DNA of 64,000 bases. Source: Lacibacter sediminis (GTDB lineage Bacteria > Bacteroidota > Bacteroidia > Chitinophagales > Chitinophagaceae). Within the stretch, counting starts at the first letter, position 1; every line of letters begins with the position of its first letter. The DNA lies in assembly GCF_014168535.1 (NCBI RefSeq), contig NZ_CP060007.1:372001-436000 (forward strand). The letters are read 5' to 3'. Below the pieces are notes generated by a model, which saw only the letters and a list, made by a program, of their open reading frames with translations, was not told the origin of the DNA and made no database searches. This document shows, piece by piece, positions 1-64,000 of this stretch. The position numbers and the translations under genes are program-made.

Positions 1-1
1 C

Positions 2-1195
2 GGGCTAGGTTTACGTTTACTCGGTTTAAGTGGCGATGAAGTATTGCCACCTGATGTGTATGAACAATGCAGACAAGCAGGACTTCAGCAAGTAAGAGGA
101 ACAGTTCAGGCAGATATTTTGAAAGAAGATCAGGCACAAAACACCTGCATCTTCTCAACTGAATTTGCATTGAAGTTGATGGGCGATGTGCAGGAGTATT
201 TCATTCAGCAGAACGTTCGCAATTTTTACAGCGTAAGTATCAGCGGTTATCATATTGCAGAAGCCGGTGCAAATCCCATTACACAGTTAGCATTCACCTT
301 GGCAAATGGATTTACGTATGTTGAATACTATCTCAGCCGTGGAATGAACATTGATGATTTTGCACCTAACCTTTCGTTCTTCTTCAGCAACGGTATGGAT
401 CCTGAATACAGTGTGATCGGTCGTGTTGCAAGAAAGATCTGGGCCAAGGCAATGAAGTATAAATACAAAGCCAACAAACGCAGCCAGATGTTGAAGTATC
501 ATATTCAAACAAGTGGCCGCAGCTTGCATGCGCAGGAAATTGATTTCAATGATATACGCACTACGTTGCAGGCGTTGTATGCCATTTATGATAACTGTAA
601 TTCACTGCACACAAATGCTTATGATGAAGCTATTACTACACCAACAGAAGAAAGTGTGCGCAGGGCAATGGCCATTCAGCTCATCATCAACAGAGAACTT
701 GGAACAGCAAAGAATGAAAATCCAAACCAAGGTGCATTCTTAATTGAAGAATTAACTGATTTAGTTGAAGATGCTGTCATGACAGAGTTCAACCGTATTA
801 CTGAACGTGGTGGTGTGTTAGGTTCAATGGAGCGCATGTATCAACGCAATAAAATACAGGAAGAGAGTTTGTTTTACGAACATCAGAAACATACCGGCGA
901 GTTGCCGATTGTGGGTGTAAATACATTCCTCAACAAAAAAGGAAGCCCAACAATTGTTCCTGGTGAAGTCATTCGCAGTACGACAGAAGAGAAAGAACAA
1001 CAGATCAACAATCTGCACGCCTTCTGGAAGCGGAATGAACAACGCAGCGATGATGAATTGAAAAAGTTGAAACAGGTGGCTGTAAGTAACGGCAATATTT
1101 TTGCACAATTGATGGAAACAGCAAAGTATTGTTCATTAGGACAAATTACACATGCTCTTTATGAAGTAGGCGGACAGTACCGCAGAAACATGTAA
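2..1195 (+). CDS. icmF: Fused isobutyryl-CoA mutase-type acyl-CoA mutase, C-terminal part (5' truncated by window)
   Basis: The reading frame is open from base 2, so the gene starts outside the window; about 397 C-terminal residues are present. The sequence matches the substrate-binding mutase domain of the adenosylcobalamin-dependent methylmalonyl/isobutyryl-CoA mutase family. Seen are the [20 protein letters not shown] stretch, an ERGGVLG motif, and a tail with [15 protein letters not shown], which is typical of IcmF proteins (B12 domain, MeaI-like G domain and mutase in one chain). IcmF interconverts isobutyryl-CoA and n-butyryl-CoA, or related acyl-CoAs, in the cytoplasm. The B12 and GTPase domains would lie upstream and are not seen. 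An ordinary methylmalonyl-CoA mutase large subunit is less likely because of the tail motifs. Confidence 0.85.
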
Positions 1196-1199
1196 TAAA

Positions 1200-1229
1200 A
1201 AAAGAGGCGCTCGATCGAGCGCCTCTTTT
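1200..1229. terminator. Bidirectional intrinsic terminator
   Basis: A perfect 22-nt palindrome (1204-1225, GAGGCGCTCGA and its complement) is flanked by an A run on the left and a T run on the right. It sits between two convergent genes and can end transcription from both sides. Confidence 0.9.
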
Positions 1230-1243
1230 CCCTCAAACCATCA

Positions 1244-1831
1244 TCATTCATTTTCTTTTACTTCTTTCCCTTTCTTATCGATCATGATGAGGTTCCCGTT
1301 TTTCATTACACGTGCCTGTCCATCAACAAAAAAATCAGCGAAGTTGTATTGATATTCAAACACCAGGGTTCCTTTCTTATTGATGTAGCCCCATAAGCCC
1401 TTACTGTTTGAAACAGGAGCTAAGCTTTCTGCAAAACCTCTTGCGTTTTCAAACTGATAAGGAATTACCACGGCGAAATTATGGTCAACAAAACCATACT
1501 TGCCATGCATGCGCACCACCGCCAATCCTTCACGGAAACAGCCGGCATCTTCATACTTGAATTCTTCTACCTCCTTACCTGTTGAATCAATATAACCCCA
1601 TTTGTTATCCTTACGTACAGTTGCTTTACCTTCACGAAGCGTCATTGCTTCATCATAGATCAATGGCACCACCAATTCTCCTTTCGTGTTAACGTATCCA
1701 TACTTGTTTTCTTTTGAAACTTTTGCAAGACCAAACGCAAACTCATCTACATAGTCGTATAGTTTCACCCAGCTTTGTGCAGTTGAATCTAAAGCAATGA
1801 ACAGCATGATCAGAATGAGATACTTTTTCAT
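1244..1831 (-). CDS. Secreted WG-repeat protein
   Basis: This is a 195-residue protein with an N-terminal signal peptide (about residues 1-18, ending near STAQS). It is followed by about five repeats of the WG family; the units carry YGYVNTKGELVVP, WGYIDSTGKEV, YGFVDHN and WGYINKKGTLV. WG repeats form small beta units in exported Bacteroidota proteins; no enzymatic role is known. The gene is monocistronic and convergent with the acyl-CoA mutase gene. The start is the ATG at the signal peptide. The function is not predictable beyond an envelope or periplasmic location. Confidence 0.8.
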   Translation of the reverse strand: MKKYLILIMLFIALDSTAQSWVKLYDYVDEFAFGLAKVSKENKYGYVNTKGELVVPLIYDEAMTLREGKATVRKDNKWGYIDSTGKEVEEFKYEDAGCFREGLAVVRMHGKYGFVDHNFAVVIPYQFENARGFAESLAPVSNSKGLWGYINKKGTLVFEYQYNFADFFVDGQARVMKNGNLIMIDKKGKEVKENE

Positions 1832-1967
1832 TGTTCATATTTTTAGTGTGTTAAAAATCATATGTCAAGTTAGAAACAGATACTATCTAATTCAATGATG
1901 ACAGGCATACAAGGGAATGACGATGAGCAGAAAACCGGCTTTTCTCCTAAATACGTAACTTGCTGCC

Positions 1968-2774
1968 ATGAGAAAGCTGTGCTTATTACTACCTGTTTTG
2001 GCATTGTTGATCAACAGTTGTTCAACCAATCCTTACAGGGCTACCAACAAATCGTATAAAAAGCAAACAAAAGCATTTGCAAAGCTATTGAGTCAGTATC
2101 CTTTGCAGGATTCAGTAAATAATGCGTCTTATTTTGTGGGTACTACTAATCTGTCGATGCGCAGACCAAATTTTGTGATCATTCATCATACTGCACAAAA
2201 CAGTTGCGAGCAAACATTAAAAACATTTACGTTGCCACGCACACAGGTGAGTGCGCATTATGTGATCTGTAAAGATGGAACAGTGCATCATATGTTGAAT
2301 GATTATTTGCGTGCCCATCATGCAGGCGTGAGCCGTTGGGGTAATTCAACTGACATCAATTCAAACAGTATTGGTATTGAATTAGACAATAACGGATTTG
2401 AATCATTTGATGAACGACAACTGAATAGTTTGAATTTATTACTGGAACGATTAAAGAAATCGTTTAACATACCGTCAGCTAATTTCATTGGTCATGGTGA
2501 TATTGCACCAACCCGTAAAAATGATCCTAACTGGCGATTCCCCTGGCAAACATTAAGTGAAAAAGGTTTTGGCCTGTGGTGGAGCGATACCAGCAATGTG
2601 CAGGTGCCGGAGAATTTTGATTATCTTACAGCTATCCGCATCGTTGGTTATGATGTAAAAGACACATCGGCAGCAATTGTGGGGTTTAAGCGGCATTTCC
2701 TGATGGATACAACAAAAGGAATGACTCCCGAGGCAGCGAAAGTGCTGTTTCAGCTACATAAAAAATACCTGTAA
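1968..2774 (+). CDS. N-acetylmuramoyl-L-alanine amidase, lipoprotein (Amidase_2, AmiD-like)
   Basis: This 268-residue protein begins with a lipoprotein signal (hydrophobic run ending LLINSC, lipid-anchored Cys about residue 18). The Amidase_2 fold covers about residues 60-200: FVIIHHTA supplies the first zinc histidine, IGIELDNNG is the core strand, and FIGHGDIAP followed by RKNDP supplies the remaining His and Asp ligands. Such zinc amidases cut the bond between N-acetylmuramic acid and L-Ala in peptidoglycan or in released anhydro-muropeptides. The C-terminal 70 residues resemble the helical tail seen in AmiD-type enzymes. It stands alone, with about 175 nt of featureless DNA downstream. 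Confidence 0.85.
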   Translation: MRKLCLLLPVLALLINSCSTNPYRATNKSYKKQTKAFAKLLSQYPLQDSVNNASYFVGTTNLSMRRPNFVIIHHTAQNSCEQTLKTFTLPRTQVSAHYVICKDGTVHHMLNDYLRAHHAGVSRWGNSTDINSNSIGIELDNNGFESFDERQLNSLNLLLERLKKSFNIPSANFIGHGDIAPTRKNDPNWRFPWQTLSEKGFGLWWSDTSNVQVPENFDYLTAIRIVGYDVKDTSAAIVGFKRHFLMDTTKGMTPEAAKVLFQLHKKYL

Positions 2775-2950
2775 CTTTAATGAACTTCGGTTATTCTCAG
2801 CAGAATAATCTTTCGTTGATTGCTCCATATTAAAAAGATTGCAACAGGAAACGTTTGCGATGTTGAATCGCAAGGCTGAAACTGTATAAAACGATATATT
2901 GCCTGTTCATGAATCCGCTACCGTTTGAAGAATCGGTTAAATAAAAAAGT

Positions 2951-5560
2951 ATGACAGCAGAGCAACAACGATTATCAGAAAATGCAAATAAAGCTGTTCC
3001 GCTCGAACGTTGGGGGCCTTACCTCAGCGAACGGCAATGGGGAACAGTGCGTGAAGATTATGGTGAACATGGAGATGCGTGGGGTTATTTTCCGTTTGAA
3101 CATTCACATTTCCGTTCCTATTTATGGGGCGAAGATGGATTGGCCGGCATCTCCGATTATTTCCAGAATCTTTGTTTTTGTGTAGCGTTATGGAACGGAA
3201 AGGATCCGATCTTAAAAGAACGCTTATTTGGCCTTGGTAACTACAGTGGGAACCATGGCGAAGATGTAAAAGAATTGTACTACTATCTTGATAATGTTCC
3301 ATCGCATTACTACATGGAATATTTATACAAGTATCCACAGAGTGCATTTCCTTATAAGAAACTCTACGAAGAAAATAAAAAACGTAACCGGCTTGAACCG
3401 GAGTATGAAATTTTAGATACGCCGGCTTTTCGCAACAACCATTACTTCGACGTGAAAGTGACCTATGCGAAACAAAGTGGTAACGATGTATTCATTAAAA
3501 TTGATATCACAAACCTGTATCATCGTTCAGCAGATCTTACTGTGTTACCCACACTATGGTTTTCGAACAAATGGAGCAATGATGAAAAACAAATGAAGCC
3601 ATTGCTGAAATATGTAAATAAGAACAGTGTGCATGCATGGCATAACCGTCTTGGCGATTACTATTTTTACTTTTCTGACGCAGATGATCTTTGGTTTACA
3701 GAAAACGAAACCAATAAAGAGAAATTCAATGGCACAGCAAACAAATCCATTTTTGTAAAGGATGCTTTTCATGATGCTGTGATCAATAACAAGAACAAAA
3801 AGAAACTGCGTGAGAAACAGGCAGGTACTAAATGTGCTCCTGTTTATAATCTGCATTTAAGGGCGCAGGAAACAAAAACACTTTATTGCAGGTTGGTAGA
3901 TGGTTATATGGATCAGCCTTTTTACGAAGGCTTTGAGCATTTATTTCATCAACGAAAACAGGAGGCCGATGATTTTTACGCATCAGTCATTTCACCTGCA
4001 TTAACGGAGGATCAGAAACGTATTTCACGCCAGGCTTATGCAGGCTTGTTGTGGAGTAAGCAATTTTATTCGTTTGATGTTGAGCAATGGATCAATGATG
4101 GTGATGGTATTACGTCTCCAAATAACGGAAAGAAGTTTGGTCGTAATAGTGATTGGACGCATTTGAAAAATGCAGATGTTATTTCCATGCCTGATAAATG
4201 GGAATACCCCTGGTATGCAGCATGGGATCTCGCTTTTCAATGTATTGCAATGGCGGCAGTTGATCCGGTATTTGCAAAACATCAGTTACTGCTTATTATG
4301 CGTGAGTGGTACATGAAACCTGATGGACAGTTACCTGCATACGAATGGAATTTTGGTGATGTAAATCCACCGGTGCATGCAACAGCTGCATGGTATGTAT
4401 ACAATATTGAAAAGCGGCGCACAGGAAAAGGCGATGTGCAATTTCTGAAACGCATCTTTCAAAAACTCATTATCAATTTTACCTGGTGGATAAACCGAAA
4501 AGATGAAAATGGGAATAATTTATTTCAAGGTGGCTTCTTAGGACTTGATAATATTGGGGTATTCAATCGCTCTCATCATATTCCCGGTAATCATCAATTG
4601 GAACAGGCCGATGGTACAGCATGGATGGGCATGTATGCATTGAACATGATGGACATTGCATTGGAGATCGCTATGTATGATGATGCATTTGAAGATACAG
4701 CTACACGTTTCTTCGAACATTTTGTATTGATCGCAGAAGCGTTGAATGAACAGCATACATGGAACGAAGAAGATAAATTCTATTACGATGTGTTGGTGCT
4801 GCACGATGGAAGTCATTTGCCGTTGCGTATAAAATCGGCGGTAGGTTTAACCAGTCTGTTTGCAGTATCAACTATTCATAAAAGCAGCTTGGCACGTTTG
4901 CGTGATTTCAGGAAACGTATTTCCTGGTTTGAAAATTATCGAAAATCAAAAGGACGGTTTTGGCCGAACGAAGAAAAAAGTGATAGCGAAGAGATCTTAA
5001 TTTCATTGGTGCCGAGAGAACGCTTACTGGCAATTCTTACACGTTTGCTGGATGAGGCAGAATTTTTATCGGTAGGTGGTATCCGAGCTTTATCAAAAGA
5101 TCATGAAAAAAATCCTTACTCGGTAGAGATCGATGGGCAGATCTATTCTATTCAATATGATCCGGGCGACAGCACCAGTGATATGTTTGGTGGTAACAGT
5201 AACTGGCGTGGGCCTGTGTGGTTGCCGTTGAACTTTTTGACGATTCAATCGATCAAAAGCTTCGGTGATTTTTATGGCGATAGTGTGAAGGTGGAATATC
5301 CAACTGATTCAGGAAACTACCTGAACCTCAGAGATGTGGCAAAAGAGTTATCAACCCGAATTGTAAACATGTTCAGTATAAATGAAAAAGGTGAACGTCG
5401 TTGTTATGAAGATTACAATTGGTTTTATAAGCAGCCGGGCAATGAACATTTGATTCTCTTCTACGAATATTTCAACGGTGATAGCGGTAAAGGATTAGGC
5501 GCAAACCATCAAACCGGATGGACGGCGCTGGTAGCTGAGTTGTTGCATGAATTTGCATAA
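2951..5560 (+). CDS. GH63-type glucosidase
   Basis: This 869-residue protein has no signal peptide and is predicted to be cytoplasmic. It matches bacterial members of glycoside hydrolase family 63 / MGH1-like glucosidases: an N-terminal beta-rich region, then an (alpha/alpha)6 barrel with the block GQLPAYEWNFGDVNPPVHA (about residues 459-477) and the C-terminal block GGNSNWRGPVWLP (about 748-760). These blocks surround the acid/base pair in the family. The family hydrolyses alpha-glucosidic bonds in oligosaccharides or small glucosides; the actual substrate is unknown. The gene converges on the sulfatase gene with only 15 nt between stop codons. Confidence 0.85.
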   Translation: MTAEQQRLSENANKAVPLERWGPYLSERQWGTVREDYGEHGDAWGYFPFEHSHFRSYLWGEDGLAGISDYFQNLCFCVALWNGKDPILKERLFGLGNYSGNHGEDVKELYYYLDNVPSHYYMEYLYKYPQSAFPYKKLYEENKKRNRLEPEYEILDTPAFRNNHYFDVKVTYAKQSGNDVFIKIDITNLYHRSADLTVLPTLWFSNKWSNDEKQMKPLLKYVNKNSVHAWHNRLGDYYFYFSDADDLWFTENETNKEKFNGTANKSIFVKDAFHDAVINNKNKKKLREKQAGTKCAPVYNLHLRAQETKTLYCRLVDGYMDQPFYEGFEHLFHQRKQEADDFYASVISPALTEDQKRISRQAYAGLLWSKQFYSFDVEQWINDGDGITSPNNGKKFGRNSDWTHLKNADVISMPDKWEYPWYAAWDLAFQCIAMAAVDPVFAKHQLLLIMREWYMKPDGQLPAYEWNFGDVNPPVHATAAWYVYNIEKRRTGKGDVQFLKRIFQKLIINFTWWINRKDENGNNLFQGGFLGLDNIGVFNRSHHIPGNHQLEQADGTAWMGMYALNMMDIALEIAMYDDAFEDTATRFFEHFVLIAEALNEQHTWNEEDKFYYDVLVLHDGSHLPLRIKSAVGLTSLFAVSTIHKSSLARLRDFRKRISWFENYRKSKGRFWPNEEKSDSEEILISLVPRERLLAILTRLLDEAEFLSVGGIRALSKDHEKNPYSVEIDGQIYSIQYDPGDSTSDMFGGNSNWRGPVWLPLNFLTIQSIKSFGDFYGDSVKVEYPTDSGNYLNLRDVAKELSTRIVNMFSINEKGERRCYEDYNWFYKQPGNEHLILFYEYFNGDSGKGLGANHQTGWTALVAELLHEFA

Positions 5561-5575
5561 CACTCAAAAGAAAGC

Positions 5576-7114
5576 TTAATGTAATTCGCCAGCCGGTTCG
5601 TGATCATCGTATTGATCTCTCAACTTCAGCAATTCAACTTTCAATTGTTTGATAATGGATTGATGTGCAGTTGAGCGGATAAGATTATACTTTTCCTGCG
5701 GGTCTTTAGTGAGATCATACAATTCCCATTCATTAGCTGTATAGAAATAGATCAGCTTATATTGCTTTCCTCTTATACCAACATGTGGCATCACATAATG
5801 ATCAATGGGATATTCATAATAATGATAATAGAGATAATTCCTGCTCAGTTTTTTTTGTTGTGTAAGATGTTCTTGCAGACTTATTCCCTGCATCCATGCC
5901 GGAACTTTCACAGCGGCAACATCCATAATGGTAGGAGCAAAGTCAATGTTCTGGACCAATTCGTTAGAAACAGTTTCCGGTTTTATTTTGGCGGGCCAAC
6001 GCATTAATAGCGGAGCCTGCATAGATACATCATACATCCAGCGTTTGTCAAACCATCCATTTTCGCCAAGATAGAAACCCTGATCGCCTGTATAAATCAC
6101 CAACGTATTTTTTGTAAGCCCGTTTTTATCTAAGTATTCAAGCAATCGACCGATGTTTTCATCAACAGATGCAACACAGGCCATATAATCCTGCATGTAC
6201 CATTGGTATTTTAACGCAAGTAATTTTCGTTTGTCTTTGTAATGTTGTTGCAGCAATTTGCCACGTTGCGCATAAATTTCTTTTAACCCATTCTTTTCCT
6301 CTTCTGCAATATGATTAAAGATGAAATTGTAACCACTTTTTTCTGATTGGCTTGGTTTTAATTCAGGGATATGTTCATAGTATACAGGATCAATTTTCAG
6401 ATCAACGGATAATTCCATGTCATAAAGAATACTCATCTTCTGTTCCTGCCATGGTTTACCAAATTGTGATACGTCTGCATATAATGTTGGCGGTTCCGGG
6501 TACACTTGCTTTGATGTGATGCGCAGATGTTTTAAACGTGGCATCCAGTTACGATGTGGTGCTTTGTGGTGCAGCAATAGTAAAAAAGGCTTATTCTTAT
6601 CTCTCTGATCGAGCCATTGCAAAGCATCATTTGTAGTAACATCTGTAGCATATCCTTTTTCAACAACCGTATCGCCTTTCATGTTGATCATTAAAGGATC
6701 ATAGTATCGTCCCTGGCCGGGTAATATTTTCCAATAGTCAAAACCTGTTGGTAAAGAATGTAAATGCCATTTGCCTGTAAGCGCAGTTTGATAACCTGCT
6801 TCCCGCATTAATTGGGGCATGGTGATTTTAGAAGAGTCAAATCTCGTGCGGTTATCTTTTACAGCATTTTTATGCGAATGCTGGCCTGTGAGTAAAGTAG
6901 CTCTTGCAGGACTGCAAATAGAGTTGCCAACAAAAGCTTTGTTGAAACGAATACCTTCTTTTGCCAGCCGATCGATATTCGGCGTTTGAATAAACTGTTT
7001 GTTGTATGCACTAATGGCATCGTTGTCATGATCATCACTCATGATGTAAATAATGTTTGGCTGTTGTGCAAAAACATTCTGGCAGCAAAGCAGGAAAAAG
7101 AAGAAAAATCGCAT
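5576..7114 (-). CDS. Secreted sulfatase (formylglycine-dependent)
   Basis: This 512-residue protein has a signal peptide (residues 1-16, ending VFA-QQ). It is a type I sulfatase: the metal-binding motif IYIMSDDHD lies near residues 22-30, and the active-site motif CSPAR puts the formylglycine-forming Cys at residue 67, followed by the expected TLLTG. Further family blocks are TGKWHLH, DENIGRLLEYLD and YTGDQGFYLGENGWFDKR. It would remove sulfate esters from glycans in the periplasm after maturation by a formylglycine-generating enzyme, which is not in this window. The substrate is not predictable, and no SusC/D pair is adjacent. Confidence 0.9.
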   Translation of the reverse strand: MRFFFFFLLCCQNVFAQQPNIIYIMSDDHDNDAISAYNKQFIQTPNIDRLAKEGIRFNKAFVGNSICSPARATLLTGQHSHKNAVKDNRTRFDSSKITMPQLMREAGYQTALTGKWHLHSLPTGFDYWKILPGQGRYYDPLMINMKGDTVVEKGYATDVTTNDALQWLDQRDKNKPFLLLLHHKAPHRNWMPRLKHLRITSKQVYPEPPTLYADVSQFGKPWQEQKMSILYDMELSVDLKIDPVYYEHIPELKPSQSEKSGYNFIFNHIAEEEKNGLKEIYAQRGKLLQQHYKDKRKLLALKYQWYMQDYMACVASVDENIGRLLEYLDKNGLTKNTLVIYTGDQGFYLGENGWFDKRWMYDVSMQAPLLMRWPAKIKPETVSNELVQNIDFAPTIMDVAAVKVPAWMQGISLQEHLTQQKKLSRNYLYYHYYEYPIDHYVMPHVGIRGKQYKLIYFYTANEWELYDLTKDPQEKYNLIRSTAHQSIIKQLKVELLKLRDQYDDHEPAGELH

Positions 7115-7167
7115 GGTCGAAAGTTACAATAGTTGCAGGATATGTAGATTTGAAAAAAGATTGAAAC

Positions 7168-8106
7168 ATGGAATTTGGACGGGTTGATGAACAGCTATTG
7201 GATACGATCGATTTCTCGTTGCCAGCAGAACCTGCTTTTAATAAAACAGTATTAAGCGGCAAAGCAGCGAAAGATGCAAAAGTATATCTGGGCTGTGCAA
7301 AATGGGGAAGAACAGAATGGGTGGGAAAGATCTATCCGCCCAAAACAAAGGAGAAAGATTTTTTGAAGCACTATGTACATCACTATAACAGTATTGAACT
7401 GAACGCCACGCATTACAAAGTATATGGAGAACCAGGTACTCGTAAATGGGCAGAGAACGCAAAGGGCATGGATTTTAAGTTTTGTCCGAAAATGTACCAA
7501 GGTGTAACACATCGTGGCAGTTTGAGAGGAAAAGATTTTATTACCAATGAATTTTTTCGTGGCATCGTTGGGTTTGAAGAACATCTCGGTCCCATCTTCG
7601 TACAGGTAAGCGATACATTTTCTCCCAAACGTAAACAGGAATTGTTTGATTATATGGCTTCGCTGCCAAAAGATCTGCAGTTCTTTTTAGAAGTGCGTCA
7701 TCCTGATTGGTTTGGGAAAGAAGAAATACGCAATGAGCTCTTCACTACTTTAAAACAAATGAATATTGGCGCTGTGATCACCGATACTGCAGGGCGAAGA
7801 GATTGTGCACATATGCATCTAACTGTTCCGAAAGTATTCATCCGTTATGTAGGTAACAGTTTACATAAATCAGATTACACCCGTTGCGATGTATGGGTTG
7901 AACGTATGAAGCATTGGCAGCAGCAAGGCATGGAAGAGACTTATTTCTTTATGCATATGCATGATGAAGCAACATCACCAGAATTAACCGTTTACCTCGT
8001 TGATAAAATGAATGAAGAAATGGGTTTAAATTTGATCAAGCCCAAGTTTATTGAAGGAGGTGTGAGTGAAAAGCCAAAACCGAAACAAAGAGGATTATTT
8101 GATTGA
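7168..8106 (+). CDS. DUF72 (YecE-like) family protein
   Basis: This 312-residue protein matches the DUF72/YecE family of TIM-barrel proteins. It has YLGCAKWGRTEWVGKIYP near residues 39-57, FLKHYVHHYNSIELNATHY (a classic family block), the FEVRHPDWF-like segment FLEVRHPDWF, and the C-terminal YFFMHMHDEA. The biochemical function of the family is unknown; a nuclease-like or carbohydrate-related role has been suggested but not shown. It is divergent from the sulfatase, with 53 nt between the starts, and is followed by a terminator. Confidence 0.85.
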   Translation: MEFGRVDEQLLDTIDFSLPAEPAFNKTVLSGKAAKDAKVYLGCAKWGRTEWVGKIYPPKTKEKDFLKHYVHHYNSIELNATHYKVYGEPGTRKWAENAKGMDFKFCPKMYQGVTHRGSLRGKDFITNEFFRGIVGFEEHLGPIFVQVSDTFSPKRKQELFDYMASLPKDLQFFLEVRHPDWFGKEEIRNELFTTLKQMNIGAVITDTAGRRDCAHMHLTVPKVFIRYVGNSLHKSDYTRCDVWVERMKHWQQQGMEETYFFMHMHDEATSPELTVYLVDKMNEEMGLNLIKPKFIEGGVSEKPKPKQRGLFD

Positions 8107-8125
8107 TGAAATAGGCTTAACAAAA

Positions 8126-8157
8126 CAAGGGAGGCGAAGCGCCTCCCTTGTTATTTA
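8126..8157. terminator. Bidirectional intrinsic terminator
   Basis: An 11-bp perfect stem, CAAGGGAGGCG paired with CGCCTCCCTTG (8126-8150) around an AAG loop, with a T-rich right flank. It lies between convergent genes. Confidence 0.85.
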
Positions 8158-8173
8158 TTTACAGCATTATTTC

Positions 8174-9466
8174 TTATTTACTTTGTTTATATACTTTCCC
8201 ATCTTTCATCACCCACTTTACATCGCCTAACACTTTAATGTTGCTGAGTGGATTTTCTTTCACCGCAATAATATCTGCAAAAGCACCGGGAATAAGTTCA
8301 CCAATCAAACCTGTTTGTTCCAGCAACTCAGCTGCATTAATTGTTGCCGTTTGAATTGCCTGCAGCGGCTGCATGCCATACTGAACAAAGAATTCAAAAT
8401 CTTTTGTTTGTGGTTCGTTCCAATCGTAACCACCAATGTCTGTACCGTAAGCGATTTTCACTCCAAAGCTCATTGCTTTTTTAAAAACTTCAGGCTCCGA
8501 TTGAGTAAAATATTTATTGATGGGGCTTCCTGCTTTCGCTCTGCCTTCTGCTACAAAATCATTTACATAAATAGTGGGGCACCAGAATACATTTTTCTTT
8601 GCCATCAGCTGCATACATTCTTCATTCATACCAAACCCATGTTCAATACTGCTTGCACCTGCGTTGATGGAATAAATAATACCATCGGGTGTAACGGCAT
8701 GTGCTGCTAACTTTTTTCTGCTCTTGAGTGTTTCATCGGCAATGGCTTCAATTTCTTCTTTGGTAAAATTGGGAATGCTTTTGTAACCGCCGTTGGGCAA
8801 ACGCACATAACCACGATCGGCATAAATTTTTATCCAATCGGCACCATACGCAATTTGCGTACGAACAGCTTTGCGTCCTTCATCTGCACCGGTAATTTCC
8901 TGTAAGCCCTTCGGTAATTTTAATTCCCATGCATAATCTTTTTCTGCAATTAAATAATGCCCGGTTGTATTGATCGCTAATGTAGAGACAAACATTCTTG
9001 GTCCGGGAATGATATTTTTGTTGATGGCTTTCTTAATGTCCACATCAGCATAACCAGCGCCTTCCGTTCCAAGATCACGAATAGTTGTAAAGCCATTCAG
9101 CAACGATTGATGTGCACTCTTCGATGCACGCAGTGTGCGGTAAGGAATCGATTCTTTTAACACCTGTACATCATAATCTTCCGTAGTAATATCGCCCTGC
9201 AACAATACATGTGTATGACAGTCGATCAACCCCGGAAGAATAAAATAGTCTTTCAGATCAATCACCGAATCTGTTTTTTGTTTGAAGTTGGCTGCATCTG
9301 TAATCGATTCGATCTTGTTTCCTTTTACAAGAATCACCTGGTTGATGAGGATTTTGCCGGTTCGTACATCGAGCATCTTACCACATTGAATGGCGATGGA
9401 CTTTTGTTGTGCGAACGAAAACAGAACAATTACCTGCAGCAGAAGCAGGGATATAATTTTTCTCAT
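8174..9466 (-). CDS. Secreted amidohydrolase family protein (imidazolonepropionase-like)
   Basis: This 430-residue protein has a signal peptide (residues 1-19). It is an amidohydrolase-superfamily metalloenzyme: the metal-binding HxH motif is DCHTHV (His84, His86), with later ligands in LAAHAVT and SIEHGFG, and the terminal Asp in GTDIGG. The C-terminal strand region PGAFADIIAVKENPLSNI is typical of imidazolonepropionase-like and Xaa-Pro dipeptidase-like members of Bacteroidota. It probably hydrolyses an amide or cyclic amide in the periplasm; the substrate is unknown. Confidence 0.85.
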   Translation of the reverse strand: MRKIISLLLLQVIVLFSFAQQKSIAIQCGKMLDVRTGKILINQVILVKGNKIESITDAANFKQKTDSVIDLKDYFILPGLIDCHTHVLLQGDITTEDYDVQVLKESIPYRTLRASKSAHQSLLNGFTTIRDLGTEGAGYADVDIKKAINKNIIPGPRMFVSTLAINTTGHYLIAEKDYAWELKLPKGLQEITGADEGRKAVRTQIAYGADWIKIYADRGYVRLPNGGYKSIPNFTKEEIEAIADETLKSRKKLAAHAVTPDGIIYSINAGASSIEHGFGMNEECMQLMAKKNVFWCPTIYVNDFVAEGRAKAGSPINKYFTQSEPEVFKKAMSFGVKIAYGTDIGGYDWNEPQTKDFEFFVQYGMQPLQAIQTATINAAELLEQTGLIGELIPGAFADIIAVKENPLSNIKVLGDVKWVMKDGKVYKQSK

Positions 9467-9538
9467 GTGTTTGGTTTAGGAAAATGAATGTACCGAATTA
9501 CTGTTATCCATAACAGTAAAAAGGATCAATGGTTCAGC

Positions 9539-10894
9539 TTACCGCACTTCATACAACTCTTCCCACCGAGTGGTATAACGTGGACTGCGTAATTCCTGCC
9601 GCATCTTCCAGTCCCTGGTAGTGCCGCTTGCTGCAAACTTCAACACATCATCCCGTTGACTGAAGTTGATATTATCAATCATATCCATCAGCAACCGGCC
9701 ATTGTTTTTTGTTTCAGGTATAAACAGATTCCCTTGAATGGATGCATCGGGCACAAGTCCGCTCAGCATCACACCTGCCTTTTTGTACAGCGTTCCTTCT
9801 TTGAATAACCCATCAACCATTGCAACGGCGGGCTTGATCAATTCATTGGTGAAGGAGGTTGCAGTGGGCAAAGTGGTATACCTGCTGTGTGTAATGCCAC
9901 GGTTGAATGTAGCATTGTGATTTTCTTCTTTCGACACCACAAATATGCTGATGATGTTGGCAGCGCTGTGTTGCCGTCTTAATTTTTCGGCAGCCCTTGA
10001 TGTATAGGTAGCAACGGCCTCTTTAATATCATTGATATCGCCAACCGGGCTGCCGAACATGCGTGTGGTAGCGATCATTTTTTTATTCAGCAGTTCATCC
10101 TGCATATCTTTTGATGCAATGCCGTTCAGTTCACGGATCAAACGCACACCCACCACACCACCTAGGTGCAGGCGACCAAACTCTTCACTCATCTTACTTA
10201 ACTGCAACGCATCATCAATAAACCATTGTTCTTTTAATTTCTTTGCATACTGACCACCCACTCCCCAGATATCACCCACCGGAGTGATCGCTAATGCTTT
10301 TTTTATTTTCTCCATCGTGTCCAGCACAATCACCCCGCCTGATTTTTCTTTATTCTTTTTTGATAAGCGATTCGCCAGCTTGGATAATACTTTGGTAGGT
10401 GCAACGCCGATGGATACTTTAATGCCGGTCCATTGTTCTACCGTTGCTTTCATATCCCGTGCAATACGATCGAGTTCTTCAATGGGGAACATGCTCAGGT
10501 CTACAAATGCTTCATCTACGGAATACACTTCTACATGTTGTTCACCAATGATGGCCCGTAGCGTATCCATCACCCGCATACTTAAATCACCATATAAATT
10601 ATAGTTGCTGCTGAACACAGCCACATCATGTTTTTTAATCAAAGGCTTCGCCAGAAAATATGGCCCGGCCATATCTACACCCAACAATTTCGATTCATCG
10701 CTGCGTGAAATAATACAGCCATCGTTGTTGCTGAGTACCACAACAGGCTTGTTATCCAAATGCGGTTTGAATAATCGTTCGCAGGAGCAATAAAAATTGT
10801 TACAATCTACAATGGCGTACATACTAGGGTAGTTTCCATTCACAGTGTGTTGTGCAAACAGATTGGTTTGTATGGGTTGCATTGTTGTTGACAT
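9539..10894 (-). CDS. umuC: Y-family DNA polymerase, UmuC-like (Pol V catalytic subunit)
   Basis: This 451-residue frame carries the full Y-family polymerase order. MYAIVDCNNFYCSCERLF is the first catalytic block, with an Asp metal ligand; VYSVDEAFVDL is the second, with the Asp-Glu pair. A helix-hairpin-helix thumb and a C-terminal UmuC-specific domain follow. The usual family start is the internal Met at 10822; the 24-residue extension from 10894 may or may not be translated. It performs error-prone synthesis past DNA lesions. It lies 37 nt downstream of the umuD-like gene, so the two are probably one operon. Confidence 0.9.
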   Translation of the reverse strand: MSTTMQPIQTNLFAQHTVNGNYPSMYAIVDCNNFYCSCERLFKPHLDNKPVVVLSNNDGCIISRSDESKLLGVDMAGPYFLAKPLIKKHDVAVFSSNYNLYGDLSMRVMDTLRAIIGEQHVEVYSVDEAFVDLSMFPIEELDRIARDMKATVEQWTGIKVSIGVAPTKVLSKLANRLSKKNKEKSGGVIVLDTMEKIKKALAITPVGDIWGVGGQYAKKLKEQWFIDDALQLSKMSEEFGRLHLGGVVGVRLIRELNGIASKDMQDELLNKKMIATTRMFGSPVGDINDIKEAVATYTSRAAEKLRRQHSAANIISIFVVSKEENHNATFNRGITHSRYTTLPTATSFTNELIKPAVAMVDGLFKEGTLYKKAGVMLSGLVPDASIQGNLFIPETKNNGRLLMDMIDNINFSQRDDVLKFAASGTTRDWKMRQELRSPRYTTRWEELYEVR

Positions 10895-10931
10895 AATTTT
10901 TAGTTCGTGGTTCCTCGAACTGCTTTTGGAG

Positions 10932-11375
10932 TTAAATCAATTTTTCAAACGAACGAATACTATGTACAACAACCCCCCACACTTTAAAATCACTAAACTC
11001 TGCCAGGTTCACCGGTTTGTATCTTGTATTCTCCGGTATTAAAAACGCTGATGAGAAATTTTTATGAAACCGTCGCACTAGCAATTCACCATTCAACACG
11101 GCTACAATAATTTTTCCATTCACCAGTTTCAACGAGCGATCTACAATTAAAATATCACCATCAAAAATGCCCGCCTGCTGCATGGCATCGCCTTTCATTT
11201 TAAAAAAGAACGTAGCTGGTTTGTTTTTAATGAGCTGTTCATTTAAATCAATACCACGTTCAGCATAATCATCGGCTGCTGCGCCAAAGCCCGTTGCGTT
11301 GGCTGTTTTTACCTGCTGTTGTGTAAACTGTTTGCTGCCTTTGTACGCAGCGCCAAAAAAATCTTCCCCATCCAT
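10932..11375 (-). CDS. umuD: UmuD-like S24-fold protein lacking the Ser-Lys dyad
   Basis: This 147-residue protein aligns by eye with UmuD over its whole length: GFGAAADDYAERGIDLNEQL around the cleavage-site region (a Thr28-Gly29 bond at the usual position), then KGDAMQQAGIFDGDILIVDRS and GELLVRRF. In active UmuD/LexA proteins the GDSM Ser is the nucleophile and the Lys of the VKK segment is the general base. Here the codons give Ala64 (gcc) and Arg101 (cga), so both catalytic residues are replaced. The fold and the DGDILIVD core are intact. It sits directly upstream of umuC, so a structural role as a non-cleaving polymerase partner is likely. Another protease processing it cannot be excluded. 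Confidence 0.85.
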   Translation of the reverse strand: MDGEDFFGAAYKGSKQFTQQQVKTANATGFGAAADDYAERGIDLNEQLIKNKPATFFFKMKGDAMQQAGIFDGDILIVDRSLKLVNGKIIVAVLNGELLVRRFHKNFSSAFLIPENTRYKPVNLAEFSDFKVWGVVVHSIRSFEKLI

Positions 11376-11453
11376 AAAAAATAATTTAACTCCCGCAGTG
11401 CAAAGAGTGGTGATAAAAAAATATGTCTGGGCTTGTAAGAAAGTTTGGTAAAG

Positions 11454-11466
11454 CTAAAACTTTTAG
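11454..11466. promoter_or_regulatory. Possible operator: inverted repeat CTAAAA-C-TTTTAG
   Basis: A perfect 6-bp inverted repeat around one base lies in the gap between the divergent umuD-like gene and the 2H phosphoesterase-like gene, 79 nt from the umuD start. The position suits a repressor site controlling either gene. It does not match a LexA box known to me, and AT-rich palindromes of this size occur by chance. Confidence 0.3.
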
Positions 11467-11591
11467 TAATTTAGTAGTGCGCTTTCAGGAAATATTTTTT
11501 TGAAACCTTTACTTCAGCAAACCCCCATCACAACAGTTCAATGATGCAACTGTTGCGCAGCATTTTATTAATCACAACTAAACGATGGGTC

Positions 11592-12215
11592 ATGCAATTA
11601 CAATCAATCACAACAACAACCATTCCCGGTTACAGGGTGTACGAATACCTGCTGGTACTAAGTCCGCATGAAGAATTATGGAATCGTATTTTAAAAGTGA
11701 AAACAGAATTTTCAGAAAAATACAAGTGTGATCATGCAAAGTGGGGCAAGCCACATATTACACTTGCCAATTTTCTGCAGTACGAATTAATGGAAGAACG
11801 GTTGGTGAATCGCCTCAACATGATCGCTATGGGCTTTCATCCTATAAAAGTGGAGCTGCGAGATTATGGAAGTTTTCCAAGTCACAGCATTTACATCAAC
11901 GTGGTGAGTAAGTTGCCGATACAATCATTGGTGAAAACAATTCGTACCGATGCACAACGACTCATGAAACTTAATGATGAAAACAAGCCACATTTTATTT
12001 TGGAACCAACTATTGCCATTGCACGCAAGCTGCAACCCTGGCAATACGAAAAAGGTTGGCTTGAATATTCGCACAAACATTTCACCGGACGTTTTATTGC
12101 CGATGGAATGTTGTTGTTAAAGCGACCACTTCATGAAAAAGCTTACCAGATCGTTCGAAGGCTTTCATTTCAAAATCTTGCTGTTACAACAAAGCAGGGA
12201 GAATTATTTGGGTAA
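11592..12215 (+). CDS. 2'-5' RNA ligase / 2H phosphoesterase superfamily protein
   Basis: About 207 residues from the ATG at 11592; an upstream in-frame ATG at 11541 would add a non-conserved 17-residue leader. The first 2H motif is clear, in KPHITLANF (His-Ile-Thr). The second is expected in the PHxTIARKL-like block, but here it reads EPTIAIARKLQPWQYEKGW, so the second His appears replaced by Thr. Family members act on 2'-5' or 2',3'-cyclic phosphate RNA ends, or on nucleotide cyclic phosphates. Loss of one motif would weaken catalysis. It is followed by the radical SAM gene. Confidence 0.75.
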   Translation: MQLQSITTTTIPGYRVYEYLLVLSPHEELWNRILKVKTEFSEKYKCDHAKWGKPHITLANFLQYELMEERLVNRLNMIAMGFHPIKVELRDYGSFPSHSIYINVVSKLPIQSLVKTIRTDAQRLMKLNDENKPHFILEPTIAIARKLQPWQYEKGWLEYSHKHFTGRFIADGMLLLKRPLHEKAYQIVRRLSFQNLAVTTKQGELFG

Positions 12216-12238
12216 CCAGCAACTGTATTACAATTAAG

Positions 12239-12290
12239 ATTTCGTTGCGTCGCACTCTTGTGCTGCAACAATTCTATTTATCTAATCTGC
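12239..12290 (+). repeat. Short dispersed intergenic element, copy 1
   Basis: The block around TTCGTTGCGTCGCACTCTTG in this gap resembles 20327-20366 (TTCGGTTGCGTGGCACACTT, then a shared AACT/AATT-TTATT tail). GTTGC and GCAAC in copy 1 can pair. Both copies lie just upstream of a gene. The similarity is short and the element class is unknown. Confidence 0.35.
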
Positions 12291-12362
12291 TACAAGGCAT
12301 GACGAATCATGAAGGAATTTCTTTGTGCATCTTTCCGTCTTTGCGGCAAAAAACAAAACATC

Positions 12363-13472
12363 ATGTCAGAGAAACTACAACAGGATCATTACAAAGTAAA
12401 GCCGAAGGATGCCGACGAAACACAACCATACCATGCAGGCCGTGGTGCACAGTTCAACACCAAGAACCGTTTCTTAAAAAACGAAGTAACAAAAGAACAT
12501 ATTGAAGGCATTGATGAATGGGAAGAAACCAATTTGAAAACACAATACATCGAAGTGCATCCGAAAACCATTGTGAACAAAGTGGAAAGCCCCGATGTAG
12601 GCATGAGCTACAGTATGAATCCATACGCCGGTTGCGAACATGGTTGCATTTATTGCTATGCACGCAATGTGCATGAGTATTGGGGCTATAGTGCAGGAAT
12701 GGATTTTGAACAAAAGATACTCATCAAAAAAAATGCACCTGAGTTACTGCGTAAGTTTTTAATGCACCCCAAGTGGGATGCCACACCCATTATGCTCAGT
12801 GGTAATACCGACTGTTACCAACCTGCCGAGCAAACCTATCGTTTAACAAGAGGACTGCTGGAAGTTTGCAACGAGTTTAATCAACCCGTAGGCATTCTCA
12901 CCAAAAATGCATGGATACTGAAAGACAAAGATGTGTTGCAGGAAATGGGTAAGAAGAATATTGTATCGGCCATGGTATCCATTACATCATTCAACGAAGA
13001 TTTAAGAAGAGTGATGGAACCACGAACCGTTACTGCCAAAGCAAAGCTGAAAGTCATCAACGAACTTAGCAGTGCAGGTGTGCGCATGGGTATTATGATG
13101 GGGCCCATGATTCCCGGATTGAACGAACACGAGATGCAACGCATCATGAAAGCGGCAAGAGATAACGGTGCAACATTCACAGCTTATACATTCATTCGTT
13201 TGAATGGCGCCATCAAATTTTTATTCCACGATTGGTTGTATAAAAACTTTCCCGACCGTGCCGATAAAGTATGGCATCATATTGAACACAGTCATGATGG
13301 ACAGGTGAACGATACACGCTTTGGTGTGCGCATGCGTGGCGAAGGGCCTATTGCACAACTGGTGGCGCAGCAGTACAAAAAGTATGGTAAGCTCTATGGT
13401 ATGAATGCAGAAGAATGGAGCCTGGACAGAACAAAATTCAGAAGACCGGGGATGCAGACGAGTTTGTTTTAG
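12363..13472 (+). CDS. PA0069 family radical SAM protein
   Basis: 369 residues from the ATG at 12363; an earlier in-frame ATG at 12309 adds 18 residues that look untranslated. The radical SAM cluster motif is CEHGCIYC, inside MNPYAGCEHGCIYCYARNVH, matching the PA0069/Rv2578c family related to spore photoproduct lyase. The block SGNTDCYQPAE is also diagnostic. It should bind a [4Fe-4S] cluster and cleave S-adenosylmethionine; the substrate is unknown. It follows the 2H protein and the umuDC pair, a neighbourhood suggesting nucleic acid damage responses. Confidence 0.88.
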   Translation: MSEKLQQDHYKVKPKDADETQPYHAGRGAQFNTKNRFLKNEVTKEHIEGIDEWEETNLKTQYIEVHPKTIVNKVESPDVGMSYSMNPYAGCEHGCIYCYARNVHEYWGYSAGMDFEQKILIKKNAPELLRKFLMHPKWDATPIMLSGNTDCYQPAEQTYRLTRGLLEVCNEFNQPVGILTKNAWILKDKDVLQEMGKKNIVSAMVSITSFNEDLRRVMEPRTVTAKAKLKVINELSSAGVRMGIMMGPMIPGLNEHEMQRIMKAARDNGATFTAYTFIRLNGAIKFLFHDWLYKNFPDRADKVWHHIEHSHDGQVNDTRFGVRMRGEGPIAQLVAQQYKKYGKLYGMNAEEWSLDRTKFRRPGMQTSLF

Positions 13473-13507
13473 AATTGTGCAGTAACTTAACGCATCAAAC
13501 AATCATC

Positions 13508-13918
13508 ATGCAACAAACCCGCAAATCATTTATCGCAAAAATTTCCGCAGCTACAGCTGCCATTGCCGGCTTATCTTCGTTCAAACAAAAACCAATGGAC
13601 AAAGAATTAAAAAACATCTTCATTCACCATGTGTACTTCTGGTTGAAGAATGCTGATAGCAAAACCGACCGTGACAAGTTAGTGGACGGGTTAAAAAAAT
13701 TATCGAGTGTAAAAACCATTCAAAACTTTCACATCGGCAAACCGGCCGATACCAACCGTGAAGTAATTGAAACCGGGTATGCCGTTTCCTGGTTTGTACA
13801 GTTTGCTAACGGTGCCGATCAGGCCAGCTATCAAACTGATCCTATTCACTTAAAATTTATTGAGGAATGCTCGCATGTATGGAGCAAAGTGATCGTGTAT
13901 GATTCCGTTGATGTTTGA
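13508..13918 (+). CDS. Dabb (stress-responsive alpha/beta barrel) family protein
   Basis: 136 residues from the ATG at 13508; the longer frame from 13415 overlaps the radical SAM gene and is not conserved-looking. It has a Tat/Sec-like leader (RKSFIAKISAATAAIAG). A Dabb domain begins IFIHHVYFWLKN and contains FHIGKPADTNREVIETGYAVSW and the closing HLKFIEECSHVWSKVIVYDS. Dabb domains are small dimeric ferredoxin-like barrels; the function is not predictable. It is the last ordinary gene before the tRNA island. Confidence 0.8.
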   Translation: MQQTRKSFIAKISAATAAIAGLSSFKQKPMDKELKNIFIHHVYFWLKNADSKTDRDKLVDGLKKLSSVKTIQNFHIGKPADTNREVIETGYAVSWFVQFANGADQASYQTDPIHLKFIEECSHVWSKVIVYDSVDV

Positions 13919-13955
13919 TGTTCAAAAAAATATTTTTAAAATTTCTTTTGAAAAA

Positions 13956-13988
13956 GTTGGCAACATCAAAAAAATAAATTCATCTTTG
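13956..13988 (+). promoter_or_regulatory. Bacteroidota-type promoter candidate for the island
   Basis: A TTG at 13957-13959 lies 21 nt before CATCTTTG (13981-13988), a one-mismatch version of the -7 box TAnnTTTG used by the Bacteroidota primary sigma factor. It would start RNA near 13994, about 23 nt before the first small ORF, and could drive the tRNA array if the following terminators are read through. Confidence 0.45.
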
Positions 13989-14016
13989 CACTCACAAAAA
14001 TTATAAACAACAAAAA

Positions 14017-14109
14017 ATGCTACGCATACAATCACATATCGAAACAGTGAATCAGTTTAGTCCCATGGGAGACTGTACTGTTTGCGGGGCAAATGCTGCT
14101 GTTGAATAA
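14017..14109 (+). CDS. Small ORF, 30 residues, with a CxxC motif
   Basis: The ORF is ATG to TAA and encodes a 30-residue peptide ending GDCTVCGANAAVE, so it contains a Cys-x-x-Cys pair. It is preceded by a plausible promoter and A-rich leader and followed 31 nt later by a strong terminator, so the transcript would be a small mRNA or sRNA of about 170 nt. No family is recognised. It could be a leader peptide, a zinc-knuckle-like micropeptide, or chance coding inside a small RNA. Confidence 0.35.
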   Translation: MLRIQSHIETVNQFSPMGDCTVCGANAAVE

Positions 14110-14138
14110 AGTTGAAGAAACGAATTCGCTATAACACA

Positions 14139-14167
14139 GGCCCCGCAAGAGATTGCGGGGTTTTTTG
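14139..14167 (+). terminator. Intrinsic terminator 1 of the island
   Basis: An 8-bp perfect stem, CCCCGCAA/TTGCGGGG (14141-14160), with a GAGA loop, followed by six T residues. Confidence 0.9.
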
Positions 14168-14246
14168 TTTTACAGTTTTTTGTTTGTAAACATAATGAAA
14201 GGCCGTTGCTATGAAATGAAAAACACTATTAAAAAACAATGAGTAA

Positions 14247-14402
14247 ATGATCAGAACAAGACAACAGTACATACGATTTAGTTTGAAACATGCATTACAA
14301 TCATTAATGCATAGTTGGTTACTGCAACCAAACAGGAATGGTATGCCCAATAGTTATGTACTTGATTTTATTCATAAGCGACCGGATTGTATTCCTACAT
14401 AA
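14247..14402 (+). CDS. Possible small ORF, 51 residues
   Basis: An ATG-to-TAA frame encoding a basic peptide (starts MIRTRQQYIRFSLKHALQ). It sits between two intrinsic terminators, the second starting 24 nt after its stop. It has no recognised family and no clear translation signal, so it may simply mark a small RNA unit. Confidence 0.2.
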   Translation: MIRTRQQYIRFSLKHALQSLMHSWLLQPNRNGMPNSYVLDFIHKRPDCIPT

Positions 14403-14425
14403 ACAATTATGTAGTAGATGAGCAA

Positions 14426-14457
14426 AGCCCGGTCGTAAAAAACGACCGGGCTTTTTT
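14426..14457 (+). terminator. Intrinsic terminator 2 of the island
   Basis: An 11-bp perfect stem, AGCCCGGTCGT/ACGACCGGGCT (14426-14452), with an A5 loop and a run of six T residues after it. Confidence 0.92.
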
Positions 14458-14480
14458 GTTCGATGAAAAAGGAGGATGAA

Positions 14481-14618
14481 ATGCAACTGATTGTAATTGT
14501 GTTGATCGTTCGTTTGCTCTTGCAACTGATCAGCAACAAAAATGAGGAAGAGAAAAATAACAATGATGTAGATGTGCAGGAGAATGTAATGCATCCTGCA
14601 GCACATCCATTGCGATGA
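14481..14618 (+). CDS. Small membrane peptide ORF with a strong Shine-Dalgarno
   Basis: 45 residues from the ATG at 14481: a hydrophobic segment (about residues 2-17, rich in Leu/Ile/Val) followed by a charged, Asn/Glu-rich tail. AAGGAGG at 14469-14475 lies 5 nt before this ATG, which is why I prefer it to the in-frame ATG at 14463. Such a strong Shine-Dalgarno is unusual in Bacteroidota, where the anti-SD of the ribosome is normally masked. No family is recognised; it resembles single-pass micropeptides. A terminator follows. Confidence 0.35.
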   Translation: MQLIVIVLIVRLLLQLISNKNEEEKNNNDVDVQENVMHPAAHPLR

Positions 14619-14647
14619 TATTATAGTGCAGAGGAGGGAAATAAGCG

Positions 14648-14676
14648 TACCCCGTGAGATGCAACGGGGCGCTTTT
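14648..14676 (+). terminator. Weak intrinsic terminator 3, just before the tRNA array
   Basis: The stem CCCCGT/ACGGGG (14650-14669), with loop GAGATGCA, is followed by only GC-TTTT. It is the third hairpin terminator in about 540 nt and could act as a partial stop controlling read-through into the array. Confidence 0.6.
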
Positions 14677-14688
14677 CCAAATCAAAAC

Positions 14689-14760
14689 ATAGCAGCATTC
14701 CAATTGGTTGGATACTCCGCCTGGAACGGAGAGGCTACAGGTTCGAGTCCTGTCTGCTAT
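14689..14760 (+). tRNA. tRNA-Pro(UGG)-like, with C33
   Basis: Acceptor ATAGCAG/CTGCTAT, D arm TTCC/GGA, anticodon stem CTCCG/CGGAG, T arm ACAGG-TTCGAGT-CCTGT all pair. The 7-nt loop is CCTGGAA, giving anticodon TGG but C instead of the near-universal U at position 33. CCA is not encoded. It is the first member of the array. Confidence 0.75.
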
Positions 14761-14771
14761 ACAGAATTTGA

Positions 14772-14970
14772 AACCCTGTAGCTTAAAAGGAAAAGCTGCG
14801 GTAAAAGTTTTAACGAAGCCGTGAAGTGTATGGAAGATGTCGTCAATACAAATCGTTTTGATGAATAGAATTTGCAGTTGCACCGAAATGTTTTTACAAA
14901 GTAGGGAAGCGCATTTACAGCCATACTGTTCTTGAAAAGGAAAATGTCGGTTCGAGTCCGATCGGGGTTG
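14772..14970 (+). ncRNA. Bipartite tRNA-like element with a ~120-nt insertion
   Basis: The 5' part gives acceptor AACCCTG and D arm GCTT/AAGC (14781-14796). The 3' part, about 150 nt later, gives T arm GTCGG-TTCGAGT-CCGAT and acceptor CGGGGTT, which pairs fully with the 5' strand (one GU). The anticodon arm is not standard: GCGGT/GCCGT (14798-14802, 14818-14822) closes a 15-nt loop. About 120 further bases then replace the variable loop, including TTC-TTGAAAA-GGAA near 14929-14942, which resembles a Phe (GAA) anticodon arm. It may be an interrupted tRNA or a dedicated tRNA-like RNA; it is too small for a group I or II intron. Confidence 0.55.
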
Positions 14971-14975
14971 CAAAT

Positions 14976-15048
14976 TATTGAGTGGTGCAATGGCTTAGCA
15001 TATCAGTCTTTGACACTGATGATGATAGTTCGAATCTATCCTCAATAG
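14976..15048 (+). tRNA. tRNA-Gln(UUG)
   Basis: Acceptor TATTGAG/CTCAATA, D arm GTGC/GCAT, anticodon stem TCAGT/ACTGA with loop CTTTGAC (anticodon TTG), T arm GATAG-TTCGAAT-CTATC, discriminator G. It is well formed and starts 5 nt after the previous element. Confidence 0.9.
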
Positions 15049-15053
15049 CAAAT

Positions 15054-15126
15054 GTTGTCTTTAGCTTATTTGGTAAAGCATCCGTCTGTGCAACGGAAGA
15101 ACAGGGTTCGAGTCCCGGAGTCAACC
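15054..15126 (+). tRNA. tRNA-His(GUG)
   Basis: Anticodon stem TCCGT/ACGGA with loop CTGTGCA gives anticodon GTG. The D arm is GCTT/AAGC and the T loop TTCGAGT. The acceptor GTTGTCT/AGTCAAC has one mismatch and the T stem one mismatch. A G that could serve as the His-specific extra base is present, but its register is ambiguous. Confidence 0.8.
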
Positions 15127-15128
15127 AA

Positions 15129-15222
15129 TACGGTTTGGTGTAATGGTAACATGATCATCTCCCTCTTTTTCTAAGAGGAAAGTAGCAGGTGAATGTATTC
15201 AGTTCGAATCTGAAAGCCGTAC
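15129..15222 (+). tRNA. tRNA-Glu(UUC)-like with an extended two-tier anticodon arm
   Basis: Acceptor TACGGTT/AGCCGTA, D arm GTGT/ACAT and T arm TTCAG-TTCGAAT-CTGAA are good. Between them an outer helix TCATC/GGTGA (15155-15159, 15188-15192) encloses 28 nt. Those 28 nt contain a second perfect hairpin, CCTCT-TTTTCTA-AGAGG (15162-15178), whose 7-nt loop has U33 and anticodon TTC. The outer helix is identical to the anticodon stem of the Val tRNA in this array. The total is 94 nt. It could be a tRNA with a 21-nt insertion, or a functional extended-arm tRNA-like RNA. Confidence 0.6.
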
Positions 15223-15226
15223 AAAT

Positions 15227-15299
15227 TGACTTATAGTTCAATGGATGAGAATACTGCGCTACGAACGCAGAGATACAAGTTCGACTCTTGTTAAGTCAA
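15227..15299 (+). tRNA. tRNA-Arg(ACG)
   Basis: Acceptor TGACTTA/TAAGTCA, D arm GTTC/GAAT, anticodon stem CTGCG/CGCAG with loop CTACGAA (anticodon ACG), T arm ACAAG-TTCGACT-CTTGT, discriminator A. Position 1 is T rather than the usual G. Confidence 0.88.
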
Positions 15300-15307
15300 C
15301 AACAGAT

Positions 15308-15378
15308 TGTGGTTTAGAGTAACGGTAACTCGAAGGTCTCATAAGCCTTAGTTGCAGGTTCGAATCCTGCAGCCGCAA
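15308..15378 (+). tRNA. tRNA with CAU anticodon (elongator Met or Ile2)
   Basis: Acceptor TGTGGTT/AGCCGCA, D arm GAGT/ACTC, anticodon stem AAGGT/GCCTT with loop CTCATAA (anticodon CAT), T arm GCAGG-TTCGAAT-CCTGC. The three G-C pairs of an initiator anticodon stem are absent, so it is not tRNA-fMet. The variable loop has only four bases. Confidence 0.82.
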
Positions 15379-15385
15379 CAATCAT

Positions 15386-15458
15386 TGACCCATAGCTTAA
15401 CAGTTAGAGCAGGAACCTTATACGTTCAAGGTTATCAGTTCAAATCTGATTGGGTCAA
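15386..15458 (+). tRNA. tRNA-Ile(UAU)-like
   Basis: Acceptor TGACCCA/TGGGTCA, D arm GCTT/GAGC, T arm ATCAG-TTCAAAT-CTGAT. In standard spacing the anticodon stem is GGAAC/GTTCA (one G-A mismatch) with loop CTTATAC, anticodon TAT. A competing hairpin AACCTT/AAGGTT (15415-15420, 15427-15432) would destroy that loop. UAU-reading Ile tRNAs are rare in bacteria, which normally use lysidine-modified CAU. Confidence 0.65.
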
Positions 15459-15466
15459 CAAAATAA

Positions 15467-15541
15467 GATGACTTAGCTCAATTGGTTGAGAGCATTACCC
15501 TGATACGGTAAGGGTTGAAAGTTCGAGTCTTTCAGTCATCA
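15467..15541 (+). tRNA. tRNA-Ile(GAU)
   Basis: Acceptor GATGACT/AGTCATC, D arm GCTC/GAGC, anticodon stem TTACC/GGTAA with loop CTGATAC (anticodon GAT), T arm GAAAG-TTCGAGT-CTTTC. All arms are canonical. Confidence 0.92.
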
Positions 15542-15548
15542 CAAAAAA

Positions 15549-15620
15549 TGCGACTTAATTCAATGGAAGAAGATCATCGTTACAAGGTGATAGTTGAAAG
15601 TTCGAATCTTTCAGTCGCAA
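15549..15620 (+). tRNA. tRNA-Val(UAC)
   Basis: Acceptor TGCGACT/AGTCGCA, anticodon stem TCATC/GGTGA with loop GTTACAA (anticodon TAC), T arm GAAAG-TTCGAAT-CTTTC. The D stem ATTC/GAAG is weak. Its T arm is identical to that of the neighbouring Asn tRNA. Confidence 0.85.
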
Positions 15621-15625
15621 CAAAA

Positions 15626-15700
15626 TGGCTCGTAGCTCAACTGGACAGATGTTCCCGGCTTTTAACCGGGAGGTTGTGAGTTCGAATCTCACCGGGCCAA
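15626..15700 (+). tRNA. tRNA-Lys(UUU), degenerate D stem
   Basis: Acceptor TGGCTCG/CGGGCCA, anticodon stem CCCGG/CCGGG with loop CTTTTAA (anticodon TTT), T arm GTGAG-TTCGAAT-CTCAC. The D stem pairs at only two positions (GCTC against GATG). Confidence 0.82.
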
Positions 15701-15704
15701 CAAT

Positions 15705-15776
15705 GGATGAATAGCTTAACGGCAGAGCAGCGGTTTGTTAGACCGTTGGTTGAAAGTTCGAATCTTTCTTCATCCT
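15705..15776 (+). tRNA. tRNA-Asn(GUU)
   Basis: Acceptor GGATGAA/TTCATCC, D arm GCTT/GAGC, anticodon stem GCGGT/ACCGT with loop TTGTTAG (anticodon GTT), T arm GAAAG-TTCGAAT-CTTTC, discriminator T. Its acceptor 5' strand is the same as that of the Ile element at 18799. Confidence 0.9.
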
Positions 15777-15783
15777 CATAATC

Positions 15784-15870
15784 GGAGAGTTGACAGAGTG
15801 GTAATGTGCCGGCCTGCTAAGCTTGGGCTATCGTTCATTCGGTACAAAGGTTCGATTCCTTTACTCTCCG
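15784..15870 (+). tRNA. tRNA-Ser(GCU)
   Basis: Class II tRNA with a long variable arm. Acceptor GGAGAGT/ACTCTCC, short D stem ACA/TGT, anticodon loop CTGCTAA (anticodon GCT) on an imperfect stem CCGGC/GCTTG, T arm AAAGG-TTCGATT-CCTTT, discriminator G as in bacterial tRNA-Ser. Confidence 0.85.
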
Positions 15871-15879
15871 CAATTGTTT

Positions 15880-15934
15880 GGAACAGTGTAGTTCGATGAT
15901 GAGGAAATAAGATATCAGTCAGTAACTGTAACAA
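15880..15934 (+). ncRNA. T-armless tRNA-like fragment
   Basis: Between the Ser and Phe genes, ACAGT and ACTGT can close an element containing a D-arm-like segment (AGTTCGATGATGAGGAA, compare the Arg D arm). No T arm is present. It may be a decayed tRNA or a spacer. Confidence 0.3.
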
Positions 15935-15940
15935 ACAACT

Positions 15941-16013
15941 GGAGCTTTGGCAGAATGGATATATGCACCGGAGTGAAATCCCGGACATCGTGGTTCAATT
16001 CCACGGGGCACCG
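15941..16013 (+). tRNA. tRNA-Phe(GAA)
   Basis: Acceptor GGAGCTT/GGGCACC (one mismatch), short D stem GCA/TGC, anticodon stem CCGGA/CCCGG (one mismatch) with loop GTGAAAT (anticodon GAA), T arm CGTGG-TTCAATT-CCACG. It is the last member of the array, 110 nt before the next gene. Confidence 0.78.
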
Positions 16014-16123
16014 CATAAAAATTTAAAAAAGTAAAAAATGAAAAGGAATTCAAGGTTCATAATGAAAGAGGGAGCAAAGATGCCTGTGCATCAATTTTTT
16101 CGATCGGAACAAATAAAATCATT

Positions 16124-16891
16124 ATGGACACAAAACTTATTCGGCAATATGGAGAAGATATTCTCTGTTATCGCCATCGTGCTGCAAGAAAAAAGAAACG
16201 CATGCAGTATGAAGATTTTGATAAACAACTAATTCATTTACACAAAGAGGAACGACAATTATCAAAACAAAAAAGAAATCTTGGATGGGAAGCGTTGACG
16301 CCCCCTATACAAAGAGGATGGAAACGTTTTTTTGTTTTAAGGGAAGATGTTGCAAGAAGCAAGCATAAAGTTTTTTTCGAAAATATTCTTCAAAAAATCA
16401 ATACATATGATTTCAGTTGGAGAAAAGATTTTAAACAAAAGAAACGAATAAGAGGGCGCAAAATTTATGTAGTTAAGCCACAGAGCTTACTAAAATTATC
16501 TGAGCTTGATCTTGTTAAACTTGAATTTAATGAACTAGAGAAGCAGTTTTTTTATGAAGCATGGGAAACTGACTGTAGAGGCTTATTCGTAAAAAGGTTT
16601 GTATTTAAAGAGCCTTGGCGTTTTGTTCTCCGGGTTAAGCCAAACATGGTTGATAAAGTAAGAAAACGGGATAATTTAATTGAAGCAAGATTACAGGAGA
16701 TAGATGACTATCTCAGTAAAAATCGCTTTACTGGTCGATTAAATAAAATATTGCATGGTAGCGATGGGAATAGCTGGCTAAAGTTTTATGAGAAAGAAAA
16801 AGAGAAATATCGGTTTAAAAACAAGTCATTAAATCAGATTTTGAATTTAATAAACGAACAACAATGGAACAGCGGCAATGGAGAAAATTGA
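16124..16891 (+). CDS. Very basic protein of unknown function, probable RNA binder
   Basis: 255 residues, strikingly rich in Lys and Arg (for example RAARKKKR near residue 19, and FKQKKRIRGRKIYVVKPQ around residue 102). Only a few hydrophobic stretches are seen and there is no signal or membrane segment. I do not recognise a named family; the EPWRFVLRVKP block (about residues 166-176) looks conserved-protein-like. The 3' end overlaps the YkuK-like gene by 28 nt, so the two are translationally coupled. The charge and position right after the tRNA array suggest an RNA-binding partner (inference). It is more AT-rich than its neighbours. An overlapping 64-residue frame from 16038 is probably not the gene, although its ATG has the better A-rich leader. 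Confidence 0.7.
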   Translation: MDTKLIRQYGEDILCYRHRAARKKKRMQYEDFDKQLIHLHKEERQLSKQKRNLGWEALTPPIQRGWKRFFVLREDVARSKHKVFFENILQKINTYDFSWRKDFKQKKRIRGRKIYVVKPQSLLKLSELDLVKLEFNELEKQFFYEAWETDCRGLFVKRFVFKEPWRFVLRVKPNMVDKVRKRDNLIEARLQEIDDYLSKNRFTGRLNKILHGSDGNSWLKFYEKEKEKYRFKNKSLNQILNLINEQQWNSGNGEN

Positions 16892-17346
16892 ACGGAGAAA
16901 AAATTCGGCGGCCTATTGAGGACGAAGTAAGAGCTGTGTTGGTACGTGAAAAAGAAATGGGACACCAATTAAAAGTGTGCATTGGTACCGATAGCCAGGT
17001 GAAAGGAAAGGAAACTGAATTTGGAACCGTGATCGTTTTTATCCGCAAAGGAAAAGGTGGGTTCATGTACATCCACAATGAAACAACAAAACAAAAAATG
17101 AACATTAAGCAACGGATGTTAACGGAAGTTGCCATGAGCATTGATGTGGCGTATGGATTGTGCAGGTTGTTTACGTTGTACAATGTAGATATGGAAGTGC
17201 ATGCCGATATTAACACTAACCCTTCTTTTAAAAGCAATGATGCGTTGAAAGAAGCAATGGGTTATATCATGGGGATGGGCTTTGCTTTCAAAGCAAAACC
17301 TGAAGCCTTTGCAAGCAGTAACTGTGCAAATAAAGTGGTGCAATAA
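16864..17346 (+). CDS. YkuK/DUF458-type RNase H-fold protein
   Basis: This 160-residue protein matches the YkuK (DUF458) family of predicted ribonuclease H-like proteins. VCIGTDSQV (about residues 38-46) supplies the first acidic residue of the RNase H fold, VHADINTNP (112-120) the second, and the ending SSNCANKVV is family-typical. The biochemical role is unproven; by fold it could cut or bind structured RNA or RNA-DNA hybrids. It overlaps the upstream basic protein gene and is followed 25 nt later by the AAA ATPase gene, forming an operon directly downstream of the tRNA array. Confidence 0.8.
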   Translation: MEQRQWRKLNGEKIRRPIEDEVRAVLVREKEMGHQLKVCIGTDSQVKGKETEFGTVIVFIRKGKGGFMYIHNETTKQKMNIKQRMLTEVAMSIDVAYGLCRLFTLYNVDMEVHADINTNPSFKSNDALKEAMGYIMGMGFAFKAKPEAFASSNCANKVVQ

Positions 17347-17371
17347 TTAAGTAAAAAATAAAAGAGATTAT

Positions 17372-18523
17372 ATGGAACTATATATAACAATAATGTTGTT
17401 GATCTGGATCTTGATAGGAGTATGTCCTCCTGTTGCTGTGTGGATCAGCAGAAAACTAAGGCAGTTATCAGAAAAAAGAACAGCCGGAATTTTTGAACAT
17501 CATTACCTCGAAGCAAAATCATTTTACATGTACAGGTTTAAAACAATTCCCTGTACAACTTATGTAGATGAAATTGATATCAACAAGGCATTTGAATACC
17601 TGGATAAAAACTCAAAAGACATAACGGAAGATATTTACCAGGCATGTTATTATGATTGGACACAAAGCAAACAGGTTTTTAGTAAAACACTTTTTGTTTT
17701 GAAGAATAGAGTGATGGTGGAGCTGATGAATGACTATGCCAGGATTTTGTATCCGAATTACAGGTATAGTGAAGCAGACAACCTGGTAAATATTTTCAGC
17801 GCTTATAAACTTCCTCAAAAACAGGAAGCTTATGAAATCAACATCATCACGCTTTCAAGAGATGGATTAGAGTTAAAGCAGGTAGAAATTAAACCAACGC
17901 TTCTTGATATCGGGATGTATTATAACGATGATTTTAAAGAAGTGGATGAAACGATCAAAGCCAGGCTGAATAGGGAAAGTGATAAAGGGATTATCCTTTT
18001 GCATGGTTTGCCCGGCACTGGTAAAACAACTTACTTACGTCACTTAATTGGCGGACTGAAAAAGAAAGTATTGTTTGTTTCACCATCGGTTGCAGGAAAT
18101 TTAATGAATCCTGAGTTTATTGATTTGCTGATCGAGAATCCAAATTCGGTCTTGATCATTGAAGATGCTGAGAATATTATGATGGACAGGAAATATAACA
18201 GTGATTCATCTGTATCGAACCTGTTGAATTTAAGTGATGGGTTGATGAGTGATTGTTTAAGTGTTCAGATCATTTGCACATTCAACAGCTCAGTGAACCT
18301 GATCGACTCAGCATTAATGCGCAAAGGTCGTTTGATCGCAAAATATGAGTTTGGTAAACTCGGAGTTGAAAAAGCAAATCGGCTATCAAAGCATCTGGGG
18401 TTCGATGTAAACATCGATCAACCAATGACCATTGCAGAGATTGCTAACCCAACCGAAAAAACACAACCGGTCGAAAGAACGGAAGTGATCGGTTTCAGGC
18501 GACAGGTTGAATTAATGAATTAA
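17372..18523 (+). CDS. Membrane-anchored BCS1-like AAA ATPase
   Basis: 383 residues. An N-terminal transmembrane segment (about 4-24) is followed by a BCS1-like N-domain and one AAA module: Walker A GLPGTGKT (212-219), Walker B SVLIIED (259-265), sensor 1 in IICTFN (300-305), and arginine fingers in LMRKGR (315-320). Mitochondrial BCS1 translocates a folded protein through a membrane, and bacterial homologues occur in conflict-related operons. Here it follows the YkuK-like gene and precedes the second tRNA-like locus. It could remodel or extract the SPFH/RNA complex at the membrane (inference). Confidence 0.88.
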   Translation: MELYITIMLLIWILIGVCPPVAVWISRKLRQLSEKRTAGIFEHHYLEAKSFYMYRFKTIPCTTYVDEIDINKAFEYLDKNSKDITEDIYQACYYDWTQSKQVFSKTLFVLKNRVMVELMNDYARILYPNYRYSEADNLVNIFSAYKLPQKQEAYEINIITLSRDGLELKQVEIKPTLLDIGMYYNDDFKEVDETIKARLNRESDKGIILLHGLPGTGKTTYLRHLIGGLKKKVLFVSPSVAGNLMNPEFIDLLIENPNSVLIIEDAENIMMDRKYNSDSSVSNLLNLSDGLMSDCLSVQIICTFNSSVNLIDSALMRKGRLIAKYEFGKLGVEKANRLSKHLGFDVNIDQPMTIAEIANPTEKTQPVERTEVIGFRRQVELMN

Positions 18524-18534
18524 GAATAATTTTC

Positions 18535-18560
18535 CTTACTCCCCTTTAGGGGATGGGGGC
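18535..18560 (+). repeat. C-tract/G-tract intergenic hairpin element
   Basis: CCCCT-TT-AGGGG (18541-18552) followed by GATGGGGG. A similar C-rich/G-rich element lies after the Wzc gene (41245-41278). These are common in Bacteroidota intergenic DNA and may act as weak terminators. The G-run here also contributes to possible acceptor pairing of the next element. Confidence 0.5.
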
Positions 18561-18690
18561 AAGAGCTTGCTTAACGGCAAGACAGGTATATGCAAATTGA
18601 CAGCGAACCAGATCTATGTTTCAAAGAAGCAGGATAGTGCGGCGGTAGTAACCTGCTGTATGCTGTTGTTGCAGTTATGCTATGCCTGCC
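18553..18690 (+). ncRNA. Structured segment 5' of the second tRNA-like locus
   Basis: There is a D-arm-like hairpin CTTG-loop-CAAG (18566-18581, loop CTTAACGG). Next comes a long-range helix CAGGTATA/TATGCCTG (18583-18590, 18681-18688, one GU) enclosing about 90 nt with an inner hairpin GCAGG/CCTGC (18629-18633, 18652-18656). Its G-run (553-559) could also pair, with one mismatch, with the acceptor strand TCCCGGT at 18723-18729. That gives a normal-order tRNA-like fold competing with the permuted one described next. Confidence 0.4.
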
Positions 18691-18695
18691 AATAC

Positions 18696-18763
18696 GCTGA
18701 AGGACGAAGGTTCGAATCCTTCTCCCGGTAACACGGGGTAACTCAAGTGGCTAGAGTGTCGGC
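18696..18763 (+). ncRNA. Permuted-order tRNA-like unit 1
   Basis: The order is 3' half then 5' half. GCTGA (696-700), variable AGGAC, T arm GAAGG-TTCGAAT-CCTTC (706-722), acceptor 3' strand TCCCGGT plus A (723-730). Immediately after come acceptor 5' strand ACACGGGG (731-738), TA, D arm ACTC-AAGTGGCTA-GAGT (741-757), G, and TCGGC (759-763). TCGGC pairs fully with the upstream GCTGA (one GU), and CGGGG pairs with TCCCG, extendable to 7 bp with one bulged A. Only joining the two outer ends would give a cloverleaf, as in permuted tRNA genes. The anticodon is not determinable; CTCAAAC at 763-769 resembles a Leu(CAA) loop. Array decay by deletion is the alternative. Confidence 0.5.
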
Positions 18764-18771
18764 TCAAACGT

Positions 18772-18840
18772 ACCGGTTCGAATCCGGTTTCATCTCAAGG
18801 ATGAATAGTTCAATGGTAGAACACTACACTGATAATGTAG
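18772..18840 (+). ncRNA. Permuted-order tRNA-like unit 2, Ile(GAU) anticodon
   Basis: T arm ACCGG-TTCGAAT-CCGGT (772-788) and acceptor 3' strand TTCATCT plus C (789-796) are followed after AA by the acceptor 5' strand GGATGAA (799-805). The two strands pair over 7 bp (one GU). Then come TA, D arm GTTC-AATGGTA-GAAC (808-822), A, and a perfect anticodon arm CTACA-CTGATAA-TGTAG (824-840) reading Ile. No T arm follows the anticodon arm, so the only available partner is the one upstream. The break would lie in the variable loop. Confidence 0.55.
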
Positions 18841-19130
18841 CAAACGAAGTACAGCGCTTCTCAAATGCTGACCAGACAAATAAAGCCGGGTGAATGACCG
18901 GCAGTAACAATGAACGAGTCGTTAGCGACAAGATCATTCGCACTGCAATCAGGTAATTACCCGAAAGTAAACAAAGAAGTATTGTAACAGCAGTTGCTTC
19001 ATCATTCAGAATTGATGATACAAGTATTGTCAACAGGCGTTTGATGAACCCGGTGCAGCAGCAATACAGATTATTTGCTTCCGTAAGAACAGGATGATCA
19101 AACAACCGGCTTTATTCTTTTTAAAAAATC
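18841..19130 (+). ncRNA. Structured non-coding region upstream of the SPFH gene
   Basis: No convincing ORF is seen. Successive hairpins are CAGC/GCTG (852-855, 867-870), GCCGG/CCGGC (885-889, 898-902), a nested one AATGA-GTCG-TTAG-CGAC-TCATT (909-938), GGTAATTACC (952-961), and TCATCA/TGATGA (18999-19004, 19013-19018). The density suggests a structured RNA or long 5' leader of the SPFH gene; continuity with the tRNA-like units is likely because no terminator separates them. Confidence 0.45.
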
Positions 19131-19171
19131 TGTGCCTTGCATGCAATGCGCAACAAAACAAATAAAATGAT

Positions 19172-20269
19172 ATGAAACGTGTAAAAGTAAATGCCTACCA
19201 GGTGGCATTGGTATTTAAAGATGGCGTGTATAAGTACATGCTGAAAGAAGGTAAGTATTGGTTGTGGAACAAAGAAGTGTATGTGTACGATGTAACCAGG
19301 CCATTTGTTGCGCCAATTGAACTGAACATTCTGTTGCAGGATGCTGATCTGGCAAATGCATTGCAGGTTGTGGAAGTAAAGGATAACGAAATTGTGTTGA
19401 TGTATGAGAATGGTTTGCTGAAGCAGGTACTTAATGCAGGTCGTTATACCTACTGGAAAAGTGCTATTGAATATGTATTTGTAAAGGCCGACATGGGCAA
19501 AGTGGAGATCGATGAAAACATTGATCGTGTTGTATTGCAAAACCGTTTGCTGGTTCCATATGTGCGTAGCTACAGCGTGGAGAACTACGAAGAAGCTTTG
19601 CTGTTTGTAGATGGTAAATTCCAAAAGCGTTTGCAAAGCGGTATGTACTACTGGTGGAAGAACAATATTGCCGTACATGTAGGTAAAGCAGATAAACGTT
19701 TGCAGCAACTGGAGATCAACGGGCAGGAAATTCTTACTAAAGACAAAGCGGCTTTGCGTTTGAATGCTTGGGCACAATACAAAGTTGCTGATATTGAAAA
19801 AGCACTGTTGCAAAACAAGGAGTACGATAAACAATTGTACGTGGCATTTCAATTGGCCCTGCGTGAATACATTGCTGCTTATGGCTTCGATGAATTGCTG
19901 GAGAAAAAAGAAGCCCTTGCACCTTTTGTATTGGAGGCAGTGAAAGAAAAAGCTGCTGCCTTGGGTGTTGAAGTAATTGGTTTTGGTATCCGTGACATTA
20001 TCCTGCCGGGTGATGTAAAAGAGATCATGAACCAGGTGCTCATCGCCGAAAAGAAAGCGCAGGCCAACAGCATTATGCGTCGTGAAGAAACTGCCAGCAC
20101 CCGTAGCTTGCTCAACACTGCCAAGCTGATGGAAGAAAATGCGATGTTGTGGAAACTGAAAGAAATGGAATATGTAGAAAAGATCGCAGACAAGATCAGC
20201 AACATCAGTGTAAGTGGTAACGGTGTGTTGATTGAACAGTTGAAACAGATTTTCGTACCGCAGAAATAA
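19172..20269 (+). CDS. SPFH/Band-7 (slipin-like) protein
   Basis: This 365-residue protein lacks the N-terminal membrane hairpin of classic slipins. Two N-terminal repeats of a small beta module (EGKYWLWNKEVYVYD and AGRYTYWKSAIEYVF) precede the SPFH domain (about 130-290, with the family segments ALRLNAWAQYKVADI, ALREYIAAYGFDELL and GFGIRDIILPGDVKEIMNQV). A helical, Lys/Glu/Ala-rich C-terminus likely oligomerises. SPFH proteins build ring or cage scaffolds. SPFH modules have been reported next to RtcB with cognate tRNA-like RNAs, so this protein is probably the scaffold for the RNAs encoded just upstream (inference from context). Confidence 0.85.
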   Translation: MKRVKVNAYQVALVFKDGVYKYMLKEGKYWLWNKEVYVYDVTRPFVAPIELNILLQDADLANALQVVEVKDNEIVLMYENGLLKQVLNAGRYTYWKSAIEYVFVKADMGKVEIDENIDRVVLQNRLLVPYVRSYSVENYEEALLFVDGKFQKRLQSGMYYWWKNNIAVHVGKADKRLQQLEINGQEILTKDKAALRLNAWAQYKVADIEKALLQNKEYDKQLYVAFQLALREYIAAYGFDELLEKKEALAPFVLEAVKEKAAALGVEVIGFGIRDIILPGDVKEIMNQVLIAEKKAQANSIMRREETASTRSLLNTAKLMEENAMLWKLKEMEYVEKIADKISNISVSGNGVLIEQLKQIFVPQK

Positions 20270-20326
20270 AATGGTAAGTAGTGGTGAGCGATGATTATTT
20301 TGTTGTCGCCGCCACTGCTGCTATTA

Positions 20327-20366
20327 AGCTTCGGTTGCGTGGCACACTTGTACGGTTGGTAACTTT
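20327..20366 (+). repeat. Short dispersed intergenic element, copy 2
   Basis: TTCGGTTGCGTGGCACACTT and the following bases match the element at 12239 with several substitutions. It lies in the 121-nt gap between the SPFH gene and the next gene. Confidence 0.3.
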
Positions 20367-20390
20367 ATTGAGTAAATCAGTAACATACAC

Positions 20391-21377
20391 ATGACACTTT
20401 TGGAAAAATATCAGGAAAATCACCCCGATTTGAATGAGAGGCTTGAAAGAATTGACGAGAAATCAAGAAAGAAATTCATTAAAAAGCTAAAAAGAGAGAA
20501 GGATAAAAGCAATTTTATTGCAATAGTCACAGAGTTACAGTGCTATGAATTCTTTTTTAACTCTGGGTTTAAAGTGGAATTTGAAAGAGGTTATTCCGTG
20601 GGAAGCAAAAGGTTAACCCCTGATTTTACCATTTCTAAAAATGGACAAGATGCGATTGTAGAAGTTGTAAGGTTAAATCCGACTGAGAAAGATAGTAAGA
20701 GAAATAATTTCGAATCGTTGCTTATGGAAGGAATCGAGGAATTGAAGAAAAAGTGTGTGATCAAAATAGATTTCATAAATGAGTATTTCGATGAGGACTT
20801 GTATGATATAAAAAGCATTGTGAACGATTTAGAGATATGGCTTGAACAAAGCTTCTATCTTAACTCTAAAATAACCTTATGCGATAATTTTCGATTTGAG
20901 ATTATCGATATTAATGATATTTACGACCATGCTTGCGTATATGGAAATTTTAATAGCATCGACATAGATCCAAGAAGATTAAAATCTGACAAGAGTTTGT
21001 TTGTATCTAAACTGGAAAAATACGACGAACTGATTCAACACTATAATCTGCCATATGTAGTATTTATTAAAATTGACTTTCATGCTGGAATAAATGAAAA
21101 CGAGATGTTTTGGACAATGTATGGTGACTCACTGCTTTATGATCATCTCAATAAACGAGAGTCTGCTTTAAATGGACTTTTTTATGCAAATAAAATAGGA
21201 AAGGAGAATGTTAGTGGTGTTCTATTAATAGTTGGAAGTAAGGCTTCTTATTATAAAAACTTTTATTTTTTGAATAAGTTAAGCAAGGAAATAGATGATG
21301 AATTCGGCAAGATGCAATTTTTTAGTGACGTTCCTAACAAGTTTGTTTATTTAAGGGGAGTAAGAAAGAACGGTTAA
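20391..21377 (+). CDS. Unknown protein, possibly PD-(D/E)xK nuclease-like
   Basis: 328 residues with no signal or membrane segment and markedly AT-rich codons compared with the flanking genes. Residues 43-95 resemble a restriction endonuclease-like core: a helix with Glu49 (TELQCYEFF), then TPDFTI (Asp78), and after 12 residues AIVEVVRL (Glu91). The third catalytic position is Val93 instead of Lys, so activity is doubtful. The rest is unrecognised. It is inserted between the SPFH and RtcB genes, 12 nt before rtcB, as if it were variable cargo; the base composition suggests separate acquisition. Confidence 0.6.
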   Translation: MTLLEKYQENHPDLNERLERIDEKSRKKFIKKLKREKDKSNFIAIVTELQCYEFFFNSGFKVEFERGYSVGSKRLTPDFTISKNGQDAIVEVVRLNPTEKDSKRNNFESLLMEGIEELKKKCVIKIDFINEYFDEDLYDIKSIVNDLEIWLEQSFYLNSKITLCDNFRFEIIDINDIYDHACVYGNFNSIDIDPRRLKSDKSLFVSKLEKYDELIQHYNLPYVVFIKIDFHAGINENEMFWTMYGDSLLYDHLNKRESALNGLFYANKIGKENVSGVLLIVGSKASYYKNFYFLNKLSKEIDDEFGKMQFFSDVPNKFVYLRGVRKNG

Positions 21378-21389
21378 ATTTTTAAAACA

Positions 21390-22835
21390 ATGAGCAAGTT
21401 AAAAATATCAGGAAAAGAATTGAGAGCGATTGGCTACCCGGAAGGACCGGTGATCAGCGTCGCCATGAATGTGATGCAAAAAAATTACAAGCATCACACA
21501 AAGGAGGAAGTTATGGAACTGTTGAAAGCAGTGTTGGCATCGCCTGCAAATTATTTAGATGATGCCGTGCTGGCATTGATCGCAAAACAATTGATGCCGG
21601 AAGAAAAGGAAAGTGAAGGAGAGTTGTCGTTGAATCAAAACGGTATTCAATTCAATGTTTTCGGAAGTGAACATATTGAACAAAGTGCTATGCACCAGAT
21701 GTACACTGCAGCAAAATTACCCGTAGCAGTAGCCGGTGCCTTAATGCCCGATGCACATCATGGATATGGATTACCGATCGGAGGCGTGTTGGCAACGGAG
21801 AATGCAGTAATACCTTATGGTGTTGGTGTGGATATTGGTTGCAGAATGTGTTTGAGCATTTTTGATATCGATCCGAAAGACCTGGTGCAGAAAGAAGCAT
21901 TCTTTGCTAGAGAAATTGGTGAAGCTACTTTGTTTGGAAGTGGCGCACAGTTCAAGCAAAGCGAAGACCATGAAGTAATGGATAACGAATTGTTTTTTGA
22001 ATTGCCGTTGCTGAAAAATCTGCACGGTCGTGCATGGAAACAATTAGGCAGCAGCGGAAGCGGAAATCACTTTGTTGAATTTGGTGTAGTGGAAATTGCA
22101 GAGAAAGATGAAGTGCTGGGTGTGGAAGCAGGCAAGTATGTCGGACTGTTGAGTCACTCCGGTTCAAGAGCGTTGGGTGCAAATATCGCTAACCATTATA
22201 CCAAACTTGCGATCAGTAAAAGACGTTTACCACAGGATGCAAAAAATCTTGCGTGGTTAACACTTGATGAAGAAGAAGGAATGGAGTATTGGTTAGCGAT
22301 GAACCTGGCTGGTGATTATGCAAGTGCCTGTCACCATGTGATTCATCAAAAGATTGCGAAGCAACTTGGTCGAAAACCAATAAAGCGTGTAGAGAACCAT
22401 CACAACTTTGCATGGAAAGAAAAGTGGGAAGGAAGAGATGTGATCGTTCACCGTAAAGGTGCAACACCTGCCGGTAAAGATGTACTGGGTATCATTCCGG
22501 GAAGTATGACAGCCGCAGGCTTTATAGTAAAAGGTAAGGGTGAAATGGCATCGGTGAATTCTGCTTCACATGGAGCCGGACGTTTGATGAGTCGTTCAAG
22601 AGCCATGCAAAGCGTTACGCACAAAGCATTGAAAGATGAATTGAAAAAGCATGGCGTGAAATTAATGGGCGGCGGATTAGATGAAGCACCTTTTGCTTAC
22701 AAGGATATTGAACTAGTGATGCAGAGTCAGCAATCGTTAGTTGATGTTGTTGGAAAATTTACACCTAAGATCGTGAAGATGGATGGACCGAGTATAAAGC
22801 CTTGGCAGAAGACGAGGGAAGTGGAAGGGGAGTGA
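21390..22835 (+). CDS. rtcB: RNA ligase RtcB
   Basis: This 481-residue protein carries the RtcB metal and guanylylation residues. MPDAHHGYGLPIGG (120-132) and VDIGCRM (147-153) supply the Asp148/Cys151 metal ligands, GSGNHFVE (223-230) and LSHSGSR (254-260) supply metal histidines, and SASHGAGRLMSR (391-402) supplies His394, the residue guanylylated by GTP. RtcB joins RNA 3'-phosphate or 2',3'-cyclic phosphate ends to 5'-OH ends, as in tRNA splicing and in repair of tRNAs cut by anticodon nucleases. No archease or RtcA is seen nearby. Its place at the end of an island full of tRNA-like genes gives it obvious substrates. Confidence 0.95.
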   Translation: MSKLKISGKELRAIGYPEGPVISVAMNVMQKNYKHHTKEEVMELLKAVLASPANYLDDAVLALIAKQLMPEEKESEGELSLNQNGIQFNVFGSEHIEQSAMHQMYTAAKLPVAVAGALMPDAHHGYGLPIGGVLATENAVIPYGVGVDIGCRMCLSIFDIDPKDLVQKEAFFAREIGEATLFGSGAQFKQSEDHEVMDNELFFELPLLKNLHGRAWKQLGSSGSGNHFVEFGVVEIAEKDEVLGVEAGKYVGLLSHSGSRALGANIANHYTKLAISKRRLPQDAKNLAWLTLDEEEGMEYWLAMNLAGDYASACHHVIHQKIAKQLGRKPIKRVENHHNFAWKEKWEGRDVIVHRKGATPAGKDVLGIIPGSMTAAGFIVKGKGEMASVNSASHGAGRLMSRSRAMQSVTHKALKDELKKHGVKLMGGGLDEAPFAYKDIELVMQSQQSLVDVVGKFTPKIVKMDGPSIKPWQKTREVEGE

Positions 22836-22891
22836 AGTCGAAGGCGAATGGTGAATAGTCAATTGTTAATAGGCAACAGCAAATAGGTTTC

Positions 22892-22926
22892 AACTCCTGT
22901 TGCAGAAATGCGGCAGGAGTTTTTTA
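22892..22926 (+). terminator. Intrinsic terminator closing the RNA island
   Basis: A 12-bp stem AACTCCTGTTGC/GCGGCAGGAGTT (two GU pairs) with a 6-nt loop, followed by five further T residues. It lies between the convergent rtcB and anti-sigma genes. Confidence 0.88.
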
Positions 22927-22941
22927 TGTAGCATACCTATT

Positions 22942-23553
22942 TTACTCCGCTGCTTTCAACTGCTCCTCAATCAACTTCAACTCATCCATAATTCCTTTTA
23001 ACCGCTTTTCTTCTTTTGCTAAAATGCGTTTACCGAGAATAAAATATGCATACAGCATCCAGCCGCAATACACAACAATCAGCAGAATAATATAACCGAT
23101 CGGCCGGCCATGCACCACTTCTAAAAAATACAAACCCATGCCTAAATTCAAAAAGAAAAAGTAGAGCGGCTTGTTCCATTGAATCTGCTTTTTACGAAAA
23201 TTGTAATAATCTTCCCATTGTTGCAAATGTTGAGCAGGTGGTAATGTGTCATCAATCAAACTCACTTTGTAAGCGGTGAAAAGTGTAAGAATGGATTGTA
23301 ACAAAACAGTAGTAACAATGATCCACACCGCAATATGTGTAACCACCCAAGTGAGTTTTACATTGCTGAAATAAATGGTCCAGGTGATAAACGCAACGGT
23401 AAAGAATAAGGTGATACCACCAAACAGTAACTGCCGGAATAATTTTGTCCTCGTATCTTTAGATTGACGGGTAATGGCCTGCAGGTCCACTGTCTTTTGT
23501 TCAGCCGGTTTCGACTGTTGCCACAAATCTTTTAATGCATCAAAGTCTTTCAT
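22942..23553 (-). CDS. Four-helix membrane protein, putative anti-sigma factor
   Basis: 203 residues: a cytoplasmic N-terminus (MKDFDALKDLWQQSKP is a common start in Bacteroidota sigma-partner proteins), four transmembrane segments (about 44-64, 68-92, 128-148, 151-170) and a charged C-terminal helix. It overlaps the 3' end of the sigma factor gene by 14 nt, so the two are translationally coupled; a regulatory role for that sigma factor is inferred from this position only. Confidence 0.7.
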   Translation of the reverse strand: MKDFDALKDLWQQSKPAEQKTVDLQAITRQSKDTRTKLFRQLLFGGITLFFTVAFITWTIYFSNVKLTWVVTHIAVWIIVTTVLLQSILTLFTAYKVSLIDDTLPPAQHLQQWEDYYNFRKKQIQWNKPLYFFFLNLGMGLYFLEVVHGRPIGYIILLIVVYCGWMLYAYFILGKRILAKEEKRLKGIMDELKLIEEQLKAAE

Positions 23554-24031
23554 AACTGCTATAAATTTCGCTGAGCTGTTTTTTAATCCGGTGAATTTTT
23601 ACACGCAGGTTATTTTCAGTAATACCGGTGATCTCGGCAATCTCTTCATAAGGTTTGTCTTCGAGTACCAGTGTAATGATCAGTCTGTCTGTTTCAGCTA
23701 GTTTGCTGATGCATTTGTACAGTAACTGTACTTCCTGTTCTTTGTTGCGTTCATCATCCGGTACCATTGCTAATCGTTCTTCATCGGCATCTACAAACTG
23801 TTCGTTCTTTTTGCGCAGATGTGTTAAACAGGTGTTGGCAGCGATGCGGTAGATCCAGGTACTCCATGCTGCATCACCTCTGAACTTGTCCATATTCTTC
23901 CACACTTTCACAAAACTTTCCTGCAACAGATCCTCGGCCAGCATCGCATCGCCGGTATAACCAAGACATAGTTTGCGTATACCGGGAGCGTATTGGTTAT
24001 ACAATGCTGTAAACTGTTCTTCCTGTTTCAT
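23540..24031 (-). CDS. ECF-type RNA polymerase sigma factor
   Basis: 163 residues from the ATG at 24031; the frame extends to 24106, but those 25 residues are unlike the family and overlap the next gene. Region 2 spans FTALYNQYAPGIRKL to WIYRIAANTCLTHLRK, including the -10 recognition helix. Region 4 is the helix-turn-helix PYEEIAEITGITENNLRVKIHRIKK. It is cotranscribed with the membrane protein gene that overlaps it. The target genes are unknown. Confidence 0.9.
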   Translation of the reverse strand: MKQEEQFTALYNQYAPGIRKLCLGYTGDAMLAEDLLQESFVKVWKNMDKFRGDAAWSTWIYRIAANTCLTHLRKKNEQFVDADEERLAMVPDDERNKEQEVQLLYKCISKLAETDRLIITLVLEDKPYEEIAEITGITENNLRVKIHRIKKQLSEIYSSYERL

Positions 24032-24069
24032 TCGGCGGTAAGATAATATTGAAATTGATACCGTAGAAT

Positions 24070-24915
24070 TTATTGTAAGAAGGCATCCACTTTTGCATAA
24101 AACCATTCAGGCACATCATACATGATAAAATGTTTGCTGTTGGCTACTTCAATGGTTTTGTTGGGAACTTTTCTGAACTGGTGATTCAACATTAAATGAC
24201 TGTTTGCCTCCGTGCCATAAATGCTACCGAGCACCAATACCGGTTGTTTGATCTTTGCAATTTCTTCACGCAGATCGGTAGTTGATATTTCAACAATAGT
24301 ATAGCCTAATGTTTTACGATCGCATTGTGAACTCCAGGTTGCAATTTGTACTGCACGGGCTGTATCTCTTACCTGGTAAAGCATCGCACCCGTCATATTC
24401 TTTACATAATTTTCATTCGGGATCATTTCAAAATTCTTTGCTACAGCTTCCGGGTTAAACTGTGGATTCTTTTTCAATGCTTCTGCATTAGCAGTGGTGT
24501 CAGCAACTGCTGAAACAAACGGTAACCCATCCACGCAAATGATCTTTCCAAACAGATCGGGTTCCACACTGCTCACCCACAAACTCATAAATGCTCCCAA
24601 ACTATGACCGATCAGTATTGGTTTATTCAGCTTTTTTGTTTTTACATAATTGATGAGTTCATTGCGAACTGTTTTCAGAATAGGTGTATCCAGTTTTGGT
24701 ACGCCTGCATAACCTGCAATGGTAATTACATGGCATTCGTAACGGTCTTTGAGGTGAGCAACGGTCTCATTCCAAACCTCGCCGCTGCAACTGTAACCGG
24801 GAATTAAAATGACGGGCTTGCCTTTGCCGGTAACTTCCACTTTAAAGGCATTGTTTTGGGCATTTACTTGAAAGATGATCAGGCTGATGATTAAGAGGGC
24901 GAATACTTTTTTCAT
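24070..24915 (-). CDS. Secreted alpha/beta hydrolase
   Basis: 281 residues from the ATG at 24915, chosen because it opens a clear signal peptide (MKKVFALLIISLIIFQVNAQ); the frame extends further upstream without conserved sequence. The alpha/beta-hydrolase fold shows the oxyanion segment LIPGYSCSG, the nucleophile elbow GHSLGA, and a late His in SKHFIMYD. The substrate is unknown. The stop codon lies 39 nt upstream of the sigma factor start. Confidence 0.82.
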   Translation of the reverse strand: MKKVFALLIISLIIFQVNAQNNAFKVEVTGKGKPVILIPGYSCSGEVWNETVAHLKDRYECHVITIAGYAGVPKLDTPILKTVRNELINYVKTKKLNKPILIGHSLGAFMSLWVSSVEPDLFGKIICVDGLPFVSAVADTTANAEALKKNPQFNPEAVAKNFEMIPNENYVKNMTGAMLYQVRDTARAVQIATWSSQCDRKTLGYTIVEISTTDLREEIAKIKQPVLVLGSIYGTEANSHLMLNHQFRKVPNKTIEVANSKHFIMYDVPEWFYAKVDAFLQ

Positions 24916-25050
24916 GATTATGTATTTAATAAAAGCTTGTTTTCGTGATTTACAGCTATTTGATGCAGGCGCAGAATAATTATTACAGAAATTGAAAAAA
25001 ATATTTTTTACCGGGAGGAGGAAGCCTGAACGCTTTCTTAACTTCATTCG

Positions 25051-25740
25051 ATGAAAACAATCGGACTCATCGGTGGAATCACCTGGCTTTCAACATTGGA
25101 TTATTATCGCTTGCTTAATCAAAAGGTAAACGAACAGTTGGGTGGCGTGCATTCTGCACAGATATTGCTCAGCTCTGTTGACTTTGATGAAATAAAACGA
25201 TTGACTCTGGCCGATGATTGGAATGGGTTGGCAAACATGATGAGCAGGGAGGCCAACCGATTGCAACAGGCCGGCGCCGATTGTATTTTAATAGGCGCCA
25301 ATACCATGCACAATATTGCAGAAGCTGTTCAGGCATCGATCCGTATTCCTTTAATCAATATTGCTGTTGAAACAGGAAAGGAAATTCAAAAACAACAATT
25401 GAAGAAAGTGGTATTGCTTGGTACGAAGTATACAATGCAGCTTCCGTTTTATAAAAATGTGTTGGCAAAGCAGGGAATTGAAACGATTATTCCCAACGAG
25501 GCAGAGATGGAATACATTAACACGGCTATTTATGAAGAGATGGGCAAAGGAATTTTTCTGCCCGAACAGAAAACGGAAATCATCCGCATCATTGATGAAC
25601 TCAAAAACAAAGGTGCCGAAGGCGTGATCTTGGGTTGCACCGAAATTCCTATTCTTATTAAACAGGAAGATAGTCCCATTCCGGTGTTTGATACCGCGGC
25701 GATACATGTAAATGCAGCTGTACGGTTTGCATTGAGCTGA
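25051..25740 (+). CDS. Aspartate/glutamate racemase family protein with an atypical active site
   Basis: 229 residues of the Asp/Glu racemase superfamily: GLIGGITWLST at the N-terminus, GANTMH at 82-87, and GCTEIP at 195-200 with the second catalytic Cys196. The first catalytic position is Ala83 here. The E. coli YgeA-type L-Asp/Glu-specific racemase also lacks this Cys, having Thr83, so single-Cys family members exist. It may be a racemase of altered stereo-preference or a non-racemising homologue. Transcription is divergent from the hydrolase. Confidence 0.82.
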   Translation: MKTIGLIGGITWLSTLDYYRLLNQKVNEQLGGVHSAQILLSSVDFDEIKRLTLADDWNGLANMMSREANRLQQAGADCILIGANTMHNIAEAVQASIRIPLINIAVETGKEIQKQQLKKVVLLGTKYTMQLPFYKNVLAKQGIETIIPNEAEMEYINTAIYEEMGKGIFLPEQKTEIIRIIDELKNKGAEGVILGCTEIPILIKQEDSPIPVFDTAAIHVNAAVRFALS

Positions 25741-25827
25741 GACGTAGAACCATTGTGCCTTTTAACAAAATATTCTTTCCCATATTGGTAAAGCTTCGTT
25801 TCTTTAGCGCTATTATTAATCACAACT

Positions 25828-27768
25828 ATGAAGAGATTCTTTTTTCTGGCAGTGAGTGTGTGTTTTACCACTGTATTGCTTGCACAGAGTAAGTACGATC
25901 ATCGTGAAGCATTTCATCCGTTCTTCTATCCAAATTTTGGAAATGAATACAGGAGTGCAAGCGGACAGCCCGGGCCAAAGTATTGGCAGAACCAGGCTAA
26001 TTATAATATCAAGGCAACCATCGATCCTGAGAAACATACCGTAGGCGGTACGGTTGCATTACAGTATGTAAACAACAGTCCCGATGAGTTAAGTTTTCTC
26101 TGGTTACAACTCGATCAGAATATTTACCGCAAAGATTCACGTGGCTCCGCAACTACCACAACCTTAGGTGGACGATGGGCAAATGGCGAGTTTACTGAAG
26201 GTCACATGATCCAATCCGTTAAAATTGAACAGAACGGAAAACTGACTGATGCAAAATACCAGGTAACAGATACACGCATGCAGGTTTGGTTACCGGAAGT
26301 TTTAAAGAATGCCGGTGCGTCTGCAAAAGTTGTGATCGAATACAAGTTTACGGTTCCAGAATATGGAACTGATCGTATGGGTCGTTTGAAACAAAAAGAT
26401 GGCTGGGTGTATGAAGTGGCCCAATGGTTTCCACGTGCATGTGTGTACGATGATATTAACGGATGGAATGTAAATCCCTATTTAGGTGCAGGTGAGTTTT
26501 ACCTCGAGTATGGAACAATTGAATACAGCATTACTGCACCATCGAATATGATCGTTGTTGGTAGTGGTGGTTTGATGAATGCGGAAGAATGTTTTACTGC
26601 AGAGCAGATCAAACGTTGGGGCGAAGCCATGAAGAGTGATAAAACAGTGGTGATCCGTTCGGCAGATGAAGTGAACAAAGCCACCTCACGTCCGGGTAAT
26701 CCATTCACCACCTGGAAGTTCAAATGTGAAAACACAAGAGATGTGGCATGGGCAGCAAGCACTGCATTTATCATGGATGCAGCACGTATGAATTTACCCA
26801 GCGGGAAAACGGCTATGGCAGTAAGTGTGTATCCAAAAGAAAGTGCATCAAAAAAAGACGGCAACGATTGGCGTCGTTCAACCGAATATACAAAAGCAAG
26901 CATTGAGTTTTACAGTAAGTATTTATATGAGTTTCCTTATCCTGTTGCAACCAATGTGGCAGGTATTGTAGGTGGTATGGAATATCCAGGTATTGTGTTT
27001 TGCAGTGCTGGCGCAACAGAAAGCGGTTTGTTTGGTGTAACAGACCATGAGTTTGGGCACACATGGTTCCCAATGATCGTTGGCAGCAACGAACGCAAAT
27101 TTGCATGGATGGATGAAGGGTTCAATACATTCATCAATATCCTTTCAAGTGAAGCATTCAATAATGGTGAATATAAAGATGCGCCAAGTGTAAGTGGAAT
27201 GGCGAATTATATGTTTGGTGACAAAATGGATGGTATGCTTAATGGTGCTGATGTGTTACAACAAGGAAATCTTGGTGTGGCTGCTTATTTTAAACCGGGC
27301 ATGATGTTGTATGTGTTGCGCAATGAAGTACTCGGTGCAGAACGTTTCGACAGGGCGTTGAAAGAATATGTGCGTCGTTGGGCATTCAAGCATCCAACCC
27401 CTTGGGATTTCTTTCATACCATTGAAAATGTATCCGGTGAAGATCTCAACTGGTTCTGGCGCAGCTGGGTATTGAACACCTGGAAGTTTGATGTGGCGGT
27501 GACTGAAGTGAAGCCTGTGAATGAAGGCGGCATCAGCGGTGTTACCATTAAATTACAACTGCTTGAAAAAATGCCCATGCCTGTAACAGTAAAGGTTGTT
27601 GATGTAAATGGTTTTGAGCAACTCATTAAATTACCGGTAGAAGTTTGGCAGCGTGGTGATACCTGGAGTTTTCCTGTTGCAACAAAAGCTGCAGTGAAAG
27701 AAGTGATCGTTGATCCTGACATGCGGTTACCCGATATGAATCCTGCAAATAATAAATGGGAGAAATAA
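25828..27768 (+). CDS. Secreted M1 family metallopeptidase
   Basis: 646 residues with a signal peptide (1-19). The zinc motif HEFGH (407-411) and the third ligand Glu430 in WMDEG give the M1 spacing HExxH-x18-E. The exopeptidase motif appears as GGMEYPG. This belongs to the Bacteroidota periplasmic M1 branch, whose members remove N-terminal amino acids or short peptides. It is preceded by an 87-nt gap and followed by a strong terminator. Confidence 0.92.
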
Positions 27769-27782
27769 ACTAACCGGACAAA

Positions 27783-27815
27783 AAGAATCCCCGATCAATG
27801 ATCGGGGATTCTTTT
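27783..27815. terminator. Bidirectional intrinsic terminator
   Basis: GAATCCCCGAT and ATCGGGGATTC pair over 11 bp (27785-27811), with A and T runs on either side. It lies between the convergent peptidase and DUF2490 genes. Confidence 0.92.
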
Positions 27816-27830
27816 TATTTGCGACAGCTG

Positions 27831-28601
27831 TTAAAGATTGATATTAAAGAAGCTGTTGAGGATAAAACCATTGTTGTGTTGAAATACATTTCGTCCACCG
27901 ATCTCTCTTCCTAATTGTAGTATCTGATTGATGTATCCTGCTTCCAGTCTCAACTTAGGTGAAAAGCGATAACCAAGCAACAAACCAAAACGGTTCTGAT
28001 CAAAAATATTTTCGTTCACATTCTTACCAAAGCCCACCAGTATTTCATCATATGCAGCCACATACGGTTCTTTATCTTCCAGCGTTTTCCCTTTTAATGA
28101 TTGTTGCAAGCGCAACATGTAACGGGCCCGGTTCATAAACAACCAATCATCGGGTTTTGCAGATGTGGCAGAGTTGTAGCGTGGTAGCCAACGTTGCTCC
28201 AGCATGATTCGGTGGCTTAGGTCAAGTGAACCTGTTCGTTGAGTAAGCGTTGCTACTTCATACATACGATGTTCCGAAAATGTTTTCCCAAATGCATTGA
28301 TGGGATAATCACCATAAGCATAGGTTTCGGCCCATGCATAACCCATCCGCAACGTAGTGTTACTGTTTGCATGATAGTTAACACCGGTGCGTAATAAACT
28401 TTGTTGCCAGGTTGTAATATAATTTTCTCTTCGCCATTGGTATTCTAAATGCGCACTCCATTTTTTATTGAAAGAAAATGTACCTATACCGGAATACCAG
28501 CCAATACTGTTATTGTCTCTCAGTCTTGTGTTTTGTGCTGAAGCTGTTACTGCAAAAAACATAAACAGAACTACTGCAAAAAGATGGATCGATTGTTTCA
28601 T
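27831..28601 (-). CDS. DUF2490 outer-membrane-type protein
   Basis: 256 residues from the ATG at 28601, which opens a signal peptide (MKQSIHLFAVVLFMFFAVTASAQ); an ATG 21 nt upstream is less likely. The mature part is a series of amphipathic beta strands (WSAHLEYQWRREN, LRMGYAWAETY, GYRFSPKLRLEAGYINQI) ending in FILNSFFNINL with a terminal hydrophobic residue, as in outer-membrane beta-barrels. This is the DUF2490 pattern; the function is unknown. Confidence 0.8.
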   Translation of the reverse strand: MKQSIHLFAVVLFMFFAVTASAQNTRLRDNNSIGWYSGIGTFSFNKKWSAHLEYQWRRENYITTWQQSLLRTGVNYHANSNTTLRMGYAWAETYAYGDYPINAFGKTFSEHRMYEVATLTQRTGSLDLSHRIMLEQRWLPRYNSATSAKPDDWLFMNRARYMLRLQQSLKGKTLEDKEPYVAAYDEILVGFGKNVNENIFDQNRFGLLLGYRFSPKLRLEAGYINQILQLGREIGGRNVFQHNNGFILNSFFNINL

Positions 28602-28626
28602 GGCCCGCAAAGGTAAAGGCAAATGA

Positions 28627-29715
28627 TTAAATAAGCAGATCGCTCAGTTTCATCTCTTCGAGTATTTCACGAATAGAGTTGTTATCTTTCTTTTTCCACT
28701 TAATGAGGCGAATCATACTATCAGCTATTTCAATACCGGTAATATCGCCGTCACTGTAACAACAACATCCTGTATTAAAATAAAAAGGTTTCATTTTAAT
28801 GTAATTCTTGTTTACATAGTCGTATTCTTCCTGGCGGAAGCGGATCTCTTTATTGAGTTTCTCTATTGTAGCTTCATCAGCTTTTTCTCTTGCATGAATG
28901 AGTTGTTTGTACAAACGCTCAAGATGTGTGAGTGATGCAAATACCGGTTGATGTGTATGACCTGTAATAAGAACAGGATTTTTATCCTGTTTGCTCCACT
29001 CATACATAAAGCGGTTGTGTACGCTTTTTAATGCGTTGTTTGTAGCAGGTGTATTGGGATTCAGGTTGAGATAGCTCTGCAACGGTGCCCATATTCTTGA
29101 AACAAACCATGCACTGAATACATTGCCATCACTTTGCCCATCGCCCTGGTGACCATGTGTGAGAAAGATATCAAGCTTTGTATTGTTGATGGTTGTTTGC
29201 AATACAATTCCTTCATAGATCTTCACAGTTTCTTTATACATGCTCAACAGGTGCAGCGGTGCAAATGGATCGTTGTTCCAGAATACATCATGGTTGCCGT
29301 ATACTTTGGCGAAACGTTTTTCAGTAAGAAATTTTTTTTCTGCTTCTGTTGTGCGTTTGTTCTTTGATTTCACTGGCCATACTGTATTCTCCCAAAGTTC
29401 TTCACTATCGCCCAACGAAATAAAATGAAAGCCAGCGAGGTAATAATGATCCAATGCAGCAAGGTAGTTTGGTTCCGCCATCATAAAATCATCACTTCCA
29501 TTCTTTGCGCCTTTGTGCTGGTCACTAAAAATGATGAACCGATCTGTAGCTGCATTCATCGGTAACAACAATCCTTTCTTCCCCGGATGTTCAAGTGTAT
29601 TTGCATACAATTTTGTCAACGCTTCATGCACCCGTTGAAGATCAGGTCTGCTTGAAAAACGATCAGCAAGTCGGGCAACGGGTTTGGTGAAAACAGATTG
29701 TAAGAAACGACGCAT
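28627..29715 (-). CDS. Metallophosphoesterase family protein
   Basis: About 362 residues from the ATG at 29715 (the frame extends 30 nt further upstream). Calcineurin-like phosphoesterase motifs are in order: FSDQHKG, SLGDSEELW, YGNHD, LTHGHQGD, and TGHTHQP. These ligate a dinuclear metal centre. The long insert between motifs differs from YfcE or LpxH, so the substrate is unknown. It is followed 5 nt later on the same strand by the DUF2490 gene's upstream region, so cotranscription is likely. Confidence 0.85.
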   Translation of the reverse strand: MRRFLQSVFTKPVARLADRFSSRPDLQRVHEALTKLYANTLEHPGKKGLLLPMNAATDRFIIFSDQHKGAKNGSDDFMMAEPNYLAALDHYYLAGFHFISLGDSEELWENTVWPVKSKNKRTTEAEKKFLTEKRFAKVYGNHDVFWNNDPFAPLHLLSMYKETVKIYEGIVLQTTINNTKLDIFLTHGHQGDGQSDGNVFSAWFVSRIWAPLQSYLNLNPNTPATNNALKSVHNRFMYEWSKQDKNPVLITGHTHQPVFASLTHLERLYKQLIHAREKADEATIEKLNKEIRFRQEEYDYVNKNYIKMKPFYFNTGCCCYSDGDITGIEIADSMIRLIKWKKKDNNSIREILEEMKLSDLLI

Positions 29716-29747
29716 GATTAAAATTAGCGATTCAATATTTACCAATA

Positions 29748-29781
29748 AAAAAAGCTGATGCGTTATAGCATCAGCTTTTAA
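29748..29781 (-). terminator. Intrinsic terminator after the TonB receptor gene
   Basis: A 12-bp stem, AAAAGCTGATGC/GCATCAGCTTTT (29750-29779), with loop GTTATA and T-rich ends in both directions. It separates the receptor gene from the phosphoesterase gene. Confidence 0.85.
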
Positions 29782-29798
29782 GTATTCATTTAAATTTA

Positions 29799-32579
29799 TC
29801 AGAGTTGTAGACCGAGGCGCAGGAAGAAACGCATACCGTTACCACCCATTTGCACAGCATCCCAAGGACCACCCGTTTCATTATTAAATGCCCAGCCTTT
29901 TGCACCGGGTGCAACACCAAGATCAGGATGAACATTGAGTAAATTATCAATACCGCCAAACAAAGAGATCTTACTGTTGATCTTATAACCGAGATAAAGA
30001 TCTGTTACCAGTTTGCCACTGTAGTTATACAGATCAGGAACATACTTGTTTGGATCTGCATCAGTTGGTACTTGCGGGTTTATACCCAAGCCATCTTCAC
30101 CATAACCATACAGATCAACTTTGCCGAAGTAAGTTAATCTTGTTCCAACGGTCAGGTTCTTGTAGCCATATTCAAAATTGAACCCGAATTTTGTTTTTGG
30201 CGCTGATGCAAGAATAAACTTACGTTCACGGTCATTTAAGAACGTTGAACGTAGAAAAGCAGAGCCGCTCAGTTTAGCAGGAACATTTATTTTGTCGATG
30301 GTCATTTCCTGGAAATTGCCGGTGAATAATGCACGGAAGTTTTGTGAGCCCCAACGTTTGTTATACTCCATCACCACATCAATTCCTTTGTTGGTTGTGT
30401 TTACTGCATTGGCAAAGAACTGTGCATAGCTCACATTCAATGCCTGGAGACGTGCTGCTAATGTTGGATCAAGGTTTGAATCAAAGGCATCAAACTGTCC
30501 GCTTAACACTACACGGTCTTTTACTTTTACTAAGTAACCATCAATGGTAATACTGAAATCACTAACGGGTTTCCAGGTAAAACCTAAACTTACATTGGTA
30601 CTCTTCTCTTGTGTGAGATCAGGAATGCCTGCCAGTTTTGCTAACTCACTATAGTTGGGAGCAATTTTTACTTCAGCAATATTGCCACCTTGTACGGTTG
30701 TGAATGTTGAGCTGAAATTGATCTGTTGTAACGATGGTGCACGGAAACCTGTACTGAATGATCCACGCACGTTGAAAGTTGGTGCCAGCTTTAAACGTGT
30801 TGCTACTTTGTAATTGTGTGTAAAACCAAAGTCGCTGTAGTTTTCAAAACGTGCTGCAATAGTTACTAAGAAATTCTTTGTAATGTCAAACTCCATATCG
30901 CCATAAGCACCAAGCACAGAACGTTTGGCGGTTACTTCATCAGCGGGTTGGTAGCCGGGAAAACCCTGTGCTCCACCGGCAACATACACATCATAACCTG
31001 CATCATATTTATTTGGATCGAAATTTTTGTACGATGCTTCTTCGCCGGCATATAAGTTGTAACGTTCATAACGATACTCAGCACCAAAAGCAAGATTAGT
31101 TTTTGCATTCAGCTCTTTACTGAAATTGACATTCAATGTATTTTGTAAAAAGCTAAAACCACCATCATCAAAATGTGTTTGATTTGGTCCGAGTGAAGCA
31201 TTAAACGTTTTATCGCCATAGAAATGAAAATTGTTACGGCCGATTGTATTGCTGATATCCCAATTCAAACCACCAGTTGAAGTTCCTTTAACACCTGCAG
31301 CCATCGAGAAGTCATTTACGTTTGTTTGAATGTGCGGACTGAAGGTTGTATCATCAGCCGTTACTTTCATGATAGATGGAACATAGATCAGGTTCCAGTT
31401 ATTATCAGTGGGGAAACGTTCGGGTCTTGCACTCCAGTTACGGGTGAATGCATAGGCATCTGATTTCTTTCCGTTATATCCACCAAACGCATAGAAACTT
31501 GTTTTGCCTTTGATCGGAATTTCTGCATTCAGAAATGCACCACCTGCCGTGAGCGAACCATCACCATGTCCACGACGGTAAATATTGGTGTACATAAAAT
31601 CAGGACTGTTTTCATTTGTCTCCAATGCCTGACGATAAGTTTTTCCCTGGCTTAAGAAATTACCGGTAAGGTTGATGAAACCTCGTTCTCCAACTTTGAA
31701 GCCATAATTGGCATTTACAGTAAACGCATTCCCATCCACAGCGCCATCATGTACATATAAGTTTTGTTCTTTCTTAAAATGAGGATTATATTTTTTATCG
31801 TAGTAGCCACTGTAACCAATATTTGCATTGAATTTATTTACGGTTTCTTTCAATACAATATTGATGACACCTGCAATAGCATCAGAACCATATTGTGCAG
31901 AGGCGCCATCACGCAACACTTCCACACGATCAATGGCGCCAACAGGAATAGCACTGAGATCTGTTCCTGAATTACCACGGCCTCTTGTACCAAACACGGC
32001 AATAAATGCTGTTTGATGACGACGTTTGCCATTGATGAGTACCAATGTTTGATCGGGACCAAGACCACGCAATGTTGCCAGATCAATATGATCGGCACCA
32101 TCACTGCCACTTTGTTTATTATAGTTGAAAGAAGGAGCTGCATAATTCAGGATAGATGTTACATCCATTCTTGCAGTTGGTAATGCAGCCTGCCCGATGT
32201 TCACCACATCAACCGGAACAGGTGTTTCTGTTTTAGCTCTTCCCAAACGGCGTGTACCGACCAATACCACTTCGCCCAGATCAGTTGAACCTGTTTCCAG
32301 ACTGATGTTCATAGTAGTGTTCGATCCAACCTTTTCTTCTATTGTTTTATAGCCAACAATACTGAACACCAGCACATCGGTTGCTGCTGCTTCAATACTG
32401 AAATTGCCATCTTTATCGGTAGAGGTTCCCGTTCTTGTTGATTTGATGAGTACCGATACATCTTCAAGCGGGTTGCCGCTTTTATCGGTTACTTTACCAC
32501 GCACGGTTTGTTTTTGTGCAAATACGGGGACGAACAGCAACAGGAGGGCTGCTGTTAAGAAATGTTTCAGCTTGATCAT
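29799..32579 (-). CDS. TonB-dependent outer-membrane receptor with carboxypeptidase-like domain
   Basis: 926 residues with a signal peptide (1-21). The regulatory-like beta domain (about 23-105) starts QTVRGKVTDKSGNPLEDVSV and ends with the typical FSIVGYKTIEEKVG region. A plug domain (about 120-235) contains LRGLGPDQTLVLINGKRR and RVEVLRDGASAQYGSDAIAGVINIVLK, followed by a 22-strand barrel ending in FFLRLGLQL. No SusD partner is adjacent, so it is more likely for a siderophore, vitamin, metal or peptide than for glycan uptake. The ligand is unknown. Confidence 0.92.
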   Translation of the reverse strand: MIKLKHFLTAALLLLFVPVFAQKQTVRGKVTDKSGNPLEDVSVLIKSTRTGTSTDKDGNFSIEAAATDVLVFSIVGYKTIEEKVGSNTTMNISLETGSTDLGEVVLVGTRRLGRAKTETPVPVDVVNIGQAALPTARMDVTSILNYAAPSFNYNKQSGSDGADHIDLATLRGLGPDQTLVLINGKRRHQTAFIAVFGTRGRGNSGTDLSAIPVGAIDRVEVLRDGASAQYGSDAIAGVINIVLKETVNKFNANIGYSGYYDKKYNPHFKKEQNLYVHDGAVDGNAFTVNANYGFKVGERGFINLTGNFLSQGKTYRQALETNENSPDFMYTNIYRRGHGDGSLTAGGAFLNAEIPIKGKTSFYAFGGYNGKKSDAYAFTRNWSARPERFPTDNNWNLIYVPSIMKVTADDTTFSPHIQTNVNDFSMAAGVKGTSTGGLNWDISNTIGRNNFHFYGDKTFNASLGPNQTHFDDGGFSFLQNTLNVNFSKELNAKTNLAFGAEYRYERYNLYAGEEASYKNFDPNKYDAGYDVYVAGGAQGFPGYQPADEVTAKRSVLGAYGDMEFDITKNFLVTIAARFENYSDFGFTHNYKVATRLKLAPTFNVRGSFSTGFRAPSLQQINFSSTFTTVQGGNIAEVKIAPNYSELAKLAGIPDLTQEKSTNVSLGFTWKPVSDFSITIDGYLVKVKDRVVLSGQFDAFDSNLDPTLAARLQALNVSYAQFFANAVNTTNKGIDVVMEYNKRWGSQNFRALFTGNFQEMTIDKINVPAKLSGSAFLRSTFLNDRERKFILASAPKTKFGFNFEYGYKNLTVGTRLTYFGKVDLYGYGEDGLGINPQVPTDADPNKYVPDLYNYSGKLVTDLYLGYKINSKISLFGGIDNLLNVHPDLGVAPGAKGWAFNNETGGPWDAVQMGGNGMRFFLRLGLQL

Positions 32580-32740
32580 CGGTAGTTAGTTTGATTGTGT
32601 ATGTTGAAATTAAAAAATATATAGCACTGTCGAAAACTAATTCTGCGAAATGTAGAAAACAGCAATTAAAGCAAAGTGTATTTTAATTGAGACGTTTGCT
32701 GTCTTTTCATTTTCATTTACTTTTACCGCAATCAATTTAT

Positions 32741-34195
32741 ATGCAAGAAACAATGGAACAGGTTGCTGCTTTATATACTGCAACGTTTGGGGCTTCGCCC
32801 GAAAGCATCGACAAAGTGCCGCAGAGCGGAAGTGACCGGGTTTATTATCGTGTTACAGGACCTGTGGTGTGCATTGCAACAACCAGTAAAAACATTAAGG
32901 AAAGTCAAACCTTTCTTCAGTTCAGTAAACATTTTCAGCAGAGAGGTTGCCCGGTACCTTCTATTTATGCAGTAAATGAGGAAGAAACAATCTACCTGCA
33001 GGAAGATTTTGGCGATGTATCGCTCCTGAATGAACTCGAACAACATGGGTATAATGATCATGTGTATGCGTTGTTTCAACAAAGTCTGCAGCAACTGGCA
33101 CACATGCAGATCAAAGGGCATAAAGATTTTAATTATGATTGGTGCATTACGTCGAGAGAGTTTGGACGACAGGCCATCGTATCTGATTTACTTTATTTCC
33201 GGTATTACTTTTTCGATACGTTGAAAATTCCTTACGATAAAGAAAAGCTGATTGAAGATTTTGAAGACCTGAGTATTTATCTCACCCGTGTGGATCATAA
33301 ATATTTTATGTTCCGTGATTTTCAAAGCCGGAACGTAATGGTGAAAGAAGGAAAAGTGCATTTCATCGATTACCAGGGTGGTATGAAAGGAGCAGTGCAG
33401 TATGATGTGGCTTCCCTGCTTTGGCAGGCAAAAGCAGAGTTGCCTGATGAATGGAAGAACAACCTGTTGGAGTATTATATGGATTGCCTGGAGAATGTGT
33501 TGCAGAAAGAAATTGACCGCACCAGGTTTGTAAGTCAGTACAACGGTTATGTGCTGATCCGTTTGTTGCAGGTGCTTGGTGCTTATGGTTTCCGTGGATT
33601 GTTTGAACGGAAAGCACATTTCTTAACAAGTATCCCATTAGCATTACGAAATCTTAAATGGTTTTTGAGTAACCGGCATGTTGGTATCAAGCTGCCTGAA
33701 TTTGAACGTATCCTAGGGTTGATGGTGGAGGATGAAGTGATTCACCGGTTTGAACCACCGAAAGCAACTGATGAAACGCTATTGGTTGTGCGTATCAACA
33801 GCTTCTCGTATAAATCAACCGGTATCCCTGTTGATGAAACAGATAATGGCGGCGGCTTTGTGTTTGATTGCAGAGGTATTTTAAATCCCGGACGAATAGA
33901 AGAATACAAAACACAAACGGGCAGAGATAAAGCAGTAAAAGATTTCCTGGAACAACAAACAAAGATGCCGCAGTTTTTAAACAGCGTATATAACATCATT
34001 GATATAGCTGTTGAAGATTATATGCAGCGCAACTTCGCCAACCTGCAGATCAGTTTTGGATGCACAGGTGGTCAACACCGCAGTGTATATGCTGCTGATG
34101 CACTGGCCCGTCATTTAAAAAATAAGTATGGGGTGAAGATCGAATTGAAACATGTGGTGCAGGATGCAAAGAACTGGATTAATAAAACGTATTGA
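32741..34195 (+). CDS. Aminoglycoside phosphotransferase-like kinase fused to a RapZ C-terminal domain
   Basis: 484 residues from the ATG at 32741 (an ATG at 32687 adds a poor leader). Residues 1-330 form an APH-type kinase with YLQEDFGDVSLLNEL, the catalytic loop FRDFQSRNVMV and the metal-binding FIDYQGG, most like AmgK amino-sugar kinases. Residues about 345-484 match the RapZ C-terminal domain (VDETDNGGGFVFDCRGILNPGR, and SFGCTGGQHRSVY with a P-loop-like GCTGGQHRS), which in E. coli binds an amino-sugar phosphate. The next gene is MurU-like, so the pair probably phosphorylates and activates a recycled cell-wall sugar, with sensing built in (inference). Confidence 0.85.
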   Translation: MQETMEQVAALYTATFGASPESIDKVPQSGSDRVYYRVTGPVVCIATTSKNIKESQTFLQFSKHFQQRGCPVPSIYAVNEEETIYLQEDFGDVSLLNELEQHGYNDHVYALFQQSLQQLAHMQIKGHKDFNYDWCITSREFGRQAIVSDLLYFRYYFFDTLKIPYDKEKLIEDFEDLSIYLTRVDHKYFMFRDFQSRNVMVKEGKVHFIDYQGGMKGAVQYDVASLLWQAKAELPDEWKNNLLEYYMDCLENVLQKEIDRTRFVSQYNGYVLIRLLQVLGAYGFRGLFERKAHFLTSIPLALRNLKWFLSNRHVGIKLPEFERILGLMVEDEVIHRFEPPKATDETLLVVRINSFSYKSTGIPVDETDNGGGFVFDCRGILNPGRIEEYKTQTGRDKAVKDFLEQQTKMPQFLNSVYNIIDIAVEDYMQRNFANLQISFGCTGGQHRSVYAADALARHLKNKYGVKIELKHVVQDAKNWINKTY

Positions 34196-34260
34196 AAGGT
34201 GAGGGGGTGAATGGTGAGTGGTGAGTGGTGAATGGTTGCAAGTTACAGGTTGTGAGTTGT
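34196..34260 (+). repeat. Degenerate GTGAGTGGTGAATG-type direct repeats
   Basis: Several imperfect copies of GGTGAGTG/GGTGAATG follow the kinase stop codon. Low-complexity direct repeats like these recur in other gaps of the window. Confidence 0.6.
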
Positions 34261-34339
34261 TGCTCACTTCGGCGCAGAGAAGAGAGGAAAGGAGTTTAAT
34301 GCAGAGTTTATCAGTTACACAAGATTAATTACAGCGAGT

Positions 34340-35074
34340 ATGAAGGCAATGATTTTTGCAGCGGGCTTAGGTTCACGTTTCAAACCATGGACGGATCATC
34401 ATCCTAAGGCATTGGCATTGGTGAATGGCAAATCATTGCTGCAACGCAATATTGAATACCTCCAACAATATGGTATTACCGATGTGGTGGTGAATGTGCA
34501 TCACTTCGCTGACCAGATCATTGAAGCAGTTGAAAAAAATAAGGGTTGGGGAAGTAATGTGATCATCAGCGATGAACGGGATGAAGTATTGGAAACAGGA
34601 GGAGGTTTGCTGAAAGCAAAACATTTACTGAAAGGTGATGAGCCATTTGTTACGATCAATGTAGATATTCTTACTGATCTGAATCTTCATGATCTGCTGG
34701 CTTTTCATCAACAACACAAACCACTCATTTCATTTGCTGTTACCAATCGAAAGACGGCACGTAATTTTTTGTTTGATGAATCGAATAAATTGTGCGGCTG
34801 GCGAAATGTAACAACCGGTGAAGAAAAAGGCCCCGTGCTTTCTTATACAGAAGAAGAAAAGCAAAAGCTTATTGAGAAGGCCTATAGTTGTGTGGTTGTG
34901 TTTGAACAACGCTTTTTTTCATTGGTGAAACAAAGAGGTAAGTTCTCTTTAACTGAGCCTTATCTTGATCTTGCTGCAGATCATACGATTCTTGGGTATG
35001 ATCATAGTGGAGATAAGTTGGTTGATGTGGGGAAGCCGGAGAGTGTGGCGGTGGCGGAAGCAAATTTTCAATAA
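34340..35074 (+). CDS. MurU-like sugar-1-phosphate nucleotidyltransferase
   Basis: 244 residues of the NTP-transferase fold. MIFAAGLGSRFKPWTDHHPK at the N-terminus carries the nucleotide-binding GxGxR signature and Lys. VVNVHHFADQI, DERDEVLETGGGLLKAK and INVDILTDL follow, the last with the metal-binding Asp. It resembles MurU and GlmU/RmlA-type uridylyl- or guanylyltransferases. Together with the upstream AmgK-like kinase it suggests a MurNAc/GlcNAc recycling route to UDP-sugars. Confidence 0.85.
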   Translation: MKAMIFAAGLGSRFKPWTDHHPKALALVNGKSLLQRNIEYLQQYGITDVVVNVHHFADQIIEAVEKNKGWGSNVIISDERDEVLETGGGLLKAKHLLKGDEPFVTINVDILTDLNLHDLLAFHQQHKPLISFAVTNRKTARNFLFDESNKLCGWRNVTTGEEKGPVLSYTEEEKQKLIEKAYSCVVVFEQRFFSLVKQRGKFSLTEPYLDLAADHTILGYDHSGDKLVDVGKPESVAVAEANFQ

Positions 35075-35130
35075 GCTGTATTTGTAAGTATCTCAACTGA
35101 CAGTAACCTCATTTTGTTTTTATTCTAATG

Positions 35131-35282
35131 CTTGTTCTTTTGTCTTGACACAAAAGAACCAAAAAGTCAAGCAGGAACATATTACCCCCATGTTCCTGCG
35201 AATGCCTTGATGAAGCAATTGTACTACTGTGGTGAAGAGCTATTGTGCTCCCACGATCATCCTATGTGCAACATCATGAGTT
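35131..35282 (+). repeat. Dispersed ~150-bp repeat with conserved hairpins, copy 1
   Basis: Hairpin 1 is GTTCTTTTGT/ACAAAAGAAC (134-143, 150-159). Hairpin 2 is GCAGGAACAT/ATGTTCCTGC (171-180, 190-199) with loop ATTACCCCC. A shared 3' block follows with TACTACTGTGGTGAA and CACGATCAT. The copy at 44259 keeps the loop exactly and changes stem pairs compensatorily, so the structure, not only the sequence, is conserved. The rest of the gap to 35304 has no gene. Confidence 0.75.
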
Positions 35283-35304
35283 TATTATTATCTTCTTTCT
35301 TTCA

Positions 35305-36480
35305 TCACACTTTGATGTAAATCTTTTTCTTATCCAGCCAATAACAAATGGCCCAGTATATGATGATCATTGAGATGGCGTAAACGAGAGAGCCGTTTTC
35401 GGGAATGCCGGGAACCTGTTTGCAGATGTTTTCATAGAACCATCCGAATGGAGAAAGGTATTTCGGTAAGCCTTCATCATTCAAACCATTGGGAATACGG
35501 ATCAAACCTAATGCTCTTGGTAAGAAGCCACTCAATACAAAAATGAACAACGGATTTTTGCCAAACACATCAAAGAATTTCAGAAGAAATCCTTTTGCTT
35601 TTTTTATTTCGATAAAGTAAATCATGGCAGCAATGGTGTAGATGGCCAGTCCTGTTGTATAAATGGTATAAGAGCTGGTCCATATTTTTTTGTTGATGGG
35701 GAATACCATATCCCATGCAAGCCCGGTAACAGTGAGGATGGTTGCTGTAACAAACAGCGAAGCGATCATTTGGTAAGATCCATTGGTATTGTTTTCATTT
35801 GTGTTACCCCTTTTCTGAATGTAATCACCAACGAGGTAGCCAAAGATCACCTGTACAATGGCAGCGAACGTGCTCATCAATCCTTCGGGGTCAAAGGGCA
35901 CTCCTTCGCCTGTATATAAGTGAGCTTCGCCCAGTATACTTTTATCAATGCTGTTGCCAAACCATCCAATGAGACTAAACAAATCTCCGGGTGTACCCAA
36001 TACTAAACAAAGCATCCAGTAAAGCAATAATAGAACAGCAGCTGTTACAAAGGCACCACGTTGTTTGAAATAATAAACGATCACTGATGCAAAAAAGTAA
36101 CAGAGTGCAATGCGCTGCAATACGCCCATGATGCGGAGATTGTGCAGCGACTTTATTTCTAACCCATCCCCATTCCATTTTACAAAAGGACTCCAGTTCA
36201 ATATCAAACCAATCAGAAAAATGAGCAGGGTTCGTTTGATCACTTTTTTCCAGAAGATGCCATCGCCTCCCTGTTGCAGCTTGGGCATTACAAAGGCCAT
36301 GGCATTACCTACTGCAAAGAGGAAAAACGGGAACACCAGATCAGTGGGTGTAACACCATGCCAGGGAGCATGTTTTAACGGTGCATAAATATGGCTCCAG
36401 GAACCGGGGTTGTTTACCAGGATCATGAGGGCCACGGTGGCACCACGGAAAACATCGAGGGAGTAGAAGCGTTGGTTCAA
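35305..36480 (-). CDS. Membrane acyltransferase, DUF5009/HGSNAT-like
   Basis: About 392 residues if it starts at the TTG at 36480 (MNQRFYSLDVFRG); the frame is open to an ATG at 36597. I prefer the TTG because a 16-bp hairpin lies between the two and the family begins with RxxSLDVFRG. It has about ten transmembrane segments, with the family block SLDVFRGATVALMILVNNPG and the loop PLKHAPWHGVTPTDLVFPFF. Related eukaryotic HGSNAT acetylates terminal glucosamine across the lysosomal membrane; bacterial members probably acylate glycans or amino sugars. Confidence 0.82.
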   Translation of the reverse strand: MNQRFYSLDVFRGATVALMILVNNPGSWSHIYAPLKHAPWHGVTPTDLVFPFFLFAVGNAMAFVMPKLQQGGDGIFWKKVIKRTLLIFLIGLILNWSPFVKWNGDGLEIKSLHNLRIMGVLQRIALCYFFASVIVYYFKQRGAFVTAAVLLLLYWMLCLVLGTPGDLFSLIGWFGNSIDKSILGEAHLYTGEGVPFDPEGLMSTFAAIVQVIFGYLVGDYIQKRGNTNENNTNGSYQMIASLFVTATILTVTGLAWDMVFPINKKIWTSSYTIYTTGLAIYTIAAMIYFIEIKKAKGFLLKFFDVFGKNPLFIFVLSGFLPRALGLIRIPNGLNDEGLPKYLSPFGWFYENICKQVPGIPENGSLVYAISMIIIYWAICYWLDKKKIYIKV

Positions 36481-36548
36481 AGCAGTTGTTTGATTGATAC
36501 TATGAAAATAGGAATGGTTGCGTAAAACCGAATAAGTTTTTGAGGGGC

Positions 36549-36586
36549 GGGTGAGCCACCCTGAAATCAGGGCGGGTGACTCACCC
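36549..36586. repeat. Imperfect inverted repeat upstream of the acyltransferase
   Basis: GGGTGAGCCACCCTGA and TCAGGGCGGGTGACTCACCC pair around AA with a small bulge. No T run follows, so it is a hairpin element rather than a clear terminator. Its location argues against translation from the upstream ATG of the acyltransferase frame. Confidence 0.6.
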
Positions 36587-36681
36587 TGGTGAGGCATTTG
36601 GCCATGTCGTCTTTTTACGTCCGATACGCTTTAAGTACGCTTTATCCAGGGAGTATAGTGGTAGTATGGCACTATTTGATG

Positions 36682-36760
36682 CCACGAATTACACGAATTT
36701 TCACAAATATGGTTGCTCACAGATCATGGGGATTTACACGGATCGGGAAAGCTTTGAGTT
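36682..36760 (+). repeat. Intergenic CACGAATTACACGAATTTTC-type repeat
   Basis: A degenerate tandem of ACACGAATT/ACACGGAT-like units typical of Bacteroidota intergenic DNA. The rest of 36598-36930 holds no convincing ORF; an 8-bp inverted repeat TTTTACAC-TAA-GTGTAAAA lies at 36807-36825. Confidence 0.5.
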
Positions 36761-36937
36761 TCCCGAGAATTTACCTGTTCAGCACTTTCATTGGTTATCA
36801 GTTTATTTTTACACTAAGTGTAAAATATTATTTTTTCCTGATTGCGCTTCAACCGTTAACTTGCAGCAGTATCAACAGATGGGAAATTTTCAGAAGAAAT
36901 CAGAAAGGGTAGTGAGGCTGTAACTGTCTAAAGGACA

Positions 36938-36945
36938 TATATTTG
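36938..36945 (+). promoter_or_regulatory. Consensus Bacteroidota -7 promoter box
   Basis: TATATTTG is an exact TAnnTTTG box. The predicted start site is about 6-7 nt downstream, at the ATG of a small ORF. No good -33 TTTG was found. Confidence 0.5.
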
Positions 36946-36950
36946 CAACT

Positions 36951-37055
36951 ATGGAAACGGTGCCGGAGCACCAGCGTAATGTATTGTGGAACCTAACAAC
37001 CAACAAAAGTCTGCTGATAAGCAGTGTATATAAATTATTGATGGAGGGTAAATGA
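36951..37055 (+). CDS. Small ORF, 34 residues, in the leader of the polysaccharide locus
   Basis: ATG to TGA, encoding a 34-residue peptide that begins METVPEHQRNVLWNL and ends YKLLMEGK. The ATG coincides with the predicted transcription start, so it may be leaderless. Its stop overlaps the terminator stem that follows, an arrangement typical of leader peptides that control attenuation. No family is recognised. Internal hairpins GGTGC/GCACC and CTGC/GCAG lie in the same RNA. Confidence 0.4.
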   Translation: METVPEHQRNVLWNLTTNKSLLISSVYKLLMEGK

Positions 37056-37079
37056 GCCTTTTGGCTTGTTTGCCCTTTT
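37046..37079 (+). terminator. Intrinsic terminator / attenuator upstream of upxY
   Basis: A 13-bp stem GGGTAAATGAGCC/GGCTTGTTTGCCC (three GU pairs) with a T4 loop, followed by TTTTA. It lies 274 nt upstream of the UpxY gene, in the promoter-proximal leader where UpxY-type antiterminators act. Confidence 0.75.
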
Positions 37080-37189
37080 ATCGTTATACGTTTTTGATAT
37101 TTATTGGTGCTCAGTCTTTTTTTAGTTCGATGTGACTGAGGTGGCGAAGCTTTGTAGTAAATTAGCTGAAAGCTGGTAGTTGATGGTTC

Positions 37190-37280
37190 ATAGTTCATGG
37201 TTCATAGTTGTAAGCCGATAGCCGTTGGAATTAAGCCGGTAGCCGATAGTCTTTAGCCGGTAGTTTTTAGTTATGGCGTT
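37190..37280 (+). repeat. AGCCGRTAG degenerate repeat cluster, upstream of upxY
   Basis: At least four imperfect copies of AGCCGATAG/AGCCGGTAG, plus ATGGTTCATAGTT repeats. Related clusters lie at 37846-37885 and 46002-46038. Confidence 0.6.
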
Positions 37281-37352
37281 CTGAGTTGGGAGTTTGAAAG
37301 GAGGTTGGTGAAAATTTGGCACGCTATTCTTAAGGTTGGTGGGAATGAATAA

Positions 37353-37862
37353 ATGATGGAAGTAAAAAACTGGTATGCTGTTTATACAAAGCCCAGGTGG
37401 GAGAAGAAGATCTGTGCACAACTGGAGCGGAAGGGGCTTGCTTATTATTGTCCGATGAACAAGGTTCGCAAGAAATGGAGCGACCGGTACAAAGTAATTG
37501 AAGAGCCATTGTTTAAATCGTATGTATTTGTGTGTGTGAGTGAAGAGGAAAAAACAAGGGTGCGTTTAACTGATGGCGTGGTGAATTTTCTTTACTGGAA
37601 CGGGAAACCGGCGATCATTAAAGAACAGGAGATCGAAGTGATCCGGAAATTTCTGAATGAATATACGGATGTGCAGGCAAGACCTGTGCAACTGGAAAGC
37701 GGCCAAAAGGTGCGGGTGAAAACAGGTTTGATGATGGATACAGAAGGCATTGTGATCAAAGTTTTGAATAACAGGGCTTATGTACTTTTAGAAAGTTTGG
37801 GCTATGAATTAACTGCCCAGTTTGAGAAGAGTAATTTAGAGCCGGTAGTGGATAGCCGATAG
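37353..37862 (+). CDS. UpxY/NusG-family transcription antiterminator
   Basis: 169 residues. The NusG N-terminal domain (about 1-100) opens NWYAVYTKPRWEKKICAQLERKG and includes PLFKSYVFVCVSEEEK; a KOW-like C-terminal domain (about 115-163) has SGQKVRVKTGLMMDTEGIVIKV. UpxY proteins head capsule/EPS operons in Bacteroidota and let RNA polymerase read through leader terminators of their own locus. The last residues (EPVVDSR) are encoded by an AGCCGRTAG repeat cluster that runs over the stop codon. Confidence 0.9.
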   Translation: MMEVKNWYAVYTKPRWEKKICAQLERKGLAYYCPMNKVRKKWSDRYKVIEEPLFKSYVFVCVSEEEKTRVRLTDGVVNFLYWNGKPAIIKEQEIEVIRKFLNEYTDVQARPVQLESGQKVRVKTGLMMDTEGIVIKVLNNRAYVLLESLGYELTAQFEKSNLEPVVDSR

Positions 37863-37885
37863 TGGATAGTTGGTAGCCGATAGTC
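37846..37885 (+). repeat. AGCCGRTAG repeat cluster overlapping the upxY 3' end
   Basis: Alternating AGCCGGTAG, GGATAGCCGATAG and GTAGCCGATAG units start inside the gene and continue into the gap. Confidence 0.65.
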
Positions 37886-37980
37886 GCCATTCTTGAGTTA
37901 ACAGTAAAAAATCAGGTAAAAAGTTCTTAGTTCTTAAGTTTTAAGTCCGGGAGGGTTATAAATCATTCAATAAATCAATT

Positions 37981-38002
37981 GTTGCGGCGTTAGTGCCGCA
38001 AC
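37981..38002 (+). promoter_or_regulatory. Hairpin in the upxY-wza leader
   Basis: A perfect 8-bp stem GTTGCGGC/GCCGCAAC with loop GTTAGT, 26 nt before the wza-like ATG. No T run follows, so it is more likely a pause or mRNA-stability structure than a terminator. Confidence 0.5.
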
Positions 38003-38027
38003 CGGATTAACTGACCAAATAAATTAC

Positions 38028-38843
38028 ATGATACGTTTACTTTCACTTTCAACAGCCGTGTGTTTGTTGTTTCTTTCTTCCTGCGTGTCGCCTGCAAAAC
38101 TTAGAAAGGAAGTTGTTTATTTTAACGAAGGGCTTGATACAGCCAAACTGAACCAATATAAGTTAGTGGAACCGATTATTCAGAAAGGAGATTTGTTGCA
38201 AATCAATATTGCATCGAGAAGTTCTTCTGCTAATCAATTGTTCAGCCAAAACTATTCTGGGGCGTCCACCGGATCCGGTGCAAGCAGCTCTTCAGGTTCT
38301 GGAGGCGGAGTCGGAGCTTCTGGCTATTTAGTTGATATTACTACGGGTGATATTAAATTGCCTTTACTTGGGATTATTCATGCGGATGGCATGACAAAAT
38401 TAGAGTTAGAAAGAGAAATCGTTAAACGAGCCAGTGAATATTTAAAGGAAGACCCTATTGTGAACATCCGTTACCAGAATTTCCGGGTTACCTTTCATGG
38501 ATTGGTTGGCAAACCTGGAGAAGTAACTTCCACCTCAGAAAGATTAACCTTTCTTGACGCCCTTGCATTGGCGGGCGGTATCGCACCCGGCGGAGATTTG
38601 AAAACAATTCTTATTATCCGTGAACAGAACGGTAAACGCAGTATGCAAACGGTTGATCTGACCAAGGGTGATTTTTTTCAATCGCCCAATTACTACCTGA
38701 AGCAGAATGATATTGTGTATGTGAAACCAACTGACAGACAATTGAAGGTGACCGACCAAACAACTCAAAGAACCTTGCAATATGTATCTTTCGGGTTGAG
38801 TCTTGTCAACATTATTATTGTACTATCTTCTATTTTTCGTTAA
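38028..38843 (+). CDS. Wza-type polysaccharide export lipoprotein
   Basis: 271 residues with a lipoprotein signal (lipobox LSSC, Cys19). The Poly_export domain (about 55-130) is interrupted by a Ser/Gly-rich stretch (residues 78-99), followed by an SLBB domain (about 145-225: FHGLVGKPGEVTSTSERLTFLDALALAGGI). A C-terminal transmembrane helix is about 250-268. It would form the outer-membrane export channel. It lies 10 nt upstream of the Wzc-like gene. Confidence 0.9.
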   Translation: MIRLLSLSTAVCLLFLSSCVSPAKLRKEVVYFNEGLDTAKLNQYKLVEPIIQKGDLLQINIASRSSSANQLFSQNYSGASTGSGASSSSGSGGGVGASGYLVDITTGDIKLPLLGIIHADGMTKLELEREIVKRASEYLKEDPIVNIRYQNFRVTFHGLVGKPGEVTSTSERLTFLDALALAGGIAPGGDLKTILIIREQNGKRSMQTVDLTKGDFFQSPNYYLKQNDIVYVKPTDRQLKVTDQTTQRTLQYVSFGLSLVNIIIVLSSIFR

Positions 38844-38853
38844 TTATAACTGA

Positions 38854-41244
38854 ATGGCCAACGAATTTGATCATCTGCCGCAGGCAGAAACGGACAGCAA
38901 GCTTCTGACTTTTAAGGAGATCCTGTTTAAGTATATTTCGAACCTTCCTTTGTTTTTCTTTTCCCTAGGTGTTGCGTTGATCGTTGCCTGGGCTTATCTT
39001 CGTTGGTCGACACCGTTGTTCACTGTAAGCAGCAGTATGATCGTGAAGGTGGAGAACACTACTAATATTAAGGGCTCTGATAAGTTCAGCAGTATTTTCA
39101 ACCCTACTGATAAGATCAACACTGAAGATGAGATCGACCTGATGCGTTCGAAGGAATTTCTGAAACGTGTTGTGGATTCGTTGCATCTTAACAGCAGTTA
39201 TGTGGAACATGGAAAAGTGAGGAGCAGCGAGATATATAAGCAGACTCCGTTTTATGTTGAAGCTGTAAACATTGCAGACAGTAACCGGGGCTATTCCTTT
39301 AATATTCAACTAGCCGGCCCCAACAGTTTTGTGATGAACAAGGAAACCAAGTCACGCCAATTTTACAGTAATATTGAACTTGGCGGTTCCGTATTCAGAG
39401 TTATCCCGAACCCGGGTATTGAAGATGCCGCCGGAAGAAAGTATACTTTTTACTGGAGCCCGTCCAAATCGGTTGCCGGGGGAATTGCCGGAAGGCTTGG
39501 AATTGCACAAAAAAGCCGCAGCTCCAGTGTGCTGAACCTTAGCCTTACCACTGAGAATGTTGATAAAGGAATTGATATATTGAACCAGGTAATGGAGGAG
39601 TATGGCCGTTATAATGTGGAAGACAAGAGCAGGATCTCTGAAAACTCATTACGCTTTATCTCCGACCGTTTGGGGGACCTGGAAAAAGATCTTGGCATTG
39701 TTGAAACCAACCTACAGGATTTTAAAAAGCGGAATCAGTTTCTTGACCTGGAAGATCAGTCGCAGATGTACCTGAACAATATGAATCAATCGGAGGAGGA
39801 ACTACGGAAACAGGAAATGCAGATCATGGTGCTTGACCTGCTTGATAATTATATCAAGGATAGAAAAAATGCTTATAACCTTACACCCACTACATTAGGA
39901 ATTGCTGACCCTACTTTGACACAATTGGTATCGGAATATAACCAGCTGATCCTTAAACGGGAAAATGAGCTGAGGGTGAGCCGTGAGGGAAGTCTTGTAA
40001 TCAAAGAAATTGAACAAAGTATTGAGAAGACCAGAACTTCCATGATCGAAAACCTGAAAAATATCAGGCAATCCTACGTTTTGTCGAAGAATGAATTACA
40101 ACAAAGAACGAGAAGCGTTCGTACTGAGATGTTTGCTTTACCGGAGAAAGAGAGCCAGATCAGGGAAATTAAACGACAGCAGCTGATCAAGAATGAGCTC
40201 TATACTTTTTTACTTCAAAAAAGAGAAGAGACTGGTATTCAACTGGCTTCAACGGTTTCAAACTCAAAAATATTTTCTGAAGCTGAGGGCGGATGGATGC
40301 CGATCTTCCCCAAAAAGCGGAGTGCTTATATGCTTGCTGTGTTTTTTGGATTATTGATCCCGGTAATTATTGTATTGATCCGTGACCTGATGAACGACCG
40401 GGTTACTACTAAAGCAGATATTGTGAAATACACCAAAATGCCTGTGATCGGTGAATTGGGCCACAATGATAAAGCGCAGACCCTGGTTGTGGTTAAAAAC
40501 AGCCGTACCATTCTTGCTGAACAGTTCCGGATCATCCGATCTAATCTTCAGCCAATACTGAAAAAAGACCGAACCCCTGTGATATTAGTTACCTCTTCAT
40601 TCAGTGGTGAGGGTAAATCATTTGCAGCTACCAACCTTGCGGCATCTATTGCGTTAACAGGAAAACGAACCGTGATCCTTGAATTTGATTTACGTAAACC
40701 AAAGGTTGTGAGCGGACTGGGATTACAACGTGCTTTTGGTATTACTCACTATGTGATCGGTAAGATCAGTCTTGAAGAATTGCCTATTAAAGTTCCGGAT
40801 ATCGATAATTTATTTGTGATTGCCTGCGGACCTACGCCACCCAACCCATCGGAGATGTTGCTGGAACCAAAAGTGAAAGAATTGTTTGAATTTTGCCGTG
40901 ATAATTTTGATGCAGTGATCATTGATACCGCTCCTGTTGGTCTTGTGAGCGATGCTATGACGCTGTCGCAGTTTGCTGACTGTACTTTATTTGTGATTCG
41001 TCAGCGCTACACTTTTAAAAAACAATTGCAAATGCTGGAAGATCTCTACCAGCAAAAGAAATTCCCTGCTGTGAGTATGCTGGTGAATGATATTAAAGTG
41101 GAAGGTTATAACAGTTATTATGGTTATGGCGGTTACGGTTATGGTTATGGCTACGGCTATGGTTATGGTTACGGATACTATGATAATGATCCTTCGAAGA
41201 ATAAGTGGTATAATAAGGTGTTGCAGTTTATCGGGATTAAATAA
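38854..41244 (+). CDS. Wzc-type tyrosine autokinase / chain-length regulator
   Basis: 796 residues. A Wzz-type N-terminal domain with a first membrane helix (about 27-50) is followed by a long periplasmic coiled-coil region (about 270-460) and a second helix near 490. The BY-kinase domain follows: Walker A SSFSGEGKSFA (about 581-591), Walker A' VILEFDLRKP, Walker B VIIDTAPVG. The tail is a Tyr-Gly repeat (about 756-777) with about ten tyrosines, the expected autophosphorylation cluster. It controls polymer length and export together with the Wza-like protein. Confidence 0.93.
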   Translation: MANEFDHLPQAETDSKLLTFKEILFKYISNLPLFFFSLGVALIVAWAYLRWSTPLFTVSSSMIVKVENTTNIKGSDKFSSIFNPTDKINTEDEIDLMRSKEFLKRVVDSLHLNSSYVEHGKVRSSEIYKQTPFYVEAVNIADSNRGYSFNIQLAGPNSFVMNKETKSRQFYSNIELGGSVFRVIPNPGIEDAAGRKYTFYWSPSKSVAGGIAGRLGIAQKSRSSSVLNLSLTTENVDKGIDILNQVMEEYGRYNVEDKSRISENSLRFISDRLGDLEKDLGIVETNLQDFKKRNQFLDLEDQSQMYLNNMNQSEEELRKQEMQIMVLDLLDNYIKDRKNAYNLTPTTLGIADPTLTQLVSEYNQLILKRENELRVSREGSLVIKEIEQSIEKTRTSMIENLKNIRQSYVLSKNELQQRTRSVRTEMFALPEKESQIREIKRQQLIKNELYTFLLQKREETGIQLASTVSNSKIFSEAEGGWMPIFPKKRSAYMLAVFFGLLIPVIIVLIRDLMNDRVTTKADIVKYTKMPVIGELGHNDKAQTLVVVKNSRTILAEQFRIIRSNLQPILKKDRTPVILVTSSFSGEGKSFAATNLAASIALTGKRTVILEFDLRKPKVVSGLGLQRAFGITHYVIGKISLEELPIKVPDIDNLFVIACGPTPPNPSEMLLEPKVKELFEFCRDNFDAVIIDTAPVGLVSDAMTLSQFADCTLFVIRQRYTFKKQLQMLEDLYQQKKFPAVSMLVNDIKVEGYNSYYGYGGYGYGYGYGYGYGYGYYDNDPSKNKWYNKVLQFIGIK
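41115..41181 (+). repeat. In-frame GGTTAT/GGCTAC hexamer repeats in the Wzc tail
   Basis: Tandem 6-nt units encoding Tyr-Gly. Synonymous variation among units argues that the protein repeat, rather than the DNA, is maintained; unit changes keep the frame. Confidence 0.8.
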
Positions 41245-41280
41245 CCCCCTCCCAGCCTCCCCCTTAAAGGGGAGGGGTGA
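41245..41280 (+). terminator. C/G-rich intergenic hairpin after the Wzc gene
   Basis: CCCCTCCC and the downstream GGGGAGGGG arm can pair around CCCTTAAAGG. No T run follows, so it is probably an intergenic repeat or mRNA 3'-end structure rather than a full terminator. Confidence 0.45.
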
Positions 41281-41350
41281 AAGCTTTTTTCGAGGAGATG
41301 ATATTCCTTTATTAGCGTGAAGCTGTTTTAAACAATGATTTCCTTACTCT

Positions 41351-43126
41351 ATGTGCCGCATTGCCGGAATTTTTGATCCATCGTTGAAGAACCTGCAGGA
41401 GCAGGTGGTGGCTATGCGTGATGCAATGCATCGTGGCGGACCTGATGATGCGGGTTTGTTTGTACATTCCTCGTTACCACTGGCATTAGGTCACCGAAGA
41501 TTATCACTTATTGATTTAAGTGAAGCGGGTCACCAACCAATGATCGATGCTGAACTGACCATTGTCTTTAATGGTGAGATCTATAATTATTTGGAACTGC
41601 GTTCAACTCTTCAGCATTACGGCCACACGTTTAAAACAGAAAGCGATACAGAGGTTATTCTGAAAGCATACCGCCAATGGGGTGTGGAGGCATTTGAATA
41701 TTTTAACGGCATGTTTGCGCTGGCGCTGCTCGATGAAAAAAAGCAACAGCTCGTGCTGGCAAGAGATCATGCAGGAATTAAGCCACTTTATTATTATATT
41801 GATCAGCATTGTCTTTATTTCGCATCAGAGATCAGGGCCTTTGCAAAAGCAGAAAAAGTATTTGAAGAAAACGAAAAATGGCGTTCGGCTTTTTTAACCT
41901 TCGGTCATTTGCCAGAACCCATTACTACACTTAAACATGTAATTCCGCTCGCAAAAGGAACTGCCTTGGTGATCGACTTGCCATCGTTAAAAAAGAAAGT
42001 GCATCGTTTTTTTAAATGGAGTTTTACCGGTCAACTGAAAAATGAGGATGAGGCATTACAGTTAATGAGGGAAACACTTGAACAGGCTGTAGAGCGTCAT
42101 CTGATTGCAGATGCACCTATTGGGTTATTCCTGAGTGGTGGTATTGATTCGAGTTTGCTCACGTTAATTGCGAGTCATACACGAAAAGATAACCTGCATA
42201 CGCTTTCGATCGTGTTCAACGAGAAAGCATTCTCAGAAGAAAAATATCAGCAGCTTATTATTGATAAAACAGGGGCAAAACATCAATCGTTTCTTGTAAC
42301 GAAAGATATTTTCAATACACAATTGGAAGATGCCATGCTGGCCATGGATCAACCAACGCTTGATGGTATCAACACTTATTTTATTTCGATGTATGCGAAA
42401 GCATATGGGTTAAAGGCTGTACTATCAGGTCTTGGTGCCGATGAATTGTTTGGCGGGTATCCTTCTTTTCAGCAACAGAAAAAGATGAAGTATGTGCAAA
42501 GAATGCCTGCGGCTTTGTTGCGTGGGATGCAACGTTTTCCTGATCACCGGATCCGTAAACTAAGCTATGCCGGGATGCAGAATACAGCTGCAGAGTATTT
42601 GAGTTACAGAGGCATTTTTACGCCCGTGTCTGTTGCTTCTCTACTGGATACAACTGAAAAAGAAGTTGAACATGATCTTATTGCACTTAGTGAATATTAC
42701 CCTGTGAGTACCTTAACAAATGGTAACAGGGTGAGCTGGCTGGAAACAAATTTTTATATGCAGAATCAGTTGCTGAAGGATTCTGATTTTATGAGTATGT
42801 GGCATGGGCTTGAAATACGGGTGCCTTATTTAGATAAAGAAGTGATGCTGATGGCGGGTGCCATTGATGCATCCATTAAGTTTAAAACCGTACCGCCCAA
42901 GTATGTATTGGTGAAGTCGTTTGAACATGAATTACCGGAAGCCATCTGGAAGAGAAAGAAACAAGGGTTTACGTTCCCGTTTGAAGGGTGGTTAAAAGAA
43001 AATGAATTCATCAAACCTTCGAATAATGACGAAGAGCAATTGTATAAAAAATTTCAGCAGAAGAAATTATCCTGGGGGCGTTACTGGTGTGCCTTGTTGA
43101 TGAACAGGTTCGAGAGAGATCATTAA
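41351..43126 (+). CDS. Asparagine synthetase B-like glutamine amidotransferase (first copy)
   Basis: 591 residues starting MCRIAGIF, so Cys2 is the N-terminal nucleophile of the class II glutaminase domain (about 1-200). The synthetase domain has the PP-loop LSGGIDSS (about 261-268) and LGADELFGGY. It transfers glutamine-derived ammonia to an AMP-activated carboxylate. In polysaccharide loci such proteins often amidate uronic acids rather than make asparagine; that role is inferred. It ends 2 nt before the next gene. Confidence 0.88.
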   Translation: MCRIAGIFDPSLKNLQEQVVAMRDAMHRGGPDDAGLFVHSSLPLALGHRRLSLIDLSEAGHQPMIDAELTIVFNGEIYNYLELRSTLQHYGHTFKTESDTEVILKAYRQWGVEAFEYFNGMFALALLDEKKQQLVLARDHAGIKPLYYYIDQHCLYFASEIRAFAKAEKVFEENEKWRSAFLTFGHLPEPITTLKHVIPLAKGTALVIDLPSLKKKVHRFFKWSFTGQLKNEDEALQLMRETLEQAVERHLIADAPIGLFLSGGIDSSLLTLIASHTRKDNLHTLSIVFNEKAFSEEKYQQLIIDKTGAKHQSFLVTKDIFNTQLEDAMLAMDQPTLDGINTYFISMYAKAYGLKAVLSGLGADELFGGYPSFQQQKKMKYVQRMPAALLRGMQRFPDHRIRKLSYAGMQNTAAEYLSYRGIFTPVSVASLLDTTEKEVEHDLIALSEYYPVSTLTNGNRVSWLETNFYMQNQLLKDSDFMSMWHGLEIRVPYLDKEVMLMAGAIDASIKFKTVPPKYVLVKSFEHELPEAIWKRKKQGFTFPFEGWLKENEFIKPSNNDEEQLYKKFQQKKLSWGRYWCALLMNRFERDH

Positions 43127-43127
43127 C

Positions 43128-44237
43128 ATGCAAAAGAAAAAAATTTCCTTTTTTGTGTTGACTGCATTCTCACACATGGGTGGTATTGAAAAGTTTAACC
43201 GTGCTTTTATGAAAGGATTGGCCGATCTTTCATCAACACTTCACCTGAAGAGTACATTAGGTGGCATGTACGATCATTCGGTTGACAAACACTATGTAGA
43301 TCAGCAAACCTATCACGCCTTTAAAGGAAAGAAACTGCAGTTTGTATTATGGGCAATAAAGCAATCGTTGCAGCAGGATGTGATAGTGCTCGGGCATTTG
43401 AACCTTGCGCCTATTGCTGTGTTGTTGAAAATGATCGCACCTAAAAAAAAACTGATTATCATTTGTCATGGTGTTGAAGTTTTTGAACCGGTGAGTGGGT
43501 TTAAGAAAAAAGCATTGCAACAGGCAGATCATGTTCTGGCCGTCAGCAGTTTCACTAAAGACAAACTGGTTACAAAACAGGGATTGTCCAACGAAAAGAT
43601 CATGGTGTTTCCTAACACGATCGATCCATTCTTCAACTTTCCGGTTGACTTTGCAAAACCAGGTTACCTGCAACAGCGCTATGGTATTGCTGCACATGAA
43701 AAAGTGATCCTCACACTAACAAGATTAAACAGCAATGAAGGATATAAAGGTTATGATACCTTGGTTACTGTTTTGCCTGAGTTATTGAAACAAAATATTC
43801 CGTTCAAATATATTCTTGCCGGCAAGGCCGATGCAACAGAACTGCAACGGATGAATACATTGATCAAATCACTTGGTCTTGAACAACAGGTGATGATGCC
43901 CGGATTTATTGCCGATAAAGAAATAACCGATCATTATTTGCTGGCCGATGTGTTTGTGATGCCCAGCAAAGGCGAAGGGTTTGGCATTGTGTATACGGAG
44001 GCAATGGCTTGCGGATTGCCTGTTATTGCAGGCAATAAAGATGGAAGTACAGAAGCGTTGCAGTTTGGAGAATTGGGAACGTTGATCGATCCTGACAGTG
44101 CAGATGAATTGAAAGAGGCATTGGTGAAGGTGTTGCATGAGCAGCATGAACCTTTGCAGGTGCAGCAAAGGATGCTGGAGTATTTTTCGTTTGAGAAGTT
44201 TAAGGAGAGGTTGAAGACTGTTCTTGAAGGGGTATAG
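43128..44237 (+). CDS. Glycosyltransferase family 4 (GT-B)
   Basis: 369 residues. The Rossmann N-half contains FSHMGGIEKFNRAF and the C-half the donor-binding PSKGEGFGIVYTEAMACGLPVIAGNKDGSTEA with the E-x7-E motif. It transfers a nucleotide-activated sugar to the growing repeat unit on the cytoplasmic face, usually with retention. The precise sugar is unknown. Confidence 0.9.
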   Translation: MQKKKISFFVLTAFSHMGGIEKFNRAFMKGLADLSSTLHLKSTLGGMYDHSVDKHYVDQQTYHAFKGKKLQFVLWAIKQSLQQDVIVLGHLNLAPIAVLLKMIAPKKKLIIICHGVEVFEPVSGFKKKALQQADHVLAVSSFTKDKLVTKQGLSNEKIMVFPNTIDPFFNFPVDFAKPGYLQQRYGIAAHEKVILTLTRLNSNEGYKGYDTLVTVLPELLKQNIPFKYILAGKADATELQRMNTLIKSLGLEQQVMMPGFIADKEITDHYLLADVFVMPSKGEGFGIVYTEAMACGLPVIAGNKDGSTEALQFGELGTLIDPDSADELKEALVKVLHEQHEPLQVQQRMLEYFSFEKFKERLKTVLEGV

Positions 44238-44258
44238 GCTTGCTGCGCAAGCTGGTTG

Positions 44259-44410
44259 TTTTGTCACTTTTGCTTGTCCAAAAGTAACCAAAAGACAGAC
44301 GAAACATATTACCCCCATGTTTCGGCGTCAGCCCTGATTTAGCTTAGTACTACTGTGGTGAATAGCTTTCGTGCTTTCACGATCATCTTATGTTCGTCAT
44401 GTTGATTTTA
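44259..44410 (+). repeat. Dispersed ~150-bp repeat with conserved hairpins, copy 2
   Basis: Hairpin 1 is ACTTTTG/CAAAAGT (266-272, 279-285). Hairpin 2 is CGAAACAT/ATGTTTCG (300-307, 317-324) with loop ATTACCCCC. The shared 3' block contains TACTACTGTGGTGAA and CACGATCAT. Relative to copy 1 at 35131, stem pairs change on both sides. It fills the gap between two polysaccharide genes. Confidence 0.75.
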
Positions 44411-44448
44411 TCTGTGAGGCTTGTTGCTGTAGGTTGAACTAAAACAGA

Positions 44449-45453
44449 ATGAAGAAAACTCGTTTTTTATTAGCAGGATGTGGTACAATCGGTGAGCGGC
44501 ATGCAAGGCTCGCAGTGGAGAAGGGTGTGCTTGTTGCTGTGTGTGATATTGATGAAAAAAAGGCGAAGGCATTTTCAGCGAAGCATGATTGTTACGGGTA
44601 CACATCACTAAAAGATATGCTGAGGAATGAAGAAGCGGATGCGATGCTTGTTTGTACGCCCAACGGATTACATGCGATACACAGCATCAGCGGATTAAAA
44701 GCCGGTCTGCATGTATTGTGTGAAAAGCCAATGGCTATTTCATCAGTTGATTGCAAGCGAATGATCAATGCAGCAACAAAAGCCAAAAAACATTTGCTGA
44801 TTGTAAAACAGAACCGGTTAAATCCACCAGTAGCAATTGTTAAAACATTACTCGATAAAAAAAAACTTGGAAAAATTTATAGCGTGCAGGTAAATTGTCT
44901 CTGGAACCGTGGAGCCAAGTATTATCAGCAGTCGAACTGGCGGGGAACAAAAGAACTGGATGGAGGTGTGTTGTTTACACAGTTCAGTCATTTCATTGAT
45001 CTGCTTTATTGGTTCTTAGGTGAAGTGAAAACAGTAAAAGGGTTTACCGCTAATGTGGCGCATCAGCAACTGATTGAAGTGGAAGATACAGGTGTGTTTT
45101 CATTTGTTACACAAGGGGGTGTGCCGGGGACACTTCATTACAGTACAAATACTACGAATAAAAATTACGAAGGCTCTATTACGATCCTTGCTGAAAAGGC
45201 AACGATCAAAATTGGCGGACCTTATTTAAATACCATCGAGTACCAGGAACCGGTGTTGATCGACACAGCCAAACTCGTTGCCGGTAATGCTGCCAATCAA
45301 TACAAGGGTTACGAGGGTTCGATGAATAATCATGCGAGGGTGTATGATGCGTTTCTACAGGTGATTGCAGGGAAGCAGAAGAAGTATGTGTCGGGTGAGG
45401 AGGGGATTCATAGTGTGAAGATGATCGAGCAGTTTTACAAAGCAGCAAAGTGA
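44449..45453 (+). CDS. Gfo/Idh/MocA family sugar dehydrogenase (WbpB-like)
   Basis: 334 residues. A Rossmann NAD(P) domain begins with FLLAGCGTIGERHARLA; CEKPMAIS carries the catalytic-region Lys (EKP motif), and a C-terminal alpha/beta domain follows. It oxidises a sugar ring carbon. Its neighbours include an acetyltransferase and a PLP aminotransferase, the same set as WbpB-WbpE-WbpD in making 3-amino sugars from UDP-GlcNAcA, so it probably supplies the 3-keto sugar (inference). Confidence 0.87.
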   Translation: MKKTRFLLAGCGTIGERHARLAVEKGVLVAVCDIDEKKAKAFSAKHDCYGYTSLKDMLRNEEADAMLVCTPNGLHAIHSISGLKAGLHVLCEKPMAISSVDCKRMINAATKAKKHLLIVKQNRLNPPVAIVKTLLDKKKLGKIYSVQVNCLWNRGAKYYQQSNWRGTKELDGGVLFTQFSHFIDLLYWFLGEVKTVKGFTANVAHQQLIEVEDTGVFSFVTQGGVPGTLHYSTNTTNKNYEGSITILAEKATIKIGGPYLNTIEYQEPVLIDTAKLVAGNAANQYKGYEGSMNNHARVYDAFLQVIAGKQKKYVSGEEGIHSVKMIEQFYKAAK

Positions 45454-45536
45454 TTTATAATGTCTGATGTAGGATTTATGATTTGTGAAAGGCGTCGAGC
45501 TAACACTAATCTCAGTGACTCTGTTATGAAAAACAA

Positions 45537-46001
45537 ATGCCAGCGTTTAAATTAAAAAAAATAAGTCTCCGAAAAGTAAAAACGGGAAAGAGTGTTGTGA
45601 TCATGCAACCAAGCAACCTGTATGAATGCAGGTTGGGAGATGATTGTTTTGTTGGTCCGTTTACTGAAATACAAAAAGGAGTAGTGATCGGTAACAACTG
45701 CCGCATACAAAGCCACAGTTTTATTTGTGAATTGGTCACCATCGGCAATGATTGTTTTATTGGTCATGGTGTGATGTTTATTAACGATACGTTCAGCTAT
45801 GGAAAACCTGCAGGTGGCGATCACAGCAAATGGAAGAAAACAAGCATTGGTAACAATGTAAGCATCGGCAGCAATGCAACCATTCTTCCGGTATCAATAT
45901 GCGACGAGGTGGTGATTGGTGCAGGCGCAGTGGTAACAAAAGATATTACGAAAAAAGGTACGTATGCAGGGAACCCGGCGAAGAAATTGAAGAAAGTTTA
46001 A
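45537..46001 (+). CDS. Hexapeptide-repeat acetyltransferase (WbpD-like)
   Basis: 154 residues of left-handed beta-helix hexapeptide repeats (VIGNNCRIQSHSFI, VTIGNDCFIGHGVMF, TSIGNNVSIGSNATILP, VVIGAGAVVTKDI) ending AGNPAKKLKKV. FINDTFSYG carries the Asn-Asp block of the WbpD/PglD-like sugar N-acetyltransferases. It would acetylate the amino group placed by the nearby aminotransferase using acetyl-CoA. Confidence 0.87.
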   Translation: MPAFKLKKISLRKVKTGKSVVIMQPSNLYECRLGDDCFVGPFTEIQKGVVIGNNCRIQSHSFICELVTIGNDCFIGHGVMFINDTFSYGKPAGGDHSKWKKTSIGNNVSIGSNATILPVSICDEVVIGAGAVVTKDITKKGTYAGNPAKKLKKV

Positions 46002-46038
46002 AGCTGATAGCCGGTTGCCGATAGTGGATAGCCGGTAG
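46002..46038 (+). repeat. AGCCGRTAG repeat cluster before the ABC exporter
   Basis: GATAGCCGG, GCCGATAG and ATAGCCGGTAG units immediately after the acetyltransferase stop codon. Confidence 0.6.
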
Positions 46039-46111
46039 TTGAAAAAGAGAGGTTGATAAGGTGAAACGTTGATAAGTGTAGGGAATTGATAAGTAAATAA
46101 GTAAAATAACT

Positions 46112-46978
46112 ATGAGTCATTTGAACGATACAGCTGAACAATGGGATCTTGAGATCAAACCCAAAGCTTCTTTATTAGATCTTAATTTAAAAGAAGTTTG
46201 GCGTTATCGTGACCTTATGATGTTGTTTGTGCGGCGTGATTTTGTGGCACAGTATAAACAAACTATTCTTGGGCCGATTTGGCATATCATTCAACCCGTG
46301 TTAACCACCATCATGTTTTTACTGGTATTCGGAAAGATTGCGAATATCCCGACTGACGGAATTGAGCCTATACTGTTCTACATGAGTGGCATTACGATCT
46401 GGAATTATTTTTCGACATGCTTAACTGCTACCTCAAATACATTTGTTGCCAATGCTCATATTTTCGGCAAAGTCTATTTTCCCCGCCTCGTATTGCCTTT
46501 GTCAATTGTTATGAGCAATATTATAAAGCTAGGTATCCAATTTGGTATCTTGTTTTTGGGAATGATCTGGTTTGCATTGTTTCGTGATATACCTATTTAT
46601 TTTGGTATGAACTGGTTACTGATCCCGGTTTTAGTGATCATAATGGCGGGTATTGGTCTTGGGTTGGGCATCATTATTTCCTCCCTTACTACCAAGTACC
46701 GTGATTTTACAGTACTCATTGGGTTTGCAGTTCAACTATTGATGTATGCTACACCGGTAGCTTATCCCTTATCGTTTTTAAAAGATAAATCATTTGCACC
46801 CATTATAGAATGGAATCCATTAAGCCCGATTGTTGAAGGGTTTCGTTATGCGCTGTTTCATACGGGTAATTTTAACTTCATGTCGTTGGGGTATAGTGTG
46901 ATTTTTATGTTTGTTGTACTGGTGATTGGAGCTGTTTATTTCAGTAAAGTGGAACGTACTTTTATGGATACAGTATAG
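46112..46978 (+). CDS. ABC-2 polysaccharide export permease (Wzm-like)
   Basis: 288 residues. The N-terminal cytoplasmic interface helix precedes LIMLFVRRDFVAQYKQTILGPIWHI-like sequence (VRRDFVAQYKQTILGP), then six membrane helices, with the family segment YMSGITIWNYFS. It pairs with the ATP-binding protein encoded 59 nt downstream to export a lipid-linked polysaccharide or O-antigen across the inner membrane. Confidence 0.92.
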   Translation: MSHLNDTAEQWDLEIKPKASLLDLNLKEVWRYRDLMMLFVRRDFVAQYKQTILGPIWHIIQPVLTTIMFLLVFGKIANIPTDGIEPILFYMSGITIWNYFSTCLTATSNTFVANAHIFGKVYFPRLVLPLSIVMSNIIKLGIQFGILFLGMIWFALFRDIPIYFGMNWLLIPVLVIIMAGIGLGLGIIISSLTTKYRDFTVLIGFAVQLLMYATPVAYPLSFLKDKSFAPIIEWNPLSPIVEGFRYALFHTGNFNFMSLGYSVIFMFVVLVIGAVYFSKVERTFMDTV

Positions 46979-47037
46979 ATAATTGGAAAGTAGAGTGTAA
47001 GAAGCGAGAAATTGATGATGAATAATGAGAAAAAATA

Positions 47038-48303
47038 ATGAGTAATACAGTTATAAAAGTTGAAAATATTTCAAAGCAATACCGCTTGGGAGCTGTAAGT
47101 ACCGGCACGCTCAGTCATGATCTTAACCGATGGTGGCATACTGTACGGGGTAAAGAAGATCCTTATTTAAAAGTAGGCGATACAAATGATCGCACACAGA
47201 AAGGAAACAGTGATTATGTATGGGCCTTGCGGGACATCAACTTTGAAGTGCAGCAGGGAGAGGTATTGGGAATTATCGGCCGCAACGGTGCAGGTAAAAG
47301 CACACTCTTAAAAATTCTTAGTCGCACAACTACACCTACTACAGGAAGTGTAAAACTAAAAGGGAGAGTTGCGTCTTTGCTTGAAGTGGGCACAGGATTT
47401 CATCCCGAACTGAGCGGTCGTGAAAACATTTTCTTAAATGGTGCGATACTTGGTATGACCAAACAAGAGATTAAACGCAAATTTGATGAGATTGTCGATT
47501 TCGCCGGAGTGGAACGTTATATTGATACACCTGTTAAACGTTACAGCAGTGGTATGTATGTGCGTCTTGCTTTCGGCGTAGCAGCACACCTTGAACCGGA
47601 GATCTTAATTGTAGATGAAGTGCTGGCTGTGGGTGATGCCGAGTTTCAAAAGAAGGCATTAGGGAAGATGAAAGATGTAAGTAATAAAGATGGAAGAACA
47701 GTGTTGTTTGTGAGTCATAATATGACTGCTATGAAAAATCTTTGTAACTCCATCATGTATATGCAGCATGGCAAGGTTGTTGAAATAGGACCTACCGACA
47801 GTGTCATCAATCATTATCTAACCCACAGCGAGATCAACGGTGAAATGGTGCAGTCGTTTGCAACGCCCGAAGATGCACCAGGAAATGATTCAGTAAAAAT
47901 GAAGCGGATTGAGGCTTGTCCAATCCTAAACAATCCTTTTGACCCTATAACGGTTGACACTCCAGTTAATATAGAATTTGAATTCTGGAATTATGTACCC
48001 GATAAAGAGTTGAATTTAAGTTTACACCTGTACACAACTACGGAAGAATGTGTTTTTAATGTATATACCGAAGCGAAGTTTCTGCCAGAGGGAATTAATA
48101 AAGGAGTTTGCGAAATACCTGCTAATCTTTTGAATGATGGGATATATTCTGTCTCGATGTTGATCGTTGCAGAAAGAGCTTATGGCATTTACAATTTTGA
48201 GCATGTAATTTCATTTGAAGTGAATGAAAAGCGCAGTACCAGTGGATGGCATGGTAAACACCTGGGTATTGTGCGGCCTAAATTAAATTTCAACTTTGTG
48301 TAA
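47038..48303 (+). CDS. ABC polysaccharide export ATPase with carbohydrate-binding C-domain (Wzt-like)
   Basis: 421 residues. Walker A GRNGAGKS (81-88), signature YSSGMYVRLAF, Walker B ILIVDEVLAVGD and the H-loop VSHN are all present. The extra domain (about 270-421, beta-sandwich sequence such as VNIEFEFWNYVPDKELNLSL) is the Wzt_C type that reads the modified non-reducing end of the glycan before export. This implies a capped polymer, and methyltransferases downstream could provide the cap (inference). Confidence 0.93.
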   Translation: MSNTVIKVENISKQYRLGAVSTGTLSHDLNRWWHTVRGKEDPYLKVGDTNDRTQKGNSDYVWALRDINFEVQQGEVLGIIGRNGAGKSTLLKILSRTTTPTTGSVKLKGRVASLLEVGTGFHPELSGRENIFLNGAILGMTKQEIKRKFDEIVDFAGVERYIDTPVKRYSSGMYVRLAFGVAAHLEPEILIVDEVLAVGDAEFQKKALGKMKDVSNKDGRTVLFVSHNMTAMKNLCNSIMYMQHGKVVEIGPTDSVINHYLTHSEINGEMVQSFATPEDAPGNDSVKMKRIEACPILNNPFDPITVDTPVNIEFEFWNYVPDKELNLSLHLYTTTEECVFNVYTEAKFLPEGINKGVCEIPANLLNDGIYSVSMLIVAERAYGIYNFEHVISFEVNEKRSTSGWHGKHLGIVRPKLNFNFV

Positions 48304-48316
48304 ATCAAACTGATCA

Positions 48317-49390
48317 ATGATTAACGTTACCAAAACATATTTACCTTCTTTTGATGAATACATTGCAATAGTAAAGCGTGCATGGGATAAAAGCTGGATC
48401 ACCAATAACGGAGAGTTGGTGCAGGAACTTGAAGAAAAATTGATGCAATACTTGGGTGTGCAACACCTGTTGTTTACAAGTAACGGAACATTGCCGCTGC
48501 AAATGGCGTTGAAAGTGCTTGGCATTAAAAAGGAAGTGATCACCACTCCCTTTAGTTATGTTGCAACTACCAATTCTATTTTATGGGAAGGGGCGGTGCC
48601 GGTTTTTGTGGATATTGATCCCCATACCTTATGTATTGATGCTGATAAAATTGAAGCTGCTATTACAGCAGATACAGAAGCTATCATGGCCACACATGTG
48701 TATGGTATTCCCTGCGATGTAGAAAAAATTGAGGCCATTGCAAAAAAGCATGGATTAAAAGTAATTTATGATGCTGCGCATTCTTTTGGTTGTACTTACA
48801 ACGGCAAATCATTATTAAGCTATGGCGATATCAGTACCTGCAGCTTTCATGCAACCAAAGTATTTCATACAGGAGAGGGTGGTTGTATTATTGCGAAAGA
48901 CGAAGAGGTAGCAAAGCAATTGCTGTTGTACCGAAGCTTTGGTCATTTGGGGGATGATTATTATTCAATAGGCATCAATGCAAAAAATTCTGAATTGCAT
49001 GCGGCCATGGGGCTTTGCAACTTACCTGCAATCGGCGAAATCATAAACGCAAGAAAGCTGGTTTACGAAGAATACAATAACCGCTTGAATCTTGAAAAAA
49101 TAAAGCAACCGGTTTTTAGTAAAAACGCCGATTATAACTATGCCTATTACCCGGTGATATTTAAAACAGAAAAGATATTGCTGGAGGTTCGGGCAGTCTT
49201 GCTGAAGAACGCTGTTTCAACACGAAGGTATTTTTATCCATCACTCAATCAACTTCCTTTTTTAAAGAATACGATGAGTTGCCCGGTTTCTGAAGATATC
49301 AGCTGCAGGGTACTTGCCCTGCCTTTATTTACCGACTTAAGCACGGAAGATGTGAGCCGGATTTGCGCAATTGTTAATGAGTTGGTTTAA
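48317..49390 (+). CDS. DegT/DnrJ/EryC1/StrS-family sugar aminotransferase
   Basis: 357 residues of the PLP-dependent sugar aminotransferase family. The Schiff-base Lys is K181 in SFHATKVFHTGEGG; DAAHSFG holds the PLP-stacking Asp, and the C-terminal Arg/Tyr-rich segment RRYFYPSL is typical. It aminates a keto sugar using glutamate. It fits the dehydrogenase and acetyltransferase genes upstream as a 3- or 4-amino sugar pathway. Confidence 0.9.
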   Translation: MINVTKTYLPSFDEYIAIVKRAWDKSWITNNGELVQELEEKLMQYLGVQHLLFTSNGTLPLQMALKVLGIKKEVITTPFSYVATTNSILWEGAVPVFVDIDPHTLCIDADKIEAAITADTEAIMATHVYGIPCDVEKIEAIAKKHGLKVIYDAAHSFGCTYNGKSLLSYGDISTCSFHATKVFHTGEGGCIIAKDEEVAKQLLLYRSFGHLGDDYYSIGINAKNSELHAAMGLCNLPAIGEIINARKLVYEEYNNRLNLEKIKQPVFSKNADYNYAYYPVIFKTEKILLEVRAVLLKNAVSTRRYFYPSLNQLPFLKNTMSCPVSEDISCRVLALPLFTDLSTEDVSRICAIVNELV

Positions 49391-49401
49391 CCGTTATTAC
49401 T

Positions 49402-50106
49402 ATGAAGATTGCAATCATGCAGCCCTATTTTGTGCCCTATATTGGCTATTTCCAACTGATCAATGCAGTTGATCAATTCGTGATCTATGATAATATCAAA
49501 TACACAAAAAAAGGCTGGATCAACAGAAACAGGATATTGGTTGACGGGAAGGATGAATACATTACGCTGCCAATTCGAAAAGACTCCGACTACTTACATG
49601 TAGATCAGCGAAAACTGGCAGATAGTTTTGTTGATGACAAAAATAAAATTCTCAGGAAGCTGGCTTATGCTTATCGTAAGGCACCACACTACGATGCAGT
49701 ATATGCATTGATGGAACGCATACTGGAGAAGCCGGAGAACAATCTTTTTGAATTTATTTATAAGTCGGTTTTGGAGATATGCAGATTTTTAGAGATCAAT
49801 ACCACGTTTGTGATCTCATCAACTCTGCCTGTTGATCATGAATTAAAATCGCAAGACAGAGTGATTGCCATTTGCAAAGCTTTAAACACAACTACCTATA
49901 TCAATCCTCCCGGAGGTGTTGAACTGTATTCGAAAGAAACCTTCAACGAAAATAATATAGAGTTAGAGTTTCTGCAATCAGAACCGATCCAATACCATCA
50001 GTTCAAAAATGAATTTATTGCAAGTTTGTCCATCATTGATGTGATGATGTTCAATTCTACGGAAGAGATAAAAAAACTTCTTGCGTCTTTTTACACAATC
50101 AAATAA
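49402..50106 (+). CDS. WbqC family protein
   Basis: 234 residues starting MKIAIMQPYFVPYIGYFQLI, the WbqC hallmark, with FVIYDNIKYTKKGWINRNRI next. WbqC proteins are common in O-antigen and glycopeptide loci; a role in sugar or amino-acid modification is presumed but not demonstrated. The following gene's start lies 13 nt after its stop codon. Confidence 0.88.
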   Translation: MKIAIMQPYFVPYIGYFQLINAVDQFVIYDNIKYTKKGWINRNRILVDGKDEYITLPIRKDSDYLHVDQRKLADSFVDDKNKILRKLAYAYRKAPHYDAVYALMERILEKPENNLFEFIYKSVLEICRFLEINTTFVISSTLPVDHELKSQDRVIAICKALNTTTYINPPGGVELYSKETFNENNIELEFLQSEPIQYHQFKNEFIASLSIIDVMMFNSTEEIKKLLASFYTIK

Positions 50107-50119
50107 GCGGCTGACAACT

Positions 50120-51082
50120 ATGTTCCAATGGAAAAAAATTGGCAGAGTTTTTAATCCCGTAGAGGTAACTGAACGGGCATGGCTGAAAGAATTTGCACAA
50201 GCACCTTCAACCCTGATCTACGAAAATTTTGTACGAGTTTATTTTTCATGCAGGCCACCTGCTGATGAAAAGGGGCAATACGTTAGTTACTCTGCATTTG
50301 TAGATTTCAAGCGGGATGATCTCACGCAAATAGTGAAAGTGAGTGATCAGCCAATTTTGAAATTGGGTGATCTGGGAACCTTTGATGAGTTTGGAACCTA
50401 CCCGGTTTCTGTTATCAGGTATAAAAGTGAACTGAGGGCATATTATGCCGGTTGGACAAGGTGTGAATCTGTTCCTTTTAATGTTGCTATTGGTTGTGCG
50501 CTAAGCAATAACAACGGAGTTACGTTTGAAAAGATGGGGCAAGGACCGATCTTGTCGTATAGTGTTGATGAACCTTTTATACTGAGCGGACCTAAAGTGA
50601 GGATATTTAACAACAAATGGTATTTGTTTTATATAGCCGGGAAAAAGTGGGTGCTTGATAATGGTAAACCTGAACCGGTTTACAGGATCAGAATGGCCAC
50701 CTCAACCGATGGAATTGAGTGGGAAAAACACAACAAAGATATTATCGAAACAAAAGTTGAGGAAGATGAAGCGCAGGCTAGTCCCGATGTGTTTTTTTAT
50801 GATGGGATGTACCATATGTTTTTTTGTTACAGGTACAGTAAAGGCTATAGAAGTAAAGAAAAAGGATACAGAATCGGTTATGCATTTTCTGCTGATTTAA
50901 TAAACTGGATAAGAGATGATTCAAAAGCAGGAATTCATGTATCAAACGAAGGATGGGATGATGAAATGATCAGCTATCCTCATGTGTTTGAACTAGACAA
51001 CAGTTTGTACATGCTTTATCTTGGAAACCAGGTTGGCAGATACGGCTTTGGTCTTGCTAAACTTGAAAACTACCAACCCTAA
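50120..51082 (+). CDS. Five-bladed propeller glycosidase-like protein, copy A
   Basis: 320 residues from the ATG at 50120. The repeated blades carry FDEFGTYPVSV, GPILSYSVDEPFILSGPKV, DEAQASPDVFFYDGMYHMFFCYR and WDDEMISYPHV, the acidic residues typical of GH43/GH32/GH130-like propellers. It has no signal peptide, so it is cytoplasmic. Position-by-position similarity with the next gene shows tandem duplication. In polysaccharide loci such proteins may act as transferases, phosphorylases or glycan-binding proteins; activity is unknown. Confidence 0.8.
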   Translation: MFQWKKIGRVFNPVEVTERAWLKEFAQAPSTLIYENFVRVYFSCRPPADEKGQYVSYSAFVDFKRDDLTQIVKVSDQPILKLGDLGTFDEFGTYPVSVIRYKSELRAYYAGWTRCESVPFNVAIGCALSNNNGVTFEKMGQGPILSYSVDEPFILSGPKVRIFNNKWYLFYIAGKKWVLDNGKPEPVYRIRMATSTDGIEWEKHNKDIIETKVEEDEAQASPDVFFYDGMYHMFFCYRYSKGYRSKEKGYRIGYAFSADLINWIRDDSKAGIHVSNEGWDDEMISYPHVFELDNSLYMLYLGNQVGRYGFGLAKLENYQP

Positions 51083-51094
51083 TTTTTTGAAAGA

Positions 51095-52057
51095 ATGAAG
51101 TGGATTAATTACCGGCATCTATTCGATCCATCACATTATACATTACCAAATGGCTGTTCTGAATTTGCACAATCTCCGCAAACCTTGGTTTTTGATGATT
51201 TTGTGCGGGTGTATTTTTCTACAAGAAAGAAGGAAGAACACAGCGGAAAGTTTCTAAGCTTAATTGCTTTTGCAGATTTCGATAAAGAATTTAAAAAAGT
51301 AATCAATGTGTCATCTGAAACAGTTATTGAACTGGGTGGGCTTGGTTGTTTTGATGAACATGGAATATTCCCGATCAATATTTTAAGACACGATAACAAG
51401 ATATTAGCTTATACCTGTGGATGGAGCAGGCGTGTATCTGTTTCAGTAGAAACATCAACCGGTTTAGCATTCAGCGATAACAATGGCCTTAGCTTTGACA
51501 AGTTTGGCACAGGCCCGGTTTTGACTTCATCACTTAACGAACCTTTTTTAGTTGGTGATTCATTTGTACAGGTGTACGATAATACATTTCATATGTGGTA
51601 TATTTTCGGGCAGCGCTGGTTAAAACCAACGGACACCGAGCCGCCTGCCAGGGTTTATAAAATTGCGCATGCTACTTCAGCAGATGGAATAAACTGGAAG
51701 AAAGAAGAAGGCAAACAGATTATTGCGGATGTTTTAAATGTTGATGAGTGTCAGGCCTTACCTACAGTTACGAAAATCGGTAATCGCTATCACATGTTTT
51801 TTTGTTTCAGACAAGCAACTGATTTCAGAAATAATCATGATCGGGGATACAGATTAGGTTATGCATGGTCAGATAATTTAATAAACTGGATCAGAGATGA
51901 TGAATTGGGTGGTATACATAAATCAGTTACGGGATGGGATTCTGAAATGATGTGCTATCCACACATTTTTCAGAGCAATGGCAAAGTATACCTGTTGTAT
52001 AATGGAAACGAATTTGGGAAAAGAGGGTTTGGTATTGCAGAGCTTGAGCAACCCTGA
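51095..52057 (+). CDS. Five-bladed propeller glycosidase-like protein, copy B
   Basis: 320 residues, a clear paralogue of the preceding product (shared FAQ-P-TL, FDE-GI-P, LNEPFLV, DECQALPTV, YHMFFCFRQA, WDSEMMCYPH). The acidic residues are retained in both copies, so both may be active. It lies 12 nt after copy A. Confidence 0.8.
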   Translation: MKWINYRHLFDPSHYTLPNGCSEFAQSPQTLVFDDFVRVYFSTRKKEEHSGKFLSLIAFADFDKEFKKVINVSSETVIELGGLGCFDEHGIFPINILRHDNKILAYTCGWSRRVSVSVETSTGLAFSDNNGLSFDKFGTGPVLTSSLNEPFLVGDSFVQVYDNTFHMWYIFGQRWLKPTDTEPPARVYKIAHATSADGINWKKEEGKQIIADVLNVDECQALPTVTKIGNRYHMFFCFRQATDFRNNHDRGYRLGYAWSDNLINWIRDDELGGIHKSVTGWDSEMMCYPHIFQSNGKVYLLYNGNEFGKRGFGIAELEQP

Positions 52058-52066
52058 TGGTCTTTT

Positions 52067-52522
52067 GTGAATCAAATGTTGATCAGTTACAAGGTTAATA
52101 CGGCTACGGCTGAAGAGGTATCAACGCATCTTAAAAAGTGCAATGATAATTTTGTGCCCAGCCTGAACAAAAAAGTTGACATCAAACTCTATGCAGAAAA
52201 AATCACAACCTATGCGGTTCGATTTGAAGCATGGTATGCTGATGAGTTGATAGGATTAGTTGCTGCGTATTTCAACGATGAAAAGCAGGCATCATTTATT
52301 ACAAACGTTAGCACTGTTCCACAATACAGTGGCAAAGGAATTGCATCGCAGCTGATGAAGGAGTGTATCAGTTTTGCAAATGCCAATCGTTTTAATGGAA
52401 TAACACTTCGGGTAGCACAACATAATAGTAACGCCATTGCTTTGTATTCAAAATTTGGGTTTCAGCAAACCGGGCTTGAGGAAGGAGAAGTTGTGATGCA
52501 AAAGGAGCTGGCGGGAGAATAA
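52067..52522 (+). CDS. GNAT family acetyltransferase
   Basis: 151 residues. The acetyl-CoA motif is SGKGIASQLMKECISFA (Q/RxxGxG/A variant), followed by ITLRVAQHNSNAIALYSKFGFQQTG, the standard GNAT ending. It would acetylate an amino group, plausibly of a sugar in this locus, with acetyl-CoA. Confidence 0.87.
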   Translation: MNQMLISYKVNTATAEEVSTHLKKCNDNFVPSLNKKVDIKLYAEKITTYAVRFEAWYADELIGLVAAYFNDEKQASFITNVSTVPQYSGKGIASQLMKECISFANANRFNGITLRVAQHNSNAIALYSKFGFQQTGLEEGEVVMQKELAGE

Positions 52523-52626
52523 AATAATCAGGAATAGTATGAATATGAAATGCCCTAAACAAAGCAAGCCAACGAAAAATGATTATGGGCATACTATTTG
52601 GCCAAAAAGCAAATAAAAATAAACAA

Positions 52627-53361
52627 ATGAAAAGAGATTATAACTCGGAATTAAAAGATGCAGCAGATCATAAGTACGCTTACAATTTTGATTTTGATGT
52701 AATGCATCGGTTTATGCTAAAGTCTTTTGAACCTTTTTTTAAAGAGGGCAATTGTCTTGAGTTAGGTAGTTTTAAAGGCGATTTCACAAAAAGGCTGATC
52801 CCTTTTTTCAAGGATATTACTTGTGTGGAAGCATCAGATGAAGCCATTGAAATTGCCAGGAAAGAATTTGGTGATTTGAAATTTGTAAATGCGTTATTTG
52901 AAGAAGTAACACTTCCCGAAAAATACGATAACATTATTCTTACGCATGTGCTGGAGCATTTGGATAACCCGGTAGTAGTAATGAAACGGATTAATGATGA
53001 ATGGTTATCGGAGAACGGTCGTTTCTTTTTGGTTTGTCCCAATGCAAATGCTCCATCAAGACAGATTGCAGTAAAGATGGGATTGATCACGCACAATGCA
53101 GCTATTACTCCAGCGGAGAAAGAGCATGGGCATCGCATTACCTATTCGCTCGATACCCTGGAACGTGATGCGAAGGCGGCAGGTTTAAAAGTGGTACACA
53201 GGTCGGGTATCTTCTTTAAAGCATTAGCCAACTTTCAATGGGACCGATTACTGAATACCGATATTATTTCACCGGAGTATCTCGAAGGCTGTTATGAGTT
53301 AGGCCAGCAGTATCCTGACCTTTGTTCAAGTATCTTTTTAATGTGTGAAAAGGGAAAATAA
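52627..53361 (+). CDS. SAM-dependent methyltransferase
   Basis: About 244 residues from the ATG at 52627 (an in-frame ATG at 52579 adds 16 residues). Motif I is CLELGSFKGDFT; an acidic motif II (CVEASDEAI) and NIILTHVLEHLDNP follow. Class I Rossmann methyltransferase; candidates are sugar O-methylation or terminal capping of the polymer. The next gene starts 5 nt after the stop. Confidence 0.87.
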   Translation: MKRDYNSELKDAADHKYAYNFDFDVMHRFMLKSFEPFFKEGNCLELGSFKGDFTKRLIPFFKDITCVEASDEAIEIARKEFGDLKFVNALFEEVTLPEKYDNIILTHVLEHLDNPVVVMKRINDEWLSENGRFFLVCPNANAPSRQIAVKMGLITHNAAITPAEKEHGHRITYSLDTLERDAKAAGLKVVHRSGIFFKALANFQWDRLLNTDIISPEYLEGCYELGQQYPDLCSSIFLMCEKGK

Positions 53362-53365
53362 GCCG

Positions 53366-55084
53366 ATGATTCCATTGTTAACGGTTTGCCTTATTACCTA
53401 TAATCACAAGCAGTTTATACGGCAGGCAATCGAAGGGGTGTTAAAGCAGCAGGTTGATTTTTCGTTTCAATTACTCATTGCAGATGATTATTCTACTGAT
53501 GGAACAAGAGATATTCTTGTGGCCTATCAGCAAAAGCATCCTGATTTTATACACCTGATATTACAGGAAAAAAATGTTGGCCCTGCACAAAACTGGATTG
53601 ACTTAATTACAAGACCCCAATCTAAATACATCGCTTATTTTGAAGGAGATGATTACTGGATCGATCCTCTGAAACTACAGAAGCAGGTAACTTTTCTCGA
53701 AGCGAATGAAGAATACAGTTTTACATTTCACCAGGCTTTACGCATAAGTGAACATTCGTCAGAATATGATGTCTATCCAGTGACGGATATTCGTTCTTTT
53801 GAAGCACATACTTTTTTCAAGATGACAACGATTCCAATGGCCAGCCTTGTTTACAGGACTAATGTGCCATTAACGATTCGAATGAATCATCGACATGGCG
53901 ATTTTATGATGCTCTGTAGCTTACTTACACATGGGAAAGCTTATTTCTTCAACGAAGTAATGTCTGTGTACCGGGTACATACAGGTGGCGTATCCTTTAA
54001 TCATTTTACTGCAAAATATTTAGAGAAACGGCTGATAGATTTAAGTGTAGAGGTAAATTTATTAGAATTTAGCCCTGCAGTACGAAAAGAAATAGCTCAT
54101 ACCTATGTAACACATGCGATACTGGCTGTAACTTTTTTTCGGAATGAGCTTACGAAGAGGCAAATGGTTGGTTATTTAGTCAATAGTATCAAGTACAGAA
54201 AACCTTCAGGGTCGTATTTAAAAGAGTATCAAAAACTTTTTATCTCATTTTCACCGTTCATGGGCAAACTCCTGTCCATCTTTAATATCAAACAAATGAA
54301 GCATTTTTTTAAACGAGTGTATGATAAGCTTACAGCAAGAGGTTTCAGAGATCAGATTTTGTATGAAACAAAAGCTACTCAAAAACAACTTACAATTTTA
54401 AGAGAACAACAATTTATCAGCAACCCGGTGATGGTGATCGGTGGTATGAAAATATGCCTGCCTTTATTTCATGCGGATCATATTCAAAAAATAATTTATC
54501 AAAACCGCAATTATTACGAACTGGAGACACTTGGGTTTTTAAGAACCCACTACAAACAATTTGATCATATTATAGATATCGGCAGTAATATCGGCAATCA
54601 CATGCTATATTACTGCAATTACCTGGCGCCAAAAAAAGTATATTGTTTTGAACCCAATGTGTTTAACCGCAACCAGCTTGAACACAATGTTTCGCTTAAT
54701 CACCTGAACAAGGTTGTTACAGTTTATCCATTTGCACTTGGTGCAGCCAGTGGAAAGGGAGTGCAAACAGATTTTTCATTGGGAAATACAGGCATGAACC
54801 GGATCGATAGGCTCAGTGATGCAGACAATGATGCAGATGCGGTTGACATTCGCAGCCTTGATAGCTTTTCCATAGCACAAGCCAATTTTATGAAAATTGA
54901 TGTGGAAGGTTTTGAAGTGGAAGTACTGAAGGGAGCTGGTGAAACGATCAAACGTTGTAAACCCGTTGTCATGATAGAAGTGTTTGAAAGCAACCGCCCC
55001 GAGGTAGAAGCTTTGATGCAGGGTTTTGGTTACAAGAAATTTATTACGTTGGAGGATTACAACAATATTTATGTTCCTCTCTAA
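53366..55084 (+). CDS. Fusion of GT2 glycosyltransferase and FkbM methyltransferase
   Basis: 572 residues from the ATG at 53366 (an ATG at 53345 overlaps the previous gene). The N-terminal GT2 domain (about 1-240) has LTVCLITYNHKQFIRQAI, the DDYSTDG nucleotide-binding motif and FEGDDYWIDP as the DxD-like site. The C-terminal FkbM domain (about 390-560) has IIDIGSNIGNHMLYY (SAM motif I) and FMKIDVEGFEVEVLKGA. One chain may therefore both add and methylate a sugar, or methylate the chain end. Confidence 0.87.
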   Translation: MIPLLTVCLITYNHKQFIRQAIEGVLKQQVDFSFQLLIADDYSTDGTRDILVAYQQKHPDFIHLILQEKNVGPAQNWIDLITRPQSKYIAYFEGDDYWIDPLKLQKQVTFLEANEEYSFTFHQALRISEHSSEYDVYPVTDIRSFEAHTFFKMTTIPMASLVYRTNVPLTIRMNHRHGDFMMLCSLLTHGKAYFFNEVMSVYRVHTGGVSFNHFTAKYLEKRLIDLSVEVNLLEFSPAVRKEIAHTYVTHAILAVTFFRNELTKRQMVGYLVNSIKYRKPSGSYLKEYQKLFISFSPFMGKLLSIFNIKQMKHFFKRVYDKLTARGFRDQILYETKATQKQLTILREQQFISNPVMVIGGMKICLPLFHADHIQKIIYQNRNYYELETLGFLRTHYKQFDHIIDIGSNIGNHMLYYCNYLAPKKVYCFEPNVFNRNQLEHNVSLNHLNKVVTVYPFALGAASGKGVQTDFSLGNTGMNRIDRLSDADNDADAVDIRSLDSFSIAQANFMKIDVEGFEVEVLKGAGETIKRCKPVVMIEVFESNRPEVEALMQGFGYKKFITLEDYNNIYVPL

Positions 55085-55099
55085 CCGGGATACATACGC

Positions 55100-56266
55100 A
55101 TGAAGCGAAAGGTTGTATTGCATTTGGTTACCTGGTATCCCTCTTCTGATAACAATATCGACGGGATTTTTATCCGCCGTCATGTTGAATTACTGAGGGC
55201 TGATAACAGCTATGAGCACATAGTTGTACAGAAAAGCAGCAGCAAGTTTTCAATTGTACAACATCTTTTGAGTTTACTTGGTTCTTTTACCAGACGAGTT
55301 ATTGGTACAACAGAAGTGATCCAGTTGCCGGTTGAGTCCGTGCTGTACAATCGTTTTTTCTGGCGTTATAAAAAAGCAATTGAGAAAAAGCAGGTAGAGA
55401 AACTCGTGAGGAAATATAAACCCTTGCTTTGTCATTTGCATGTGGTGTATGGATTTGGTGAAGAAGCGGTTTATCTAAAAAAGCATTTGGGGATACCATT
55501 CATTGTTACGGAACATATGGCTCCGTTTCCTTTCGACTGGTTGCACAATAAACAGCAGACAGTCATACAACCTATGCTTGAAGCTACAACTGTTACCGCA
55601 GTGGGCCAGGCGCAGGCAAATCAAATTGAAGCCTATACCGGTGTAAAGCCTGTGATTGTTCATAATATGGTGAGTGCAAAAGAGTTTTTTTATAAAGCAC
55701 ATGCAACAATTGATCCTTCTGTAAAACTGGAAATCATATTCGTTGGTATTTATGATAAGAGAAAAGGTGTTGATTATTTGTTGAAGGTGTTTCCTCAATT
55801 TCTGCAACAGTACCCAAAAACTGTTCTTCACCTTGTAGGCAATGCTGATGAAGAGCGAATGAAACTGATCAACGAATCTGTTGAGGAAGGAAAGATTGCC
55901 AGCAATGTTAAGTTTCATGGTCGTTTGGCTGCTGCTGAACTATGCCAACTTTTTCATTCTTGTGATTTTTATGTGTGTAGCAGTGAGTGGGAATCATTTG
56001 GAGTGAGTGTGCTGGAAGCGTTATTTACGGGGTTGCCAGTGCTTTCAACAGCGTGCGGTGGTGTGCAGGAATTTATGCGGCCTGATAATGGGTTGCTGAT
56101 CAGCAATGACCGAACCCAGAAAACGCTTTTGAATGGGTTGTTGCAGATGACAGCAAACATCCATTCGTATAACCGTGAATTTATTTCAACCGAAACAACA
56201 AATCGTTTTTCAGGCGAGCGCATCAGGAACGATTTTTATTCCATTTATAACCAGGTACAGGGTTAG
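55100..56266 (+). CDS. Glycosyltransferase family 4 (GT-B)
   Basis: 388 residues. The N-terminal half begins VVLHLVTWYPSSDNNIDGIFIRRHVELL; the donor half has LHLVGNADEER and SSEWESFGVSVLEALFTGLPVLSTACGGVQE with the EX7E motif. It is a retaining sugar transferase of the assembly pathway. Confidence 0.9.
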   Translation: MKRKVVLHLVTWYPSSDNNIDGIFIRRHVELLRADNSYEHIVVQKSSSKFSIVQHLLSLLGSFTRRVIGTTEVIQLPVESVLYNRFFWRYKKAIEKKQVEKLVRKYKPLLCHLHVVYGFGEEAVYLKKHLGIPFIVTEHMAPFPFDWLHNKQQTVIQPMLEATTVTAVGQAQANQIEAYTGVKPVIVHNMVSAKEFFYKAHATIDPSVKLEIIFVGIYDKRKGVDYLLKVFPQFLQQYPKTVLHLVGNADEERMKLINESVEEGKIASNVKFHGRLAAAELCQLFHSCDFYVCSSEWESFGVSVLEALFTGLPVLSTACGGVQEFMRPDNGLLISNDRTQKTLLNGLLQMTANIHSYNREFISTETTNRFSGERIRNDFYSIYNQVQG

Positions 56267-56293
56267 TACAGTAATTAACAGTATCAACATTTT

Positions 56294-58105
56294 ATGTGTG
56301 GCATTTTTGGAACAGTGAATTATAGCATCAGCAGAGAAGAGTTTCAGCAGCGACTTGACACCATCAAGCACCGTGGTCCTGATGGATTTGGTATATGGGA
56401 AAACAGAACGGGGAATGTAAAGCTTGGGCATCGCAGGTTAGCGATCATTGATACCGACAGCCGTTCAAACCAGCCAATGATCTTCAACGAGCGTTATGCC
56501 ATTGTGTTCAACGGAGAGATATACAATTATATTGAACTCAAAAAAGAGTTACTGCAAAAAGGTGTACAGTTCGTTACTGAATCAGATACAGAAGTATTGT
56601 TTCACCTGATGCTGCTTGAAGGTCCTGCTGCTTTAAGTAAACTGAACGGCATGTGGTCGCTGGTGATGTTTGATGAACAGGAGCAGAGCTTTTTTATGAG
56701 CCGTGACCGTATCGGTAAAAAACCATTGTACTACATACATGAGGGTGAACAGTTTGCATTCGCTTCTGAAATGAAAGCGTTGTACAAATGTTTGCCACAG
56801 TTTTCTTATAACAAACCCTTTATTGATTTTTCTTTGGCGAACCCGTTTGATAACGAGGTGTTGCCGGACACGATCATCAATGGCATCCATAAATTCCCGG
56901 TAGGGTGTTATGCAGTTTATAAAAACGGGGAACTGAAAATAAGCCGTTATTATTTCCCGGAACAATTGCTCGAACAAAAACCGGCACATAAAAGTTTTAA
57001 TGAAGCGGTTGAACAATTCCGGGAATTATTTGAATCATCCTGTACACTTCGTATGCGTAGTGATGTGCCCGTAGGTTCGGCATTGAGTGGCGGTATTGAT
57101 TCTGGTTATGTGGTATCAACATTGGGTAAATTAGGTTTTGGAAAGAAGGGCGGTTACACGGCGCTTGTTTCGAGTTTTCCGGGTTCGGTTCTGGATGAAA
57201 CAAAAGAAGCTTTGCAGGTAGCTGCAAATGCCGGGGTGCCTGCAGTGAGAGTTGAAGTCGAGCCAAGCCTTGAGCCTGATTACATTCTACGTACTGTTTA
57301 TGAGTTCGAAGAAATGTACCTTACCTCTCCCATCAGTTTTTTTCAATCGTACAAAGGTTTCCGTGAAAAAGGTATTGTAGTAACACTTGATGGGCATGGC
57401 GGCGATGAATTGTTCGGTGGGTATCCTTTTGATTTGGATATTAAGTTGAAAGACGATTTTCCGAATATCATGAAAATGAGGCGAACGCTTACTACTATCC
57501 ATAATATGTATGGTTATGATGGCGAAATAGAATTAAAAGAAGCGTGGCTACATTTTAAAAGTGAACTGCGAAAAAAGATCAAAGAGAAAAAAACACTTAG
57601 TATTTTCGAAGAAGAAAAACACTACCAGGCTAAGCTTTTTCATTCTACGTTTAAAGGAATTTTACCAACGCTACTTCGGAATTACGACCGTTATTCCATG
57701 CATGCAGGTGTGGAAGTGCGTATGCCGTTTTTAGATTATCGTATCATTGAATTTGCATTTACACTACCTAACGATTATAAAGTACGCAATGGATTTTCAA
57801 AAGCTATTGTGCGTGAAGCAGCAAAGGGTATTGTGCCCGAACATATTCTCCGTAATAAATTAAAGTCGGGCTGGAACAGCCCGATGGGCGAATGGCTGGC
57901 AGGTAACTGGAAGCAGTGGCTGCTTGATGAAGTGCATAGTACAGCTTTCAATAATTGTGATCTGATCGACAAAAGGAAAGTGTTGAACCAAACGGAACTG
58001 TTTTATGAAACGGCCCGGTTCGATCAAGGGGCCGGCCAGGATCTGTGGCTGCAACTTCAACCTTACTTAATTGAAAAAGCGAATAAACAATTTGCAGAGT
58101 TATAA
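56294..58105 (+). CDS. Asparagine synthetase B-like glutamine amidotransferase (second copy)
   Basis: 603 residues starting MCGIFGTVNY, with Cys2 as the glutaminase nucleophile. HRGPDGFG and the PP-loop LSGGIDSG (about 264-271) are present, and DGHGGDELFGGYP in the synthetase half. It is divergent from the first copy at 41351, so the locus has two amidation activities, or one for each of two uronic acid residues (inference). Confidence 0.88.
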   Translation: MCGIFGTVNYSISREEFQQRLDTIKHRGPDGFGIWENRTGNVKLGHRRLAIIDTDSRSNQPMIFNERYAIVFNGEIYNYIELKKELLQKGVQFVTESDTEVLFHLMLLEGPAALSKLNGMWSLVMFDEQEQSFFMSRDRIGKKPLYYIHEGEQFAFASEMKALYKCLPQFSYNKPFIDFSLANPFDNEVLPDTIINGIHKFPVGCYAVYKNGELKISRYYFPEQLLEQKPAHKSFNEAVEQFRELFESSCTLRMRSDVPVGSALSGGIDSGYVVSTLGKLGFGKKGGYTALVSSFPGSVLDETKEALQVAANAGVPAVRVEVEPSLEPDYILRTVYEFEEMYLTSPISFFQSYKGFREKGIVVTLDGHGGDELFGGYPFDLDIKLKDDFPNIMKMRRTLTTIHNMYGYDGEIELKEAWLHFKSELRKKIKEKKTLSIFEEEKHYQAKLFHSTFKGILPTLLRNYDRYSMHAGVEVRMPFLDYRIIEFAFTLPNDYKVRNGFSKAIVREAAKGIVPEHILRNKLKSGWNSPMGEWLAGNWKQWLLDEVHSTAFNNCDLIDKRKVLNQTELFYETARFDQGAGQDLWLQLQPYLIEKANKQFAEL

Positions 58106-58110
58106 ACAGA

Positions 58111-58977
58111 ATGAGTAACTATCCTGCAAATAATTGTTTACTCAGCATTATAATGCCGGTGTATAACGCCGGGCAATATATAGAAACTGTTTTGCAGAGT
58201 ATAGCATTGCAAACGTTCAGCAATTATGAATTAGTGGTGCTCGATGCTTTGTCAACAGATGGTACAAAGGAAATTGTTGAAGCAAGACAGAAAGAAGATC
58301 AACGGGTTCGTCTTATCTCAGAAAAAGATAATGGCATTTACGATGCTATGAACAAAGGGGTGGCATCAGCAAAAGGCGAATGGGTTTACTTTATGGGTTG
58401 CGATGATGGGTTCTATGATGCATCTGTTTTGGAAAGGCTATTTTATTCGTTAACGGAAGAATATGACCTGGTTTACGGGGATGTGTTGTGGGTGCCCGAT
58501 GAAGTGATCGAAAAAGGAACATGCATGCCGACAGATCTTATTAACCGTAACATTAACCACCAGCGCATTTTTTATCGCAGAACATTATTTCAGCAATATG
58601 GCGGTTACGATCTACAATACCGTATTGCATCTGATCATGAATTAAATATCCGTTTTTTTTGCAGCACTGCCATTCGGAAAAAATATGTGCCCTATACAGT
58701 AGCCCGTTATCATTCAGGAGGTTTCAGTGCAAACAAAGTGGACGAAGTATTCTGGAATAACTGGAAGGAAATTTTCAAAAAGAATTTTGCGCAGCACCTG
58801 CCGGCAAAGATCATGTATGATAAACTTGGCTGGTATTGTCGTTGCCTGATCGATCAGCAGCAATATGCAAAAGCGGCACCCATTTTTTTCGATGTATTGG
58901 TTCATACACTCAGTCCGGGTTTTGTGAAATTGACCATGGAACAATACTTTAAATCACGCAAGCTGCATGCAGGCTGA
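58111..58977 (+). CDS. Glycosyltransferase family 2
   Basis: 288 residues of the GT-A fold: LSIIMPVYNAGQYIETVL at the start, DALSTDG (nucleotide binding) and FMGCDDGFYD as the metal-binding site, and a helical C-terminus. Its 3' end overlaps the next gene by 11 nt. Confidence 0.9.
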   Translation: MSNYPANNCLLSIIMPVYNAGQYIETVLQSIALQTFSNYELVVLDALSTDGTKEIVEARQKEDQRVRLISEKDNGIYDAMNKGVASAKGEWVYFMGCDDGFYDASVLERLFYSLTEEYDLVYGDVLWVPDEVIEKGTCMPTDLINRNINHQRIFYRRTLFQQYGGYDLQYRIASDHELNIRFFCSTAIRKKYVPYTVARYHSGGFSANKVDEVFWNNWKEIFKKNFAQHLPAKIMYDKLGWYCRCLIDQQQYAKAAPIFFDVLVHTLSPGFVKLTMEQYFKSRKLHAG

Positions 58978-60184
58978 CATTGCCATAGTGATAGCTGCTT
59001 ATAACCGCCCGGTATCGCTTCAGCGTTTGCTTGGATCAATTGCTACTGCCAACTACCAGGGTTATGGAAATATTCAGTTGATCATCAGTATTGATCATTC
59101 AGGTAATAATGATTGCAAAGCAACAGCAGATACATTTGAGTGGAAGCATGGAACAAAAACAGTTGTTCAGCACCCACAGAACCTCGGCTTAAAAAAACAT
59201 ATACTATCCTGTGGCGATCTTACAAAGCAACATGATGCGGTGATCGTATTGGAAGATGATCTGCTTGTATCAGCTTTCTATTATGATTATGCACAACAGG
59301 CTTATGCATTTTTTAAGAGCGATGAACAGGTGGCAGGTATTGCCTTATATCATAACACATTTAATGAAGTGGCTTACTGTCCGTTTGAACCATTGCACGA
59401 CGGGTATGATAATTATTTTATGCAAGTGCCTTGTTCATGGGGACAGCTATGGACAAAAAAACAGTGGTTAGGTTTTATAAATTATCTTGGTGTAGCAAAG
59501 GGTGAGCAATTTACAGAGGCCTTGCCAAGTAGTGTTCAGCAGTGGCCAAACAACTCATCATGGAAGAAATTTTTTTACAGCTACCTGCAGCAGACAGGCA
59601 GCTACTTTGTGTACCCAAGAGTGGGCCTGAGTACAAATTTTGGAGATGCCGGTCAGCACCTCGATCATGCACAAACAGTTTTTCAAACAGCATTGCTGTT
59701 GGGAAAAAAGACGTTTAGCTTTTCAAGTCTGAGGGAATCGTTGAGTATTTATGATGGCTTTTTTGAACTCGACGGAAGCATCTATCAGAAATTCAATCTG
59801 GGAGATTTGTCTGTAACCTTTGATCTGAACGGTACAAAACCACTCGTATCTATCAAAACAAACTACCTCATTTCGTCGAAGCAGTGCAAAAATCCTCGAA
59901 AGCAATTTGCAGTGGCCTGTTACCCATATGAGAATAATATTCTGATGAATATTGTAAGAAGTGAAAAGAGTGAAGCTTTTTTTTCTCTTGGTGAAACGGC
60001 GAGCTTTACGGAGCAACAACAGTTCAGTCGCTTGTCGATTGATCTGAAACGGGTTTTCATGAACGATTTGTTTTTGCGCCAATCGGTACGTAACGAAGTG
60101 GAGCAGATGAAAGAGTTTCGTTTGGGCTATACCTTACTTAAACCTCTACGCTTCTTTAAAAACATATTCAACAAGAAAGCTTAA
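58967..60184 (+). CDS. GT-A fold glycosyltransferase
   Basis: 405 residues. IAIVIAAYNRPVSLQRLLGSI opens a GT2-like fold and VIVLEDDLLVS is the acidic metal site, of the pattern seen in sugar transferases with a glycosyltransferase-like N-terminus followed by a beta-rich C-terminal domain (about 250-370). It overlaps the previous gene, so the two are coupled. Confidence 0.83.
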   Translation: MQADIAIVIAAYNRPVSLQRLLGSIATANYQGYGNIQLIISIDHSGNNDCKATADTFEWKHGTKTVVQHPQNLGLKKHILSCGDLTKQHDAVIVLEDDLLVSAFYYDYAQQAYAFFKSDEQVAGIALYHNTFNEVAYCPFEPLHDGYDNYFMQVPCSWGQLWTKKQWLGFINYLGVAKGEQFTEALPSSVQQWPNNSSWKKFFYSYLQQTGSYFVYPRVGLSTNFGDAGQHLDHAQTVFQTALLLGKKTFSFSSLRESLSIYDGFFELDGSIYQKFNLGDLSVTFDLNGTKPLVSIKTNYLISSKQCKNPRKQFAVACYPYENNILMNIVRSEKSEAFFSLGETASFTEQQQFSRLSIDLKRVFMNDLFLRQSVRNEVEQMKEFRLGYTLLKPLRFFKNIFNKKA

Positions 60185-60223
60185 CCCTTTTTGCCAAACA
60201 TTCTCCATTAATTTCTTTCTATC

Positions 60224-60952
60224 GTGAATATTGTAAAAAAATTTATTATTAGGACCACAGGTTACTGGATGCATAAACTCAGTAATCTTCCAGTGGGTGC
60301 CGATCTGTTTGTAGATATTAATCATAAGATCAACTACCCCTCTTTAGATGTGATATTTGATGTGGGTGCCAATGTGGGCCAGACAAGAACGTATTTTCGC
60401 TTTCACCTGCCTGATGTAAGGATCTACAGTTTTGAACCGGTGCAGGCAACTTTCCAACAGTTAAAAAATAGTGCCACAGGCGATGTAAATTGTGTATTAG
60501 AGCATATGGCTTTGGGCGATGAAGCCGGTGAAAAAGCCATTCGCTTGTTTGATAGCGATTTCGCCGTCCTTAATTCATTGCGTGAGGATGTGATGAATAA
60601 CGCCGCTAATGCAAGAGAAGAAACGATCAAGATCGATACACTTGATCATTATTGCAGTGTGCACAACATTAAAAAGATCGATTTGCTGAAAATTGATACC
60701 GAAGGTTTTGAGATCAACGTATTAAAAGGCGCTGAACAAATGCTGCAAGGCGGCCATATCTCTTTTGTGTATTGCGAAACAGGGTTTCAGCAAACAAATC
60801 AACGGAATACTTATTTCCCGGTACTTACCGAACATCTTGCCCTGCATGGTTATTATTTTTTTGGGTTGTACAATACCGATTTTCATGACTGGAAACGAGG
60901 TAACCACCTTGCAAATGCACTCTATATCCATCAATCTGTTTTTCCTTCTTAA
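60224..60952 (+). CDS. FkbM family methyltransferase
   Basis: 242 residues from a GTG start at 60224; no suitable ATG precedes the conserved region. SAM motif I is VIFDVGANVGQTRTYF, then YSFEPVQATFQQL, and KIDLLKIDTEGFEINVLKGAEQML as the FkbM signature. It probably O-methylates a sugar of the polymer. Together with the fused FkbM domain upstream it fits a methyl-capped glycan. Confidence 0.88.
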   Translation: MNIVKKFIIRTTGYWMHKLSNLPVGADLFVDINHKINYPSLDVIFDVGANVGQTRTYFRFHLPDVRIYSFEPVQATFQQLKNSATGDVNCVLEHMALGDEAGEKAIRLFDSDFAVLNSLREDVMNNAANAREETIKIDTLDHYCSVHNIKKIDLLKIDTEGFEINVLKGAEQMLQGGHISFVYCETGFQQTNQRNTYFPVLTEHLALHGYYFFGLYNTDFHDWKRGNHLANALYIHQSVFPS

Positions 60953-60982
60953 CCAAGCAAAAAGATCTACCAAGACAACTAC

Positions 60983-61702
60983 ATGACCATAAAAAAATTA
61001 TCAATCGTAATACCTGCTTATAATGAAGAGGCTACGATTCACAAAATTTTAGAAAAAGTGAACAAGGTTCAGCTGCTGGATAATATCTGTAAAGAAGTAA
61101 TCATTGTAAATGATTGCAGCAGCGATGGTACGCAAATACGGTTGGAGGAATTAAAGCATCAGTTCGGTGATATGCCACTGCAGTTATTCAATCATACTGT
61201 TAACCAAGGCAAAGGTGCCGCTTTGCATACAGGTATAGCAAAAGCCACCGGTGAGGTAGTAGTGATACAGGATGCTGATCTTGAATATGATCCGGAAGAG
61301 TATAATATTTTGTTGAAACCATTTCTTGATGGGTTTGCCGACGTGGTGTATGGCAGCCGTTTCATGGGAGGCAATGCACACCGGATTCTTTTTTTCTGGC
61401 ACAGCATCGGTAATAAAGTACTGACTTTTTTGAGCAATATGCTTACAAACCTGAACCTTACTGATATGGAAACCTGTTACAAAATGTTTAAACGTGAGGT
61501 GATACAGGGGCTTGACCTGAAGGAAAAACGGTTTGGCTTTGAACCTGAAGTAACGGCAAAAATTGCACGGATCAAAAACATCCGTATTTACGAGGTGGGC
61601 ATCAGTTACTATGGCCGCACGTTTGAAGAAGGAAAAAAGATCGGCTGGAGGGATGGGTTCAGAGCGATTTACTGCATCCTGAAATATAAACTTGTAAAAT
61701 AA
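60983..61702 (+). CDS. Glycosyltransferase family 2, dolichyl/polyprenyl-phosphate sugar synthase-like
   Basis: 239 residues. [26 protein letters not shown] and [14 protein letters not shown] (DxD site) match the DPM1/ArnC-like branch that charges polyprenyl phosphate with a sugar. There is no C-terminal membrane anchor. The next gene encodes a large multi-membrane protein that could use such a donor outside the membrane. Confidence 0.88.
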
Positions 61703-61706
61703 GCGC

Positions 61707-63302
61707 ATGCCTGCTACTGCTTACACCAACTATTTTTACCGGTTTGCTGCTGTTTGGTTACTGGCATTATTTGCCGGTTCTGTGTACAGCCCGCCATCTT
61801 TTATCTCTGATCCGGGTTTAGGATTTCTTGATCTTATCAACTTTTCAGAGGGTGGCCGATTTCAATATCACCGAATGCCTTCCATTGAAAATATTTATCA
61901 ATGTGTGGAAGAACGTACCACCTGGTGGAGTCCCGGTCAATGGTTTTTTGTATACCTGTTTATGTTACTGAGGTTGCCATTGGGAATCGCTATCAGTTTA
62001 ACTGTGTTGGTATCGGCGTGGATAGGCGTTACAGGTTGGCTTAAACTTTATCGTCGTTTTCAATTCAACGAAAAAGTGGTTTTATATGCAGGGTTACTTA
62101 TCATTTTTTCCAGATATCTTTTTTCTGCTTTCCAGATTTACCCCGGTGCAAATATTCTTGAGTTTGCGGCTGCCCCCTGGCTGCTTTTGCTTTGGTTTAA
62201 ATTGGAACAGAAACCTGTGTTGATCCGGGCATTGTGTTTATTACCGATGTTGATCGGTTCTTATTTTATAAAAAGCAGCATGCTTATTTTCTGGCTGGGA
62301 GTTATTGGCAGTTGTGTATCTGTTTTTCAATTAAAACAACTATCAATCTTTCGCCTTGCAGTGCTGGCGATTGTTTTTTTTACCGGAAAATATTGCTGCG
62401 ATCTTTTGTTTACCGGGGGCGGTCTCACTCCGTTTAATTCGGACTCAACATGGATTGAGCTGGGAGCGAATAATATGATTCTTCTTCAACGATTCCTGTT
62501 TACTTTAAATGGACCCCTGCTTGCATCTATCGGGCTCGATGATTACGTTAACTATTTTTTGCAGAAACCAGGCAGCGTTATTTTTCCTGATGGTCATATC
62601 GCCATGCTGCTTATTTATGTTGGAGTACTTTTCTTTTTTGTTTTACTGATCCGTTATTTCCTGCAACAGCGGTTTAAGCTGAATGAGCGCTACCGAGACA
62701 TTGTTGTTGCTGTTGCCGGAGTATTTATTGCATTTTTTCTTTACACGTTTGTCAGTGGTAAAAATATTAATGCCTACGAGGAGTCGAGACATTTCCGGCT
62801 GGCAGGGTTATTTTTATTGCCATTGGTTGTGCAATATGTTGAACAAAGGGTAAAGAAGTTTTTCATCGTGATACCGGTATTGATGTTTGTGTATGCCGGT
62901 TTATCATCGGCCAATAAACTTAACAGCACCAAAGTACTTTCGCCGAAATACAGAGTGCCGCTTGGTGAGATCAATTCGCAGGCCGACCTGGAAATTTTTC
63001 ATGCTGCTGAAAAAAAAAGTGATTTTACCTATGTTATTCATTCCGGGTTGAAATATGATCTGGATCATTGTAAAACGATCTATAACCAGGATGATTTCAT
63101 TTCGCTTGAAGTTATCAGAGCGAGACCTAAATCAGTTGTTAACAATAAAACAATTGTGTTTCTGTTGCCCGAACGTTTTGCCGGTAATGGCAAACGGGAT
63201 GCAATACTGGCCAATTTTACTGCAGGTAATAAACAACAGGCCCCGGTTGCTGAGATCCGGAAGCTCAATAACTGGGAACTGATCACTGTTAAGTATTTTT
63301 AA
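61707..63302 (+). CDS. Multi-pass membrane protein, possible GT-C glycosyltransferase
   Basis: 531 residues with about ten transmembrane segments (first about 10-28, then pairs through about residue 400) and a soluble C-terminal domain (about 410-531). I recognise no signature motif. The topology, size, and position 4 nt after a polyprenyl-phosphate sugar synthase-like gene suggest a GT-C transferase that adds the sugar in the periplasm, or a polymerase; this is inference. Confidence 0.7.
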   Translation: MPATAYTNYFYRFAAVWLLALFAGSVYSPPSFISDPGLGFLDLINFSEGGRFQYHRMPSIENIYQCVEERTTWWSPGQWFFVYLFMLLRLPLGIAISLTVLVSAWIGVTGWLKLYRRFQFNEKVVLYAGLLIIFSRYLFSAFQIYPGANILEFAAAPWLLLLWFKLEQKPVLIRALCLLPMLIGSYFIKSSMLIFWLGVIGSCVSVFQLKQLSIFRLAVLAIVFFTGKYCCDLLFTGGGLTPFNSDSTWIELGANNMILLQRFLFTLNGPLLASIGLDDYVNYFLQKPGSVIFPDGHIAMLLIYVGVLFFFVLLIRYFLQQRFKLNERYRDIVVAVAGVFIAFFLYTFVSGKNINAYEESRHFRLAGLFLLPLVVQYVEQRVKKFFIVIPVLMFVYAGLSSANKLNSTKVLSPKYRVPLGEINSQADLEIFHAAEKKSDFTYVIHSGLKYDLDHCKTIYNQDDFISLEVIRARPKSVVNNKTIVFLLPERFAGNGKRDAILANFTAGNKQQAPVAEIRKLNNWELITVKYF

Positions 63303-63309
63303 AAAAGTA

Positions 63310-64000
63310 ATGGCTACACCCAAAATATCCATCATTATCCCTGTTTATAATGCCGCAGGGTATATTGAACAATGTATCCGTTCGGTTATGACGCAAACCA
63401 TAAAGGATATCGAGATCATAGCCGTGAACGATGGATCAACCGATGAGAGTAAAGAAATGCTCGATAGACTTGCAGCAACTGATGAGCGCTTGCTTGTGTT
63501 TCATCAAAGCAACAAAGGCGTAAGTGCCACCCGCAATTTTGGCTTGCAACAGGCAACAGGGAGTTATATTGGTTTTTGTGATGCTGATGACTGGATGGAA
63601 CCCGACATGCTCCAAGAATTATACAACGCCATCACCCTGCAAAACTGCGAGTGGGCCATTTGTAATGTAAACATGCATAAAGAAGGTCAGCCATTAAAAG
63701 TGCGTTTGCAGTTGAAGGATGAGGTGATGGATGTGGCTGATGACCGTACAGGGTTATTACATGGTCTTATGCGTTTTTACTATGATTATGCTAACTGGAA
63801 CAAACTGTTCAGCGCTGCGATTATCCGTAAATATCAACTTGGTTTCCGTGAGGATATGAGTATTTGGGAAGACCTGCTCTTTAACCTGCAATACCTGCAT
63901 TATGTAAACAGAGTAGCAGTAGTGGCAAAGCCGCTATACAATTACCGCATTCTTCCCACATCTCTTTACAGCGGGCAGTCGAAAGACAGGGTGCCGCAAT
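63310..64000 (+). CDS. Glycosyltransferase family 2, C-terminus cut by window end
   Basis: The ATG at 63310 opens a frame still running at 64000 (230 residues visible). SIIIPVYNAAGYIEQCIRSV, VNDGSTDES and GFCDADDWMEPDM give the nucleotide-binding and DxD-like motifs of GT2 enzymes. The 3' end is outside the window. It starts 7 nt after the membrane protein gene, so it belongs to the same operon. Confidence 0.92.
   Translation, partial: MATPKISIIIPVYNAAGYIEQCIRSVMTQTIKDIEIIAVNDGSTDESKEMLDRLAATDERLLVFHQSNKGVSATRNFGLQQATGSYIGFCDADDWMEPDMLQELYNAITLQNCEWAICNVNMHKEGQPLKVRLQLKDEVMDVADDRTGLLHGLMRFYYDYANWNKLFSAAIIRKYQLGFREDMSIWEDLLFNLQYLHYVNRVAVVAKPLYNYRILPTSLYSGQSKDRVPQ

Follow-up and report, generated by a model that had tools for sequence, protein, structure and literature searches.

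A candidate RNA-repair island in Lacibacter sediminis combines accessory tRNAs, a conserved tRNA-mimic RNA, an SPFH gene and RtcB

Why would a bacterial chromosome line up a tRNA array, a structured RNA, an SPFH gene and the RNA ligase RtcB? We pursued this question in a 64,000-nt stretch of Lacibacter sediminis (NZ_CP060007.1, 372,001-436,000; hereafter the window), for which a first-pass annotation had proposed an RNA-repair and tRNA-maintenance island at approximately 13956-22926. The island of tRNA and repair genes proved to be real and beyond chance, and all of its parts, proteins and tRNAs alike, were found on the + strand as described. The island is a variant of RtcB/Y-RNA repair systems, and, on balance, we cautiously favor its reading as an inducible translation-rescue and RNA-repair kit, with ribosome stalling for want of intact tRNAs as the predicted on-switch.

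Island boundaries and proteins

13957..13988, + strand: promoter candidate of Bacteroidota type (TTG, 21 nt, CATCTTTG), from sequence inspection
16124..16891, + strand: basic protein, 255 aa, of no known family, with homologues in 13/60 SPFH loci
16864..17346, + strand: YkuK-type RNase H-like protein (PF04308, E 3e-37)
17372..18523, + strand: AAA ATPase with a hydrophobic N-terminus (PF00004, E 1e-11)
19172..20269, + strand: SPFH protein bearing three beta repeats in tandem and lacking an N-terminal membrane anchor
20391..21377, + strand: variable cargo protein, 328 aa, without relatives among cargo ORFs at 53 loci
21390..22835, + strand: RtcB RNA ligase (PF01139, E 8e-81)
22892..22921, + strand: terminator-like site of 13 pairs at the island end

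The promoter was called as a candidate on the basis of the TTG/TAnnTTTG consensus. The single unit from promoter to terminator envisaged earlier retained its end terminator but is interrupted by two strong terminator-like sites in the leader.

Most of the protein assignments held. Pfam bore out both RtcB, the ligase of Rtc operons, and the YkuK-type RNase H fold, while the RtcA cyclase and the RtcR activator were absent among the six island proteins. The basic protein, previously described as lacking a known family, had no Pfam match at E 0.1, and its model reached a pLDDT of 84 yet retrieved no PDB fold at E 0.001. The proposal of a BCS1-like membrane AAA survived for the AAA domain only, which matched AFG2 (E 1.8e-9) and BCS1 (E 1.2e-8) among PDB profiles; the membrane stretch was not general, being present at the N-terminus of 3/22 aligned AAA homologues, the island protein among the three.

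The SPFH assignment was confirmed by Band_7 (PF01145, E 3e-29), and a stomatin profile also matched (E 8.5e-25). Stomatins carry an N-terminal membrane anchor, and none of 58 SPFH homologues had a hydrophobic stretch within its first 60 residues. The three beta repeats and Band_7 domain were compared with the major vault protein, in which beta repeats lead into a shoulder (SPFH-like) domain and then a cap helix, the VIA-align list hardly probing the N-terminal third of the SPFH model. The phage collection contained no match to the SPFH protein.

The cargo encoded between SPFH and RtcB varied between loci. One cluster comprised 19 ORFs, and the two of these that were scanned were both RlaP (PF10127, 'RNA repair pathway', best E 2e-69); RlaP among the cargo and the SPFH-RtcB-upstream tRNA association described below support the RNA-repair and tRNA-maintenance reading well. 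Other scans gave an AbiV-type HEPN that passed the Pfam cut-off, an AbiU2-type match that fell below it, and a 3'-5' exonuclease-like ORF in one locus. The window's own cargo protein had no Pfam family at E 0.1 and matched PADLOC PD-T7-1 at E 3e-4, leaving the earlier PD-(D/E)xK-like assignment weak. Cargo that differs among loci, the HEPN-type matches and this weak PADLOC match are what one would expect of a defense island, in which a HEPN- or nuclease-like effector cuts RNA on phage attack while the array and RtcB provide self-immunity or recovery. However, no cargo ORF was called in about a quarter of the 53 loci and neither Pfam nor PADLOC recognized an effector in the core, and we consider the defense reading quite improbable.

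The leader and the accessory tRNA array

14017..14109, + strand: leader ORF 1, 30 codons (MLRIQSHIETVNQFSPMGDCTVCGANAAVE), containing antiterminator strand 14081-14090
14138..14163, + strand: leader terminator 1, 11 pairs, of a class kept before other arrays
14247..14402, + strand: leader ORF 2, 51 codons, containing antiterminator strand 14378-14385
14424..14454, + strand: leader terminator 2, 13 pairs, of a class kept before other arrays
14481..14618, + strand: small hydrophobic ORF with C-terminus HPAAHPLR, then a hairpin at 14649-14670
14689..16013, + strand: tRNA array (block 1) of Pro, Gln, His, Arg, Met, Ile(UAU), Ile(GAU), Val, Lys, Asn, Ser and Phe, from ARAGORN and Rfam
~14772-14970 and ~15129-15222, + strand: two aberrant tRNA-like elements in block 1, from inspection

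The block-1 array is an accessory tRNA set. Rfam recovered 49 tRNAs in the L. sediminis genome, 36 elsewhere and 13 over the cut-off inside the island, with 12 in block 1 (14689-16013), in agreement with the earlier count of about 12 genes, and one partial match in block 2 (18805-18861); ARAGORN called 11 tRNA genes (14976-16014). Five or more tRNA-like elements had also been claimed across two blocks: two were present in block 1, but block 2 is a single conserved RNA.

Array tRNAs had the features of decoding-competent molecules, namely a cloverleaf, U33 and an amino-acid-specific discriminator. With textbook discriminator bases as the expectation, the base matched the amino acid in 364/426 array tRNAs (L092 and L097 omitted), compared to a mean of 194 and a maximum of 222 in 2000 label shuffles. 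Seven of seven acceptor pairs formed in 394/426, and U33 was kept in 412/426. Acceptor identity was 0.69 between arrays, 0.36 between array tRNAs and housekeeping isoacceptors, and 0.80-0.91 for housekeeping tRNAs between genomes. Because the acceptor stems are conserved among arrays and unlike housekeeping stems, the array set is old. Anticodon loops, in turn, carried changes outside the anticodon in 255/322 array tRNAs, against a loop identity of 0.98-0.99 between housekeeping sets; the housekeeping loop was retained in 27/37 Lys, 18/18 Tyr and most Gly array copies.

These features bear on what the tRNAs are for, since substitutes, decoys and substrates had all been offered as roles. Retained anticodons on acceptors that differ from housekeeping ones would suit bait for anticodon nucleases that RtcB recycles, and PMC7790460 states that YrlA is uncut by the SOS anticodon nuclease, a competitive-inhibitor role having been suggested for it. 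Bait, however, needs no amino-acid identity, and the discriminator fit, paired acceptors and U33 given above argue against it, such that we give the decoy array little credence and disfavor pure decoys. Substitutes are favored over decoys because aminoacylation identity has been retained. Two further ideas about the array were examined. Fast evolution of its anticodon stems was visible over all arrays (0.53 versus 0.69 for acceptors) and weak within the genus (66 pairs versus 41). That its tRNAs are permuted pairs joining an acceptor 3' strand to the next gene's 5' strand was rejected (6.91/7 own pairs versus 3.18 with the neighbor).

Ahead of the array, the short ORFs, terminators and antiterminator strands have the layout of an attenuator, with a leader ORF, a terminator and a competing antiterminator pairing. 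This candidate, which the first-pass annotation did not mention, appears to be conserved before arrays. A terminator preceded the array in 60/73 loci (shuffled: 2%), and an ORF ended 15-32 nt upstream of 115/138 terminators (shuffled: 12%). A copy of at least 7 nt of the terminator 3' arm was found in 38/115 ORF-terminator pairs versus 1/338 controls, an exact copy of this length being absent in 77/115. For the two leader terminators, the forced antiterminator gave -41.8 versus -43.6 kcal/mol and -59.6 versus -66.0 kcal/mol. C-termini resembling HPAAHPLR occurred in 11 other loci. Enrichment of the leader peptides in the amino acids of the array found no support, with split-box residues at 0.542 versus 0.527 in the out-of-frame control.

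The tRNA-mimic RNA and linkage across genomes

18612..18870, + strand: structured tRNA-mimic RNA (block 2)
18612 and 18636 (starts), + strand: block-2 hairpins
18697-18763, + strand: permuted module 1
18772-18840, + strand: module 2
18846-18870, + strand: H-type pseudoknot

Block 2, earlier annotated as part of an aberrant tRNA array, instead comprises a pair of permuted tRNA-like modules whose acceptor stems are closed by a loop, followed by the pseudoknot, and this one RNA lies upstream of SPFH at almost all homologous loci. We rejected decayed tRNAs because structure and position are conserved: 95.1% of cells were paired, 48/59 pairs had double (compensatory) changes, and covariation was 0.529, compared to 0.197 after shuffling and no more than 0.130 after sliding. 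Among 95 loci, 59 had a T-arm pair that could be detected; 45 of these entered set A3, and model R1 was built on 42 of those 45. R1 scored at least 40 bits in 51/53 SPFH loci outside the model and did not exceed 32.6 bits in 21 RtcB stretches that lack SPFH; it was weak or missing at the SPFH loci L169 (29.8 bits) and L197 (18.4 bits). In records from Enterobacteria, Clostridia and Burkholderia it reached at most 23.2 bits, which does not show an RNA of this type there.

Across 296 genomes, R1 returned 30 loci, with 10 beside SPFH, 8 beside Ro60/TROVE, 2 beside RtcB and 10 at tandem tRNAs. Weak matches (~20-35 bits, some to 50, e.g. L211) were left out of the family count since they are often tandem ordinary tRNA genes. 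The arm order of YrlA is altered relative to tRNA, and helices 4-7 of the block-2 RNA covary as a YrlA-type module of reordered T, acceptor and D arms, the acceptor without a free end. The gathering score of YrlA (RF02553, 69 bits) was not reached by the window RNA (27.7 bits) or by the best SPFH-linked RNA among 20 loci scanned (L208, 47.4 bits). Because R1 loci adjoin SPFH, Ro60/TROVE and RtcB, the RNA seems to be a tRNA mimic of the YrlA (Y RNA) type, SPFH standing in for Ro60; in the window the neighbor is SPFH and not Ro60/TROVE, while Ro60 adjoins R1 matches in other genomes.

The Ro60-linked RNAs found by R1 also invite a quality-control explanation, in which an SPFH oligomer and the mimic RNA gate an exoribonuclease that clears damaged RNAs, as in Ro60-YrlA-PNPase, with the array as a secondary passenger. 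Ro60-YrlA steers PNPase to structured RNA, according to PMC8394870, and the exonuclease-like cargo ORF of one scanned locus is in keeping with this. Yet RtcB and RlaP indicate ligation, and decay offers no clear role for a charged-type tRNA array; we rate quality control as rather improbable.

The association of the parts was strong but incomplete. SPFH adjoined RtcB in 9/31 mapped RtcB-centered stretches, eight of which had at least two upstream tRNAs and the ninth one tRNA. Two upstream tRNAs on that strand occurred in 0/20 RtcB stretches without SPFH; these are 22 such stretches minus L069, where the contig ends in RtcB, and L091, with a distant RtcB and the array downstream, and include L073 and L089, which have little upstream sequence. 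At least two tRNAs lay upstream on the SPFH strand in 43/60 loci, whereas the minus strand, counted over the whole locus, carried them in 1/60. Extra tRNA clusters occur in phages and plasmids, and the array is missing from some SPFH loci, as might be expected if tRNA genes collected at the site by recombination, outside the system. Such a passenger array is hardly credible, however, against the strand bias, the leader shared across arrays and the 0/20 count.

Independent occurrence of proteins and array had been named as grounds for refutation, and this was borne out in part: the array accompanied SPFH in 43/60 loci, but among the 60 with enough flank ARAGORN called no upstream tRNA in 9, and no RtcB was found nearby in 24. 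In one genome, YkuK and a tRNA array lay ~12 kb away from Ro60, and the stretches read showed no SPFH. The island parts are thus separable modules and not one obligate unit. The SPFH relatives were the 80 listed of 537 confirmed, and locus counts are not independent since the loci are related; L066/L097, L163/L193 and L150/L246 are pairs with the same contig, judged by length, and were partly retained in counts other than the discriminator count.

Predicted mechanism and known systems

For the favored rescue-and-repair kit, we infer induction, RNA binding and repair alike. In healthy cells, ribosomes would complete the leader ORFs and mask the antiterminator strands, and the terminators would halt transcription before the array. 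When tRNAs are cut, or on another stall, a ribosome would pause in the leader, allowing the antiterminator to form and the island to be transcribed. The array, whose tRNA identities are evident, would then supply aminoacylation-competent tRNAs, mostly for split codon boxes; its loops, often different outside the anticodon, may let them replace tRNAs lost to anticodon nucleases while evading the same cut. The two permuted, loop-closed mimics, conserved as they are, would likely be bound by an SPFH oligomer, as in Ro60-YrlA, where a basal stem of the RNA attaches to the ring protein, and by this analogy SPFH plausibly makes the complex a scaffold for tRNA-handling enzymes. RtcB, clear by family, would rejoin cleaved tRNAs, with the YkuK-type protein and the AAA aiding tRNA processing or remodeling. 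Possible, though doubtful, is a bolder version: a soluble vault-like SPFH cage holding the two circularly permuted, loop-closed mimics as a bacterial vault-type RNP would be a tRNA repair compartment, attenuator-switched by the state of the tRNA pool and co-releasing nuclease-evading spare tRNAs.

Burroughs and Aravind (2016) reportedly described SPFH/Band-7 RNA-repair modules with an RtcB-type ligase, an RlaP nucleotidyltransferase and a 'novel tRNA-like molecule'. SPFH, the ligase, the tRNA-like RNA and RlaP are thereby common to those modules and the island loci; the island also has the array, the permuted tandem fold, the pseudoknot, the candidate leader attenuator, AAA and YkuK. In PMC7790460 and PMC8394870, YrlA mimics tRNA through its D, T and acceptor-like arms and adjoins RtcB in the Ro60 (Rsr)-YrlA-RtcBA operon. 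Those loci, as described there, share a tRNA mimic beside RtcB and are detected by R1; the island has SPFH for Ro60, a second module, a pseudoknot and a tRNA array, and lacks RtcA and RtcR. Anabaena, according to PMC10272220, has rtcB, a slipin gene and a 26-tRNA operon repressed by one regulator, TrcR. By gene content this trn operon/TrcR regulon is similar, with an extra tRNA array, rtcB and slipin co-controlled and on in translational stress, but its genes are dispersed under a protein repressor, whereas the island is one locus with a predicted attenuator. Phage tRNA sets, for which evasion of anticodon nucleases has been suggested (PMC10264068), likewise combine accessory tRNAs with loop changes outside the anticodon; unlike them, the island is chromosomal and includes repair genes.

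The island therefore unites Y-RNA-type tRNA mimics, SPFH proteins, RtcB repair and extra tRNA operons, which are usually studied separately. The SPFH-linked RNA gains a covariation-supported structure, one RNA design having Ro60 or SPFH as alternative neighbors, and the candidate trigger, a translation-reading attenuator, is open to reporter tests. If the kit is as proposed, some bacteria would hold inducible spare tRNAs in phage-like fashion, and the presence of SPFH genes in rtc loci would become a testable question. PaFlo8 of Pseudomonas aeruginosa is an SPFH gene inside an rtc locus, comparable in gene context, and the word tRNA is absent from the text describing it (PMC13086221). In Citrobacter, an SPFH protein 37% identical to that of the island adjoins rtcR and an RlaP-like gene.

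Gene content and co-occurrence of the island

The window, positions 372001–436000 of a single-contig genome of 5.12 Mb, bore out the tRNA genes of the first-pass annotation, with 12 over the Rfam cut-off at 14689–16013 (11 by ARAGORN). The protein set that it had named was likewise recovered, all on the + strand and 3′ of the tRNAs, and comprised a basic protein, a YkuK-type RNase H-like protein, an AAA ATPase, an SPFH protein with its nearest named matches mostly in Chitinophagaceae, variable cargo, and RtcB. The second RNA block (18612–18870) contained one partial tRNA over the Rfam cut-off. The island ends at the following site:

22892–22921, + strand, terminator-like site

Rfam identified 36 other tRNAs in this genome beyond the island; G017, a family member without this SPFH, had 40 in total. 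Adjoining the island (9539–12212) were SOS-type genes for a UmuC-like polymerase (IMS), an S24 peptidase, and a 2′-5′ RNA ligase-like phosphoesterase, the last of which could act on RNA ends.

A search of 59 relatives detected RtcB in 31, and the mapping covered 31 RtcB stretches. SPFH adjoined RtcB in nine, eight of which had at least two upstream tRNAs and the ninth one. Two of the other 22 stretches were excluded, specifically L069, in which the contig ends in RtcB, and L091, a stretch without SPFH in which a distant RtcB (30% identity) has nine tRNAs downstream, not upstream. At least two upstream same-strand tRNAs were found in none of the remaining 20, versus eight of nine with SPFH (Fisher p 2e-6), and dropping L073 and L089, which have little upstream sequence, would give 8/9 versus 0/18. 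In G014 (L087) an SPFH gene was present, but at a greater distance.

Among 80 SPFH loci fetched, 60 had enough flank, and tRNAs lay upstream on the SPFH strand in 51 (at least one) or 43 (at least two). Partners were YkuK (45 loci), RtcB (36), AAA (29), and the basic protein (13). Of the idea that the whole gene set recurs beside tRNA arrays in relatives, the pairing of SPFH with tRNAs stood, being the commonest, while the remaining parts proved to be mixed modules. Three relatives without array and SPFH (L063, L065, and L073) kept RtcB with an AAA-like fragment of 146–179 aa upstream, a reduced form of the locus. In L068 (G010), a frameshift splits the SPFH gene (12226–13167), and the array and RNA are still there.

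The cargo between SPFH and RtcB varied across 53 loci. Ten cargo proteins were scanned, including two members of a cluster of 19 ORFs, both RlaP (PF10127); further cargo comprised a DinB-type cluster, a 3′-5′ exonuclease-like ORF, one AbiV-type HEPN protein, and one AbiU2 match below cut-off. Records of E. coli and Citrobacter hold an SPFH homologue (36–37% identity over 96%) with an RlaP-like gene beside it; the Citrobacter homologue also neighbours rtcR. The authors of PMC10272220 describe Anabaena without the repressor TrcR, in which rtcB was up 77-fold and a slipin gene 42-fold, and they place a 26-tRNA operon under TrcR repression as well.

The tRNA array

The array sample comprised 426 tRNAs from 77 loci; doubled contigs contributed a few of them. 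Scored against textbook discriminator bases, with A or G accepted for Arg and Glu, the discriminator matched the amino acid in 364 of 426, while label shuffles gave a mean of 194 and a maximum of 222. Gln counted as a miss under this rule, yet A73 was present in 30 of 36 array Gln tRNAs, and also in housekeeping Gln of the L. sediminis genome. Judged by sequence, the array consists of working-type tRNAs.

Acceptor identity was 0.69 between arrays and 0.36 between array and housekeeping isoacceptors (0.29 over 11 comparisons inside the window's own genome); housekeeping tRNAs of different genomes agreed at 0.80–0.91. The array acceptors, alike between arrays and almost unrelated to housekeeping ones, therefore mark the array as an old, separately inherited set. 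Outside the anticodon, the anticodon loop differed from the own-genome housekeeping copy in 255 of 322 cases, including all His (38/38) and Gln-UUG (32/32) and no Tyr (0/18), and housekeeping loops of three genomes agreed at 0.98–0.99. These changes resemble those of phage tRNAs thought to be host-nuclease-resistant, as described in PMC10264068. Readers of split codon boxes made up 322 of 426 array tRNAs, versus 12 of 25 distinct housekeeping tRNAs fetched, and Ile(UAU), with 27 array copies, was not found among the housekeeping sets fetched.

Two elements of the window's array were unusual. The first (14772–14970) is tRNA-like, with pairing acceptor ends, a T-arm, and ~110 extra bases mid-element, either an intron-like insertion or decay; an ordinary tRNA-Asp occupies the matching place in L061 and L062. 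The second (15129–15222) is tRNA-Glu-like (anticodon TTC) with an unusually long variable region, and is conserved in L061, L062, L064, L067, and L068.

The SPFH-linked RNA and its relatives

Of 95 loci, 94 had T-arm motifs upstream of SPFH, even where ARAGORN sees no array, at a density of 582 in 548 kb versus 31 in 2.48 Mb elsewhere. In 59 of the 95, paired motifs 50–75 nt apart lay 280–460 nt before the SPFH gene, and 45 of these 59 were aligned. RNAalifold found 38 of 46 pairs compensated, and the structure, then completed by hand, had 95.1% of cells paired and both-side changes at 48 of 59 pairs. Covariation was 0.529 versus 0.197 shuffled and ≤0.130 slid; these values flatter the structure, because the alignment being scored is the one from which it was derived. 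Module 1 runs from the anticodon-stem 3′ strand through variable loop, T-arm, loop-closed acceptor stem, and D-arm to the anticodon-stem 5′ strand, and is predicted to be a circularly permuted tRNA with no free 3′ end for charging. Module 2 (T-arm, loop-closed acceptor, D-arm, anticodon hairpin) is followed 3′ by an H-type pseudoknot with helices 89.5% and 82.2% paired. Its anticodon-arm hairpin in the window (18824–18840) matches that of the genome's own tRNA-Ile(GAU) at all 17 nt, and the loop sequence differs in other loci.

R1, a covariance model of the hairpin and module 1 built from 42 loci, scored at least 40 bits in 51 of the 53 SPFH loci not used in its construction (exceptions, L169 at 29.8 and L197 at 18.4); on 21 RtcB stretches without SPFH the maximum was 32.6 bits. 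T-arm motifs lay upstream of the SPFH match in records from Burkholderia and Subdoligranulum, where R1 was weak. Of 296 genomes searched in the phylum, 223 gave at least one match at E ≤ 0.001; most of these matches were weak. Among the 30 R1 loci returned, 10, among them the window's own, lay directly upstream of SPFH, eight adjoined Ro60/TROVE, two adjoined RtcB only, and 10 were tandem ordinary tRNA genes. The Ro60 assignments came from Pfam for L212, L215, L217, L219, and L229, from a 27% tblastn match for L213, and from near identity to L219 for L220 and L221. L224, one of the RtcB-only loci, carried YrlA RNAs over Rfam's own cut-off. A model trained on SPFH-linked RNAs only thus finds Y RNAs, and SPFH and Ro60 appear to be alternative partners of one RNA design. 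In PMC8394870, YrlA is described as having a tRNA-like part similar to D, T, and acceptor arms, and PNPase as a binding partner of Ro60-YrlA. In G265, a Ro60 gene with an R1-type RNA lies ~12 kb from YkuK with 15 tRNAs.

Predicted attenuator and proposed role

Two short ORFs precede the array. Behind each lies a strong terminator-like site, and near its end each ORF has a strand complementary to the terminator 5′ arm; the leader stretch held four such terminator-like sites, counting both strands, versus 0.4 in shuffles. In 60 of 73 loci, versus 2% in shuffles, a terminator lay no more than 420 nt ahead of the first ARAGORN tRNA, the window counting as a miss with its terminators further upstream. 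Of 138 terminators, 115 had an ORF that ended 15–32 nt short of the stem, versus 12% in shuffles, and 38 of these 115 pairs contained a copy of the 3′ arm of at least 7 nt, versus 1 of 338 controls. The first leader peptide had 30 codons in 24 of 27 loci, with only 27–33 codons admitted, and its third codon positions were modestly the most variable (0.487 vs 0.359 and 0.404). This layout is that of a putative attenuator governed by ribosome position. Leader peptides in the loci compared showed no special enrichment for split-box residues. The signal for stalling may therefore be that certain tRNAs are lost, or that a nascent peptide or an antibiotic halts the ribosome.

From the observed gene content, co-occurrence, tRNA identity, conserved RNA structure, and leader layout, we infer a stall-inducible translation-rescue kit, in which spare tRNAs would keep decoding going, RtcB would reseal, and an SPFH-RNA particle would handle tRNAs; induction, RNA binding, substrates, and protection are predictions of this proposal. 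None of the titles and abstract openings listed by searches of open-access full text showed the island's combination. A 2016 comparative-genomics paper reportedly predicted SPFH with a tRNA-like RNA, and its authors are therefore to be credited with that link.

Just 5′ of the array, a small hydrophobic ORF (14481–14618) ending in HPAAHPLR is possibly a third leader peptide; similar C-termini occur in 11 other loci.
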